From: Anaspis maculata
Taxonomy: Eukaryota > Arthropoda > Insecta > Coleoptera > Scraptiidae
Length of the DNA stretch: 64,000 nucleotides
Direction: 5' to 3'
Assembly: GCA_949128115.1 (NCBI GenBank)
Contig: OX421967.1
Coordinates: 58,230,855-58,294,854 of the forward strand
The notes beneath the pieces are model-generated. The model saw only the letters and a list, made by a program, of their open reading frames with translations. It was not told where the DNA came from and searched no databases. Below, piece after piece: positions 1-64,000 of the stretch. Numbering within the stretch: the first letter of the stretch is position 1; each line of letters starts with the position of its first letter. Made by a program: the position numbers and the translations under genes.

Positions 1-401
1 CGTGTTTAGGAAACCGAGTGTGGTACAAATTAAGAACCGACGACATTTTTTAATTGAAGCAGGAAAAGTCAAGAGCAAATCAATGGCGGAAGCTCGTTCC
101 AGGGGGCAGTGTCGTACAAAACAATGCTAAATCAGCTACTTCAACGACCAGATCCAAGACCAACATTTGAGCCCTATATCTGTTATTATATAATGGGAAA
201 TAATAGTAAGAACTCACCATAAAACTTGTACACGGCGCTCACAGAAAACACAGCAAGCGGACCAACGGCCATTACAACGCTATGGCGGAATGGGTAATAC
301 TTCCGTGTTTTGATGGCAGATGAGCGCCACTTGTGTATTCTTTCGCCCTTTTTTCAGGTGGTACAATTTTAGGGAACGGTACAATATAGGCACCCTTCCC
401 C
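1..401. mobile_element. MITE with GGGGAA terminus, right part; left end not in view
   Basis: Zinc-finger similarity of Z1 stops at position 402. The bases up to 401 end in CCTTCCCC followed by TA, which is the terminus seen on the complete MITEs at 1882-2830 and 14780-16195 (reverse complement starts GGGGAAGGGTGCCTAT). No matching left terminus is visible in bases 1-400, so the element either starts before the window or has decayed. It provides the stop codon and new C terminus of Z1. Confidence 0.55.
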
Positions 402-1370
402 TACAAAGATTGCACTGGAACCAATCAATTTCTTCGATTTTCGCATGTTGTAACGCGTGCCTCCTCAAATGTGACTTTTGCTTAGCTTTGTACGAACAAT
501 GATTGCACTGGAACCAAACAATCTCTTCGTTTTTAACATGTTGTAGTAGCATGTGTCTGTTCAAATTTGATCTTGTTTTACTCCGGTAGGAACAATGATT
601 GCAATGGAACCAAACAATATCTTTGTTTTTAGCATGTTTCAGCATGTGTATCCTAAGAGCTGGTTTATATTTAGTTCGGTGTGCGCACTGACTGCACTGG
701 AACCAATCAATTTCTTCGTCTTTGGCATGTTTCAGAAAGTGCTTCTTCAAAACAGACTTGTGTTTGGCTCGGTACGAACAATGATTACACTTCAGCAGAT
801 GTTTTTTTCTAATCGAATTGGTACGATTCAACACCTCCGATTCCAGTGCTTCCAAGTTTTTGGATGCTCCCGCATCGGTCTGATTCAAATCTTGTGACTG
901 CGCATCATCGGCATCTTCAGCTGAATTCTGTGGTTTCACTGATGGTGATGCTTTTCCACATAAATCGTGATGCCTCGCAAAACACAAACTCGAATCCGCC
1001 GTGAATCCGCAGTAATGGCACGGATATCTCACAAATTCTTCGCAGAACGACGTGCTTTCGTTGTCTTCGCCGGTCCTTGGATTGTGTGATTGTTTGCAAT
1101 GTTCGTACAACTCGAACTGGTGGTAGCACTTGAGGCCGCAGCAGATGCAAGGGAACTGCTGCGGTTCGACAATGGCGTGAAACAGTTCGGCCGCGTATAC
1201 GTTTCTGTGGTTCCTCTGGATGTGGTGTTCGAGTTGGAAAGAGGAAGCAGTCCGATGCGAACATTGCGAACAGTTGTATTTGTCAACGATCTCGGTTGGA
1301 TCAACCCTGAATTTTAGAATAGATAGATATTGATTTTACGAAGAACGAGAGAGCACTTTAAAACTCACAT
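280..1370 (-). CDS. Z1: C2H2 zinc-finger protein, subfamily A, 3' end replaced
   Basis: The coding sequence is complement(280..1306, 1369..1370), 342 residues. Exon 1 supplies only AT and exon 2 begins with G, so the ATG is split by a 62-bp intron (1307-1368; donor GTGAGT, acceptor TTCAG). Z2 has the same arrangement. The N-terminal module holds finger 1 (YNCSQC..HIQRNH), an ELFHAIVEP segment leading into finger 2 (CICC..HCKQSH) and a C2HC-like finger 3. An acidic spacer and four canonical fingers follow, joined by HAKDEEIDWFQC-type linkers. The next finger stops after FQCNLC, and the last ~35 residues are unrelated to zinc fingers. The break is at position 402, where a GGGGAA/TA MITE end starts. 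A nucleic-acid-binding nuclear protein is expected from the family. Whether this truncated gene works is unknown. Confidence 0.8.
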
Positions 1371-1879
1371 TTTGTAGGGATGTTCCACTGTTCCAGCAGT
1401 GATCCTGTTTTTTTTTTCTCCCGATAAGCAGGTTCTGTAGGTACCTATAACGTGATCTCTACAACAATAAACAGGTGAGGTGCTGTTTTTCACTTTCTCA
1501 GGATGCTGTGGAATGTGGAAATCTAATTTGATGTCTCGGTGACGACGCGGAATGTGGAGTCCATGGAGGAGTGAGGACGCTTGTCCATAAAGGGTGAGAT
1601 GGATTTACTATTTAGCAGCTGAGCTGACGGCTAGTTCACAGTCGGTAAGGTAGTAACCGCTCAGCCTTGGTAGGTCTAGGTTGGTACCTACCTACCTACC
1701 AGTTTCAGTCGTCCACTTTCCACTTGGACTCCACATATCAAATAAGATGTCCACAATCATTACACTGAGAAAGTAAAAACGCACCTCGCCACGGACGCTG
1801 CTGTCATGTTGTTGCAGTCCTTTTGTTCATTAATGATTTTCATTTGAAGTAAGTAGTTGGTGCTCACAAAAAATGAAAC
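1371..1879. other. Upstream flank of Z1
   Basis: This should contain the Z1 promoter and 5' UTR. It holds a run of mixed-orientation TAGG/CCTA tetranucleotides around 1670-1700. I see no other gene or repeat. Confidence 0.4.
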
Positions 1880-1881
1880 TA

Positions 1882-2830
1882 GGGGAAGAGAGGTGAATAT
1901 CGACCGGTGGTCTAATATCGACCACACCACTGTGGCTCACCCTGTAAGTTTCTTGGAATCATGACATAGAGTGCCATGTAGCATTTTGCAAGTGAACTCC
2001 AGCACAGCTGTCGGTCAGCCATTTATTCGAAGTGCTTGACTGACAGAAACGGATTATTGTTTCGAGCCGATATGATTCAAGTTCAGGAGTGTTCATGATA
2101 AGGTATTGCGGACTTTTTATTGTAGTTAGACTTGAGTCTCCTGGTGCAATGTATCAAGGATTATTGATAGTAACTTTGTGTAGTAGGCCTAGTTCCATAA
2201 TCTCACCATGTTCTTCATCATCAAAGAATTGTTTTTTGCTTTTGTTGTCGGCCAATATCGATCACGATGGTCGATATTGTACAAATATTACAAAAAGTTT
2301 TATACATCATTTTAGATGCCTCGCAAAAAATATCGGCGAAGAACGAATCGTGCCTCGTGTGGTGCGAAGATGAACTGATGAGGTTCTTGAGAGTACTTAC
2401 ACAAAAATTATTTTTTATTTTCTCTGTTATTCTTTCAGGTTCCTATCATGGGCGCCGCTCTTGGTAAATGTTGGGAATAGGGAGGCAAAATCAAAATAAA
2501 ACTAGATTTTTTTTGAAAACAGATGTTTCGACTTGTATTTTTGCGCTTTTGCTAAGCATGCAAACTACAAAATGGCAAAGAAAACGTGTGATCGATATTA
2601 TCCGACCTGGTGGTCGATTTTATCCCACTGGTCGATATTACCCGCTAAAATTTTAACTTTGCTTTTGAATTTTTTTCGCAAAAATGTTTCTACTTAGTGA
2701 GTGACTATTCAAGGCTTTGGGAAGTTAAATGATTGGGGAATATGGTACAAAACGTACAGCCTCGACAGTGCACATGGCGACTGGTTTTGAATTTTTTGCC
2801 TTAAGTGGTCGATATTCACCTGCTCTCCCC
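1882..2830. mobile_element. MITE A, GGGGAA terminal inverted repeats, TA target duplication
   Basis: The left end reads GGGGAAGAGAGGTGAATATC and the right end, reverse-complemented, GGGGAGAGCAGGTGAATATC. Both continue into GACC, giving a terminal inverted repeat of about 24 bp. TA lies on each side (1880-1881 and 2831-2832). The inner half of the repeat (GGTCGATATT and its complement) recurs inside the element near both ends, for example around 1910, 2260-2280 and 2590-2640. No transposase is encoded, so this is a 949-bp non-autonomous element. TA duplication points to the Tc1/mariner (IS630) superfamily. Confidence 0.8.
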
Positions 2831-2854
2831 TAATAATTAATTATTCAATTCTAG

Positions 2855-2972
2855 GGCTACAGTGACATGCACAAGTCAGAAATGCACTTGGAACGTGGGA
2901 GCGAAGGAAAAAATCCTGGGCCAGTTGCAAAGCCCTACAAAGGGGAAATTGATCCTGTTCCAAAGGTGGTTT
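2855..2972 (+). other. Possible coding fragment before the AACGTT element
   Basis: An open stretch follows an acceptor-like TTCTAG and reads as GYSDMHKSEMHLERGSEG and onward, ending at the transposon inserted at 2973. Its composition looks protein-like. Joining it directly to the open frame at 5363 across the inserted element does not keep one frame. I do not recognise the protein. Confidence 0.25.
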
Positions 2973-5354
2973 CCCACTAAACAAAATAACGTCATACTAT
3001 TGTTCAAATAACGTTCACTCTTGAACAAGAACGTTCGGATTTGACGTTCATTTTATGTCAAATTAACGTTTTATACAAGTCCTATATTCGCCTTACTGAA
3101 CGTTCTCACAAAAACGTTCTCACAAAAACGTTTTCGTTGGGATGGTTTTTAAACGTTGAAAAATGAACAACGTTTGGCCATTGATTGCATCACGTTCAGT
3201 GAACGTTTTGTACCTACTCTTACTACTTTTTAATGTTATGGAATGAACGTTCTATTAATGTATGTTTCTTCATGTTAAATAGATGTTTTTAATTATTCAA
3301 CAATGAAACGTTCGAATAATAGGTATCTAACTGGAATAATGTTGCAAAAATAAACAATTGACTCAATTTTCATTATAAGATAATACCATGGAATTGGTTG
3401 CCATCAATGAAGTAGCGACAAATCAGATGGATGCATCATAATGAAAATGAAAGTCTATTGTTGATTTCTGCTACCTAATTTCAGTCCTTAGTTCCTTACC
3501 TAATAATATCTACCTGAGTGATTTTTTTTTCGTAGCGTGAACCTAAACCTCAACGACTATTATTATTATCATTATCGTGAACCATACAAGCCGGAGCTCC
3601 ATATCACTATGATAGAAATTAGAAATGTGTCTAAACTCTAAAGTAAAAGACTTGTTAATTTAATAATACTAGTCTATTTCAGAACCATATACCTTATTCT
3701 GTTGAATAATAGTAACAATAATGCTACATATGTAGGTATACTGATTTTATTACAAAAGATACTAACTAAAAAATGTATAAAATGGAACATTTTTTGACAA
3801 AAAAACTTTTAAATGAATAAAACTAGGTACATCTAATTATTTTCTAAACAAAACTTGAGATAAGATAGATTCGGTATAGGTAACTTAAGTCACGTGTTAC
3901 TAAAGGGTCATTTATAGAGTATTTCAGCGTTGGTTCCTGGTGCGCAACCATTGCTTGAAGATGTTTTTCAATTATTTATCTGTACTCTACCTCTGTCCAG
4001 CAAGTCAGAGAGAAAAGGAAATATCACTGGGTGATTTGGTGTAGAAGACGCAGGTGCAGTTTTTTCCTTCAAGTTTTGCACCGCTTCAATAATGGCTTTC
4101 TCCCTGAAGCTACCTGAAACACATTGAGAAATGACCTTCAGCCTTACTTTAATCAGTCAGAGTGGACTCAAAATTAATTTCAACTATAGAAAATTGTAAA
4201 TTTCATACTTACAGAATATGGCGACGACGGATGACATCGCACTTACAGTGTTCGTTCTTCGTCACTCTTTACCGTCAGTCGGGGTAGCTAATCGAAAATC
4301 GTAACTTCTTCGAAGCACAATAAACTTTTGCACGTACTTAGTGGACAACAACGATGGCGGTCGAGCTGTGGTGCTTGCCGTCGTCTAATGCCGCAAGATT
4401 TTTCGCGAGAGGATTCATACTACGCTTGCTCAAAGACGCCGTTAAGCGTTGTTCATACTTTTTACGTTTTGTAAACGTTTTTGGCAAATCGTTTTTTGAA
4501 CGTTCTCGTTCAAACGTCATCAGGACATTTATAAATACATGATGGATTTTGCTGAATGCTGGTAATTTATGTAGGCAGGATTATTCAACCCAAAATTTTT
4601 AGTAGGTAGGTACATTCTTATTGTCTTCCATCAATGCACAACGCACAAACCACAAACGCACAAAATGTAGGAATAATAACTTGAATAATATAGTATTCAT
4701 TTGTACTTTATATGAATAGAAAACGTTGTATACTTACACTTACACAATGCGAGATAGATAGGAAACAGTGTTTTCAACACAATTTTGAAAAAAGTTTCTT
4801 AAAAACAATTACTGAAACGTTCTCTTCGAAACGTCATGTTGATTTCAAACAATGAAAAACACATGTACGTTTTGCTGAAAACACTCATTCAAGTTAGGAA
4901 TTTTTAACGTGCAAGTTTTGAACATCAAAAAACCTTTGAAACAAAAACAATTTAAAAACGTTGACGTTCGAACGTTTGCTCAAACTCGTTATTCAACCGT
5001 TCAAAATATAACATCATATTCATCTATAAAAAGAAACGTTCAAATAACGTTTTCTAGCGAACGTTTGTTCAAACTTGTTATTTAACTGTTCAAAATATAA
5101 CATCATATTTACTTATAAAAAGGAACGTTCAAATAACGTTTTCTAGCGAACGTTTGCCGAAAATCGTCCTGGAAACGTTACATTAAGAACTGAAGAATGC
5201 CGTCTCCTTATTAACGTTACATTTATGTTCATAAATAGAACGTTTGGCAAATCACGTCACATTAACGTGTCTTGAACGGTTTTCAAGAACGTTATTTTCT
5301 GAACAACAAATATAACGTTCACAAACGTTCATATGATGTTTCATGTTTAGTGGG
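2973..5354. mobile_element. AACGTT-rich DNA element with CCCACTAAACA inverted ends
   Basis: The left end CCCACTAAACA (2973-2983) and right end TGTTTAGTGGG (5344-5354) are perfect 11-bp inverted repeats. They are flanked by TTT on both sides (2970-2972 and 5355-5357), compatible with a 3-bp target duplication. Subterminal regions at 2990-3310 and 4780-5340 are saturated with AACGTT/GAACGTTC motifs in both orientations, which may be transposase binding sites. The CACTA core and 3-bp duplication resemble CACTA/EnSpm-type elements, but no transposase is seen and the class is uncertain. The centre (3900-4540) is less repetitive and holds the candidate small gene at 3968-4237. Confidence 0.65.
3968..4237 (-). 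CDS. Candidate two-exon small gene carried inside the AACGTT element
   Basis: complement(3968..4113, 4213..4237) encodes 56 residues. Exon 1 starts at the ATG at 4237 (MSSVVAIF) and ends at a strong donor TCT|GTAAGTATG. A 99-bp intron ends in GTTTCAG. Exon 2 continues SFREKAIIEAVQNLKEKTAP and stops at TGA (3968-3970). The splice sites are good and the exon has natural-looking composition, unlike its repeat-rich surroundings. A 62-codon open frame runs divergently from 4354. I do not recognise the product. It could be a captured host-gene piece or chance. Confidence 0.35.
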
Positions 5355-5362
5355 TTTTGACC

Positions 5363-5553
5363 CTAGACCAGTAGTTCCTCCAAAACGAGAAGAAGAGGAA
5401 AGAACGGCAAGTTTTCTACTTGGTTTACAACGAGGTTTACAACTACTTGGCGTTCCATCGATGTGGGAACTGTTGCTGACGCCTGAATATGGCGACTACA
5501 TTTTGAGCCCTGAACGAAGACAGGTTCTAGTGCAGCAAGTGCTACACAAATGA
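5363..5553 (+). other. Protein-like open frame after the AACGTT element
   Basis: From just after the element to the TGA at 5551 the frame reads DPRPVVPPKREEEERTASFL and on through a leucine-rich segment to VLVQQVLHK. Protein-like words continue in another frame at about 5638-5780 (VIKEFRIDKTSTQMCNLLDR). This looks like a real exon or a decayed coding sequence split by the transposon, but I cannot name the family. Confidence 0.35.
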
Positions 5554-7036
5554 AGAACAGTCCGAAATTTGGGGCCACCAGGCCATCACAGTTAGCGCAA
5601 TCTGATGACATCAAGTGACTGACATACAGAAAATTGCTGATGGCAGCTTCTGTCATCAAAGAATTTCGCATAGACAAAACTTCTACCCAAATGTGCAATC
5701 TGCTAGACAGACATCTGTACAAAAATCAGTGCAGTGTAAAGGACAAGCCTCTATTTTGGTTTTTTTCCATGTGGTAATGTACTTAACTACAAAAGTAGTT
5801 GAACAAAAAATGCTTCATATTCACATGATACCATTCAATGTACAGTGATCTGTAATTAACATATTTGTTATTTTTTTCTATAATTTTTTTCACGTGTGAT
5901 TGCCTTGCACATGTAGTATTTCTCTTTGGTTTCTATTGTTTTCATGTGATAATTATTCCAGTTGTACAATAGTATGAGGTTTGTCACACGACTGTTTTTG
6001 AGGCACGACTAACGTAGTGAGGAGAGTCCCAAAGGAAGGAGTGTGACGAAACGTCTTATTAAACGAGTGTAATATACTATTTTATCTATTTTGCCTCAAA
6101 TAATTGACAGAAATTCAAGAATCCTAGAGGTAGCAATGCCTTTCGGTGTCATGAAAGTGCAGCGCTTGTTTCCGTGTCAAAAAATGGCCAGTACGATACG
6201 ACAGTAGATCAAAAATTGTTTCATTTTCCCGTGATTTTTCTGTAATTTTTACATGTGTGATTGCCTCACATATGACACAATATTTTTTTTTGTTTCTGCT
6301 ACTTTCATGTGATGCTACTCCTAGTTGTACAAAAAATCGTTTCATGTTCCCATGAAACACATATTTTTCATCTGTTGTATTTTTCTATATCTCTTTTATG
6401 TGTGTTGACACTATTTCTAACCGACGGCGCAGTCAGGGAGATGGACGAAATCGGAAAAGTACCATCGCAGGGAGTGGATGTGTCGGACATCTACACCTGC
6501 GTCGGGGGTTGAAGACAGACTTCGGGTCAACCGTGTGCTTGTCGGTCCCAGTGCTTAAATGGACTTACCATCAAACATCCAGGCACCACATTGTGGCTCG
6601 GTGAGTCCAGCTGGTCTGGGAAGGGGTAGAATAGGCCCACTAGTGAGGCCTACGTGCCAGATGGAAAAATGTTTCATCAACCCCTCCCCTCTCCCTTAAA
6701 TCCAGAGTCCAGACTCTACTTCTAGACAATATGATTTTGTCTTACACAATCATGTTATACATATTTGAAAATGTTGTTTTTTATGTACATATTGTTCTTA
6801 AAGATCTGTGATAATGCGTCTCGTAGACAATATTTATTTAATTTTTTTATTCAGTTGACTTATTCAACGAGGCGATATTCAGCTATTGGGTCCACAGCAT
6901 ATAATGTTGTGTTATACAATCATGTTATACCTACATATTTGAAAATATTGATTTATTCTCTATATTTCTTCAACATTCTTATATTTTAATTTTTATAATT
7001 AATTCTTATAATTTTGTGATACAAAAAGGTATTAAT
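5554..7036. repeat. Non-coding stretch with two degenerate direct repeats
   Basis: The segments near 5870-5970 and 6230-6330 share CACGTGTGATTGCCTYRCA, TTTCATGTGAT and AGTTGTAC in the same order, a diverged direct repeat about 360 bp apart. A second pair near 6724-6780 and 6895-6955 shares CAATCATGTTATAC and ATATTTGAAAAT. A donor-like CTCG|GTGAGTCC lies at about 6600 after a GC-richer stretch (6410-6600) that may be an old exon. I see no clear gene. Confidence 0.35.
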
Positions 7037-8885
7037 TTAATCCATAACTATAGGAGTTCCAAAGTTAACAAGACATGCACACACAAAAACTGTCTGATTT
7101 ATAATTCCCCTCATACTGAGAGGAATCACTCTCGTCAACAAACGATAATTTTTCAACCTTTCAATTGCATGTTCCACAAATATTCGTTCTTCCGCTATTT
7201 TTTTTGTTTCAATTTCTTCTTGGGCGGTGAGCCGATTTCGTCCTTTCAGAAAGGGTGGTATATTCAAATGGGCTCGTTCAGACTGTACAAGGTCGTTTAC
7301 TGTAAACCCTCTATCAGCTAAGACAAGATCATCTGGTTCTAATAAATCTACAATACCACTCTTCTCAAAAAGTTCGCGATCACTCACTGCCCCTTCGAAT
7401 AAATCCGACACAAAAGAAATAGCTCCATTCGGGGTACATCCTATTAAAACTTTAAAAGTGGTATGTGCTTTATATTGTGAGTACAAGTTACCTTGATGTT
7501 CATAATTTTGAGGCGATTCACAGAAAAAATCAGTGCAATCTACTATAACACGAATGTTTTTCAATCTGTTGAATACAGCAGGCAAAGTTTCTGTTATTCT
7601 TTTCCTGGAAGGGAACATTCGAGACCTTAATTGATTATCAAATTCGTGGAACATCAACTGTATCCATGTTACTGTTAACTTACTCACTGATCCTGGAGAC
7701 AAACCAAATCGATAACCCAAATCAGTAACAAGGAAACCTCTACGGAGTCTTACTAATACCAACAAGAATTCTTGCATAGGAGTAAATTTTCTCGACTTTG
7801 TTCTTGAATGATTAGGATTTACATTTGATTTCCAATGGTTGAGATTATTGACTGCTGGACGAAGAAAATTGAATATTATAAGAATTTGTTCATATGTCAG
7901 ACCTGTATAAAACACACATTTCTTCGGGTTCACTTTAACACTGTGTTCAAATTTCTGCATTGCTGTTTTCTTTCGTTTTGAAAGTTTACTTTGTAAATCT
8001 TGATATTTTCTTTTATAATAATCTAGTCTTTTTAGGTGGGGAAACACAGTTAATGTTGTTTGTGTTTCACTACGGTTTTGAGAGCACATTGTGTTTGTTG
8101 ATTTTTCAAAGGCGTTACTCATCGTCTGTGTTGAACAGCTGGTGTTTAAATCTGGATCAATCTCTGTTGAAGTTGTAGCATCGGCCAGATTCGATGTTGA
8201 TAGTATATGACCATCATCTTCTACATAGGATTCTTGAAAATCGAACACTTCATTTGGTGCATTTCTAGTTTCCTGAACAAAAGAAATGAAATGTAATTTG
8301 AATAACAATAAGCTTCCAATGTTATATTCGTACCTTAGAATCCTTAGATATCATATCGAGTGTTTCATAATGTGTGATATTTTCTTCCACAACTGATGGT
8401 ATATCATCACTATGATTGTCAGCGTAGGTATTGCTTTCGGTCTCCTAAAAAACAAAATAATTGAAATTTCACTTCCACAATAAACTTGCAACATTCCACT
8501 CATACCACAGCTTCACACTCCATACCTACTGTCAATGGGCGCTTTCCATTTAAAACATTTGTGTCGGTTTGTGTCAGCTTGTGTTAGCTTGTGTCGATGA
8601 CACAAAGGAACACTGATCAAATGGAACGCATTTGTGTCGATTTGTGTCGACACAAGTCGACTTGTGTCGGTAAATGGAAAACGCCCATTGTGTACAATTT
8701 CTTTTTGAAATGACTTCGACGGACCGACACTACATTCAACGACATTTACTTTGGATGGTAAACATGCAATATTGTGGTCTCCATGTTCCGTAATTCTTGT
8801 ACATTCTATAGTGTTGTCACATCGTGTTTCACGAAACTGAAATAAATGAATAGGTAATAGGGTGTTTGCATGAAATTCGTTCACC
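7037..8885 (-). CDS. DDE-superfamily transposase, C-terminal exons (IS4EU/HARBI1-like)
   Basis: The main exon 7037..8272 follows an acceptor at 8273-8274 and carries a DDE_Tnp_4-type catalytic core. Visible motifs are VIVDCTDF (first D), DLVLADRGF (second D) and FVEHAIERLKNYRLL (E), preceded by a helix-turn-helix-like stretch (LGYRFGLSPGSVSKLT). Upstream exons are inferred from splice sites: 8335..8444, then about 8506..8836 and up to 8885, with introns of 62, 61 and 48 bp. The exon at 8506-8836 is broken by the MITE at 8533-8690, and the frame across it is unclear. The Met that opens the longest frame (8308) lies in the 8273-8334 intron. The THAP exon at 9984-10304 is probably its N terminus. 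Expected role: DNA binding and cut-and-paste transposition, or a domesticated relative. Confidence 0.7.
8533..8690. mobile_element. 158-bp MITE, CAATGGGCG inverted ends
   Basis: The ends CAATGGGCGCTTTCCATTTA and TAAATGGAAAACGCCCATTG are near-perfect 20-bp inverted repeats, flanked by TGT on both sides (8530-8532 and 8691-8693). The inside is a string of TGTGTCGA/TCGACACA motifs and is nearly palindromic. A relative with the same end motif sits at 55898-56094. It lies within a transposase exon. Confidence 0.75.
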
Positions 8886-9195
8886 TGACCACCGGCAGGC
8901 AGCGCAAGGATCAAGAGTTATGTTTTGACGTTTGTTGGGGAATTGCATTGGGGCACATAATAGCCAGGTGTAAGGCATAGACGTGTAAGGCATTGTTAGA
9001 ATGATTAGAAATCACATCTATCATCTATCGATCTCGTAAACGCCGAACAAAACAGTATGTAAACAAAACACGTAAAAATGACAGTATTTAGTGAGGTTAG
9101 TCCGGTTGACGTTGACTCCGGGATGAAACTTGACAGATGACAGTGACACTATTGACATTTTGCCATAAACTCCCTCTACATGCAACCACCCTATT

Positions 9196-10590
9196 ATCAA
9201 GAATACATCCTTTTCGTTTTAAAGCCATCTTAGCGCAAGTGTCAGCGAGGTGGTACAAATTCAGACAGACGACAGTTAACGGCGAATCAATAGAAATTTC
9301 AGCTGTGTTTTGACACATTTTTAAGGTTATGTCATTTCAGAACGCGATTTGCTTAGAAAAGCAGCTTCCTTATTAATCCTGCACTGCAGAAGGACCTTAT
9401 ATGGTAATTCCATGCTCTAATCGTCCCCAACTGGAAAACAAATTGTCAACCCATGTACTGTTCCAAATGTTCGTATCAATATTTACGTGGGAGTCAAACA
9501 GTACCTAATCAAAGTTGGAGCTCGTAATAGAAAATATTGGCAATATTTTGTACTTTTCAGGAGCGGCACATATTGGCATTTTGCTAGGTAATTGGCAGTT
9601 ACCGCTAGAGACAACCAAATGTACCCAGGGAAGTGCAATCCTTCCATTTACGTCTCAAGAGTGTTGTAAGTGTTCATATCATATCGCAGAGAAAGTCATT
9701 TGCAAAATCATCGCTTATGTTTTTACGTTTTGAAATTATATCGAATGTAAATAGTGATATACCTAATGGTGGGCTGATGGGTGGGTGAATCTATCAAATA
9801 CATAAAAAAGTTTTGTACCTAACATCGCTATCAATCACTTTCGCGTATGTTCTAGTCGAATTTGTGCCAACCTGTTCGAATATTCAATTACGCGCCGAGA
9901 ATCTTACTCATTTGACAACCGAACGCAAGCGCACTGTAGTAGGAAAATAGTATATGGACAAAATAGCAACATCCCTCCTTTACCTTACGTAGTTTGATAT
10001 ACATCTCTGGATCTTGACATTCCTTTGTTGGTCCAGATTGCCCCACAAAGTGCAATGAACAAATGTATTTCCATTTGTTAATTTTGTTGAGGTTCGGACC
10101 ACACTCGGGGTAACACAAACGCAACCATGAGTCAGCTTTTTTACAAATTCCACAGTGTTTCAAATGCTTCGGAAGTGTTTCCTTGATGGTTTTATTTCGG
10201 AATTCTAGGCAAGGCTTCGGGAAAGGAATGAAGTGGAACTTCTTTCTCTCGTTATAACGGCTGTCGCTTTTGCAATTCCGATACCAGCAATGTTTGGTCA
10301 CCATTCTCAATTCTGCAAAGAAATGAATCCTTAATAAAACGCAACCTGCATTATTTCAACAAAAACAGTATTGGTTCTGTTTTACCGCTTACCCTTTTCT
10401 GCTCTGTCACTCCTAAAAGAACTAAACCAACCAAACTAACCTCGCTGCTAGCTGTCACACAAATTAGCACAATGAGCACACGAGTGCGCAATGTCGAGTT
10501 GTCAACTGTCGTCTGTCGTCTTTCAGAATTTTTACCACCCTGCTGACGCCTGCGCTAAGATGGCCTTTATACGAAAAGGATGTATATTGT
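9196..10590. repeat. Inverted repeat bracketing the THAP exon
   Basis: About 85 bp at 9202-9285 (ATACATCCTTTTCGTTTTAA, then CCATCTTAGCGCA and GTCAGC) match the reverse complement of 10505-10590 (ATACATCCTTTTCGTATAAA, then CCATCTTAGCGCA and GTCAGC). Both arms end in an ACGACAGTTRAC motif. They may be terminal repeats of an element carrying the THAP exon, or a duplicated promoter. The reverse complement contains AAGATGGC, which resembles a YY1/Pho site. Confidence 0.6.
9984..10304 (-). CDS. THAP zinc-finger domain exon
   Basis: The ATG at 10304 opens MVTKHCWYRNCKSDSRY. Cys pair C-X4-C, a long spacer with FHFIPFPKP and an inserted CGICKKADSWLRLC segment, then KYICSLHF (C-X2-H) match the C2CH THAP fold, a DNA-binding domain common on transposases. 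The exon follows an acceptor (TTTGCAG) and ends at a donor CGTAAG|GTAAAG (9984/9983), 107 codons, phase 0. It most likely splices to the DDE exons downstream, as in THAP-bearing IS4EU-type transposases. A stand-alone THAP gene is the alternative. Confidence 0.7.
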
Positions 10591-10692
10591 TGTGAAGATT
10601 ACGTGATCCTGTAAGGTACCTACCTAAACAGGACCTCTACCTACACATCGAAAGGTAAAACAAGAGGATCACTGCTAAAACACCCCTTCAGA

Positions 10693-12237
10693 ATGTGAGT
10701 TCCAAAAGTGCTGTCTCATTCTTTGTTTAAAACCATTTTATCCATTTTATCATGCAGGTTAGATCCACCCGAAACTATTGACAGATATAACTGTTCGCAA
10801 TGTTCGCATCGGACTGCATCCTCTTTCCAATTCGAACACCACATCCAGAGGAACCACAGAAACGTATACGCGGCCGAACTGTTCCACGCCATTGTGGAAC
10901 CGGAGCAGTTCCATTGTATCTGTTGCGGCTACAGATGCAACTATCAGTTCGACTTGTACGAACATTGCAAACAAGCACATAATCCAAGGGCCGAAGCTCA
11001 GGCCGAAGACAACGAAAGTATGTCGTTCCGCAAAGATTTAGCGGGATATTCGTGCGATTGCTGCAAATTTACAGCCGGTTCAGGTTTATGTCTTGCAAAA
11101 CATTACGATTTGTGTGGGAAGACGAAACCATCAGAGGAACCACGGGATTCAGATTCGGCAGAAGATGCCGGAGAAGAGCAGTCACCAGATTTGAATCAGG
11201 CTGATGCGAGAGCATCCGAAAACTTGGAAGCACTGGAATCGGAGGTGTTGAGTCGTACCCTCGGTCGTACCAATTCGGTTAGAAAAAAACATCTGCTGAA
11301 GTGTAATCATTGTTCGTACCGAGCCGAACACAAGTCTGTTTTGAAGAAGCACTTGCTGAAACATGCTAAAGACGAAGAAATTGATTGGATCCAGTGCAGT
11401 CAGTGCGCGCATCGAACTAAATTCAAGTCAAATTTGAAGACGCACATGTTACAACATGCCAAAGACGAAGAAATTGATTGGTTCCAGTGCAATCATTGTT
11501 CGTACCGAGCTAACCGGAAGTCGTCTTTGAAAAAACACGCCATCTTGCAACATGCCAAAAACGAAGAAATTGATTGGTTTCAGTGCAGTCAATGTTCGTA
11601 CCAAGCTAAACAAAAGTCACATTTGAATAGGCATAAGCTACAACATGCAAAAAACGAAGAAATTATTTGGTTCCAGTGCAATCTTTGTTCGTACCGAGCT
11701 AAACAGAAGCATGCTTTAAAATTGCACATGGTGCAACATGCAAAAAACGAAGAAATTGATTGGTTCCAGTGCAATAATTGCTCCTTCCGAAGTAAAGCAA
11801 AATCGAATTTGAAGAAGCACATGCGACGACATGCCAACAAAGAAGAGCTTGATTGGTTCCAGTGCAATCTTTGTACTTACCGATCCACACTTGAGTTACT
11901 TTTGAAGAAGCACATGCTACGACATGCCAAAAACGAAGAAATAATTTGGTTTCAGTGCAAACATTGTTCGTACCGAACCAAATTCAAGTCAAATTTGAAG
12001 ACGCACATGTTGCAACATGCCAGACACGAAGAAATTGATTGGTTTCAATGCAATCGTTGTTCGTACCGAGCTAAACGGAAGTCGTCTTTGCAAAAACACG
12101 ACATTGCAAAACATGCCAGAAACGAGGAAATTTATTGGTTCAAGTGCAGTAATTGTCCGTACCAAGCCAAACAAAAGTCAAATTTGAACAAGCACAATAA
12201 GGTACGACATGCTGACATGCAGGAAACGAAGAAATAA
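10693..12237 (+). CDS. Z2: 13-finger C2H2 protein, subfamily A
   Basis: join(10693..10694, 10758..12237), 493 residues. As in Z1 the ATG is split: exon 1 ends in AT, a 63-bp intron (GTGAGT..ATGCAG) follows, and exon 2 starts with G, giving MLDPPETIDRYNCSQC. Domain order: a three-finger N-terminal module (finger 2 CICC..HCKQAH, finger 3 ending H..C), an acidic spacer, then ten fingers of the form FQCNxCSYRxKxKSxLKxH with HAKNEEIDWFQC linkers instead of TGEKP. An 8-bp tandem duplication (12206-12213/12214-12221) shifts the frame and ends the protein at QETKK. Without it the frame would run through one more finger to a stop at 12320. Probably a nuclear DNA-binding protein. Confidence 0.85.
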
Positions 12238-12320
12238 TTTGGTTCCACTGCAATCATTGTTCGTATCGAACTAAACGCAAGTCGGGTTTGGAGGAGCACA
12301 TGCTTAAGCATTGGATGTAA

Positions 12321-14779
12321 ATCAAATATATTGATTAGAAAAAAAGGGACATTTGAAAAACACGTATCAAAATATGTCTAGATCGAAGATACTGAGTAGT
12401 TTCTGTGCACTTCTCGGTGCAATTATTATGTTGGTATTTCTGTCTTACTGGTGTTGATCCCGAACACCGATCCCGTTGCGCCTATAATAGTATCTAAGTA
12501 TAGATAACCGCCAATACTTGTGAGTAAAACACTTAGGTGTTTGAAAACACCCATGTTAATTTTTCTTATACCTACCTTACCTAATTTGAGAAATTCGAAA
12601 CAATGAATTAATTTCTTGATGATTGTTTCCAGTGCGATCAGTGGATTCCATACTCAGTTTTATGGAATGACGTGAGAATTTCAGGCCGCGATAGGTTAGA
12701 CAGGTAGGTACCTACTTACCTGAGTTTGTGTATACCTATGCACATATCTGCAAGATCATAACTAGAAAACGTATTACCGTCTACTGAGCCGTCTACCCTT
12801 CCAGTCTAGGGCCAGAAGAGCAATTTCTCTCAGCGCAGCTGAGAAAGAACTATGCCGACGCTCAGGGCAAACCTCGGGGCAAACGCTGGTATGGCAAAGA
12901 GCCCTACAAAATGAAAACAGTGTCGTCGTTATTCGCGTCTTCTTCGAGGGCAGCGATGCGGACGGTAGAGGGAGTTAAACAAAACTTCATTCAGGTAGGT
13001 ATATCAGGGTGTATTCAAGCTGCCTATTATACAAGCTAATGCCAGGCCAGCAACCTGGCTACAATAGTGACGGCAGAAGACCCTTAGAAACTACGTAAAT
13101 ACGGAAATGAAATACAAAAGTGTACGTCACCGAGGTTCTTTTCGAGTTATAATCGGCTCCGGTCTGGCTTTTGTGTCCTTCCAGGATCGTAGGCGGCCGG
13201 GTCCCCACTCCTGCCGTAGCGATGCGGCATCCATCAGGTGGCCCAGAATGATGTTACCGACCAGGTCACTTTTATGCCGTTTTGGCGCCACCATTGAAGG
13301 CTTGCGTCGCACCTCGTGCCTCGATGCAGTGCAGTGGACACTGAAATGAAGGAGGAAGTAGGAGGGGGGCCCCCGACCGACGCCGACGTCCCGAAACGAC
13401 ACAAAATACCAGCGGAATGTTAGGCTTCGACAAAATGTGAAGAATAAAGAGAACAATAAATTGACGACGGCGTCAACGACCTCAGATCAGCTGTTCGCCA
13501 TAGGCGTTGATCAATTTCAGTGGCAGGCATTACCACGGTGAAATGCTGGGGGCACAAATATACGAAACATGAGCTGGCCGGAGGCTGAGGGCTGTCCGGC
13601 CAGAATCAAAACTCAACAACGGAGATTTACGATGTTAGCAAAATAATTGAATTACAAAAATGACAAAGAAGGCAAGGCCGACAGCCACACGCCAAACACA
13701 CTTGAACAATGTATGCACTCAGCTTTGGCACGGCGTCTCCGGAGGAAGTGAGAACTCGCTACTGCCGAAGGCCTCGGCGACTGCATCATGACGTCGGGGA
13801 GCATTAATGGTGTCTGTCTGCCGTGCACGGCTGTTGACGCACGGTAGCGCGTTGCACGAGGAGGTCAGTCGAAGCTCAGGCCGGAAACAGACGACGCCCC
13901 AGGGCTGCAGACGGTTTTTGCCCCCCATAAACGGCCTGAAACAACAGACTTTAACCCGACGCTAAAATCCAACGCTAAACGCTCACCTGGAATGCAAGAA
14001 GAGGCGGCCGCGTGAGCCAAATATAGATCGACGTTATCATGTGAAACATTTTTCGGCGACTGTCGCTCCAGTGCTAGATGACAGAGCTACCACTACCATA
14101 ACTCAAAACTCACCGTTCTGCGCACTCCGCACAGGCAGGACCAGAGTGAGCTCGTCCATTTTTGATTTGTCACAAAGTTTTAGCTCATAATGGACGTCAT
14201 GGTCATTTCTAAAGAATACGGCTGCGGCAACAGTTCAACACATTTTTTATAACATTTTATGTGAAACTTTGAAACAAAATTTTTTTCATAGTGCACCTAT
14301 AAAGTTCCTTATCAACATTTCAAACATTTTACCGCAACATGTTTTGGAACAATAGGAGAACATTTTCGGAATGATGTAATTGATGTATCGATAATGAATC
14401 GGTACAAATTTCAAATAATGAGGCGGTAAATATTGAGGAATTGTATTGAAATGTGGGTAGGTATGTTCTGATACATAAGGATGGGGACAGTATCATAAAA
14501 TGTTTCAGAGTATGTTGCCGAGTAAAATGGAAGTAACGAAATTGAGGAATGTTCCGAAACATTGTCGTAAATGTATTTCAATCATTGGATTCCCTCATTC
14601 GAATCGGAATAGTTTTTGAAATGTTTCCTTCCGTCCGAAAATGCTACTTGAGGTTTCTTTCGAGGTTTCTTTCAACATAAATGGAACTGACTTTCTACCT
14701 GTCGTTATCTACCTATTTTGGGCAATGATTCATAAAAAGAAGCATATTCAAAAGATCTACCTATCATATCTAGTAGGTA
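12321..14779. other. Intergenic region between Z2 and MITE B
   Basis: The part at 12830-13990 is distinctly GC-richer than its surroundings (for example GGCGGCCGGGTCCCC around 13192) and contains only short uninterpretable frames. It could be an old retroelement or a regulatory region. The rest is AT-rich and unremarkable. Confidence 0.3.
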
Positions 14780-16195
14780 GGGGAAGAATGCTTTTGTCGG
14801 ACCGATGATGGCCCTCTGCCGATGATGGCCCCCTGCCTGTATTTTTGAAAAACGCGCGCTTTTCGTCTTACTCACCCCCTAGGCTTGTGCATCAAGTCAT
14901 TTCACCTGGCACCACCAACTGTGATAAGTATTTGAACGATTGGATGTGAACAAAGAATTAAAATCAAAATCGACAAGTTTTGATTTAATATAACGGCTTG
15001 GATATGTGATACCTCATGTCTGTCAGAAGCTCAGCTAACGACTGCCCCTAATTTGTGAAATGGAATCACTTATTGCGCGTCAACTCCTGCAATCATTTTC
15101 AGGTTAAAATGAACAACAACAACAAAAGTTCCGAATTTTTGGGCTCAACTATGCGTGGGTGCCTATGATGGACCCACTAGTGGCGTCCTATGATGGACCG
15201 TGGGCCATCAAAGATGTATGCTTTGTAGGTAAATGACCTCCTCATTACATGAGATAGGTACCTAGTTTGGTATAACTCATCGATACCCAACTCATCGACA
15301 GGATAACTTTCCAACATCCAACTCATCTACAAGATAACTCACCGACAGGACAACTCGCCGACAGGACAACTCGCCGACAGGACAACTCGCCGACAAGACA
15401 ACTCGCCGACAAGACAACTCGCCAATAGGACAATTCATCGACAAGAAAGCTCCCACAATAACCCCAAACAACTAACGATAATACTGAAAAAAAATAACAA
15501 AAAAATACTGGGGCCTGACGAGGTCCATATACACGGCTTAGACGTGTCTAAGCTGTTTTCGAATCAAAGAACTTAATTGACCGACTTGATCTGACCGGGT
15601 CTTCAAAAAAATACTGGGACCTGACAAGGTCCATGAATACAATTTTACATTGTCCAAGTTTTTTTTTAATCAAAGAACTTAATTGCCTGACTTGATCTGA
15701 CCGGGCCTTAAGAAAAAAACTGGGACTTTGAAGTTCTTGGAGTTCTGTTATCGATGAGAGAATCGAATATCCTGTGGATGAGTTCGCCTTGTCGACGAGT
15801 TGTCCTGTTGTCTATTGTCTTGTCGGTGTCGGTTTTAGTTAGTGTTCTTGTCGGTGAGTTGTCTTGTCGATGAGTTGGGTGTCGGCAAGTTATCCAGTCG
15901 ATGAGTTTGGTGTCGATGAGTAGGTAATACCAAACCCATTCTTCAAAAATAAGAGAGAGTCCACCATTGGCGCATGGAGGGTGCCATCATGGGCGCATAT
16001 AGGCCTATGATGGCCCTCTTTCCAGTTTGAAGAAAAAACTGCATAGTTTCAGAATATCTGTTTTTTGAAACAATCATTAGTTGAAAACTACAACTAATAA
16101 GGAACATACACATACCAAGCAGGGTTCAAAAAGTGATCAATTGAAAAAGCTATGGAACAACTCCCTTAGGGGGTCCAACATAGGCACACTTCCCC
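14780..16195. mobile_element. MITE B, GGGGAAG inverted ends, TA target duplication, with nested repeat
   Basis: The left end GGGGAAGAATGCTTTTGTCG and the right end, reverse-complemented, GGGGAAGTGTGCCTATGTTG both continue into GACC. TA flanks each side (14778-14779, 16196-16197). The subterminal motif ATGATGGNCC is repeated many times near both ends (14805-14835, 15170-15210, 15960-16020). The central ~670 bp is a separate inverted-repeat block (15270-15935). No transposase is encoded. Confidence 0.75.
15270..15935. repeat. Nested inverted-repeat block with 16-bp minisatellite
   Basis: GGTATAACTCATCGATACCC at the left matches the inverse of the right end (..GATGAGTTTGGTGTCGATGAG). A 16-bp unit GACAGGACAACTCGCC is tandemly repeated about six times at 15345-15440, and reverse-complement units (GAGTTGTCCTGT) occur at 15795-15930. 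Inside, a unit of about 107 bp (CTGACRAGGTCCAT..CTTGATCTGACCGGG) occurs twice in tandem at 15510-15710. The block appears inserted into or carried by MITE B. Confidence 0.7.
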
Positions 16196-16218
16196 TACAT
16201 TTATAGATTTATATTCGC

Positions 16219-17808
16219 TTAGTTTGGATGAACATTCCTCATATGCGCCTTCAGATCCGACTTTCGTTTGCATTTACACGAACACTTCGCACAGTTGAAC
16301 CAAACGATGTCTTCAGGTGCAGCATGTTTCAACATGTGCTTTGTCAAATCGTTCTTGTGTTTGGCTTTGAATGAACACTCCGCACAGTTGAGCCAAACGA
16401 TGTCTTCAGGGGCAACATGTTTGAGCATGTGTTTTGTGATATCGCTCTTGTGTTTAGCTTTGAATGAACACTTTGCACAGTTGAACCAAACGATGTCTTC
16501 AGCGGCAACATGTTTTATCATGTGCCTTTTCAAGCTTCCATGAAATTTGGCTTTGAACGAACACTCGGCACATTGCAACCAAACGATGGCTTCAGGGGCG
16601 GCATGTTTCAACATGTGTTTTTTCAAATCGCTCTTGTGTTTGGCTTTGAATGAGCAGTTCGCACAGTTGAACCAAACGATGTCTTCAGGGGCAACATGTT
16701 TCGTCAAGTGCCTTTTGAAGCTTCCATGATGTTTGGCTTTGTACGAACACATCGCACATTGATGCCAAACGATATCTTCGGCGGCAACGTGTTTCACCAT
16801 GTGCTTTTTCAAATAATCTTTATGATTTGATTTAAACGGACATTTTGTACATCGAAACCAAGCGTCATCGTCAGCGGCAGCATGTATCAACATGTGCGTG
16901 TCCAAGCAGTTTTCCCGTTGGGTTTTATATGAACACTTCGAACATTTAAACCAAACAATGTCTTCAGGAGCAACGTGTTTGAACATGTGCTTTTTCAAAT
17001 TGCCCTTTTGTTTGGTTTTGAATGAGCACTGCGCACAGTTGAACCAAACGATGTCTTCAGCGGCAACGTGTTGAAACATGTGCGTTTTCAAGCTGTCCTT
17101 TCGGGTAGTTTTATGTGAACACTTCGTACATTGAAACCAAACGATGTCTTTAGCGGCAACATGTTTCGCCGTGTGCTTTTCCAAATCGCTCTTTTGTTTG
17201 AACTTGAACGAACAGTGCGCACAATAAAACCAAGCGATGTCTTCAGCGGCAGCATGTCTTAACATATGCCTTTTCAAGTTCTCTTTCCGGTTGGTTGTAT
17301 ATGAACACTTTGAACACTGGAACCATTCAATCTTTTTATGGTCAGCATATGTTAGCATGCGCTTTTTTGGAACTTTCTCTTGTTTGGGTGCGCTCAAATA
17401 TCCAGTGTGCGGGAAGTATCCACCAGGGACAACTGAATCGCAGTTTGTTAGGTTTACAAGAGCTGCCAATCGATGTGAATCCGTGTGCTTTACCTGAAGC
17501 AATGCGGAATTGGAGATGAATCGACAAGGCTCGCAAAAAAATGTATGAAGTTCTCCATCACAGAATGAGCTTTGCTCAATATCGTCGTCGATCCTGCAGT
17601 GATGTTGATGTCTGCAGTGTTCGTACAAGTCACAATAATTGTAATAGCCATTGAATTTGCAGCAAATACACGACAACTGCTCGGGTTCCAGGATGGCATG
17701 GAATAAATCAGTCGCGTGAACATTTTGATGTGTCTTCTGAACGTGGTGTTCTAGCTGAAACTTCAGTTCAAACTCGTATGAACATTGTTGACACCGATAC
17801 ATCTCCAT
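16219..17808 (-). CDS. Z3: 15-finger C2H2 protein, subfamily B
   Basis: 529 residues. I place the start at the ATG at 17808 (MEMYRCQQCSYEF), 10 nt inside exon 2. The more upstream in-frame ATG at 17838 lies in the intron 17819-17897. The first exon is non-coding and ends TTTTATAC|GTATGT. Domain order: N-terminal finger 1, a LFHAILEPEQLSCICC segment with finger 2, finger 3 (FFCEPCRF..VKHTDSH), a 50-residue spacer, then 12 fingers joined by HVAAEDIVWFxC linkers. The last finger ends in the family signature RKSDLKAHMRNVHPN. No known effector domain is visible. A DNA-binding nuclear protein is expected. Confidence 0.88.
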   Translation of the reverse strand: MEMYRCQQCSYEFELKFQLEHHVQKTHQNVHATDLFHAILEPEQLSCICCKFNGYYNYCDLYEHCRHQHHCRIDDDIEQSSFCDGELHTFFCEPCRFISNSALLQVKHTDSHRLAALVNLTNCDSVVPGGYFPHTGYLSAPKQEKVPKKRMLTYADHKKIEWFQCSKCSYTTNRKENLKRHMLRHAAAEDIAWFYCAHCSFKFKQKSDLEKHTAKHVAAKDIVWFQCTKCSHKTTRKDSLKTHMFQHVAAEDIVWFNCAQCSFKTKQKGNLKKHMFKHVAPEDIVWFKCSKCSYKTQRENCLDTHMLIHAAADDDAWFRCTKCPFKSNHKDYLKKHMVKHVAAEDIVWHQCAMCSYKAKHHGSFKRHLTKHVAPEDIVWFNCANCSFKAKHKSDLKKHMLKHAAPEAIVWLQCAECSFKAKFHGSLKRHMIKHVAAEDIVWFNCAKCSFKAKHKSDITKHMLKHVAPEDIVWLNCAECSFKAKHKNDLTKHMLKHAAPEDIVWFNCAKCSCKCKRKSDLKAHMRNVHPN

Positions 17809-18006
17809 GACTGACAATCTAGAATATATAGGCATCAATTAGGCATTAAAAAATTTCATCACATTCTTATCAAGTGAGTACCTCGGTGGGTACATACGTA
17901 TAAAATCTCTTTCTGACTGGTAGCAGCCTTATAAAGTGTGAATTTTGAGTTAATACTTACTTGAACGTAACCACACCGTGTACCACATAAACGATAAAGG
18001 GGTAAA

Positions 18007-18051
18007 ATGACACTATTTCACGACAACGACTGCGCTCAACTGTGCGCACGA
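18007..18051 (-). promoter_or_regulatory. Conserved TGCGC/TGTGCGCACG promoter motif of Z3
   Basis: TGACACTATTT, a short spacer, then TGCGCTcaacTGTGCGCACG lies about 200 bp upstream of the Z3 ATG. The same block occurs upstream of Z6, Z7, Z8 and Z9 at similar distance. This copy has one mismatched half-site. Confidence 0.55.
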
Positions 18052-18884
18052 CATACTAGAGCATGTTAATGAAGAGGGCGCCTTGGTGGCGTTGATGGAA
18101 TAATGTCAAAAGTGACGTTGTCACCTCGGTTGTCACTGTTGACAGTTTGATCATTTTCATTCAACATTATTGACACATAACCCCACAAAGTCAAATGAAA
18201 TAAAGAAAACTGACCGATGTAAAAGAACAAAGGTCGTAAAAGCGCCAAACAGGTGTTGTTTGTTTGTGCTGGGGTGTTCGAATAGGTACGAATGATACGC
18301 TGTTCGTATACGAACACTCGAAACAAACACACTGCATTGATTCCATTCAGAACACGAACACTTGTAACGATAGGTATCTACGAGTTATACGCCAAAACGT
18401 GTCCAAATTCGCGAGTCGTCACCAGTTCGTGGTGACAGCATAAGAGCGTTACCCTTAGTTGTAGGTGAGCATCCCCCGTTCATCGCAGAGGGCACCCCTT
18501 CCGTCATAAAGTGATACCTAACCTTGAGAAACCGTCAAAGTATACGCACCGACTAGATCAAGCTGAATACTCCATAATTCTGCTGCTTCTTTAATTCTGT
18601 AAAAAAATCGTTGCACGAAGGGAAAAAGGAAATTCAAATTGAGCTTAGTACCTAAAGCAGTTTTCGTGTTTTCGTGACATCAAAAATCTTCAAACCGAGC
18701 TTCAACCTGCCAAATTGAGAGGTGTTCATTCTGATGTATGATTTTCTGTATCAGGACCAACTAAGAACATGAAAAATTCAAATAAACGACAATTCTTCAC
18801 CTCAATTTAATTCAAAGTACAATGTCCGCTTTTGATTAAGCCAAAAAAAAAAATTAAATTCACCGACGACGGTTGCTCACTTGA

Positions 18885-20312
18885 TCATACACCCACCGTT
18901 AAGTTCGGATGAACACGTTTCACGTGCGCGATCATATCACACTTTCGTTTGTATTTACAAGAACACGTCGCACAGTTGAACCAAACAATGTCTTCAGGGG
19001 CAGCATGCCTCAACATGTGCTTATCCAGACCGCCCTTGAGTTTGGTTTTGAACGGACAATTCGCACATTGGAACCAAACGATGTCTTCTGCGGCGGCATG
19101 CTTCAACATGTGCGTTTTCAAGTGATAGTTCCGGGTGGTTTTATACAAACATTTTTCACACTGCAACCAAGCAATGCCTTCAGCGGCAGCGACGGCAGCA
19201 TGCAGTTGCAACATGTGCGATTTCAAGTTGTCTTTCCGGGTGGTTTTATGCGAACACTCCGTACAATGGAACCAAACGATGTCTTTGGCGGCAACGTGTT
19301 TCAACATGTGCTGTTTCAAATTGTTCTTGTGTTTGGTTTTGAATGAACAGTCCACACATTGAAACCAAGTGATGTCTTCAGCGGCAGCATGTTGTTTCGA
19401 CACGTGCTGTTTCAAGGCGCTCTTGTGTTTGAATTTAAATGAACATTTTGCACATTGAAACCAAGCGATGTCTTCAGCGGCAGCATGTTTCAACAACATG
19501 TGCTTCCTCAAGTAGCCCTTGTGTTTCGTTTGAAATGAACATTTCCCACATTGCAACCAATCGATTTCTTCAGCGGTGGCATGTTTCAGCATGTGCAATT
19601 TCAAGGTGTATTTTTGGGTAGTTTTATATGAACACGTTGTACAATGTAACAAAACGATGTCCGCAGCGGCGGCATGTTTCAACATGTGCCTTTTCAAAGT
19701 CCCATTACGTTTAGCTTTGAATGAACACTTGGCACATTGAAACCAAACGATGTCTTCAGCGGCAGCGTGTTTCAGCATGTGCGATTTCAAGTTCCCTTTC
19801 CGGATGGTTTCATACGAACACTTTGGACAATGAAACCATTCAATCTCTTTGTGAAAAGCATGAGTCATCATGTGTTCTTCCAGATCCATCTCTCGCTTGG
19901 GTTTGTTTAGGCATGCAGTGTGCGAAAAGTTTTCACCGAAGTCAAATGCATTGCCGCATGCAAGAGCTGCCGAACTATGGGAATCTGTATGTTTCACCAA
20001 GAGCAAAGCGGAACTGGACCTGTATCGGCCACATTGGCAAAGCAATTGATGAAATTCTTCATTAGAAAATAAACTGTGTTCAGCGCGGTCGTCGATCCCA
20101 CCGCGATGTTTGTGTTTGTAATGTTCGTACAAGTCTCGTTTGTAATAACCCTTGAATTTGCAGCAAACGCACGGAAACTGCTCGGGTTCCATGATGGGAT
20201 GAAAGTGTTCTGTCAGGTGAACATTTTTGTGTGCCCTTTGAACGTGGTGTTCTATTTGAAACTCCAGTTCAAACTCATACGAACACTGTTGACACCGATA
20301 CGTTTCCTCCAT
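18885..20312 (-). CDS. Z4: 13-finger C2H2 protein, subfamily B
   Basis: 475 residues from the ATG at 20312 (MEETYRCQQCSYEF), 10 nt after an acceptor (TTTCCAG). The 59-bp intron is 20323-20381 and exon 1 is non-coding, so the in-frame ATG at 20348 is intronic. Finger 3 of the N-terminal module has only C-X1-C (LLCQCGRYRSS) where relatives have C-X2-C, so it probably does not bind zinc normally. Ten array fingers follow with HAAAEDIVWFQC linkers, and some linkers are longer (HAAVAAAEGIAWLQC). The last finger ends KCDMIAHVKRVHPN, followed by a short LTVGV tail. It is the intact paralogue of Z5. Confidence 0.88.
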   Translation of the reverse strand: MEETYRCQQCSYEFELEFQIEHHVQRAHKNVHLTEHFHPIMEPEQFPCVCCKFKGYYKRDLYEHYKHKHRGGIDDRAEHSLFSNEEFHQLLCQCGRYRSSSALLLVKHTDSHSSAALACGNAFDFGENFSHTACLNKPKREMDLEEHMMTHAFHKEIEWFHCPKCSYETIRKGNLKSHMLKHAAAEDIVWFQCAKCSFKAKRNGTLKRHMLKHAAAADIVLLHCTTCSYKTTQKYTLKLHMLKHATAEEIDWLQCGKCSFQTKHKGYLRKHMLLKHAAAEDIAWFQCAKCSFKFKHKSALKQHVSKQHAAAEDITWFQCVDCSFKTKHKNNLKQHMLKHVAAKDIVWFHCTECSHKTTRKDNLKSHMLQLHAAVAAAEGIAWLQCEKCLYKTTRNYHLKTHMLKHAAAEDIVWFQCANCPFKTKLKGGLDKHMLRHAAPEDIVWFNCATCSCKYKRKCDMIAHVKRVHPNLTVGV

Positions 20313-20534
20313 GACGGACGGTCTGGAAAGCCTTTTCATAGACATCATTATTCGATTTCAATTAGGATCTTGGGTACATACGTGTGGAAGATGATTAGAA
20401 GAGCCCAGATTATAACAATTAGTACGAATTTTGATGAATAAATGTAAGAACACTGTAGGTACCTAGATACGACATGCACGATGGAAATGACACCAACTCA
20501 CCAAGGACGAACAACCTACGTGATAACTAGTAAC

Positions 20535-20610
20535 CACCACGCATGTCTTTGCGCACGTCATTATTTCCACGCATAGCCAAGAACAGGCTATAGCGGGTGA
20601 TCGAAAGAAA
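20535..20610 (-). promoter_or_regulatory. Z4 upstream motif block
   Basis: A half-site TTTGCGCACGTCAT and the block CAGGCTATAGCGGGTGATCG lie upstream of Z4. The same order appears before Z5 (30420-30480). The block resembles CAGCTATAGCGAGCGATCGA before Z6 and Z7. Confidence 0.45.
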
Positions 20611-20760
20611 AAGTTGTTCTCGAAATAGGCACGGTCAAACGCACGGAATAGGCGTAAATTGTCATTTCTGTCATTCAATTAATCTGAAAAAATTTCAACT
20701 TGAAGCTTATCTCTAAATTTTTGAAAGCCGATTCATAAATGACGTGTTGTAGGTACAGGG

Positions 20761-21315
20761 TGTTCTCAGTATCGCATTCTGACAGCATCGACGCGACGAT
20801 GAATCAACTCACAAGAATTAATCAAACTATCACCTAGGTACCTACAACTAGTGTAAATAATAAAAATATTCTAGGAGTTCTGAAATCAAGGGTTTATGCA
20901 ATTACCACTTTGTTGCCTCACACTACCAAAAAAAATTTCAAGGCAGTCTTATTTAACCGCTTGGTCAAATAAATTTCACTTGATATTTTTCTTTCAGGTA
21001 GTCGTACCTACAGTTGCAGTAATGAACTGATGCTTATTTGCCAACCTGTTAGACATTTGATGTAATTGGCGAGGTAATTAGTCATCTCTTTGCCACTTTT
21101 ATTGACGACTGTTTGTTTTTTCAGAAAAGCCAGCGTTTCTTGTAAAAAGGAGACATAATTTTCCTGTAATTGACTAATTGGATAATTGGAATGGCTTAAT
21201 TATGATTTTAAACTTTTCAAGTTGGACGAATTGAAAATGTCAAATAATTTGTTAAAGTGCGAAATAATTTCCACTGTTATAGGAGTGGCACTTTCTAGGA
21301 GAGATTTGAAGTGTA
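20761..21315. other. Spacer between the Z4 unit and an LTR
   Basis: AT-rich sequence with no open frame or clear repeat that I can support. Confidence 0.3.
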
Positions 21316-21820
21316 TGTTACGAGCAGCGGTAAACAGTTAAACACGCGATCTTTCTGGACTCTTCCACAGCCGCAGTGTACAAATGCGCGGAGCTCTGGA
21401 GATTTCTAGGGTAAACTCGATGGCGTTAAAATACATGGAGCCTGCAATGATCAATCGAGACACATCTGTCCATTTTGGCAAAGGCGCCGTTCCAAAGCCC
21501 GGCAGAATTATACGGGTAACGTGTGTGATTATTCAGGAATGGTCTAGAAACCGCATATGCCGGGCCACTATGGAATTTGCTGGAAGTAGACAGAAAGTTC
21601 GGGAACACTATTTGGAGGCCTTATATAAGGCATCAGCCGGCAGCTCAGGGCAGTATTGAATTGGAAGACACAGCGAGCGGATGAGCGAGCGATAATCACA
21701 GCGATAATTCAAGTGAATAATTGTTGGCGTGTATTGATTGTAGTACGCAGAAATAAACAGTGTGTGTTTTAAATCGATCGTCTCAATTATATTCGAACCC
21801 GTACGCGAAATAACGTGGCA
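21316..21820 (+). mobile_element. Probable solo LTR of an LTR retrotransposon
   Basis: It begins TGTTACGAGC and has a TATA element (TTATATAAGG, 21621-21630) followed by an AATAAA signal at about 21752, the order expected for U3-R-U5. Diverged matching pieces occur at 31373-31500 (5' part), 33530-33690 (middle) and 34863-34915 (GTATTTATTGTAGTACGCAG..AATAAACA). The 3' limit is uncertain. No internal region adjoins it. Confidence 0.5.
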
Positions 21821-21829
21821 TGTATATAG

Positions 21830-22660
21830 GATGTCACAGTTGCAGCAACAGTACCACTTGAAATTTGTGTAGCAAACTTCACTTTTTTTTTCTGGAAACT
21901 GTTAGGCTCCAAATGGGCCTTGGTGAGCTTGAGAGCTAATCTATTATTGAATTTACTGTCATCAGTGAAAAAAGCCATGATATATTCCCAAGAAGTTCTT
22001 TTGTCATCCTATTGAAAATGGTTAGTCATGAGATTATTTCTAATCGACTTCATTGAAACCGTGGCGGGTTATAATGATATAGTAATTGTTTTCCACCGAG
22101 TATGAACTTGGTTTGGTCTGCCGTCACTCTCAGTAACTTTGCCAACTCCACAAAATTTGAACCTTGGTCTGTAATAACCATTGCAACATCTAATCCAATA
22201 CTTGTCAATTGACTTATGTACTTGTCTAAAATGTCTTTTACTTCATCCCCTTTACAGCTGGTTTCGGTAAATAGGTATCCTAATGGTTGCTTCCAGTTGC
22301 TGTAAATACCTCTAGCCATTATTACAGCAGCTGAACTTGCTGGTGCCGAGGTTTTTCTCTCCCCAGTATCGTGAAAACCAATGATTTCATCATAACCATT
22401 ATAATTATAAAACAAGTTCCTTTTAAGATGAATTTCATCAATACATATTATGCAAACCCTGTCAGCGATGGTCATTTTATCTACTTTTAATTTAAAAAAT
22501 TTGAAAAGGTTCTCATTGATTTCTGTGGTGACTTTAACTTTTTTAACAAATCTTTCTAAAACCGCTTTCGATGGCAAAATGAATGTCTCCTGTAACATTT
22601 TGTGGCAAACCGGGCTAGTCCAGCCCTGTGCCTTATATTTTATTTTTAGGTTTACGCTAA
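21830..22660 (-). pseudogene. P-element-type transposase relic
   Basis: The reading frame from about 22660 down to 22050 (MLQETFILPSKAVLERF.., DRVCIICIDEIHLKRNLFY, IIGFHDTG, VIMARGIYSNWKQPLGYLF, AMVITDQGSNF) matches the RNase-H-like catalytic region of P-element/THAP9 transposases. A second exon (about 22010-21830: DDKRTSWEYIMAFF.., LEPNSFQKKKVKFATQISSG, TVAATVTSYI) matches the following conserved block. An in-frame stop lies just upstream of about 22660, the N-terminal THAP part is absent, and the 3' side runs into the LTR. It is therefore an inactive fragment. Confidence 0.75.
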
Positions 22661-24299
22661 ACTACCGCTCAAGGGTTGGTGTTGAATTATATTCCAAAAT
22701 ACGAGAGAGACTTTTGCCTCAAAAATTTGCCTGGTTTCAAATATTCATAGAGGCCGGGAAGTTATGGATCAATCGGGTTGCGAAATTCATTTCCTGTAAA
22801 ATTCGAGGCGTTATCAAATTGCTAAACTAAACATTTCTAAGTGCTCGGGCATCAATCTCACCCGTCGTGAGAACGCTTTTCCCCCCAAAAAGGTCCGCTC
22901 TGATTGGTCCATAAGACCACGGGAGTATGAGATTAGACGAGTCTATAAGTAGAAGCTAAACGGAAGATAAAAAACTTGACTGGCGACTCGCGACTCGACG
23001 CGGACATTGCATTAATAGTCTATTCACAGCCAATTAACTAAAAGTCACTCAATTTTGGCACCGCGTATGGTCCCGGCTGGGACGCCGCTTGGGCGTCCGA
23101 CGGCCGTAAAATTCCCGAATTTCGAGTAATTATTTCCACAGTATTATCGTTGTAAGACGCCCGCGATTGATTAATTGAACCGCTCGAAGTGTGGAGTGAT
23201 TCACCGTAACACGCGAGACGCGTGTCCGAGCATATTTTGATGAATAAATTACAGACGCGGAACGCGCGATGTTCCCTCGCCAACGCAGAAACCAATCGTC
23301 CTAGAAATATTACCCCTGTGTTTTTACGCGAGTGTCACCCTGTTGGTACCCAGGGTGGATCGGTAACATGAAGTTCTTATTAGTGTGATGTCAACGTATA
23401 AGGTGGAGTCATCGGCAAAACTCCCTCTAGCGAGTAGCGACTCGCTCTGTCTCACTCTGTATCTCTTTCTCTCATATCCCCACCTACGTCATGTGCACGG
23501 GCCATAACGAAGGAACGCCAAAATGGCGCCGTGACAGTATGTTGTATTACTCTCTTACGTCATCAAACGTCACAGCGACAGCTAAGTTTGTATTTGTCTA
23601 CTTAACCTTGATTATTATTATTTCGCCACGAGGCGAGGTGGCTACCAATGTGAATGTTTTCAATACTAGCTTTTATAATAAACCCATGTAGTGTTTGTAC
23701 TTATTATTTTGCTTATTTGAATATATAATGTTTGTTTTGAAAATCTCCCGTTTACCTAACCACTTACCTACCTACCTACCTAACCACCTAACTACATGTA
23801 GACAGATAATTGAGCTGGAGGGTTCTACTCGATTCAAATGCCTCGTCTGCCGGACTCACTAAAACGCCTTTCCGAAGAATTAAAGCCATAAATACTTGAG
23901 CTAAATTGCACGTTACCAACCTAAACTGAAATTCTAGATGTGCCAAGATGGTCTGTTCCCCTCCCCCTATGGATCTGCCTCTCCATGTAAAGTAACTGAG
24001 TCAGTGGTGGCAGTTGTACGTTACTACCCTTAGGATTAAACACCCCCTATCCTGAACGACCACACAGGGTCATCGACCTGCTATAGTTCCCCGAGCAGTC
24101 TGAATTTGTCATAGAACTGCTGATCAATTTTGCTAATTACTTTCAATTTATACTTAAATATTCACCAAAACAACCCCTCGGCGTGCTAGCGAGCCATTTA
24201 TGTATAATTAACCACCGCACGGTGCAGTGCCCTTCTACCTCCCTCATATTTTAGATGTCTTTTTCAAGTGATGCTTCTGTTCTAGGCACTTATTATTAT
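22661..24299. other. Non-coding region with LTR-like features
   Basis: At 22935-22950 GTCTATAAGTAG resembles a TATA box. At 23053 TTTTGGCACCGCG resembles a primer-binding site after an LTR end, so 22800-23050 may be an old LTR. A short pyrimidine-rich run lies at 23440-23480 and CCTACCTACC repeats at 23760-23800. I found no gene. Confidence 0.3.
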
Positions 24300-24514
24300 T
24301 TTGTGACATAACCCCACAAAAGTGAAACGAAATAAAGAAAACTGACCGATGTAAAAGAACAAAGGTCGTAAAAGCGCCGAACAGGTGTTGTTTGTTTGTT
24401 TGTGCTGGGGTGTTCGAATACGAATGATGCGCTGTTTGCCTGTTCGTATACGAACACTTGAAACAAACACACTGCATTGATTCCATTCAGAACACTTGTA
24501 ACGGTAGGTACTTA
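24300..24514. repeat. Segmental duplication unit 2, left piece
   Basis: Matches 18172-18375 (CATAACCCCACAAA.., CCGATGTAAAAGAACAAAGG, TGTGCTGGGGTGTTCG) with small differences, including absence of a GGTA present in unit 1. It continues at 27805 after the 3.3-kb insertion. Confidence 0.8.
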
Positions 24515-25029
24515 AGCCTACCAGAAATACTTCATATTTCGGCATCCCGGGAGAACCGGAGAGATTGGAAACTTATCGGTTCTTCTTTTCGGGATGCTCC
24601 GGCTTACATACAAATGAGGTTCGAAGATTGAATTGTAGAGGGCGTTACGGAGAAGAATCACCTTTGAAGGGGTAACAACCTGAAATAGATCATCTTAAGC
24701 ATTTTGTTGTAGGCATTCAGTTCGAGGCATTCAGCCAAAGTCGACTAACCTGAGGTAGGTCCCAGAGAAGAGAGAAGAGGTCCATCATTCCGAATAGTAC
24801 ACACCCACGAATCCCGCTGCGACATCGAAGAGACCGAGGTAGCTTTCCGGGTGCGTCATTTGCCTTCCAAGGTGGAAAGGGAGTTCTTGTCCGTAAGAAT
24901 TCTGGCAAATCTCCGGGGGTTTAGGATTGGTGAGAAGATTGTGTGTAGTCTCCTGGCCCAGGGTGGAAGACCTCGACAAATGGTGCGACTGACAGGAGAT
25001 GATGTGTTTCCGCCCACCTAGAGGACGAA

Positions 25030-26040
25030 GAGTCAATTCCCTTCACCGATGAGTCTCAGCCCCTTGGGAACGACGCGTGGAAACCCCGGCTGATGTGCCT
25101 TCATCCCCCTGGAGAAAGTCGAGTTGGGACCCTTCGGAGAGACGTGTTTTGGTCCCCTTGGGGGAATGTTTAGTCGAGAACCCTCCAGGTTGAGCTCTGC
25201 GCCTTCTAGAGGCCGATGAGTTGTTACTCTGAGTGGCAACCCCCTCTAGGATGTCGTGTCAGAGCCCTTGGACGTTGAGTCTTGGCCCGCCTCCAGGAGT
25301 CGAGTCAGAACCCTCCGGCGACGAGTTCCAGCCCATTTCCAGGTAGTTGTGCAGAGGCCCCCGATGTTGCGTTTCGATCCGATTCCAAGTCGAAGAGTTT
25401 TTTTTCAACTTCAACTTCAACTTTATTTCTCTCTTTCGACTGAGTATATACAGCATATGAGATAGTCTACACACATTGCCAAGTAACAGCAAGAATAATA
25501 AATGTTTAGAAGCAATAACAATAACAAAAAATAATCAAAAATATCACAGACAAGTTGTACTTACACGGGTCATTCACTCAGTGTATCACAGTCAAAAAAT
25601 TCCTTAACACTAGTTGAGTCCCGTGGAAGTTGCGTTTCGAACTCCCTCTAGGCCGCTGAGTGGAAGCTCTTCTATGACGAGTTTCTGCCCCTTGGAAATA
25701 GACGTGGTGAAACCCCGACTGATGTGCCTCCAGCCCCCTGGAGAAAATCGAGTTGGAACCCTTCGGAGAGACGTGTTTTGGTCCCCTTGGGGGAATGTTG
25801 AGTCGAGAACCCTCCAGGTTGGGTTTTGACCCTCCTAGAGGCCGATGAGTTGTTACTCCGAGTGGCAACCCCCTCTAGGATGTCGTGTCAGAGCCCTTGG
25901 ACGTTGAGTCTTGGCCCGCCTACAGGAGTCGAGTCAGAGCCCTCTGGCGACGAGTTCCAGCCCATTTCCAGGTAGTTGTGCAGAGGCTCTTTCGACGAAG
26001 AGTTTCAATCCCCTTTCAGGTCGATGCGTAGAAACCTCTT
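25030..26040. repeat. Degenerate minisatellite of ~30-bp GAGTC/CCC units in a ~645-bp higher-order repeat
   Basis: The sequence alternates GAGTY-type and CCCYTNGG-type blocks roughly every 30-35 bp. A segment at about 25060-25350 recurs at about 25705-25995 with high identity (for example GGAGAGACGTGTTTTGGTCC at both). The two are separated by the LINE-like tail and unique sequence. No conserved reading frame spans the units. Confidence 0.6.
25395..25600 (-). mobile_element. Short 3' tail of a non-LTR retrotransposon (inferred)
   Basis: Read on the minus strand, the segment ends in AATAAAGTTGAAGTTGAAGT followed by A-rich sequence, a polyadenylation-like signal plus hexamer repeat typical of some LINE tails. 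It interrupts the minisatellite. Confidence 0.35.
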
Positions 26041-28453
26041 GTAACAGGTCTTGAATCGAGACTTTCCATCCCTTGGCCATAAGCTGCAATGTCGGAGTGT
26101 CAAGCCAGGTCCAGCTGTTGGCAGGACAATTATTTACGATTGAACTTTTTTCTATTGAACGAAGGCCACGATCGACACAGGGTCAGGCCTCTACTTCTTC
26201 AGTCACATGCGAAAGATTCCTGGGTGATGAGAATCGTGGTAAAACAAACTAGTATCATACGAGCGTCAAGATCCTAAATCGGCATCCGAAGTAGTACACT
26301 TCACGTACTCCGTCACTAAAACCAAAATTACTGGTTATCCAAAAGGGAACGTAAGGTGGTCAATTAATGTTGTATGTTTCAGACCCAACTTACCGAAAGA
26401 CATTCTTGTATTCAATATATGTGGTACGATTTAAAAGAGGAACTCCGACCGTTGGTAAACCATACCTGGCCCTCGACCACAGTTTATTCCCAGGTGTGTA
26501 TGTGACGATGCAGGTCCAGCCTATCGACGAAGAGGGATGAATATTGCACTTGCAATTCCTTGTTATTCAAGTATTTGTTGTTAGAGAGTGTTGTCGAGGA
26601 GTGTTATCTGTCCACACCTGCAATTGGTAGAAAGTAAATTATTGGGAAAGTGGGAGCTTGCCGAGAACAAACCTGTCTCGTGAGAGTCCGAATTAGAGGT
26701 GGTAACACTACAAAACACACATGAATTCGAATAAATTTGTGAAATAAAACACTTGTTGCAAGGACATAACCTCTAACTGTCTTGACTGTCAACTCCACAA
26801 TGTCAATAAGTTGGTTGTAAAGTAAAAGTTCCTAAAATAATTTCTAGTGTCATACTAGGGCGTTTCAAAAGTTTTGTCAAGGACGCGGGATAATGCGATA
26901 GGCCGATAAGAACAAGTCAAGTCTCAATTAGCTTTCGATTAAATTGACATGCTATCAAGGGTGACTCTTGTGTGGCTCGGGGCTACTCCAGAAACGAGAA
27001 AAATTAGTTTCTACGTTCCCAAGAATAGTCCGAGATCGCGACCGCGAGACCATCTACACTTTCGTGGCAATTCACGGTAAAAAAAGGGAATAGGCCTCCA
27101 CAAAGGCAAGCCATATCAAATTCCTTCCCCAACGGGCAAAAGAGACCACAGCCCAAAAAGAAGCAATGGTTTTTGAAAAGAATGCCACCAAAAGGGAGGG
27201 CTACCACACACATACCGGCCTTAGAGTCTAGATGGATGGGATTACGTTGAGACTCATTTCGTGACTATCTATTGGACCTAATGCTAACCCTAATCGCTTT
27301 CTAACCTAACGGGGAAACTGATGGAAATCGAGGGGGTGCCCAAAGCCACCACAGTGCTCACCTAGAAAGGAAAGAGTTTAAAAGTGGGGGATAGTCGAGT
27401 TAAATAATTTCGAGACGAAGGGAAATAGTGTAATAAGGGGAGAGGTGAGAAAAGATATCAATCGAACTCGACCACACTCTACATTACTCCGTTGCAGTGT
27501 ATTATGAACTGAACAAATAATGTTCTGTGAATTTATTATGGTGTACCGAGTATACTTTCAAATCGTTAGACATAAGAGCCCAACACACTCAACACTTTTA
27601 TAAGAACAACAAAAAGGAGCCCCACAACGAGGTCTACGAAGAGACGAGGACGTTGAGGGAACATCGCTGGGTCGGCGCCCGCATTGCTGATCATCGGCCA
27701 AGCGGTTCCAAAAGCGGGAAAAGTGATTTAATTCAAATAAGTTGAATTGAATGCCAGTATATTGGGTTGCCTACCCATTCAGGGGTACAAGAAGATAGCT
27801 GGCGTCTTCTCAGTACCTACGAGTTATACGATAAAACGTGTTCAGATTTGCGAGTCGTCACCAGTTCGTGGTGGCAGCGTAAACGCGTCACCCTTAGTTG
27901 TAAGCATCCCCCGTTCATCGCGGAGGGCACCACCCCTTTCCGTCATAAAATGATAACCTTGAAAAACCGTCAAAGTATACGCACCGACTAGATCAAGCTC
28001 AATACTCCATAGATCTGCTGCTTCTTTCTTCACTTCTGCATTAAAAAAAATGTTGCACGAAGGGAAAAAGGAAATTCAAATTGAGCTAAGTAAAGCAGTT
28101 TTCGTGACATCAAAAACCTTCAAACTGTCAAATTGAGAGGTGCATACGTTCATATTCTGATGTAAAATGAAATCTCTACCCAAAGTAAAATCTCATGCTC
28201 TACCCATTGTCATTTTTTGTGTTTACTTTCTTGTCAGCCAGCCATCCCAACGTCACTTTTTTCCATTGACAGCCAGTGCTACCATATAGCAAGAAAATCA
28301 CCAGTTACAACCTACTAAGAACATGAAAAGTCCAAATAAACAATTTTTCACTTTTAATTCAATTCAAAGTACAATTCTAATGTCCGCTTTTGATTGGACC
28401 AAAGAAAACCAACAATTCACCGACGGTTGCTCACTTGATCATACACCCACCGC

Positions 28454-30060
28454 TTAGTTCGGATGAACACGTTTCACGTGAGCGATCATATCCCACTTTC
28501 GTTTATATTTACAAGAACACGTCGCACAGTTGAACCAAACAATGTCTTCAGGGGCAGCATGCCTCAACATGTGCTTATCCAGACCGCCCTTGAGTTTGGT
28601 TCTGAATGGACAATTCGCACATTGGAACCAAACGATGTCTTCTGCGGCGGCATGCTTCAACATGTGCGTTTTCAAGTGATAACTCCGGGAGGTTTTATAC
28701 AAACATTTTTCACACTGCAACCAAGCAATGCCTTCAGCCGCAGCGACGGCAGCATGCAGTTGCAACATGTGCGATTTCAAGTTGTCTTTCCGGGTGGTTT
28801 TATGCGAACACTCCGTACAATGGAACCAAACGACGTCTTCGGCAGCAGCGCCAGCGTGTTTCAACATATGGTGTTTCAAATTGTTCTTGTGTTTGGTTTT
28901 GAATGAACAGTCCACACATTGGAACCAAGTGATGTCTTCAGCGGCAGCATGTTGTTTCGACATGTGCTTTTTCAAGGCGCTCTTGTGTTTGAATTTGAGA
29001 GAACATTTTGCACATTGAAACCAAGCGATGTCTTCAGCGGCAGCATGTTTCAACATGTGCTGTTTCAAATTGTTCTTGTGTTTGGTTTTGAATGAACAGT
29101 CCACACATTGAAACCAAGTGATGTCTTCAGGGGCAGCATGTTGTCTCGACATGTGCTGTTTAAGGCGCTCTTGTGTTTGAATTTGAGTGAACATTTTGCA
29201 CATTGAAACCAAGCGATGTCTCCAGCGGCAGCGTGTTTCAACAACATGTGCTTCCTCAAGTAGCCCTTGTGTTTCGATTGAAATGAACATTCCGCACATT
29301 GCAACCAATCGATGTCTTCAGCGGTGGCATGTTTCAGCATGTGCAATTTCAAGGTGTACTTTCGGGTAGTTTTATATGAACACGTTGCACAATGTAACAA
29401 AACGATGTCCGCAGCGGCGGCATGTCTCAACATGTGCCTTTTCAAAGTCCCATTACGTTTAGCTTTGAATGAACACTTAGCACATTGAAACCAAACGATG
29501 TCTTCAGCGGCAGCGTGTTTCAGCATGTGCGATTTCAAGTTCCCTTTCCGGATGGTTTCATACGAACACTTTGGACAATGAAACCGTTCAATCTCTTTGT
29601 AAAAAACATGAGTTATCATGTGTTCTTCCAGATTCGTCTCTCGCTTGGGTTTGTTTAAGCATGCAGTATGCGGAAAGTTTTCACTGAAGTCAAATGCATT
29701 GCCGCATGCAAGAGCTGCCAAACTATGGGAATCTGTATGTTTCACCAAGAGCAAAGCGGAACTGGACCTGAATCGGCTACAGTGGCAAAGCAATCGATGA
29801 TATTCTTCATTGGAAAATGAACTGTGTTCAGCGCGGTCGTCGATCCCACCGCGATGTTGGTGTTTGTAGTGTTCGTACAAGTCTCGTTTGTAATAACCCT
29901 TGAATTGGGAGCAAACGCACGAAAACTGCTCGGGTTCCATGATGGGATGAAAGAGTTCTGTCAGGTGAACATTTTTGTGTGCCCTTTGAACGTGGTGTTC
30001 TATTTGAAATTCCAGTTCAAACTCATACGAACACTGTTGACACCGATACGTTTCCTCCAT
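28454..30060 (-). pseudogene. Z5: frameshifted paralogue of Z4 with duplicated fingers
   Basis: Coding starts at the ATG at 30060 (MEETYRCQQCSYEF) and matches Z4 until a finger at KHKSAL, where a single base is missing between 29161 and 29162 (GCTGTTTAAGG against GCTGTTTCAAGG in Z4). The frame then runs off into NSTCRDNMLP.. and stops at 29065. The rest of the array continues in a second frame down to a stop at 28454. Z5 also has one two-finger unit (168 bp) more than Z4 (FKFKHKSALKKH plus FKTKHKNNLKQH, repeated). N-terminal finger 3 is C-X1-C as in Z4. Probably non-functional, or encodes a short 331-residue protein. Confidence 0.85.
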
Positions 30061-30285
30061 GACGGACGATCTGGAAAGCCTTTTCATAGACATATCATTA
30101 TTCGATTTCAATTAGGATCTTGGGTAGATACCTACATACGTGTGGAAGATTATAAGAAGAGCCCAGATGATCAGATTAGTTCGAATTTTCATGAATAAAT
30201 GTAACACTGTACCTACCTAGATACGACATGCAGAATGAAAATGACACCAGACACCAACTCACCAACGATAAACAACCTACGTGAT

Positions 30286-30385
30286 TTATTGTAGAAAGTT
30301 AAAAATGTCTCTTCTTTTTAACTTTCTACAATAATTTACAAAGACTTCACATAGTTATATTATGGAGAACTTCATCAGAAGATAT
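30286..30385. mobile_element. 100-bp insertion with 12-bp target duplication
   Basis: AACCTACGTGAT occurs on both sides (30274-30285, 30386-30397), whereas unit 1 has it once (about 20511). The insert starts with a hairpin (TTATTGTAGAAAGTTAAAAA paired with TTTTTAACTTTCTACAATAA). The long target duplication suggests target-primed insertion of a small retroposed RNA. Confidence 0.7.
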
Positions 30386-30740
30386 AACCTACGTGATAAC
30401 TAGTAACCACTACGCATGTCCTTGCGCACGACCATATTTCCACGCATAGCTAAGAACAGGCTATAGCGGGTGATCGAAAAAGTTGGTTTCGAAATAGGCA
30501 CTGTCAAACGCACGGAATATCGTAGGTAAATTAATTGTCATTTCTGTCATTCAATTAATCTGAGAAAATTTCAACTTGAAGCTTACCTATCTCTAAATTT
30601 TTGAAAGCCGATTTCGAGGCCGATTTATAAATGTGTTGTACAGGGTGTCTAAGTATCGCATTCTGACAGCACCTACGACACACACGCTTTCATCTATAGG
30701 TAGGTAGGTAGCTCGGTAGGTAGGTAGGTATAAGTATTAT

Positions 30741-31113
30741 TGTAATTTTGATCTTGAACGGATGACCCAATTACAGGAAGGCGTTAAGGCGTGATCGAGG
30801 TAATAAAATTCTTGTTCTTTTGCCGACGTTTCGTCTTTTATTGAGACATTATCTAGGCTGTAAACAATAAAACAAATAGAACATATAATAGGGAACTGGA
30901 AATGTATGGAATTACCGTAAAAACTTGTAGAGAGGTAAAGATTCCATACATTTTAAGTTCCCTATTATATGTTCTATTTATGTTTTATTGCTTACAGCCT
31001 AGATAATGTCTTAAGAAAAGACGAAACGTCGGCAAAAGAACAAGAATTTTATTACCTCGATCACGCCCTAACGCCTTCCTGTAATTGGGTCATCCGTTCA
31101 AGCTCAAAATTAC
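30741..31113. mobile_element. 370-bp foldback palindrome
   Basis: Two arms of about 170 bp (30741-30912 and 30943-31113) are near-perfect reverse complements, from TGTAATTTTGATCTTGAACG at the left to its inverse at the right. They are separated by ~30 bp. The arms contain GCCGACGTTTCGTCTTTT. It is preceded by a GGTA microsatellite (30710-30730). It is probably a foldback-type MITE or the product of an inverted duplication. Confidence 0.8.
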
Positions 31114-34100
31114 AAAAATAAACAATGAAGTAAACGAACAATATATTGTAGGTATATTATGATAGATACCTATGAGCCATATCGTCATAGGGTCGTAACA
31201 CGTTAGCGACTGGTGATCCCATTGCACTTCACAATTTTATCTCTAGTTATTTTCAATTGACGGTTTCTGGGGTAAAAAAAAGTAAAGAGTCTGATGTTTG
31301 CTCGCAGTCTTCCAAGTGTACTCCAGGCATTTTCTGACCATCACCCACAGACAAATAACAAAAAGATGATATTGTTACGAGCGGTGATTCCCGTGCATTC
31401 TAGAGCACACCTAATCTTTCTAGACGGATCCCATCAGGTCGCAGTGTACAAACGCGAAGCTCTAGTGCATTTCAGAAAATACGCGAGGGTTTGGACCATT
31501 GAAATTCACGTGGTGACTTCAACATGAAACCGCCTACGAATTTGCCCCTTTAAACTAGACAACCCAACATACAACAGCAAGCGCCAGAGAGGTTCAGGTT
31601 CCCCGTGCGCCGAAGGGTGAGGTTCGAGAGGTTTCCCGTACCTCCTCCGAGAGCACGTCGCACATCTTCAGTGCACTCGTGTGCAGCCGAAGAGGAAAAG
31701 AGAAACGGCGTTTCGAAGAGCACCGCGATCCTAACCATTCTCTGTTTCAGTCCACAAGCACAAGAGCAAGCGAGACGCAGGCCGAAGTGTACCGCCGAGC
31801 CATCGTTCCAACACCCGCTCGGCGCTCAGCCAATCGGATAGCGGGGCTGCACGAGACAGAGAGCAGAGACAAGCGGTACGCCAGTCAGACAAGGACCGGA
31901 CCAACCAAAGCGGTGATGTTGTTGTTTTAGCGCTTCCGTTAGGTCCTTTGTTCCTTCTCCGAAACCGTTTGCATACCCCAAAGTTGCATCCCTATTTCGC
32001 CGTTAGACAAAGAACGAACACCCTCTGAGTCCATATCATTCTCTGCGATAGAAGAAAACAACTAACACTTCTGTTGCCTTTGAAGCATGTAGATGGATAA
32101 CTTCCCCGCGACACCCCTTGACTAAAGTAGAAGCCCTAATCTTAACTTACGCAAGAAAGATGCAAATACTAAGTTTTCTTATATAAGCGTATATTTCTAG
32201 CGGACCAGGGACCTTTTGCGAGGTCGCGGTGGAGGGTTACGTTCGTCTTATAGGGCTGAGCTACCCGGAGCCGAGCAGAAAGCACCCAGGTTGACCACCT
32301 TATGGTTGATGGTTCCCGGCGAGCTACTGAGAGGAAGTTGAGAAAAACCGCCCTCACCCCCTTCGCCGAGACCCACACCTTCCGCGTCACCAGCCGACCC
32401 GGTTCCCACACGGAACTACCTACTCCGCCTGCCGCGCAGCCACCGAGTTCCCGTTACCGACTCAAGAATCTCCGGCTAGCCATGGACGAGGTGCCCACCA
32501 CCGACAGCCAACCCCCTACGTCGCGTCCGGACCAGAGATTACCTCCGACCCCGGCAGGTATAAACCGAAGAACCGAAGACGACCTAAAGAGTAAAGTTCC
32601 GCCATTTGTTAAATAATCTGTTTGTTGCGATCATACTGAACTTTTGCCTAAGTCAGTAATTTATACATGTTTTTGAAAAGAAACTTATGAATGAAATAAT
32701 AATTTACCAATGCACGTAAACTTTCACAAATTACTAAATTCTATTGGGTTGGAATTGCCATTGGAAATCTTTAAACTAATTTGCATATCTCGAAAGTGAG
32801 CCCTCAAAGATCAGACGAATTGAATTTGAAACTGGATTGTTTTTCGTACTTGAATCATAATTGTTCAGCTACCCTAATAATCATCTAGAGTGGGTTTGAC
32901 TGCTAAAGTAATGAATGAACTAAGTCTCCTGTCATGGAATTTGGCCCATCGAGAAAAGTCCTTACTTACAGGTTACTGGGTAAGGATGACGTTGCTTACA
33001 GGTTTCAAAATACTGGGCAATTGCCAAATAACTATGTCAAGAGTTGACGACGAGTCCCAAAAGAGGCTGGCGTTTTACAGGTGACCTGGAACGTCCTTTC
33101 AACAAATCTGTTCTCATTACGAGGTTTAATTAATCCTACTCTAACACAAACATAAATCAAACTGAACAAAAAGTGATGGAAGTACGAACACGACTCCACT
33201 TTCTGTAAACAAATATTGCATCAAGTCACTCACTGAAAGGACATGCAAATTTACCGAATTCAATGGCAATTCTCGTTCAATAACTGAACTTGAATAAAGT
33301 GCTCATGAAAGGTATCTCTCTGGTTTCAGTTCTATTCTTACAAGTGTAATATTAAGCTACGTCAAATCGAACTATCAGCGTGGGGTTCTTTGCCTTCTAC
33401 TAGATGACAGCGCGGGCCAATCCGAGTATGAGAATTCAAATGAGCGGGAAGTAAGTATTTGAATTTGAATAATTAGGCGGGCTTAGGACATGAAGAGTTA
33501 CAAACATGCGACTAGGACACGTAAGTCTATTTGGCGGAGGTGCCGGCTTCACAGCACGTTGGTAATGCCCGCGAAATAAGCAAGATTTTCCGGGAGTCGC
33601 CTGGAAACCGTATGCCGGGTCGTTGCGGAATTTGGCTCAAGGACCGATGGAAGATCCGAAAACACTAGTCGGAGGTATGAGGTGTTTCAGCGATGATAGC
33701 AAAAAATTCAACTGTAAGTAGATCTCGTCAAAATACGACGAAAACCTGTATACCGTTTTGCAAAGTTCAGCTGAATGATGAAGATGCTTGGAACTTCACT
33801 TTATTCGGATTCCAAACATTTGTTATCAGGGAACATTTCGGCGGAATCAGCTTGAATTCAGGTGAACTAGTTTATCAACATTATCTATCAACCTGACGAA
33901 TTTTGAAAGAATCCAACCGGTAGCGTAGAAATTATGGGAGGTCACATTGAGTCAACTTTCCTTCGGATGCTTCTAAATTATTGATCCTCGTAACACCTAC
34001 GCCACTGGCTGGATCCTTAAAAAATCCGGCAGGTCGGTAGGTTGTTCCGACAAAACAGTCTATGGTCAAAAAAAAGTGAACTTTCAAGAGCTGTATCTTT

Positions 34101-34960
34101 GTCATTTGGCCAAACTTTGGAAAACGGTATACCTATAGGTTTTCGTTATATTTTGACAGGATTTACTCATAGTTAAATTTTTTGCTGTCATCGCTGAAAC
34201 ACTCTGTATAAGCACCACGGATCGGCCGACGCAGTAGTATTGAATTCAAAGCGATCAAAAGCGATAGAAAGAGAGTAGGTAGTAGGTAATCAGCAATATT
34301 TCCAAGCAATAATAGGTCCCTTCGTTTCGGTTTTTTTGAGTGCGCATGTCTGGCGCGAATTTCATAGTTTTGTACACCGATATTGAAAATGAACACTAAA
34401 AAATATTGTAGTGCACCTAAAATTCCACAAATAATTTGGTTGAATGTTAGATACCATTTTCTTTATTCAAAGGAAATGTTTCATTGAAATTAAGTTCAAT
34501 GATTATTTGTGAAAGTTCAGGGACAACGAAAATGGCAACAACGCTCAAAACAACAAGACATTGGCACCAACTGTCACTTGTGACAATTATGATCACACTC
34601 CTGGTTTCTACCTGACCTACATTTCATTTGCTCGTGTTTAAACGGAAGAATACAACTTGTTGAAAATGGCTGTACCGAGAAGGAAGTTCAAAGAAGCTAC
34701 GAAGAGATGCATTTACGGTATGTGTAAAAGTGACAGCGAGGAAACAGTAGTTGGCCAGGCGGCTAGACAGAGCATGCAGCGTTGCCATTCAACTGACAGG
34801 TGTACGAAAGTTCTCAAAACTTTGAACCCCCAAGCATGCGCACCTGCCCAAATGAAGTAGCCTATTGTTAACGTGTATTTATTGTAGTACGCAGTAATAA
34901 ACACTGTCTGTCGTTGTTTCCAAAGATTCCCAGTGGTTTTCGATTATTACCATGGAGGTT
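31114..34960. other. Retroelement debris between Z5 and Z6
   Basis: LTR-like pieces matching 21316-21820 occur at 31373-31500, 33530-33690 and 34863-34915. Between them 31550-32620 is GC-rich and includes a proline-rich frame (32302-32616), which I do not recognise. A short frame at 34657-34857 (MLKMAVPRRKFKEATKRC..) may be a captured fragment. There is no convincing host gene. Confidence 0.35.
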
Positions 34961-35006
34961 TAAAATAGGTGTTCATGGCAGATCACCCTTCAATCACACC
35001 AATCGC

Positions 35007-35892
35007 TTAGTTCGGATGAACACGTCTCATATGCCTTTCCATATCCGACTTCCTTTTGCTCTTATACGAACACTTCGCACAGTTGGACCAAACGATGTCT
35101 TCAGGGGCAGCATGTTCCAACAAGTAGTGTCTTTTCAAATGGAACTTATGTTTGGCCTTGAACGAACACTTCACACATTGGAACCAAACGATGTCTTCAG
35201 CGGCAGCGTGTATCAACATGTGCCGTTTCAAGTGGGCGTTCCGTTTGGCTTTATAAGAACAGCTCGCACATTGGAACCAAACGACGTCTTCGACTGCAGG
35301 GTGTTTCAACATGTGCCGTTTCAAACAGGCCTTGTCTTTGGCTTTGAATGAGCACTTCGTACATTGAAACCAAGCGATGTCTTCGGCGGCAGCGTGTTTC
35401 ATCGTGTGCGTTTTCAAGTTCGCACAGTGTTTGGTTTTGAACGAACACTTTGTACACTGGAACCAAACGATGTTTTCAGCCGCAGCGTGTTTCAACATGT
35501 GCCTTTCCAAGCTGTCTTTCCGGGTAGTTTTATGTGAACATTTAGCGCATTGAAACCAAACGATGTCTTCAGCGCCAACGTGTCTCAACATGTGCTGTTT
35601 CAAATTGCTCTTGCGTTGCGATCTGAATGAACAGTTCGCACATTGGAACCAAACGATGTCTTCAGCGGCAGCATGTTTCAACATGTGCCTCTGCAAGCTG
35701 TCTTTTCTGTTGTATTTATGTGAACATTTCGGACAGTGAAACGATTCAGGCGTTTTATGAGCAACATCAGTTGGCATGCGCTTTTTCGAATACCTCTCTT
35801 CCTCGGGTGTCTCCGAAAGTCCAGTGTGCGGGAAGTCTTCAACAAGGTCAACGGATTCGAAATGTAGCAGTTTCGCGAAGGCCGCCAATCGA
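35007..35892 (-). pseudogene. Z6, 3' half (eight C-terminal fingers)
   Basis: The frame resumes after the foldback element as AFAKLLHFESVDL.. and holds eight fingers (FHCPKCSHKYNRKDS to the terminal KRKSDMERHMRRVHPN), with HAAAEDIVWFQC linkers. It aligns residue for residue with Z7. The start given by the longest frame lies inside or beside the transposon and is not a natural start. No stop or frameshift is seen in this half, so the disruption is recent. Together with 42398-42750 it would make a protein of about 410 residues. Confidence 0.85.
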
Positions 35893-36149
35893 ACGTGTGT
35901 GAAGCTAGCTCCACTGGAGCTGGCTCCAACTCTCAGCTCCGCGTGGAGCCCGCTCTAGTACACTCTGAGACACAAGTCAATCAGAGGCAGAGGGAGCGTC
36001 AGGGGGACACAAGTGATAGCCCAACAGTTCCAAAACTTGCGCATGCGCAAAAGCGACATCGAATGCTACGTTTTGCAAACCAATTGCAATAAATGCAGTA
36101 AATAAGGCAAAATATAAAAAAAGTACACACGACACATCCTTTACGAAGG

Positions 36150-37745
36150 GAGTGATGAAAATTATTTCTGTAGTAGGTACTGTTACGTTTCGAACATCAA
36201 AATAATACAAAACAGTGGTTTTAAACTTCTTCCACATAATAAATCGCAATGTCCTTTTGCACATAGATAGCCTATGTTCCGTAGAAGAACTTGTCAAAAG
36301 ATAAAGGGGGCACATCTATTGCGAAGGGGGTAGAAAAAATTATTTCTGAAAAACTGTTGTGTTTCGAACATCAAAATAATTCAAAACAGCGATTTTGAAC
36401 TCCTTCCATATAATAAATCGCAATGTCCTTTTGCACATAGATAGCCTATGTTCCGTAGAAGAACTTGTCAAAAGATAAAGGGGGCACATCTATTGCGAAG
36501 GGGGTAGAAAAAATTATTTCTGAAAAACTGTTGTGTTTCGAACATCAAAATAATTCAAAACAGCGATTTTGAACTCCTTCCATATAATAAATCGCAATGT
36601 CCTTTCGCACATAGATAGCCTATGTTCCGTAGAAGAACTTGTCAAAAGATAAAGGGGGCACATTTATTGCGAAGGGGGTAGAAAAAATTATTTCTGAAAA
36701 ACTGTTGTGTTTCGAACATCAAAATAATTCGAAACAGCGATTTTGAACTCCTTCCATATAATAAATCGCAATGTCCTTTTGCACATAGATAGCCTATGTT
36801 CCGTAGAAGAACTTGTCAAAAGATAAAGGGGGCACATCTATTGCGAAGGGGGTAGAAAAAATTATTTCTGAAAAACTGTTGTGTTTCGAACATCAAAATA
36901 ATTCAAAACAGCGATTTTGAACTCCTTCCATATAATAAATCGCAATGTCCTTTTGCACATAGATAGCCTATGTTCCGTAGAAGAACTTGTCAAAAGATAA
37001 AGGGGGCACATCTATTGCGAAGGGGGTAGAAAAAATTATTTCTGAAAAACTGTTGTGTTTCGAACATCAAAATAATTCGAAACAGCGATTTTGAACTCCT
37101 TCCATATAATAAATCGCAATGTCCTTTTGCACATAGATAGCCTATGTTCCGTAGAAGAACTTGTCAAAAGATAAAGGGGGCACATCTATTGCGAAGGGGG
37201 TAGAAAAAATTATTTCTGAAAAACTGTTGTGTTTCGAACATCAAAATAATTCGAAACAGCGATTATGAACTCCTTCCATATAATAAATCGCAATGTCCTT
37301 TCGCACATAGATAGCCTATGTTCCGTAGAAGAACTTGTCAAAAGATAAAGGGGGCACATCTATTGCGAAGGGGGTAGAAAAAATTATTTCTGAAAAACTG
37401 TTGTGTTTCGAACATCAAAATAATTCAAAACAGCGATTTTGAACTCCTTTCATATAATAAATCGCAATGTCCTTTCGCACATAGATAGCCTATGTTCCGT
37501 AGAAGAACTTGTCAAAAGATAAAGGGGGCACATCTATTGCGAAGGGGGTAGAAAAAATTATTTCTGAAAAACTGTTGTGTTTCGAACATCAAAATAATTC
37601 AAAACAGCGATTTTGAACTCCTTCCATATAATAAATCGCAATGTCCTTTTGCACATAGATAGCCTATGTTCCGTAGAAGAACTTGTCAAAAGATAAAGGG
37701 GGCACATCTATTGCGAAAGGGGTAGAAAAAATTATTTCTGAAAAA
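36150..37745 (-). repeat. 174-bp tandem array, left arm, nine copies
   Basis: The landmark GTCCTTTYGCACATAGATAG occurs at 36251, 36425, 36599, 36773 and so on to 37643, every 174 bp. Copies differ by only a few bases. Confidence 0.95.
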
Positions 37746-40700
37746 CTTCGAAACACAACAGTTCTTCAGAAATAATTTTTTCTACCCCCTTCGCAATAGA
37801 TGTGCCCCCTTTATCTTTTGACAAGTTTTTCTACGGAACATAGGCTATCTATGTGCAAAAGGACACTGCGATTTATTATATGGAAGGAGTTCAAAATCGC
37901 TGTTTTGAATTATTTTGATGTTCGAAACACAAGTTTTTCAGAAATAATTTTTTCTACCCCCTTCGCAATAGATGTGCCCCCTTTATCTTTTGACAAGTTT
38001 TTCTACGGAACATAGGCTATCTATGTGCAAAAGGACATTGCGATTTATTATATGGAAGGAGTTCAAAATCGCTGTTTTGAATTATTTTGATGTTCGAAAC
38101 ACAACAGTTTTTCAGAAATAATTTTTTCTACCCCCTTCGCAATAAATGTGCCCCCTTTATCTTTTGACAAGTTTTTCTACGGAACATAGGCTATCTATGT
38201 GCAAAAGGACATTGCGATTTATTATATGAAAGGAGTTCAAAATCGCTGTTTTGAATTATTTTGATGTTCGAAACACAACAGTTTTTCAGAAATAATTTTT
38301 TCTACCCCCTTCGCAATAGATGTGCCCCCTTTATCTTTTGACAAGTTTTTCTACGGAACATAGGCTATCTATGTGCAAAAGGACATTGCGATTTATTATA
38401 TGGAAGGAGTTCAAAATCGCTGTTTTGAATTATTTTGATGTTCGAAACACAACAGTTTTTCAGAAATAATTTTTTCTACCCCCTTCGCAATAAATGTGCC
38501 CCCTTTATCTTTCGACAAGTTTTTCTACGGAACATAGGCTATCTATGTGCAAAAGGACATTGCGATTTATTATATGGAAGGAGTTCAAAATCGCTGTTTT
38601 GAATTATTTTGATGTTCGAAACACAACAGTTTTTCAGAAATAATTTTTTCTACCCCCTTCGCAATAGATGTGCCCCCTTTATCTTTTGACAAGTTTTTCT
38701 ACGGAACATAGGCTATCTATGTGCAAAAGGATATTGCGATTTATTATATGGAAGGAGTTCAAAATCGCTGTTTTGAATTATTTTGATGTTCGAAACACAA
38801 CAGTTTTTCAGAAATAATTTTTTCTACCCCCTTCGCAGTAGATGTGCCCCCTTTATCTTTTGACAAGTTTTTCTACGGAACATAGGCTATCTATGTGCAA
38901 AAGGACATTGCGATTTATTATATGAAAGGAGTTCAAAATCGCTGTTTTGAATTATTTTGATGTTCGAAACACAACAGTTTTTCAGAAATAATTTTTTCTA
39001 CCCCCTTCGCAATAGATGTGCCCCCTTTATCTTTTGACAAGTTTTTCTACGGAACATAGGCTATCTATGTGCAGGAGGACATTGCGATTTATCATATGGA
39101 AGGAGTTCAAAATCGCTGTTTTGAATTATTTTGATGTTCGAAACACAACAGTTTTTCAGAAATAATTTTTTCTACCCCCTTCGCGATAGATGTGCCCCCT
39201 TTATCTTTTGACAAGTTTTTCTACGGAACATAAGCTATCTATGTGCAAAAGGACATTGCGATTTATTATATGGAAGGAGTTCAAAATCGCTGTTTTGAAT
39301 TATTTTGATGTTCGAAACACAACAGTTTTTCAGAAATAATTTTTTCTACCCCCTTCGCAATAGATGTGCCCCCTTTATCTTTTGACAAGTTTTTCTACGG
39401 AACATAGGCTATCTATGTGCAAAAGGACATTGCGATTTATTATATGGAAGGAGTTCAAAATCGCTGTTTTGAATTATTTTGATGTTCGAAACACAACAGT
39501 TTTTCAGAAATAATTTTTTCTACCCCCTTCGCAATAGATGTGCCCCCTTTATCTTTTGACAAGTTTTTCTACGGAACATAGGCTATCTATGTGCAAAAGG
39601 ATATTGCGATTTATTATATGGAAGGAGTTCAAAATCGCTGTTTTGAATTATTTTGATGTTCGAAACACAACAGTTTTTCAGAAATAATTTTTTCTACCCC
39701 CTTCGCAGTAGATGTGCCCCCTTTATCTTTTGACAAGTTTTTCTACGGAACATAGGCTATCTATGTGCAAAAGGACATTGCGATTTATTATATGAAAGGA
39801 GTTCAAAATCGCTGTTTTGAATTATTTTGATGTTCGAAACACAACAGTTTTTCAGAAATAATTTTTTCTACCCCCTTCGCAATAGATGTGCCCCCTTTAT
39901 ATTTTGACAAGTTTTTCTACGGAACATAGGCTATCTATGTGCAGGAGGACATTGCGATTTATCATATGGAAGGAGTTCAAAATCGCTGTTTTGAATTATT
40001 TTGATGTTCGAAACACAACAGTTTTTCAGAAATAATTTTTTCTACCCCCTTCGCGATAGATGTGCCCCCTTTATCTTTTGACAAGTTTTTCTACGGAACA
40101 TAAGCTATCTATGTGCAAAAGGACATTGCGATTTATTATATGGAAGGAGTTCAAAATCGCTGTTTTGAATTATTTTGATGTTCGAAACACAACAGTTTTT
40201 CAGAAATAATTTTTTCTACCCCTTTCGCAATAGATGTGCCCCCTTTATCTTTTGACAAGTTTTTCTACGGAACATAGGCTATCTATGTGCAAGAGGACAT
40301 TGCGATTTATCATATGGAAGGAGTTCAAAATCGCTGTTTTGAATTATTTTGATGTTCGAAACACAACAGTTTTCCAGAAATAATTTTTTCTACCCCCTTC
40401 GCAATAGATGTTCCCCCTTTATCTGTTGACAAGTTTTTTTACGGAACATAGGCTATCTATGTGCAAAAGGACATTGCGATTTATTATATGGAAGGAGTTC
40501 AAAATCGCTGTTTTGAATTATTTTGATGTTCGAAACACAACAGTTTTTCAGAAATAATTTTTTCTACCCCCTTCGCAATAGATGTGCCCCCTTTATCTTT
40601 TGACAAGTTCTTCTACGGAACATAGGCTATCTATGTGCAAAAGGACATTGCGATTTATTATATGGAAGGAGTTCAAAATCGCTGTTTCGAATTATTTTGA

Positions 40701-42110
40701 TGTTCGAAACACAACAGTTTATCAGAAATAATTTTTTCTACCCCCTTCGCAATAGATGTGCCCCCTTTATCTTTTGACAAGTTTTTCTACGGAACATAGG
40801 CTATCTATGTGCAAAAGGACATTGCGATTTATTATATGGAAGGAGTTCAAAATCGCTGTTTTGAATTATTTTGATGTTCGAAACACAACAGTTTTTCAGA
40901 AATAATTTTTTCTACCCCCTTCGCAATAGATGTGCCCCCTTTATCTTTTGACAAGTTTTTCTACGGAACATAGGCTATCTATGTGCAAAAGGACATTGCG
41001 ATTTATCATATGGAAGGAGTTCAAAATCGCTGTTTTGAATTATTTTGATGTTCGAAACACAACAGTTTTTCAGAAATAATTTTTTCTACCCCCTTCGCAA
41101 TAGATGTGCCCCCTTTATCTTTTGACAAGTTCTTCTACGGAACATAGGCTATCTATGTGCAAAAGGACATTGCGATTTATTATATGGAAGGAGTTCAAAA
41201 TCGCTGTTTTGAATTATTTTGATGTTCGAAACACAACAGTTTTTCAGAAATAATTTTTTCTACCCCCTTCGCAATAGATGTGCCCCCTTTATCTTTCGAC
41301 AAGTTTTTCTACGGAACATAGGCTATCTATGTGCAAAAGGACATTGCGATTTATTATATGGAAGGAGTTCAAAATCGCTGTTTTGAATTATTTTGATGTT
41401 CGAAACACAACAGTTTTTCAGAAATAATTTTTTCTACCCCCTTCGCAGTAGATGTGCCCCCTTTATCTTTTGACAAGTTTTTCTACGGAACATAGGCTAT
41501 CTATGTGCAAAAGGACATTGCGATTTATTATATGAAAGGAGTTCAAAATCGCTGTTTTGAATTATTTTGATGTTCGAAACACAACAGTTTTTCAGAAATA
41601 ATTTTTTCTACCCCTTTCGCAATAGATGTGCCCCCTTTATCTTTTGACAAGTTCTTCTACGGAACATAGGCTATCTATGTGCAAGAGGACATTGCGATTT
41701 ATCATATGGAAGGAGTTCAAAATCGCTGTTTTGAATTATTTTGATGTTCGAAACACAACAGTTTTTCAGAAATAATTTTTTCTACCCCCTTCGCAATAGA
41801 TGTGCCCCCTTTATCTTTTGACAAGTTCTTCTACGGAACATAGGCTATCTATGTGCAAAAGGACATTGCGATTTATTATATGGAAGGAGTTCAAAATCGC
41901 TGTTTTGAATTATTTTGATGTTCGAAACACAACAGTTTTTCAGAAATAATTTTTTCTACCCCCTTCGCAATAAATGTGCCCCCTTTATCTTTTGACAAGT
42001 TTTTCTACGGAACATAGGCTATCTATGTGCAAAAGGACATTGCGATTTATCATGTGGAAGAAGTTTAAAACCACTGTTTTGTATTATTTTGATGTTCGAA
42101 ACGTAACAGT
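37746..42110 (+). repeat. 174-bp tandem array, right arm, 25 copies
   Basis: The inverse landmark (GGACATTGCGATTTATTATA) occurs at 37861, 38033, 38207 and then every 174 bp to 42035. The junction with the left arm is at about 37745. Within it a five-unit block (870 bp) is repeated in tandem, at about 38640-40380. Confidence 0.95.
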
Positions 42111-42397
42111 ACCTACTACAGAAATAATTTTCATCACTCCCTTCGTAAAGGATGTGTCGTGTGTACTTTTTTTTATATTTTGCCTTATTTACTGCATTTA
42201 TTGCAATTGCTTTGCAAAACGTAGCATTCGATGTCGCTTTTGCGCATGCGCAAGTTTTGGAACTGTTGGGCTATCACTTGTGTCCCCCTGACGCTCCCTC
42301 TGCCTCTGATTGACTTGTGTCTCAGAGTGTACTAGAGCGCGCTCCACGTGGAGCTGAGAGTTGGAGCCAGCTCCAGTGGAGCTAGCTTCACACACGT

Positions 42398-42750
42398 GCC
42401 AATCGATGGGAATCCGTGTGCTTTACCAGGATCAATGCAGAATCGGACATGAATCGGCAAGAGTCGCAACGAAATTTTTGAAATTCTTCATTACAAAATG
42501 AGCTCCGTTCGAGGCTTCGTTCTATGTCGTCGTCGGTCCTGCAGCGATGTATGTGTTTGCAGTGTTCGTATAGGTCCCAATTGGAATAACCCTTGAATTT
42601 GCAGCGAATGCACGACAGCTGCTCGGGTTCCACGATGGCATCGAATAGTTCGGCCGCGTCAACATTTTTATGTGCCCTTTGAACGTGGTGTTCTAGCTGA
42701 AACTTCAGTTCAAACTCATATGAACAATGTTGACAACGGTTAATCTCCAT
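42398..42750 (-). pseudogene. Z6, 5' half (N-terminal module)
   Basis: The ATG at 42750 (MEINRCQHCSYEF) lies 10 nt after an acceptor (TTCCAG). The N-terminal three-finger module is complete (finger 1, LFDAIVEPEQLSCIRC with finger 2, RCDSCRF..VKHTDSHRLA), and the coding sequence then enters the transposon. Translation would add only RV before a stop. A non-coding exon 1 ending TATAC|GTATGT precedes it. Confidence 0.85.
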
Positions 42751-42963
42751 AATGGACGATCTGGAATATAGTCATCATTCAAGCATTTTAGAGTTTTATT
42801 GGATTTCTGCTGAGCAGGTACATACGTATAGAATCTCCTTGTGACTGGCAGCAGCCCTGCAGGCTGAGTAGGTGGATGATTTTGATTTTAAAAACTGTGA
42901 GTTTTGAATGAATAAACTAACAATAAAGTGGATAGCTACTGGATGCATACTGAAGGGATTGAA

Positions 42964-43057
42964 TGACACTATTTTACAAATACTGCGCATTTCTGTGCGC
43001 ACGACTTTAACCGCCGCAGGCGCAACAAAGAAACAGCTATAGCGAGCGATCGAAAAA
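42964..43057 (-). promoter_or_regulatory. Z6 promoter motif pair
   Basis: TGACACTATTTTACAAATAC followed by TGCGCATTTCTGTGCGCACG, then CAGCTATAGCGAGCGATCGA at 43034-43053. Identical order and near-identical sequence lie before Z7. Confidence 0.6.
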
Positions 43058-43627
43058 TAGAAAATATATTCTTGATAATAGGTAGGCGCCTATGTGAACG
43101 CTCAACTTGACATCAATTTGTCACATTTCCTTTAAATCGAAGATCTCTTGATTCAAGTAAAAACATCTGTATATTGTTATTGTTAGCGGGAAATGGCGGC
43201 CGACCATCATCACCCGAGTTTGGTAAAAATGCAGACTGTTATCTACTGATGAGGCTGTCTTCAGATGTCTTATCGATATAAGCGAGAAAAATCTCAAAAG
43301 CATGTGCCATCATAATCATGTGGCGAGTTGGAAAAAACCTGGAATTATGGCTCCAATGTAGGTATTGTCAGCACAGCTATATTATAATTACAGAAAAATA
43401 CGTATTCGCAGTGTCGACTAATCGCCCTTTATATCTCATATAGCCGACTGCCTGCTCTTTTTCTTCTCTCGTTCCGTGTCCGTCCCTCTTCGCTTCTCGT
43501 CCCGCGCTGAACGCCACCCATCGGCTTGGAGCTGATGCGGTCACCCAGGCCAGTATACCGAGTGATACAGAAAAGGACGTATACATACAAGGTGGAGCAC
43601 GGTAGAGTTGGCAGGAAGGTTCGTACA

Positions 43628-43867
43628 ATGTCAACAGTGTCCACTGCGGGCAGTGGGCTTATGAGGCGTGCAGTGCCTCATGGAGCAAAAATATGTGAAC
43701 CTGCGACTTCTGCTTCCAAGAGACTCCGTTTATCTGCCTCCAGCACAACCACCGAGAGTCAAATTTCATCCAAGCGGTACCAGGGAGAGGTCACCACGAA
43801 GACGGATAGCCAAATAAAACGACCTCCCGTCAAAACCAACGTGTTTTGGGCTAGTTTCAAATTTTGA
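43628..43867 (+). CDS. Conserved small open frame divergent from Z6
   Basis: The ATG at 43628, in an ACAATG context, reads MSTVSTAGSGLMRRAVPHGA, then a Ser/Thr-rich basic tail. The copy at 55091 has the same frame. The two differ over the shared ~209 bp by three synonymous and two replacement changes. Similarity ends after PPVK, so this may be a first exon or a truncated gene. Unknown product. Confidence 0.35.
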   Translation: MSTVSTAGSGLMRRAVPHGAKICEPATSASKRLRLSASSTTTESQISSKRYQGEVTTKTDSQIKRPPVKTNVFWASFKF

Positions 43868-44122
43868 AAATCTATTTTGGGAGTACCTATATTTGAATAA
43901 CGTGTGTGAATAATATAATATGGTCTCGAGATAAATTCTCCGTGTAAATTTCAATTATTATCCGTGCTCTTTTTACTACTGCTTATCGCTTGGGAGTTCA
44001 TCGCTGTATAAAGAAACTTATAGGTACCTCCTAACGTTTGAATTATTGTTATTTCGTACTTGACGCAGATTTTGGTTGGATGTAAAAAGCTTTGAGCTTC
44101 CAAAAGAATATTACAGTTGAGA
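43868..44122. other. Spacer before the gypsy element
   Basis: AT-rich. It lacks the TGTTACGGTCTG start of the 3' LTR seen at 50296, so the 5' LTR seems lost or replaced. No gene seen. Confidence 0.35.
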
Positions 44123-47100
44123 ATGACAGCTAGAGAAGACGTAATCGACGTTAATCGGCTGTTGAAAGAGGAGTTGGTTTATGAATTGACAGTGAGAGGA
44201 TTGCCGCCAGGTGATGATGTTGTTGTTGATTAATTAAGGCGTTGGTTGAGGTCGAATTTGAAGTTGTCAAAGTCAGGCTTGGCACAACCAAAGGTGACAA
44301 ATCCTTTCACTTTCGATGAAGATTCCGCGAGTACAAGGAATATAAAGTATAAAGAATTTGTGCGTGGATCTTGAGAACAGATTGGCGCGTTTTGAAGGTA
44401 CTAGTGGAGAATATAAGCGGATTCACACTGCAGTCAAGCATGGGTTAGGTCGTATCAGAAGAATGAAAGCAACTGGTGAAGCCCAAGAGAAATTTTGCGC
44501 TGACCATCGAGTCAAATTAACTAAAGCTTTTGGACAGGCCAATGAGCTGTATAAATCAGCCAAAGCAGATGCTTCCATTCTAGATCTTTCTCTTTTGTCA
44601 AATTCTTTGTCTGGTTATACCGCCGGAGGTGCCGCCGCGTCAAATGTTCATGAAGTTGATGATGACCATGTCTCATCTGAAGACTCTGATGACTGTTTTG
44701 TTGCTCAAACTAAGAATCGTAGAGTAGAAGCTAAATCTTTTCCGGTACGAGACTGGAATTTGTCTTTCTCGGGTGACAGAGACCAAATGTCTCTGAACGC
44801 TTTTTTGACTCGATTTGAAGAACTTAGAGGGCCATGCCATATATCTAAACAAGAGCTTTTTGAATCAGCCGTCAATTTATTTCGCGGACGAGCGCTTTTA
44901 TGGTACCGATCTGTACGAAAACAATTGACCAGTTGGGAGGAAGTAGTGGTCGCGCTTAAGGAAGAATTTTTGCCCAGGGATTATAATCGAAAGCTTTTCG
45001 AAGAAATTAAAAAACGTACACAGGGTGAACGCGAAACTATTGGGACTTATATTGCTATCATGACGTATATGTTCGACAGATTAGAGAGGTCAATTCCGGA
45101 ATCAACAAAACTCTCGATGTTACTTGAAAATGTAGACCCTTTTTACCAGCCTTATTTAGCACTTGCTGAGATTACCACTACGGGCGATTTACTCAAATTT
45201 TGAAGAAAACTTGATGATAAAAAGCACATTGCTAAACAGTTTACTCGACCTCCACCTAGATCTCAGGCATTAGAACCGGATCTCACGTATATTGCTGACG
45301 TACCTGTTAACCACGACCCCTCAAACCGGAATAGAAATTTTCCGTCGCGGTCACGCAATTATAGGTTTGATTCTCTCCACGAAATTGCATCTCAACAAAG
45401 ACCCGTCTCAGGTTTAAGGTGTTGGCAATGTAATGGAGAAGGTCATCGAGCAACTCAATGTAAAAACCGACCGACATATCAGTACTGCTATCGTTGCGGA
45501 CGAAAAGACGCCACCGTGAAAACCTGTCCGAAATCTAGCGCATCGAGAAAATCCAGAGGGAGTCACTAAAGTGTCCGATCCCATAGTGTCTTCCGTTCAA
45601 TCTCGAGGGATTGTCAGTCAGCTGAGTCCTATTTTAGATTTTATTCTCGCACATGCGCAGGGCGATGAGAGACCTTATCTGGAGGTAACTATTCACGATA
45701 TGACGTTTTTGGCTTTACTTGATTCAGGTGCTTCTCGCACGGTTTTGGGCCGTAAAGGTTGAGAACGGTTGAAAGATTGCGGTATTCATTTGGACACGAC
45801 TTCTTCAGTTGATATCAGAATCGCGAATGGAGATAGGATTAACACCCTTGGAGTGGTTCGTATTCCGATTACAGTTAATAAGCGTACCGTTGTATTTGAT
45901 GTTATTGTAGTACCAGAAGTACCGAATGCAATGGTGTTAGGCATAGACTTTTGGGCACACATGGAAGTAATTCCGGATTTACGTTCAGGTAGTTGGACAT
46001 TTTCGGCTGAGGCGGACATCTCAGAAATGTTAGTACCTCGCGATGGTTCAAATGAATCCGAAGCTTTACTTTTAAAACAGATTGTTGAAAATCATTTTGC
46101 CAGTAATATAAAAACCCTCGGTCGCGCCAGTCTCGTGCAGCACGTTATAAAAACTAAATCGGAACCTATAAAACAAAGGTACTACAACGTTTCCCCAATG
46201 ATACAAATATTTATTAACGAGGAAGTAGATAAAATGTTAGCCAGAGATGTGATTGAGCCTTCTGATAGCGGATGGAGCTCTCCGATCGTCATGGTACCTA
46301 AAAAGGACAAGAGTTACAGATTTTATGTAGACTTTCGGGCTTTAAACAAAGTTACAGAACGAGACGCGTATCCGCTGCCGCAAGTGAATGGGATTTTAGA
46401 CAAATTGCGCGATGCCAAGTATCTAACTTCATTAGATATTAAATCGGCTTACTGGCAGATTCCGCTCAAAGAATCGTCAAAAAAATACACTGCCTTTACT
46501 ATCCCTCGTCGTGGCCTATTTCAATTTAAAGTTCTCCCGTTCGGTCTTCACAATTCACCGGCTACTTTTCAACGTTTCATCGACAGAATTTATCACGTAA
46601 AATTCGATCTAATGAGCGAGTTCTACGCGACACCAAACTGTGCCCGTAGCTCGTCGGAGATTGGGGGGTTTCAATTAATGCAAAAGATTTTTTTTTAGTT
46701 AGGCGCCACCTACAAAATCGTAAGTATTAGATGGCACTGTTGCAGGCCAATGCCACACGATCTATACTATTGAACTGGCTAACACTTGAGGACAATCACA
46801 AACACAGATAAAGAAAATGCAGACAATTAATTTAACAAATTTAATAAAAGAAAATTAAATGAATGTGACGAATCACGAGCAATAATAATTTTGCAAAATA
46901 ATAACTTTAGAATCGAATAGAAAATTATAACCAAAATTCAGAAATAGAATTAGAAATAAATCATTGCTTTTGCATGAAACATGATTAATTTAAATATTTA
47001 CACGATTCAGAAATCAAGTATTTGCGCAATCACACACAACAATAATACGGTATAATCATCACAATCACGTTGGAGAATTTAGAATATATACCTGTATACC

Positions 47101-50100
47101 TACTATAAGTTCGAACCTGCAGCAAATAATACGGCGACAATTCTGATATTAAATAACGAATATTGACGGTAATGATGGATGAATATACATACGACACAAT
47201 AACAAAAAGGATATACGCAACACTTAATTCCAGGGAATTGCGGACGCAGACGGTTGATTACTCGTCCTCGAGAACGTTGAATTCATCGATACGTGTCAGC
47301 GGATTGTGAGATGTTCGTCAGCGACTAGGAAATCGCCGTAAAATCTTCGATATTGTCGGCAATTTGATATGACCGCACCAGACGTGATATTCAGATTGCG
47401 ACGGATGTCGAGCAAGCCTCGTGGAAGTTGAATCCAACGCCGACGTGACGTAATACCTCAATTCCACGCTGACTCGAATCCCAATAGCGGTCCAGGAGTG
47501 GTCGACAAATATCCCGAGTGTTTGATCGAATGTACTTGATCGTATCGAGATTAGCGGGTGAAAGGAGTACGCAGAGTACGCAAAGTACGCAGGGTACGAC
47601 GAGTATGACGAGTATTGCGAGGACTCTGACGGCCTAAAAATACCAATTAGCGTTCTGATATTATCGAAGTCTTTTCTTGCTTACCAAAATAGCGCAGTTC
47701 TCCGAAATTTAAATTTTGTCCACGGACGGCAAACGGCAACGTCACGTGCGGTACAATATTTCGGCAACTTGTATATTTGATTCGGATTAATTTGGAAATC
47801 GCCCAATACAGCACACAGCCGTGTTCTTCGAATCAATTTCGCTACTATACTGCCCGTAAAAACGCTACGTAAAAATTATCGCAAGCCAAAAGAAGTTCCG
47901 ATAACTTATTTTATTCAGCACACCTATTTGGTTTTGCGGTGAAATCCAGGACCCGACTATAAAAATTTTCACTTGGGCCAGTCCGTGCCGATTCAGAATT
48001 TTAACCCGTGATAAATTATTCCACCTAGTCTCGAGCCATACGTATTTGTTTATTTAGACGATGTTGTGATCGTAACACAGACTTTTAATCACTACATTAC
48101 CGTCTTAAAAGATGTTCTCAAACGTATTTCGGATGCGGGCTCAACGTTGTCGCGAGAAAAATGTGAATTTTGCCGCCCAAGCCTCAGATACCTTGGCTAC
48201 ATAGTGGGCAAAAATGGTCTTCATGTCGATCCCGGTAAAGTCGAAGCAATTTTAAGGATTCCTACACCTACCACCGTAAGACAGGTTCGCGAACTGATCG
48301 GAACAGCATCATGGTACAGACGGTTTATACCCAGGTTCTCATCACTTATTGCTCCGTTGTCGAAATTATTAAAAAAGTCTGTCAAGTTTGAATGGGGTTC
48401 AGATCAGGAAAACGCGTTCCGTGAGATAAAGGAAAGACTTGTTTCGGCTCCTATTCTCGCTTGCCCTAGGTTTGAGCTACCCTTTGTTATCCAAACGGAT
48501 GCGAGTTCTTATGGAATATCGGGAGTATTGACTCAACAACATGAAGACGGTGAAAGAGTAGTCTCATATCTGAGCAGGTCACTAAGTAAAGCCGAACGTA
48601 ATTATTCCACCGTTGAACTCGAATGCCTCGCGGTTTTGTTCAGTATCGAGCGATTTAGGCCTTATATTGAAGCTTCACACTTCACGGTCATAACAGATCA
48701 GTATTCGTTAGTGTGGCTGAATAATCTTAAGGAGCCTAAAGGTCGATTAGCGCGTTGGGGTTTACGGTTACAAGAGTTTGACTATACCATCATTCATAGA
48801 GCCGGCAAACTTAATGTTGTTCCCGACATGCTCTCCAGAACAGTGCCTATGGAATCTGTTGACGAGATTCAAGTTCTTCCGGAGCTGCTAGTCAATGACG
48901 GGTGGTATAACGATCTCAGAAAGCGTGTGATGGATGATCCGATTCGTTTCTCAAACTACCGGGTAGACGGGCAAAAGCTATTCAAGTTCGTGCGGAATCG
49001 TCGTAATATTCCGGGCTTTTCTGACGAATATGACGACTGGAAATATGTTGTTTTACGCGAGGAACGTCACAAATTAGTATCGGAACATCACGATTTAGCC
49101 ATCGCTGGCCATCCCGGTGTATTACGTACCTATGTCCGAATCGCGCGTAGCCATTATTGGCCCAAAATGCGTTTATTTGTCTCCAAATATGTAAAAAATT
49201 GTAAGATTTGCAAGGCATGTAAGCCTGAACAGACAAAACCGTGTGGACTTATGGTTCCACATAAAATACCAGATCGCCCATGGCAACAGATTTCGGCGGA
49301 TTTAATGGGACCATTTCCTAGGTCCACTCGAGGACATAAATACTTGTTAGTCATTGTTGATTACTTCAGCAAATTTCCCGTTATTGTCCCTCTTCGCGAA
49401 TCTACAGCAAATCACGTGTGTCGCGCAATTAACATGTATTGTTGATGCTTGGCGCACCATCCAGAATCATTGTTGATAATGGAGTACAGTTCCGCTCCAA
49501 CAAATTTTCCGACCTTATGTCTTCTTATGGTGTTGAAATTTTGTTCACCCTGCTTTATCACCCCCAAAGTAATCCAACGGAATGCACGAATCGAAATATC
49601 GGCACAATGTTGCGTTGCTACATTCAAAAAGAGCATAAAACGTGGGATAAAGATTTATCACAAATAACATGTGCTTTACAAACACAAATATGTGAAACTA
49701 CGGGTTTTACTCCTTTCAAAATTGTCTTTGGTCGAGAAATGGTACTGAGCGGAAAGCGGGACAAGCTAAATATTGATGTTGAGGTGGATGATTCAAATAA
49801 TGATCCAGATGCGCGAATGATATACAGAGAAACGCAATTCAGAACCCTGTATAACGATGTAAGGGACAGACTAAAACGAGCTTCCGTTAAGACTGAAAAG
49901 CACTACGATCTCCGACGGCGAAATCATGAATTTAAAGTAGGTGATTCCGTTTGGCGGGAGAATTATACACTTTCAGATCAAGCCAAAGGGTATATGGCCA
50001 AACTGGCGCCAAGATATGTTGGCCCATTTGTTATTTGGGAAAATATTGTCGCCATGGACTTATCACTTGCGTGATGAGGCCGGTAAAGAATCTGGTATAT

Positions 50101-50141
50101 GGCATGCTAAAGACTTGAAATCTGGCATTGAAGAGAACTAG
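44123..50141 (+). pseudogene. Ty3/gypsy retrotransposon gag-pol, decayed
   Basis: Gag starts at the ATG at 44123 and has an early stop at 44231. The main gag region (44358-45203) shows a Retrotrans_gag-like segment (FRGRALLWYRSV) and ends at a TGA. A zinc knuckle follows (CWQCNGEGHRATQC). The aspartic protease (LLDSGA) is at about 45718, with a stop near 45760. Reverse transcriptase starts in 45769-46590 (KKDKSYRFYVDFRALNK, LDIKSAYWQIPL), is split by a 1423-bp insertion, and resumes at 48014 with FVYLDD. RNase H (IQTDASSYGISGVL) and the integrase HHCC finger and core follow. A frameshift near 49440 separates the integrase halves. At least three stops, one frameshift and one insertion make it inactive. 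Confidence 0.88.
46591..48013. mobile_element. 1.4-kb element inserted in the gypsy reverse transcriptase
   Basis: The reverse transcriptase frame breaks at ATT (46590) and resumes at ATT (48018). AATT lies on both sides (46587-46590, 48014-48017), a 4-bp target duplication. Ends TATCACG and CGTGATA are inverted, and similarity extends into TAAAATTC. Removing it and one AATT keeps the frame between the two conserved motifs. No transposase frame is visible inside. Superfamily unknown. Confidence 0.75.
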
Positions 50142-50295
50142 GATTATGTGTTCAATCCCGGTATCACGTAATCAATTATGTAGGTAAATCTTTGTAAATA
50201 GTAGTCAAGTTTAGGGGTTACGTGTTTTTCCTTTATTGAGTCATTTATTTTAGTTTTAGAGAAGAAATGGGATTCCTTCTTTGGGTTGGAGGGGT

Positions 50296-51125
50296 GTGTT
50301 ACGGTCTGAAACTCATTAATATTCTTGAGTACCCGCCTATGGTTCAAAACGAGTGTTTTAGCGTACTTTTTGTAAATAGTTGAAGTATTTTGCCACAACG
50401 AAAAGAGACCGATAAGCGCGAACCGAAAAAAGGAGAGTAGATTTTGAAACTAACGGAACTGAAAGCAAGCTGCGAGCTTCAGGGATCTACCCAAGTAATT
50501 TCTCGTCCAGAAATAATCTTCTCGCCCAGTATCGCCGAAGAAATAGTTGAAATTTCGTTTAGAGCGAGAAAGATTCCGTATCAAACTACTTTCGCCACCA
50601 TTTTGTGGACTAGGCTAGTCATCGCTAAATTGTAAGTTTGATATTCTATAAATCTTCAGAATTCGTCATTATTTTTTTGTATTTTAGGCCGTACCGCAGA
50701 CTACCAAGTCCAAATTTGTATATAGTATATCGTATTGGAGTCAATTATTATCGAGATTATTATTTAATTTATGACAACTGAGCAGTCATCCGAGTCTGGA
50801 AAAGGTAGAACATCATGAAACGCATCATCAGGGGCTTACGTATTTTATTTTAGGGTCTTCAGTTCCACGCATAAATCCCGCTTAAGTTCCGCATAAACTC
50901 CACATATTTCGGCATTAGCTTCCAACTGCTGTGGTTCCGAATTTGCACCAAGTCCATCCTCTTGGACCGTCGTCGATACCGTCAATCTCAACCATCAGCT
51001 TCCACGATCGACGAGTAATAAGCGCGTAATTATGACGTATTACTCAACTTTACCATCTTTAATAAATTATCTCGACATCTAAATAAATACACAACCACCT
51101 GATATCTGCCGTAAACTCGAAATTA
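50296..51125 (+). mobile_element. 3' LTR of the gypsy element
   Basis: A purine-rich tract GGGTTGGAGGGG directly precedes TGTTACGGTCTGAAAC, the expected polypurine tract/LTR junction after pol. AATAAA signals lie at about 51060 and 51083. The right limit is set by the GATA microsatellite and is approximate. Confidence 0.55.
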
Positions 51126-51330
51126 TAGATAGATAGATAGATAGATAGATAGATTTATTCTCACTGCAATAAACATTGTAGGGTTATAATATCCTTTTGT
51201 ACAGGTTAGTTCGAACTACCTTACTTACTACGTCAAAATTATTACGATCAACCCCTTCATCTAATTTGTTGCAACTTATAGTTCTTTTGCATTAATTTAA
51301 ATTCTCGGGTTTACGTTATTTTCATTATTT
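51126..51330 (-). mobile_element. GATA microsatellite and LINE-like tail
   Basis: Seven or so GATA units (51128-51156) precede TTTATTCTCACTGCAATAAA. On the minus strand this reads as a 3' sequence ending in AATAAATCTATCTATC, typical of a non-LTR element with a simple-repeat tail. Confidence 0.4.
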
Positions 51331-51422
51331 GATTGTTACCTACTTGTATTATTCACCCATACAATATCGCTTCATTATACTCCTAAAATATAATTACCAC
51401 TCGAGTTTTCTTAGCCCTGTAA

Positions 51423-51889
51423 CTAACACTGGGTTGCGTTCGAGAACTACACTATTCTGCGATTGTTGCAGAAATGACCGTTTCGAGATCTCTTCTGTGC
51501 GCACAGAAGGTAACGCAGTAAACCGTTCGAGAACTCAAAACGTGTCGCGTTAAAGTGACAAAATTCGCAGCACCTCCGAGCGCCGTGAAAGTTACTCGTC
51601 ATGCGCACCTCAGTACCCCACATATTTCTCTGTCAGACTTATTTTATTTTTACCATAATCGTTTCGATTGGGTTCTTACGTGGTGGCAGTACCTATAAAA
51701 ATGGATACTTTATCAGAAAAGCTTACTTTACTTTGAAACTAAACTGAAATCAGTGAGATTAACAGTGACATTTCCAGCACAGCGAAAATCGTTCGGAAAG
51801 TGGTAGTTGCTTTGCCTTACTTGATACCCTTACTCCAAAAATGTAAAAATCGCAGAATAGTGTAGTTCTCGAACGCAATCCTGGGTTAG
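51423..51889. mobile_element. 467-bp MITE, TTGCGTTCGAGAAC inverted ends
   Basis: Left GGTTGCGTTCGAGAACTACA and the reverse complement of the right end (GATTGCGTTCGAGAACTACA) continue into CTATTCTGCGATT, an inverted repeat of ~40 bp. A target duplication could not be settled. The inside includes a palindrome, TCTTCTGTGCGCACAGAAG. Confidence 0.6.
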
Positions 51890-52032
51890 TATTTTACAGG
51901 TGGCGCCCTTCAATTTGCATTTTTTACCATCACTTCAAGAACCCCTCCCACTCCACTGAGCCGGTGGGCTAACCCTATGTCAACTCGTGGCAAGGTGTCC
52001 ATGGCAGCTCACCCTTCAATCACACCGATCGA

Positions 52033-53262
52033 TTAGTTCGGATGAACACGTCCCATATGCCTTTCCATATCCGACTTCCTTTTGCACTTATACGAACACT
52101 TCGCACAGTTGGACCAAACGATGTCTTCAGGGGCAGCATGTTTCAACAAGTAGTGTCTTTTCAAATGGAACTTGTGTTTGGCCTTGAACGAACACTTCAC
52201 ACATTGGAACCAAACGATGTCTTCAGCGGCAGCGTGTTTCAACATGTGCCGTTTCAAGTGGGTGTTCCGTTTGGCTTTATAAGAACAGCTCGCACATTGG
52301 AACCAAACGACGTCTTCGGCTGCAGCGTGTTTCAACATGTGCCGTTTCAAACAGGCCTTGTCTTTGGCTTTGAATGAGCACTTCGTACATTGAAACCAAA
52401 CGATGTCTTCGGCGGCAGCGTGTTTCATCGTGTGCTTTTTCAAGTTCCCACAGTGTTTGGTTTTGAACGAACACTTTGTACACTGAAACCAAACGATGTT
52501 TTCAGCCGCAGCGTGTTTCAACATGTGCTTTTCCAAGCTGTCTTTCCGGGTAGTTTTATGTGAACATTTAGCGCATTGAAACCAAACGATGTCTTCGGCG
52601 CCAACGTGTCTCAACATGTGCTGTTTCAAATTGTTCCTGCGTTGCGATCTGAATGAACAGTTCGCACATTGAAACCAAACGATGTCTTCAGCGGCAGCAT
52701 GTTTCAACATGTGCCTCTGCAAGCTGTCTTTTCTGTTGGTTTTATGTGAACACTTCGGACAGTGAAACAATTTAGGCGTTTTATGAGCAACATCAGTTGG
52801 CATGCGCTTTTTCGAATACTTCTCTTCCTTGGGTGTCTTCGAAAATCCAGCGTGCGGGAAGTCTCCAACAAGGTCAACAAATTTGAAGTTTCGTAGCTTT
52901 GAAAAGGCCGCCAATCGATGAGAATCCGTGTGCTTTACCAGGAATAATGCAGAGTCGGTTATGCATCGGCAAGAGTCGCAACGAAATTTTTGAAATTCCT
53001 CATTGCAAAATGAGCTCTGTTCGAGGCTTCGTTCTATGTCGTCGTCGGTCCTGCAGCGATGTATGTGTTTGCAGTGTTCGTATAGGTTCCAATTGGAATA
53101 ACCCTCGACTTTGCAGCAAATGCACGACGGCTGCTCGGGTTCTACGATGGCATGGAATAGTTCGGCCGCGTCAACATTTTTATGTGCCCTTTGAACGTGG
53201 TGTTCTAGCTGAAACTTCAGTTCAAACTCATATGAACAATGTTGACAACGATTCATCTCCAT
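52033..53262 (-). CDS. Z7: 11-finger C2H2 protein, intact paralogue of Z6
   Basis: 409 residues from the ATG at 53262 (MEMNRCQHCSYEF), 10 nt into exon 2. The intron is 53273-53349 and exon 1 is non-coding. It has the three-finger N-terminal module (VDAAELFHAIVEPEQ between fingers 1 and 2), a ~55-residue spacer with KRMPTDVAHK, and eight array fingers on a 28-residue period with HAAAEDIVWFQC linkers. The terminal finger ends KRKSDMERHMGRVHPN. It shows what Z6 looked like before the foldback insertion, including the single GCCAATCGA site at about 52911-52919. Nuclear DNA binding is inferred from the finger array only. Confidence 0.9.
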   Translation of the reverse strand: MEMNRCQHCSYEFELKFQLEHHVQRAHKNVDAAELFHAIVEPEQPSCICCKVEGYSNWNLYEHCKHIHRCRTDDDIERSLEQSSFCNEEFQKFRCDSCRCITDSALFLVKHTDSHRLAAFSKLRNFKFVDLVGDFPHAGFSKTPKEEKYSKKRMPTDVAHKTPKLFHCPKCSHKTNRKDSLQRHMLKHAAAEDIVWFQCANCSFRSQRRNNLKQHMLRHVGAEDIVWFQCAKCSHKTTRKDSLEKHMLKHAAAENIVWFQCTKCSFKTKHCGNLKKHTMKHAAAEDIVWFQCTKCSFKAKDKACLKRHMLKHAAAEDVVWFQCASCSYKAKRNTHLKRHMLKHAAAEDIVWFQCVKCSFKAKHKFHLKRHYLLKHAAPEDIVWSNCAKCSYKCKRKSDMERHMGRVHPN

Positions 53263-53487
53263 GATGGACGATCTAGAATATAGTCATCATTCAAGCATTT
53301 TAGCTCGCATTTTAGACTTTTATTGGATTTCTGCTGAGCAGGTACATACGTATAGAATCACTTTGTGACTGGCAGCAGCCCTGCAGGCTGAGTAGGAAGA
53401 TGATTTTGATTTTGAAAGCTGTGAATTTTGAATGAATAAACTAACAATAAAGTGGATAGCTACTAGATGCATACTGAAGGGATTAAA

Positions 53488-53580
53488 TGACACTATTTTA
53501 CAAATACTGCGCATTTCTGTGCGCACGACTTTAACCGCCGCGCGCGCAACAAAGAAACAGCTATAGCGAGCGATCGAAAA
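53488..53580 (-). promoter_or_regulatory. Z7 promoter motif pair
   Basis: TGACACTATTTTACAAATAC plus TGCGCATTTCTGTGCGCACG (53488-53529), then CAGCTATAGCGAGCGATCGA from about 53558. The palindrome is about 235 bp upstream of the ATG, with a conserved non-coding exon 1 between. Confidence 0.6.
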
Positions 53581-53927
53581 ATAGAAAATATATTCTTGAT
53601 AATAGGTAGGCGCCTATGTGAACGCTCAACTTGACATCAATTTGTCACGTTTCCTTTAAATCGAAGATCTCTTGATTCAAGTAAAAACATCTGTATATTG
53701 TTATTGTTAGCGGGAAATGGCGGCCGACCATCATCACCCGAGTTTGGTAAAAATGCAGACTCTTATCTACTGATGAGGCTGTCTTCAGATGTCTTATCGA
53801 TATAAGCGAGAAAAATCTCAAAAGCATGTGCCATCATAATCATGTGGCGAGTTGATAAAACCTGGGATTATGGCTCCAATGTAGGTATTGTCAGCACAGC
53901 TATATCATAATTACAGAAAAATACGTA

Positions 53928-54861
53928 GGGGAAACCCGCCCATGATGGCATGGTGCCGATGATGGCATACTGTCAATATTTTTTGAGCATGTGAATTCAT
54001 CGGCCAAATGACCTCTTTGGTAGGCACCCATTGTCACCAAGTATTGACATACAGACTTAAGTGATAGACAGACATATTGAACGATCCATGTAAAAATATA
54101 TAGATTTTGGTAAACCTTGATGTAATTTTCAGAAAAAGTGAACGTTCAATTACATTCTTGATAAGCTGAATTCAAGTGTCTCCTTTCGCATATGCAATCG
54201 ATATACTATAGTGTAATTTAATTTTAGTTCCATTTTAGTCTATATTCTCACTTGAAAAAAAATTAAGGTGATTTTATGGAAATGTCAAAATTTCATATGA
54301 TGGCATACCGCAGCCGTTCCTTTGATGGCATAGGTGTTATGACATCAGACATGAGTCATCGACTACTTGGAAAATTGGAACGGTTTGTCCTTGACTTTTA
54401 AAGATGTCCATTCGCGGCATTATGTCAAAAAGTTTCATTTGCAAACTTTCTGGGTGAAGTTTTTTTTAAAATTACTTGTTTTCAGAAAAAAAATCCCAGG
54501 TGTTTCTTTCTTAACTCCTTTTTTGCTCCCACCTCGGCTTCTACCACCGATTTCCATTCTCTTATTATACAATTGTCAATTTAACCCGTTTGTATTCATT
54601 CAAAAGGAGAAAAACCTCAAAATGACTCAATTTTTCACTATATGCCATCATAGGAAGGATAGTGCCTATGATGGAATACTTTCGATTTTTTAAATTAATT
54701 TTTTTTACGAAAAACTACAAAATTTAGTCAAATTCCTAATTCACTTTCAAAATAAATCTATAATTGTTTATTGAAATAGCTCATGCAATTGGTAATGAAG
54801 CTAAGGATAAAGTGATGACCGAGCTTCATAATTAAGTATGCCATCATCGGCGGGTTTCCCC
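53928..54861. mobile_element. MITE C, GGGGAAACCCGCC ends, TA target duplication
   Basis: The empty site in the Z6 copy reads ACGTATTCGCAG (TA at 43403-43404). Here TA is duplicated around a 934-bp insert whose ends GGGGAAACCCGCC are perfect inverted repeats and continue into SATGATGGCAT. ATGATGGCAT-like motifs recur inside near both ends (53945-53970, 54296-54330, 54640-54675). No transposase is encoded. This copy proves that the family inserts at TA. Confidence 0.92.
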
Positions 54862-55090
54862 TATTCGCAGTGTCGACTAATCGCCCTTTATATCTCATAT
54901 AGCCGACTGCCTGCTCTTTTTCTTCTCTCGTCCCGTGTCCGTCCCTCTTCGCTTCTCGTCCCGCGCTGAACGCCACCCATTGGCTTGGAGCTGATGTGGT
55001 CACCCATGCAGGCCAGTATACCGGGTGGTACAGAAAAGGACGTATACACACAAGGTGGAGCACGGTAGAGTTGGCAGGAAGGTTCGTACA

Positions 55091-55375
55091 ATGTTAACAG
55101 TATCCACTGCGGGCAGTGGGCTTATGAGGCGTGCTGTGCCTCATGGAGCAAAAATATGTGAACCTGCGACTTCTGCTTCCAAGAGACTTCGTTTATCTGC
55201 CTCCAGCACAACCACCGAGAGTCAAATTTCATCCAAGCGGTACCAGGGAGAGGTCACCACGAAGACGGGTAGCCAAATAAAACGACCTCCCGTCAAAACA
55301 TCCAACAGAGAGCGAATGGAACACAATTGCACACATACTCTTATCTTATTGCATCTTCCAATAAGATGTGGATAA
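55091..55375 (+). CDS. Second copy of the conserved small open frame
   Basis: It starts MLTVSTAGSGLMRRAVPHGA and follows the 43628 copy to KRPPVKT, then continues with an unrelated C terminus (SNRERMEHNCTH..) because the duplication ends at 55299. It lies divergent to Z7. Function unknown. Chance conservation of a recently duplicated non-coding stretch remains possible. Confidence 0.3.
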   Translation: MLTVSTAGSGLMRRAVPHGAKICEPATSASKRLRLSASSTTTESQISSKRYQGEVTTKTGSQIKRPPVKTSNRERMEHNCTHTLILLHLPIRCG

Positions 55376-55890
55376 GTCATCAAGTTGGAAATACGAGCCC
55401 ATTATGAACGAATTGAAGAAAGGTAATTATCTGTCGATTATCACGCATAGAAAGTGCGCTGGTCTGGTAGAGGGGAGAGAAGAGACGATAAAGTTATCAC
55501 AGCTGTATAATACGGCAGAATACTGCCGCTGTGGCAATTTAATAAATTTTATAAATAAACAAACTATCTACATATGGCAAAAATTTATTAGTTTTTTTTT
55601 TATCAGGAAGGCAGGCTTCTTCCTTCCTCTTCACCTTCTCCAGTCGGCGCTATGAGCTTTCGCTGCTATGGGCATTCGGCAGTATGGGGTGTTACCTTGT
55701 GCTGCCACCTACCAGTCTGAAGCTACACTGAACCATATGGAGGGGGTCCGTGCTTACACACTGTTGCCGTAACTACTCGCATCAACGATTTTTTCTGTGC
55801 TATGACCTTTCGACGCTACGAACATAATGGATTTGTCGGCGCTACGAGCTTTCGGTGCTATGAATATTCGGCACTACGTAACGCGGGAAC
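55376..55890. repeat. Non-coding stretch with GCTATGA..TTTCG direct repeats
   Basis: A degenerate ~40-bp unit (GGCGCTATGAGCTTTCG, GCTATGGGCATTCGGC) occurs three times, at about 55648-55685, 55797-55830 and 55838-55878. It may be a remnant of another element with repeated subterminal motifs. No gene seen. Confidence 0.4.
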
Positions 55891-55897
55891 GCAGCCA

Positions 55898-56094
55898 AAA
55901 TGGGTGCTTTCCACCTAGATGGTACAAATACCAGCAGACGGCACATGTTCCATAGTGTGGCACACAATTTTAGGTGGTCCAATGAACGGCACTGAACCGG
56001 GTAAGAACACGTTGATGGAAAGCACCGGTTGGCACCCGCACATGCGTAAATGGCAGGTGCGCCAAACTTGAGGCTAGGTGGAAAGCACCCATTG
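55898..56094. mobile_element. 197-bp MITE, AATGGGTGCTTTCC inverted ends
   Basis: AATGGGTGCTTTCCACCTAG at the left and CTAGGTGGAAAGCACCCATT at the right are perfect 20-bp inverted repeats. The outer bases match the 8533-8690 element (CAATGGGCGCTTTCC), so these are one family. It sits just upstream of the Z8 promoter. Confidence 0.7.
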
Positions 56095-56119
56095 TCACCT
56101 CTTTTTATTACAACTAGGT

Positions 56120-56174
56120 ACTGCGCACTTTCGTGCGCACAAAAGTGCGCAGTAGTTGTAGTAAAATGGTGTCG
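56120..56174 (+). promoter_or_regulatory. Z8 promoter palindrome
   Basis: ACTGCGCACTTTCGTGCGCA followed by CAAAAGTGCGCAGTAGTTGT and TAAAATGGTGTCG is the plus-strand form of the block before Z3, Z6, Z7 and Z9. Here TGCGCA half-sites occur three times. It ends 234 bp before the ATG. Confidence 0.6.
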
Positions 56175-56407
56175 TTTTCTGCTTATTGTACATCTAGTAT
56201 CCATGGTAATGTTATGTTTATTCATTCAAAATTCACACTTTATAAAATCGAAGTCATCAACCTACTCATACCTACCTAGGTACCGACAGGCACAGACTCT
56301 ACAGGGCTGCTGCCAGTCAAAAAGAGATTTTATACGTAAGTAGATACTCAATAGAAACCTCATAAAATTCTTGAATACCGAAATGATCATATCCTAGGTC
56401 GTCGATC

Positions 56408-58015
56408 ATGGAGATGTATCGGTGTCAACAATGTTCATATGAGTTTGAATTGGAGTTCCAAGTAGAACATCACGTTCAAAGGGCACATAAAATTGCGTAC
56501 GCGGCTGAACTTTTCCATCCCATTACGGAACCCGAGCAGTTTTCGTGCATTTGGTGCAAATTCAAGGGTTTTTACAAACGGAACTTGTACGAACACTACA
56601 AACACAAACATCGCAGTAGGATCGACGACGACATTGAACGAAACTCATATTGTAATGAAGACTTCCATCGATTTCGTTGCGACGCTTGTCCATTTATGTC
56701 CAATTCATCATTGCTTCTGGTGAAACACAGGGATTCCCATCGATTGGCAGCTCTTGCAACGCTACCACGCGGCAATGCAGTTGACTTTGGTGAAAACTTT
56801 CCGCACACTGCATGTGTGGATGAAGCCAAGCGAAAGAAAGATTTTGAGAAGCATGAGCTAACTCCTGTTTCCCATAAAAGACATGAATTGTTGAAGTGTT
56901 CAAAGTGTTCATATGAAACTATCTGGAAGAAGAACTTGAAATCGCACATGTTGACACATGCTCCCGCTGAAGACATCATTTGGTTTCAATGTGTTGAGTG
57001 TTCATTTAAAGCCAAACACAGTGGGAGTTTTAAAAGGCACATGTTAAGACATGTTGCCGCTGAAGACATCGTTTGGTTACAATGTGCCAATTGTTCATAT
57101 AAAACCAGCCGAGAAGACAGTTTGAAATTGCACATGCTAAAACATGCCGCCGCTGAAAACATTGATTGGTTTCAATGTGCTGAATGTTCATATAGGGCAA
57201 AAACGAAATGGAATTTGAGGAAGCACATGCTGAAACATGCTGCTGCTGAAGACGTCGTTTGGTTTCAATGCACCGAGTGTTCGTTCAAAACTAAACTTAT
57301 TTGGAGTTTGAAAAGGCACATGTTGAGACATGTTGCCGCTGAAGACATCGTTTGGTTACAATGTGCAAAGTGTTCATTTAAAACCAGCCGAGAAGACAGT
57401 TTCAAATTGCACATGCTGAAACATGCCGCCGCTGAAGATATCGATTGGGTTCAATGTGCCGAATGTTCATATGGATCAAAACAAAAATCGAATTTGAGGA
57501 AGCACATGCTGAAACATGCTGCCGCTGAAAACATCGTTTGGTTCCAATGTGCAAACTGCTCATTCAAATCCAAACGCAAGAACAATTTGAAACAGCACAT
57601 GTTGAGACACGTTGCCGCCGAAGACATTGCCTGGTTTCGATGTGCGGAGTGTTCATTCAAAGCTAAACACAAGACTGATTTGAAAAAGCATCACACGTTG
57701 AAACACGCTGCCGCTGAAGATATCACTTGGTTTCAGTGCCCGAGCTGTTCATATAAAGCCACACACAAGGCCAATTTGAAACGGCACGTGTTGAAACACG
57801 CTGCCGCTGAAGACGTCGTTTGGCATCAATGTGCAAAGTGTTCATATAGGTCGAAACATAAATCGCTTTTGAAGAAGCACATGGTGAAACATGCTGCGGC
57901 TCAAGACATCGTTCGGTTCAACTGTGCGAAGTGCCCGTGTAACTATAAACGAAAGTCGGATATGGTGACGCACATGAGACGTGCTCATCTCATCCGAGCT
58001 AAGCGGACGATGTGA
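56408..58015 (+). CDS. Z8: 15-finger C2H2 protein, subfamily B
   Basis: 535 residues from the ATG at 56408 (MEMYRCQQCSYEF). A non-coding exon 1 ends TTTTATAC, the 62-bp intron is 56336-56397 (GTAAGT..CCTAG), and coding starts 10 nt into exon 2. Three N-terminal fingers, a spacer, and 12 array fingers with HAAAEDIVWFQC linkers. A three-finger block is duplicated: the SGSFKRH/SREDSLKLH/KWNLRKH fingers are followed by IWSLKRH/SREDSFKLH/KSNLRKH fingers. The last finger departs from the family end (RAHLIRAKRTM instead of RVHPN). It is the only plus-strand subfamily B gene here. A nuclear DNA-binding role is inferred. Confidence 0.9.
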   Translation: MEMYRCQQCSYEFELEFQVEHHVQRAHKIAYAAELFHPITEPEQFSCIWCKFKGFYKRNLYEHYKHKHRSRIDDDIERNSYCNEDFHRFRCDACPFMSNSSLLLVKHRDSHRLAALATLPRGNAVDFGENFPHTACVDEAKRKKDFEKHELTPVSHKRHELLKCSKCSYETIWKKNLKSHMLTHAPAEDIIWFQCVECSFKAKHSGSFKRHMLRHVAAEDIVWLQCANCSYKTSREDSLKLHMLKHAAAENIDWFQCAECSYRAKTKWNLRKHMLKHAAAEDVVWFQCTECSFKTKLIWSLKRHMLRHVAAEDIVWLQCAKCSFKTSREDSFKLHMLKHAAAEDIDWVQCAECSYGSKQKSNLRKHMLKHAAAENIVWFQCANCSFKSKRKNNLKQHMLRHVAAEDIAWFRCAECSFKAKHKTDLKKHHTLKHAAAEDITWFQCPSCSYKATHKANLKRHVLKHAAAEDVVWHQCAKCSYRSKHKSLLKKHMVKHAAAQDIVRFNCAKCPCNYKRKSDMVTHMRRAHLIRAKRTM

Positions 58016-59250
58016 TTAATTGGTAAACTGCTATGTAAACCTACTGGTGTGAGCTTCCATAGAAATCATCGGAAACCATAAGGAGTCTTTGGAAATCGTC
58101 GGATATCTTTATATACCTATGGACGCATGCGCAGCTGTTAAGGTTCCTATTATCTATCTATATTGATTAGAGTACCTACTGCAGGTGTTCTTGCAGTAAT
58201 TGATTTTATTCATTTTCACATTCTGTTATGTTGTTGTTGCGGAAAAAATTGAATCAATTGCAACTCACTTCCATGTGAATAGAATATGTTTAAATTTCGC
58301 ATTTGCGAGTTAAAATTTGACCATTTCTGTTATGTATGGCGATTTCGTCTTCACTTCTGACAGTTGATACCTACATGTTTTAGCATAATTAGATAGGTAG
58401 GTACCTATGTAGTGCAACGTTTTATTCGTTCATACATTTTGTTTCCATTTTGTATGATAAAATGGTAAAGTTTTGAATTTTGACATTTTTTATTGTTTGA
58501 CAGATGACAGATGAGGCAATACTTTCGACTGTTCTGTATACAGTTTTTTATGGGCTTTGAAACGGCATGTCGCAAAGTCAAGTTTCGTGAGATATTGTCG
58601 GAAATGACAATTTTAAGTTATGGTTCACCCGGTATGTCTCGGTGTAACCGACTTACTTAGGTACCTCTTGAATCGCAATGATCGGGGAACGCAAAGTGCA
58701 ATTTTTATAAAAGAGCAGAATCACATCCGGCACAGTCAAAGTCCACCGACCTCCATGGAAAAATCCAAAGGAGGAATGAAGAATGAACCGAGGTGATAAA
58801 ACCTTGCGAGCAAAAGAAGAACGGGCTCTTTTGATCCGGGCCGATCGCGTGGTAGTTGTGCGGGACTGCCGGGGGCAGATTCGAAAAGGTTCATTGCGAT
58901 GCACGGGGTCGACGTAGTGTATTCCATAATGTAAGTACTTTACTCTAGTCATTTAACCATTGTTATCGTTTATTCTCAATAATCTTCAATGTCCAATAAA
59001 CGTCTAAAACGTCCCCCTTTCTGGATTATTCAACTTGCGTCACTTAACCCGGAATGTATACTGAAAAAGCCAAGCGAGTGAAATCCTACGCCACCCAGTT
59101 GAAGACAACGATCGTCCAGTATTCGGGCATATCAGAATGTCCCGAATGAATGAATAGAAGCCAAGAAAAGGTAAGACGACGGTGACCTTTGACAATATAC
59201 CTACAGTGCGCGTATTTTGAAGAAAATATTGCGAGTTTCTTGTACCTATA
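58016..59250. other. Spacer downstream of Z8
   Basis: AT-rich, with TAGGTAGGTACCTA near 58395. No gene, RNA or element that I can support. Confidence 0.3.
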
Positions 59251-59530
59251 TCAAGAACTAAGTTCTCCTGCATAGCATTATTGGAAGGTATGTTCGAAAA
59301 TTATATCATCAAATCATTCAATTTATTCACTGATTATATATACCTACTGATGATGCTATGCGGGAGAATTTAGTACTCAATTCACAAGATTTTGGCAGTG
59401 ACTTTCGTTTGACAGATGACAGTCAAAAACCATCTGTGTACCAAATTTTAAGTCAATCGGATAGACGTTGCGGTTGTTATCGTGGAGGGTTACAGACACA
59501 CACATACAAACATACATACAGGCAGAGATC
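59251..59530. repeat. Short inverted repeat followed by a CA/CATA-rich repeat tail
   Basis: Arms AACTAAGTTCTCCTGCATAG (59257-59276) and CTATGCGGGAGAATTTAGTA (59357-59376) pair imperfectly. Downstream, CCAAATTTTAAGTCAATCGG with GACACACACATACAAACATA looks like the 3' end of a dispersed arthropod repeat. Confidence 0.4.
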
Positions 59531-59794
59531 ATTCTGGAAATGGTCTTAATCGTCATAGGGGACCTCATAGGCGAAGAATTGTCCGGTTACCATACAGAAT
59601 TATGAACATAAGTTGCAAAAGTATAAGACAAGTAGGACCATCAATGACTGTTGCAGTATTTCCTGCCGTCAGAAGCTGTTCGACCGCCTACGAGGCAGAA
59701 AGGTTACAGTGCAGTGTCACTGTATCGGCGCTGGATATCACCTCGACACAACGTCACTGACGAAACAGGATTTCATAAGTCTCGTCACAGTGGA

Positions 59795-59867
59795 GCTTGT
59801 GGTGTGGTGGTCAGCGCGTTCCACTACCACTCCAGGGATCATGGGTTCGAGTCCCACTGTGGGCGCT
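59795..59867 (+). repeat. tRNA-like head of a SINE
   Basis: TGGTGGTCAGCGCGTT resembles an A box, and GGTTCGAGTCC (59844-59854) is a perfect B box at tRNA spacing. The acceptor stem does not pair well, so this is a tRNA-derived SINE promoter rather than a tRNA gene. Its 3' body may extend to about 60060. Confidence 0.55.
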
Positions 59868-61083
59868 TGGATTCTTGTCCCCAAAACAAGCTGTTTAATT
59901 TAATTGGAATGCTTGCTAAATGCGCCGTGTGTCGCAAAGCACATGAAATACGAACGATGGTGCCGACCCCATGCAATGTTGGTGGTCGTTAAAAACACTC
60001 ACCCTGTGTTAAAACACATAGGGGTTCGGCAAAATTTCCAATATAGTAGAGTAAAGCATTCACCGGCGTCGGTGTTATGCCTCGTTGCGGAAATAGGCCG
60101 ACGTTGAATAAAAGAATGAAAAAAGTTTCGGTCTTCCAGTGTAAGTTGCGAGGTGCAATCAGGGACTCCACCTTGTGAGTGTGAACAATTCACAGTTGTT
60201 GGCGATTTTCTCGAGGTCGGTGGTCGAATGTCTTCAAGGGGCCTTGACTTTTTGTATAAAATTTGTGGCGCTCAACGCTCTTGTTTGGCTGGGACGCAAA
60301 CTGAGCCTGAAACTGACAAACTACGGTGGCGTAAACTTGCTTTTCGTTCGGTGGCGCCCGAAAATCATAACCAATGTGAACTCCCGCTGTTGCTAGCCAT
60401 CCTCAGAGGACCTACGTGCCGACGCCAGGGGGATCCGTCGAGAGACGGACGGCTTGGTGGAGCAGCAGAGCGGAGACGCCAGGACTTTCAGCATCACACG
60501 TCGGCCACGGGGAAGTCATCCCCAATCCATTCTGCTCACTAGAGAGCTTGAAACCAATTAGATCCGGCACGGTGTTGCATTCGTATAAATTGTTTACCTT
60601 GCGGTGGTCTTATGCCCCGTCTTAAACTGGAACGGTCGTCTACTCTCTCCAGACTACTCAGTCGAAGGCCTTATGCCTGTATTGTTTGCGTTTCGAGGCG
60701 GGAAGCTTCCTTTACCGTACCATGTACCTGGCTCACGGGTGTCTTTTGTAAATTGTGTCCGAATTCAATATTTTCCGTGTGTAAAATTAACGACTTGTAC
60801 CATGCAATCGTTTCGTTCACTTGTACTCACCACCCGCTCACAGCTTGAATGTGAATACTGAATACGGTTATTGCACGGAGAAGACTCACTCCGGTCCGTA
60901 TGGATCAAAACGTTTGAGTCTGATTCCGCGATAAAATGATTGTATTCGAATACGAATACTATTAAATAATTTTTTAGTTTTCCAATGTTGATAGATATAT
61001 TTTGAGCCCACATATATCTTGATTATAATATTCTTGATATATATCTTCAATTGTAGGTATGCAAATTGAAGCAATTCACCTAG
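59868..61083. other. Intergenic region before Z9
   Basis: 60150-60850 is GC-richer with several short overlapping frames and no recognisable domain. 60900-61080 is AT-rich. No gene supported. Confidence 0.3.
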
Positions 61084-61139
61084 TAGGGCACTAAAACTGA
61101 ATCACTAGAAAAAGGAAGCCATCATCGCCACACTTCCCC
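61084..61139. mobile_element. Truncated MITE end (GGGGAAGTGTG) next to Z9
   Basis: GCCATCATCGCCACACTTCCCC followed by TA (61140-61141) is the right terminus of the MITE A/B/C family, including the ATGATGGC motif. A left end is not clear. GGGCACTA at 61085 after TA may be a remnant. Similar ends lie near the 3' sides of Z1 and Z3. Confidence 0.45.
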
Positions 61140-61201
61140 TACCTTCCTACTCCAGGTTTCGATAGAGTTTAGGTATCAATCAATCAAATCACGCCGATCG
61201 C

Positions 61202-62605
61202 TTAGTTCGGATGAACACGTCCCATATGCGACTCCACATCCGACTTTCGTTTGCATTTATACGAACACTTCGCACAATTGAACCAAACGATGTCTTCAGC
61301 CGCAGCATGTTCAGCATGTTTCAAAATGTGGTCTTTCAAATGGCACTTGTGTTTGGCCTTGAATGAACAGTTTGCACATTGGAACCTAACGATGTCTTCA
61401 GCGGCAGCGTGTTTCAACATGTGCCGTTTCAAATGGGTCTTGCGTTTGGTTCTAAACGGACAGCTCGCACATTGAAACCAGACGATGTCTTCTGCGGCAG
61501 CGTGTTTCAACATGTGCCGTTTCACATAGGCCTCTCGTTTGGCTTTGAATGAACACTTTGCACACTGAAACCAAGCGATATCTTCAGCGGCAACGTGTCT
61601 CAACATGTGCCTTTCCAAGCTGGTTTTACGAGTAGTTTTAAGCGAACACTTCGCACATTCGAACCAAACGATGTCTTCAGCAGCTGCATGTTTATTCATG
61701 TGCTTTTTCAAACTCCCATGATGTTTGGCTTTGAACGAGCACTCGGCACATCGAAACCAAGCGATGTCTTCAGCGGCAGCATGTTTCAACATATGCTTTT
61801 TTAAGCTGTCTTTCCGGTTGGTTTTATATGAACATTTCGCACATTGAAACCAAACAATGTCTTCAGCGGCAGTGTGTCTCAACATGTGCTGTTTCAAATT
61901 TCTCCTGCGTTTGGATTTGAATGAGCAGTTTGCACAATGAAACCAAACGGATTCTTCAGTGGCAGTAGTATGTTGCAACATGTGTAATTTTAAATTTCCA
62001 TTCCGTTTCGATTTATATGAACACTTCGCACATTGACGCCAAACGATGTCTTCAGTGGCGGCATGTGTCAGCATGTGCTTTTTCAAATTGCCTTTCCAGT
62101 TGGTTTTATAGGAACACTTTGGACAGTGAAACAGCTCAATCTCTTTATGGGCAACATTAGTTGGCGTGCGCTCTTTCAGATAGGACTTCTCTCGCTTGGG
62201 TTTGTCCAAATATCCGGTGTGCGGAAAGTCACCTGCATTGAAGTGTGGTAGCGTCGCAAGGACCGCCAATCGATGGAAACACGTGTGTTTCACCAAAAGC
62301 AATGCAGAATCAGATATGAATCGGCAAGAGTCGCAGAGAAATTTATGGAATTTTCCAGTACAAAAAGAGCTTTGTTCCATGTCGTCGTCGATCCCGCTGT
62401 GATGTTTGTGTTTGTAGTGTTCGTATAAGTCCCACGTGTAGGAACTCTCGAATTTGCAGCAAATGCAAGACAACTGCTCGGGTTCCATGATGGCGTGGAA
62501 TAGTTTTGCCGCGTAAACATTTCCATGGGCCCTTCGAACGTGGTGTTCTAGCTGAAACTTTAGTTCAAACTCATATGAACATTGTTGACACCGATTCATC
62601 TCCAT
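61202..62605 (-). CDS. Z9: 13-finger C2H2 protein, subfamily B
   Basis: 467 residues from the ATG at 62605 (MEMNRCQQCSYEF). The in-frame ATG at 62632 is in the 60-bp intron (62616-62675) and is rejected. Domain order: three N-terminal fingers (AAKLFHAIMEPEQLSCICC between 1 and 2), spacer KRTP-like (KERTPTNVAHK), ten array fingers with HAAAEDIVWFQC linkers, and terminal finger KRKSDVESHMGRVHPN. One linker is extended (HAEHAAAED). Exon 1 is non-coding and matches the Z3 and Z8 exon 1 (GAGATTTTATAC|GT). No frameshift seen, so probably functional. Confidence 0.9.
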   Translation of the reverse strand: MEMNRCQQCSYEFELKFQLEHHVRRAHGNVYAAKLFHAIMEPEQLSCICCKFESSYTWDLYEHYKHKHHSGIDDDMEQSSFCTGKFHKFLCDSCRFISDSALLLVKHTCFHRLAVLATLPHFNAGDFPHTGYLDKPKREKSYLKERTPTNVAHKEIELFHCPKCSYKTNWKGNLKKHMLTHAATEDIVWRQCAKCSYKSKRNGNLKLHMLQHTTATEESVWFHCANCSFKSKRRRNLKQHMLRHTAAEDIVWFQCAKCSYKTNRKDSLKKHMLKHAAAEDIAWFRCAECSFKAKHHGSLKKHMNKHAAAEDIVWFECAKCSLKTTRKTSLERHMLRHVAAEDIAWFQCAKCSFKAKREAYVKRHMLKHAAAEDIVWFQCASCPFRTKRKTHLKRHMLKHAAAEDIVRFQCANCSFKAKHKCHLKDHILKHAEHAAAEDIVWFNCAKCSYKCKRKSDVESHMGRVHPN

Positions 62606-62817
62606 GATGGACGATCTGGAATTAACCATCATTGAGGCATTTGAGAATTTTATCAGATCTCTATTGAGTACATACGTATAAAATCTCGTTCTGACTGACA
62701 GCAGCCCTGTAGGAAGCTACCTACCGGCTAGGTTGATGATTTCGATTCTGTAACGTTTCAACTTTGATTGAATAAACGTAACAATACCGTGGACACTAGA
62801 TGCACGGTAAACGAATA

Positions 62818-62910
62818 AAATGTCACCAGTTTACGACATCTACTGCGCAGTTCTGTGCGCACGTCAATAATTATGCCGGGCATAGATATACAGCGAGCGA
62901 TCGATAAAAA
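62818..62910 (-). promoter_or_regulatory. Z9 promoter motif pair
   Basis: ATGTCACCAGTTTACGACAT, TACTGCGCAGTTCTGTGCGC and ACG, then CAGCGAGCGATCGATAAAAA at 62891-62910. Same order and spacing as for Z6 and Z7. Confidence 0.6.
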
Positions 62911-63017
62911 TAAAGATTTTCTCGGTATAAATAGGTAATGGTGGCCTTATGAAAGCTTACATTGAGCATTTAATTTTCAAGGAATTATATGCTTCCTTAT
63001 CCTTATCCTTATAGGAA

Positions 63018-63051
63018 TAGGATGCTGCATGGGAGACCATGCAGCATCCTA
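63018..63051. repeat. Perfect 15-bp hairpin
   Basis: TAGGATGCTGCATGG, a GAGA loop, and CCATGCAGCATCCTA. It is preceded by CTTATCCTTATCCTTATAGG. It could be a palindromic scar or a structured RNA. Nothing nearby tells which. Confidence 0.6.
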
Positions 63052-64000
63052 CTTTAGAATCATCCCACCGATAAAACGTCCCACGACGTAACAGCCTACC
63101 GAAAAAAATACTTACCCACAAGGTCAGGTGAATTAGTATGGACGATGAACAGAGTATGGCAGTATAGAATAAACAAGGTGTGGTGCTGTCGCTGCTATCA
63201 TGCTGTCAAAGTGTCCAAGCAAAAAATCAAACAGGCACATTGTAATTATTAGGTATTGCAGCGTTCTCTACTTGCAGGTCGAGTCCCGAGTTCGGCTTTG
63301 TGTTTTTTCGATCAAAGAAGCACGACCACACCTGTCCTATCAAAATGAAACCGATCACCACCTGGCAGTTAACAGAAAAAATGATTTGGTTCCCCCTTCA
63401 GTCATCTTTTTGGATTGAAGTCGACACTGAGTTGAGTGAATTTTCACAGTTTTCAACATACCAGTTTCTCCAGTTTCAGTTCCAGTTTCAAAGTTTCAAG
63501 ATTCTGCTATCAAGCTCATTGTGGTGGTAACAGCGACTTTTCGTATGTTTCGAAATTCCGTATGTTGTCATTTTGTGAAATCAACCAGCCGACACCTGTT
63601 CATTTTCATTGTCTTTGGTGAATAATTTGTATTCGTAATCCGAACATTGCTTCATCTTGAGTGTTGTATTCAGTCATTGCTTGGTGGCACTAGAGTTATT
63701 CTGAGGAATCGGCCTACAATACTGTGGCGCCCTCGACCATCTAATGAACCCCGGCCTTTCTCCACTGATCTGCTGACGGGCCGTGTTTCTGAAAAAGACG
63801 AACCGATGGGTAAATCGCACCGGAAAGACACGAGGGCTTTTTAGCACGCAACAATTCAGCTATATAAGTTGCTCTTCATGGCACTTTAGGGACAGCACAA
63901 AAACTAGACCAAGTAAAATGTTCATGCTTTCTGCTATTTTAATCGTAATACTCTGGGAAGTACAGAATCAAAAATGTTTAATACTTGGGTAGTGGTTGTC
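63052..64000. other. Window end, no gene supported
   Basis: Contains CAGTTTC-type low-complexity sequence near 63460-63500 and short frames without recognisable domains. Confidence 0.3.

Follow-up and report, generated by a model that had tools for sequence, protein, structure and literature searches.

The TAGGTA and TACCTA hexamers of this genome are, for the most part, probably excision footprints of TA-targeting cut-and-paste transposons with GG (or CC) ends, most likely non-autonomous families whose ends read GGGG, and much sequence that looks like simple repeat is probably the scar of departed elements starting with GGGG. In the proposed sequence of events, an element would land at a TA, which would thereby be duplicated; the transposase of these families would cut two bases inside each 5' end; and the host would join the two 3' GG overhangs and retain the copy of one strand, leaving TA-GG-TA or TA-CC-TA, while repeated strikes at one TA would build mixed strings. 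We infer both the two-base stagger and the assignment of most scars to GGGG elements rather than to another GG/CC-ended family. The excision reading draws on the TA specificity of the events, their direction as gains where this could be polarised, GG/CC as the commonest filler, the presence of both orientations and the landing signature of GGGG elements; it is opposed by the lack of a filled-versus-TAGGTA pair at five sites, the lack of a GGGGAA-ended partner, the fillers other than GG/CC and the existence of true (TAGG)n arrays.

The original prediction held that, in two duplicated segments of the window (the whole stretch of 64,000 nucleotides analysed), single TA dinucleotides of one copy are TAGGTA or TACCTA in the other, and this base-by-base claim was borne out when all cited pairs were re-read and aligned. 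Five of the cases described as clean are so (18515/27954, 18649/28091, 18283/24419, 20750/30639 and 30584/20708), whereas the sixth, 30523/20655, carries an extra AATT duplication. The occurrence of GG in one copy and CC in the other at the same TA, previously placed at 20454/30209, was confirmed with coordinates 20456/30210. The sites, with others absent from or outside that comparison, are as follows.

18283..18288, forward strand: TAGGTA; plain TA at the paralogous 24419-24420.
18462..18467, forward strand: TAGGTG; plain TA at the paralogous 27901-27902; not among the sites first predicted.
18515..18520, forward strand: TACCTA; plain TA at the paralogous 27954-27955.
18649..18654, forward strand: TACCTA; plain TA at the paralogous 28091-28092.
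20456..20465, forward strand: TAGGTACCTA; the paralogous 30210-30219 reads TACCTACCTA, GG against CC at the same TA.
20750..20755, forward strand: TAGGTA; plain TA at the paralogous 30639-30640.
30125..30134, forward strand: TAGATACCTA, two units (TA-GA-TA-CC-TA); plain TA at the paralogous 20375-20376; likewise not among the sites first predicted.
30523..30528, forward strand: TAGGTA with an adjoining AATT duplication; plain TA at the paralogous 20655-20656.
30584..30589, forward strand: TACCTA; plain TA at the paralogous 20708-20709.
30697..30730, forward strand: two TAGGTAGGTAGGTA runs in a single orientation; ordinary microsatellite-like expansion beside single units.
56341..56346, forward strand: TAGATA; plain TA in the paralog near 62662-62676 and TACCTG there in two other paralogs.

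The TAGGTG at 18462..18467 is readable as a mutated unit, that is, TAGGTA with a later A-to-G change. At 18515..18520 CCTA is likewise missing from a third copy (L016, 77% identical around the site), suggesting a gain, and at 56341..56346 and its paralogs one TA has been changed repeatedly. Since both duplicated segments also contain slippage of the ordinary kind and further indels (TTGT, GAAA, CCAC), GGTA/CCTA is not the sole type of indel.

Alignments of repeat copies yielded 34 four-base indels, 15 of which are of the form TA-NN-TA and five of tandem type; five-base indels in the same alignments total only 7. The TA-NN-TA form thus makes up 15/29 of the non-tandem four-base indels against 0.57% expected for random deletions, and 15/19 of those among them with 2-3 bases of microhomology against 8.6% expected. 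The filler is GG/CC in 8/15 and another dinucleotide in 7/15, a roughly four- to six-fold preference over 2/16 dinucleotides or 8.3% by content. The indel table left out element-versus-element pairs among L029-L048, the masked satellite 36160-42130, alignments shorter than 120 bases or below 75% identity, and indels longer than 40 bases or with fewer than 8/10 flank matches on one side; owing to these filters 18649, 20750 and 30523 are missing from it. Two patterns named beforehand as telling against excision were not found: other tetranucleotides did not occur at equal rates, TA-NN-TA being 15 of the 34 with GG/CC commonest, and gains were not confined to TAGG runs, as inspection by eye of up to 12 bases either side of each of the 15 revealed no adjacent TAGG/TACC unit.

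Direction was read from 40 copies of one transposon family (33.3 kb, 4.3% divergence), in which TA-NN-TA events are gains where they can be polarised. Among 14 distinct four-base insertions, six are TA..TA and non-tandem (CC twice, GG, CT, TC and AT), besides one further GGTAGGTA insertion; three copies contributing here, L031, L037 and L039, also recur among the 15 indels above. Neither of the two four-base deletions in the 40 copies is TA..TA, and one 12-base deletion scored automatically as TA..TA appears to reflect a lost repeat unit. The four polarised GG/CC gain sites, three of which lie in the single copy L102, predict 4.6e-4 sites per base (1.3e-4 to 1.2e-3) at equilibrium, to be set against an observed TAGGTA/TACCTA excess of 8.3e-4 per base. 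We regard as evenly poised the broader proposition that transposase-made scars are a leading source of new short insertions and that TAGGTA/TACCTA stands near balance between gain by GG-ended TA-targeting elements and loss by point mutation. A 397-base insert in L048, which seemed to lie at the TA of the TATCTA gain of L031, was realigned 30 bases away, with an AT-type duplication.

The hexamers are abundant throughout the sequence sampled. The window holds 50 TAGGTA and 57 TACCTA (about 8 each expected), and 200 kb sampled elsewhere in the genome holds 93 of each, against 27-31 each under first- or second-order and 38-41 each under third-order expectation. Over 258 kb the two total 291 against 76 expected (z 24.7), the top excess among XYnnXY hexamers; extrapolation from these samples gives roughly half a million sites in the genome. 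TAGATA/TATCTA is strongly enriched in the window and much more weakly in the wider sample, while three-base scars (TACAGTA) show no enrichment in the 258-kb count.

Single units make up 227 of 255 tracts. It had been predicted that repeated rounds would build mixed strings, and GG and CC are indeed mixed in 14/21 two-unit tracts (the same in 7) and in three longer tracts (the same in four); the order GG-CC, however, occurs 11 times and CC-GG 3 times in the mixed two-unit tracts, and is therefore unlike what simple random re-insertion predicts. Slippage and loss within (TAGG)n, as in any microsatellite, would account for the true arrays (30697-30730, 23765) and for the 5/34 indels that are tandem, yet the head-to-tail copies in one orientation that characterise a microsatellite are seen in only a handful of arrays, among them 30697-30730. 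The predominance of single units, the mixing within two-unit tracts, the non-tandem TA-NN-TA gains away from existing GG/CC units, the zero TA..TA four-base deletions in 40 copies and a flank signature that slippage does not account for make it a very improbable general cause.

Elements with GGGG..CCCC ends inside TA duplications, the postulated source of the scars under the excision reading, are present in the window as had been stated.

1880..2832, no strand assigned: GGGGA-ended element in a TA duplication.
14778..16197, no strand assigned: GGGGAAG-ended element whose target TA lies within TAGGTA (left flank TAGG).
53926..54863, no strand assigned: GGGG-ended non-autonomous element with the terminal inverted repeat GGGGAAACCCGCC, between TA duplications; 39 further genomic copies were read.
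43403..43404, forward strand: plain TA; unoccupied paralog of the site that holds the 53926-54863 element.

Comparison of the last two establishes a TA target-site duplication as in Tc1/mariner elements, and, of 21 copies, the 15 whose two end motifs could both be located have TA at each end. The elements are rare: TAGGGGAA occurs 4 times in the 200-kb sample, about chance by our estimate, against an excess of about 127 TAGGTA/TACCTA (second-order expectation). Ends reading TACAGGGTG are much more frequent, at 52 in 288 kb, but the hexamers TACATA/TATGTA scarcely exceed expectation (170 against 146 in 258 kb), which counts against the footprint reading; CCTA adjoins 2/46 of these ends. Matches of the GGGG terminal repeat and six Tc1-like loci yielded no autonomous partner with GGGGAA ends: 38 matches of one such repeat contain, by reading, no facing pair within 10 kb, and a TAGGGG..CCCCTA pair is absent from the 2.4-2.6 kb stretches at all six (6/6) DDE_3 loci checked. 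DDE_3 transposase genes are themselves plentiful (150 scored of 2125 candidates). A Harbinger-type gene at 7037-8308 was considered as the partner and set aside, as the flanking sequence, about 2.3 kb each way, shows no clear inverted repeats.

The landing preference of GGGG elements, derived from 58 flanks that exclude sites with GGTA/CCTA, is TA-C-(not G)-T. The outer flanks of TAGGTA/TACCTA (n=227) match it with an AUC of 0.626 (p 3.6e-11), nearly all of the signal sitting at position +1. Eight of nine other TANNTA classes score 0.37-0.54, with weaker positives for TAAATA/TATTTA and TAAGTA/TACTTA (p 0.04-0.05); TAGCTA does equally well (0.618, n=44), and the controls AAGGTA and TAGGTT reach 0.568 (p 0.005) and 0.553 (p 0.03). 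On the model built from CAGGGTG flanks, too, TAGGTA/TACCTA exceeds background (0.567, p 2e-4). GGGG elements insert into TAGGTA/TACCTA more often than chance: 7/42 flank sides read GGTA/CCTA against 1.8% of background sides (p 1e-5), although four of the seven read CCTA outward and could duplicate the element's own end, and TAGGTA/TACCTA is found at 6/17 two-sided insertion sites. In a second subfamily 3/35 flank sides do so (p 0.026), the 35 being what remained of 37 fetched from 38 matches (the window's own omitted) once two with CA for TA were dropped.

These flanks also bear on a TA-specific mutational process independent of transposons, such as break repair with two-base filling. That NN is not always GG/CC would suit it, but such a process would need both to mimic the GGGG landing preference and to possess the four- to six-fold GG/CC bias; we know of none of this kind and think it highly unlikely. 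It is also unlikely, if less markedly so, that other CC/GG-ended TA-targeting families (with CCGGGTG ends, for example), or several unrelated ones, made most footprints with the GGGG family minor. Ends of CCGGGTG do occur, 15/90 candidate TA-bounded inverted-repeat units start with GG/CC against 8.3% by dinucleotide content (p 0.007), and the fillers CT, TC, CA, CG, GA, GC and AT require other sources regardless. The 90 units nevertheless include chance and nested matches, and the flank enrichment of TAGGTA correlates at 0.64 with GGGG flanks against 0.35 with CAGGGTG flanks. CCGGGTG contexts showed no clear preference for TAGGTA: TAGG/TACC precedes CCGGGTG at 17/73 distinct places (among 100 of 102 matches), near the ordinary 186/1037 of TANNTA.

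At the five insertion sites followed up, no TA was occupied by a full element in one copy while reading TAGGTA in a second, contrary to expectation. Empty sites were sought with the joined flanks of GGGG insertions, first 17 and later 15 of them, giving lists of best candidates only; matches to the L035 satellite swamped the first list. Within the window the empty site reads plain TA; footprint-pattern searches found no TASSTA at the L035 site and, allowing up to three mismatches, no TANNTA at the L031 and L030 sites (0 matches in each case), and 22 satellite monomers of the L032 site carry no GG/CC there, their length changes being mostly of TA type. The L030, L031, L032 and L035 sites lie in repeats or satellites, many copies of which are unchanged in length across the site. 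Abortive or hit-and-run integration, in which GGGG-family transposase would join or nick a TA, be undone early and leave the host to fill GG/CC between the TAs, would explain this result, as well as scars far in excess of visible GGGG elements and a landing signature the same as that of real insertions. We can, however, name no precedent; the product would be no different from that of ordinary excision, scars can also come to outnumber elements by neutral fixation, and we hold this alternative to be improbable.

If excision, or failed integration, is indeed the source, a class of 'microsatellite' becomes a readable clock of such events, and something besides slippage lies behind part of the apparent tetranucleotide microsatellite. 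Should footprints be a leading class of small insertion, one genome would suffice to gauge the traffic of transposons, including elements since lost, and the filler dinucleotide together with the flank logo would constitute a testable fingerprint for assigning scars elsewhere to the element families of other genomes. Accounts of excision footprints usually treat single cases, and in titles and abstract openings, most subscription papers lying outside this scope, no report was found of genome-wide footprints forming a microsatellite-like class.

Excision by Tc1/mariner elements (Tc3, Sleeping Beauty) leaves 3' overhangs of two or three bases, repaired to TA-overhang-TA (PMC3878927, PMC7827188). 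The TA target is common to both systems, and a GG-ended element with a two-base overhang therefore predicts TAGGTA/TACCTA; form and signature are as predicted, with filled-versus-footprint pairs at 0/5 sites. Tc1/mariner footprints are described for particular elements, whereas here the scar seems to be a leading class of short insertion and the transposase is only postulated. The PIF/Harbinger and ISL2EU elements of the PHIS superfamily share cut-and-paste movement at AT-rich targets, but their target-site duplications are TWA and AT within A|AT|T, respectively (PMC4482050); with a duplication of TA and C favoured outside (GTAC-like), the GGGG elements differ from both. The (TAGG)n microsatellite has the same letters, and true arrays coexist with the scars; the latter differ in being mostly isolated units at TA, in both orientations, with non-tandem gain and an outer-flank signature. 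Excision and re-insertion of Stowaway MITEs in a beta-amylase intron of the Triticeae (PMC1925063) resemble the present case in the short terminal-repeat fragments left between TA duplications, in the presence of several footprints at a single site and in the use of an old footprint's TA by a newly arrived element; that case concerns one grass locus and other ends, whereas here many sites share one dominant two-base filler.

The assembly comprises 757.8 Mb in 50 contigs, the window being C7:58230855-58294854. The paralogous differences claimed within it, where a plain TA in one copy reads TAGGTA or TACCTA in the other, were all confirmed; at site 30523 the GGTA gain is combined with an AATT duplication. 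Since indels of other types also occur in the same paralog alignment, the specificity of the TA+GGTA/CCTA change was tested. An all-against-all comparison of the window and fetched genomic sequence yielded 389 distinct indels (45 of three, 34 of four and 7 of five bases), and the form TA-NN-TA, with any filler NN, accounts for 15 of the 34 four-base events, the fillers being GG/CC (8), CT (2) and CA, CG, GA, GC and TC (1 each). TA microhomology, expected in 0.57% of random non-tandem four-base deletions, was observed in 15 of 29 non-tandem four-base indels; where the microhomology was two or three bases long, it was TA in 15 of 19 against 8.6% expected.

In a 258 kb sample, made up of the window minus satellite and twenty 10 kb stretches taken at fixed points across seven contigs, TAGGTA and TACCTA together number 291, where trinucleotide content predicts 76 (z 24.7). 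This is the top excess among ranked XY-nn-XY hexamers, followed by the overlapping ACCTAC/GTAGGT (z 16.8), while the remaining TANNTA classes reach z 5.8 at most; a third-order expectation shrinks the excess (93 and 93 against 41 and 38 expected, 200 kb). None of the window's 107 TAGGTA/TACCTA hexamers lies inside nine putative zinc-finger reading frames, which together span 12.3 kb (p 8e-5 when measured against the number of TAs). This gene is present in several copies, two reading frames being assigned by Pfam scan and others recognised as tandem-repeat or alignment copies; the protein relatives of one copy (best three beetle, the rest further animals) are all 20-40% identical.

GGGG-ended elements within TA duplications were also found, three in number, alongside single GGGG ends:

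1880-2832, no strand, GGGG-ended element in TA duplication (sequence ends)
14778-16197, no strand, GGGG-ended element in TA duplication (sequence ends)
53926-54863, no strand, GGGG-ended element in TA duplication (ends and empty paralog)
403 and 61141, no strand, single GGGG ends (sequence ends)

A 95%-identical paralog without the 53926-54863 element reads ACG-TA-TTCGC (TA at 43403-43404), therefore demonstrating TA duplication by this element. It has at least 45 genome matches (40 scored of 166 first-look candidates), and the TIR of a second GGGG subfamily has 38 at one mismatch or fewer.

Forty copies of the 53926-54863 element (33,316 aligned bases, 4.3% from consensus) were used for polarisation. 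They hold 14 distinct four-base insertions (six TA-NN-TA, four tandem, four other) and an eight-base insertion, GGTAGGTA, at a TA, while neither of two four-base deletions is TA-NN-TA. At one TA, two copies each show a gain (CC in copy L102, AT in copy L103), and all but one of the four sites with a GG/CC gain fall in L102. Because of this polarisation, and because the CCTA of window site 18515 is also absent from a third genomic copy (L016), the TA-NN-TA changes are gains. With four sites of GG/CC gain in 33.3 kb and 4.3% divergence, the rate is 2.8e-3 per base per substitution. Six mutable positions then imply an equilibrium density of 4.6e-4 per base (range 1.3e-4 to 1.2e-3), and the excess observed is 8.3e-4. 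Neither slippage nor an ancient burst is required to account for this, although four events are few. Two-unit mixed tracts count against the footprint reading, GG-CC (TAGGTACCTA) occurring 11 times and CC-GG (TACCTAGGTA) three times in 258 kb.

A landing model trained on 58 GGGG-element flanks, using only sites without GGTA/CCTA, favours, outward from TA, C at the first base (0.56), anything but G at the second and T at the third (0.46). On the outer side of 227 isolated TAGGTA/TACCTA, C is likewise enriched and A/G depleted at the first position, from which most of the signal derives, and these flanks outscore the full set of TAs (AUC 0.626, p 3.6e-11). The remaining TANNTA classes lie at 0.37-0.54, with the exception of TAGCTA (0.618, p 0.003, n=44), the sequence that would be expected if each overhang keeps one base; the controls are not fully flat (AAGGTA 0.568, TAGGTT 0.553). 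On a model of TACAGGGTG flanks, which read T, A, T, unlike GGGG flanks, TAGGTA/TACCTA reach 0.567. Among the 17 two-sided GGGG insertion sites, six read TAGGTA/TACCTA, and GGTA/CCTA stands on 7 of 42 flank sides against 1.8% (p 1e-5), of which four could instead have arisen by duplication of the element's own end; the second subfamily has 3 of 35 sides (p 0.026) and TACAGGGTG ends 2 of 46. Stowaway offers a precedent for insertion at an old footprint (PMC1925063).

Direct proof would be a TA that holds a full element in one copy while another copy reads TAGGTA; no such pair was found at the five insertion sites that have an empty paralog. Nor was a transposase with GGGG ends found among the GGGG TIR matches and Tc1-like loci examined. 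The scar excess of about 127 in 200 kb (second-order expectation) is far above the four TAGGGGAA ends there, by our estimate roughly the number from base composition alone, and additional GG/CC-ended families may contribute. The 9-mer TACAGGGTG occurs in vast excess, with 52 copies in 288 kb, at or near the ends of many inverted-repeat units (L005-L028 and the window; e.g. L016, L009, L027, L111), in some of which the repeats reach beyond it. Ends of this type are abundant, yet there is little CA/TG filler excess. One of them lies close to a DDE_3 gene of Tc1-like type that has many intact copies; the 364-residue open frame accounts for more than 90 among 150 matches listed (near-equal scores, five with one stop), and three copies compared (L017, L049, L050) are about 99% identical, which marks a recent burst that is possibly still active.

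TA-targeting transposons are the likely cause of the scars; judged by filler and landing signature, families with GGGG ends are the best candidates for their source. Excision is the best-known route, its established chemistry leaving 2- or 3-base 3' overhangs retained between TAs (PMC3878927, PMC7827188); failed integration would give the same appearance.

Other elements were also observed. A 6.5 kb inverted-repeat unit (35893-42397), whose arms hold 174-base satellite monomers, splits a 95%-identical paralog (34967-35892 plus 42398-43404 against 51993-53927), and since the two parts overlap at 52910-52918, a target duplication of 9 bases is suggested, as in foldback or Mutator-like elements. 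A Harbinger-type transposase gene (7037-8308, minus strand; Pfam DDE_Tnp_4 and HTH_Tnp_4) has no clear terminal inverted repeats nearby. Tandem satellites occupy C3:58.34-58.39 Mb (spacing about 440 bases) and C6:77.056-77.069 Mb (about 340 bases), and single GGGG elements on C3 (L035) and C7 (L032) sit in DNA matching their monomers. In L048 (C7:54733239-54734876), a 397-base element with CCACGTTT ends is inserted at consensus position 835, where it has an AT-type duplication within the context A|AT|T, the same target as that described for ISL2EU (PMC4482050).
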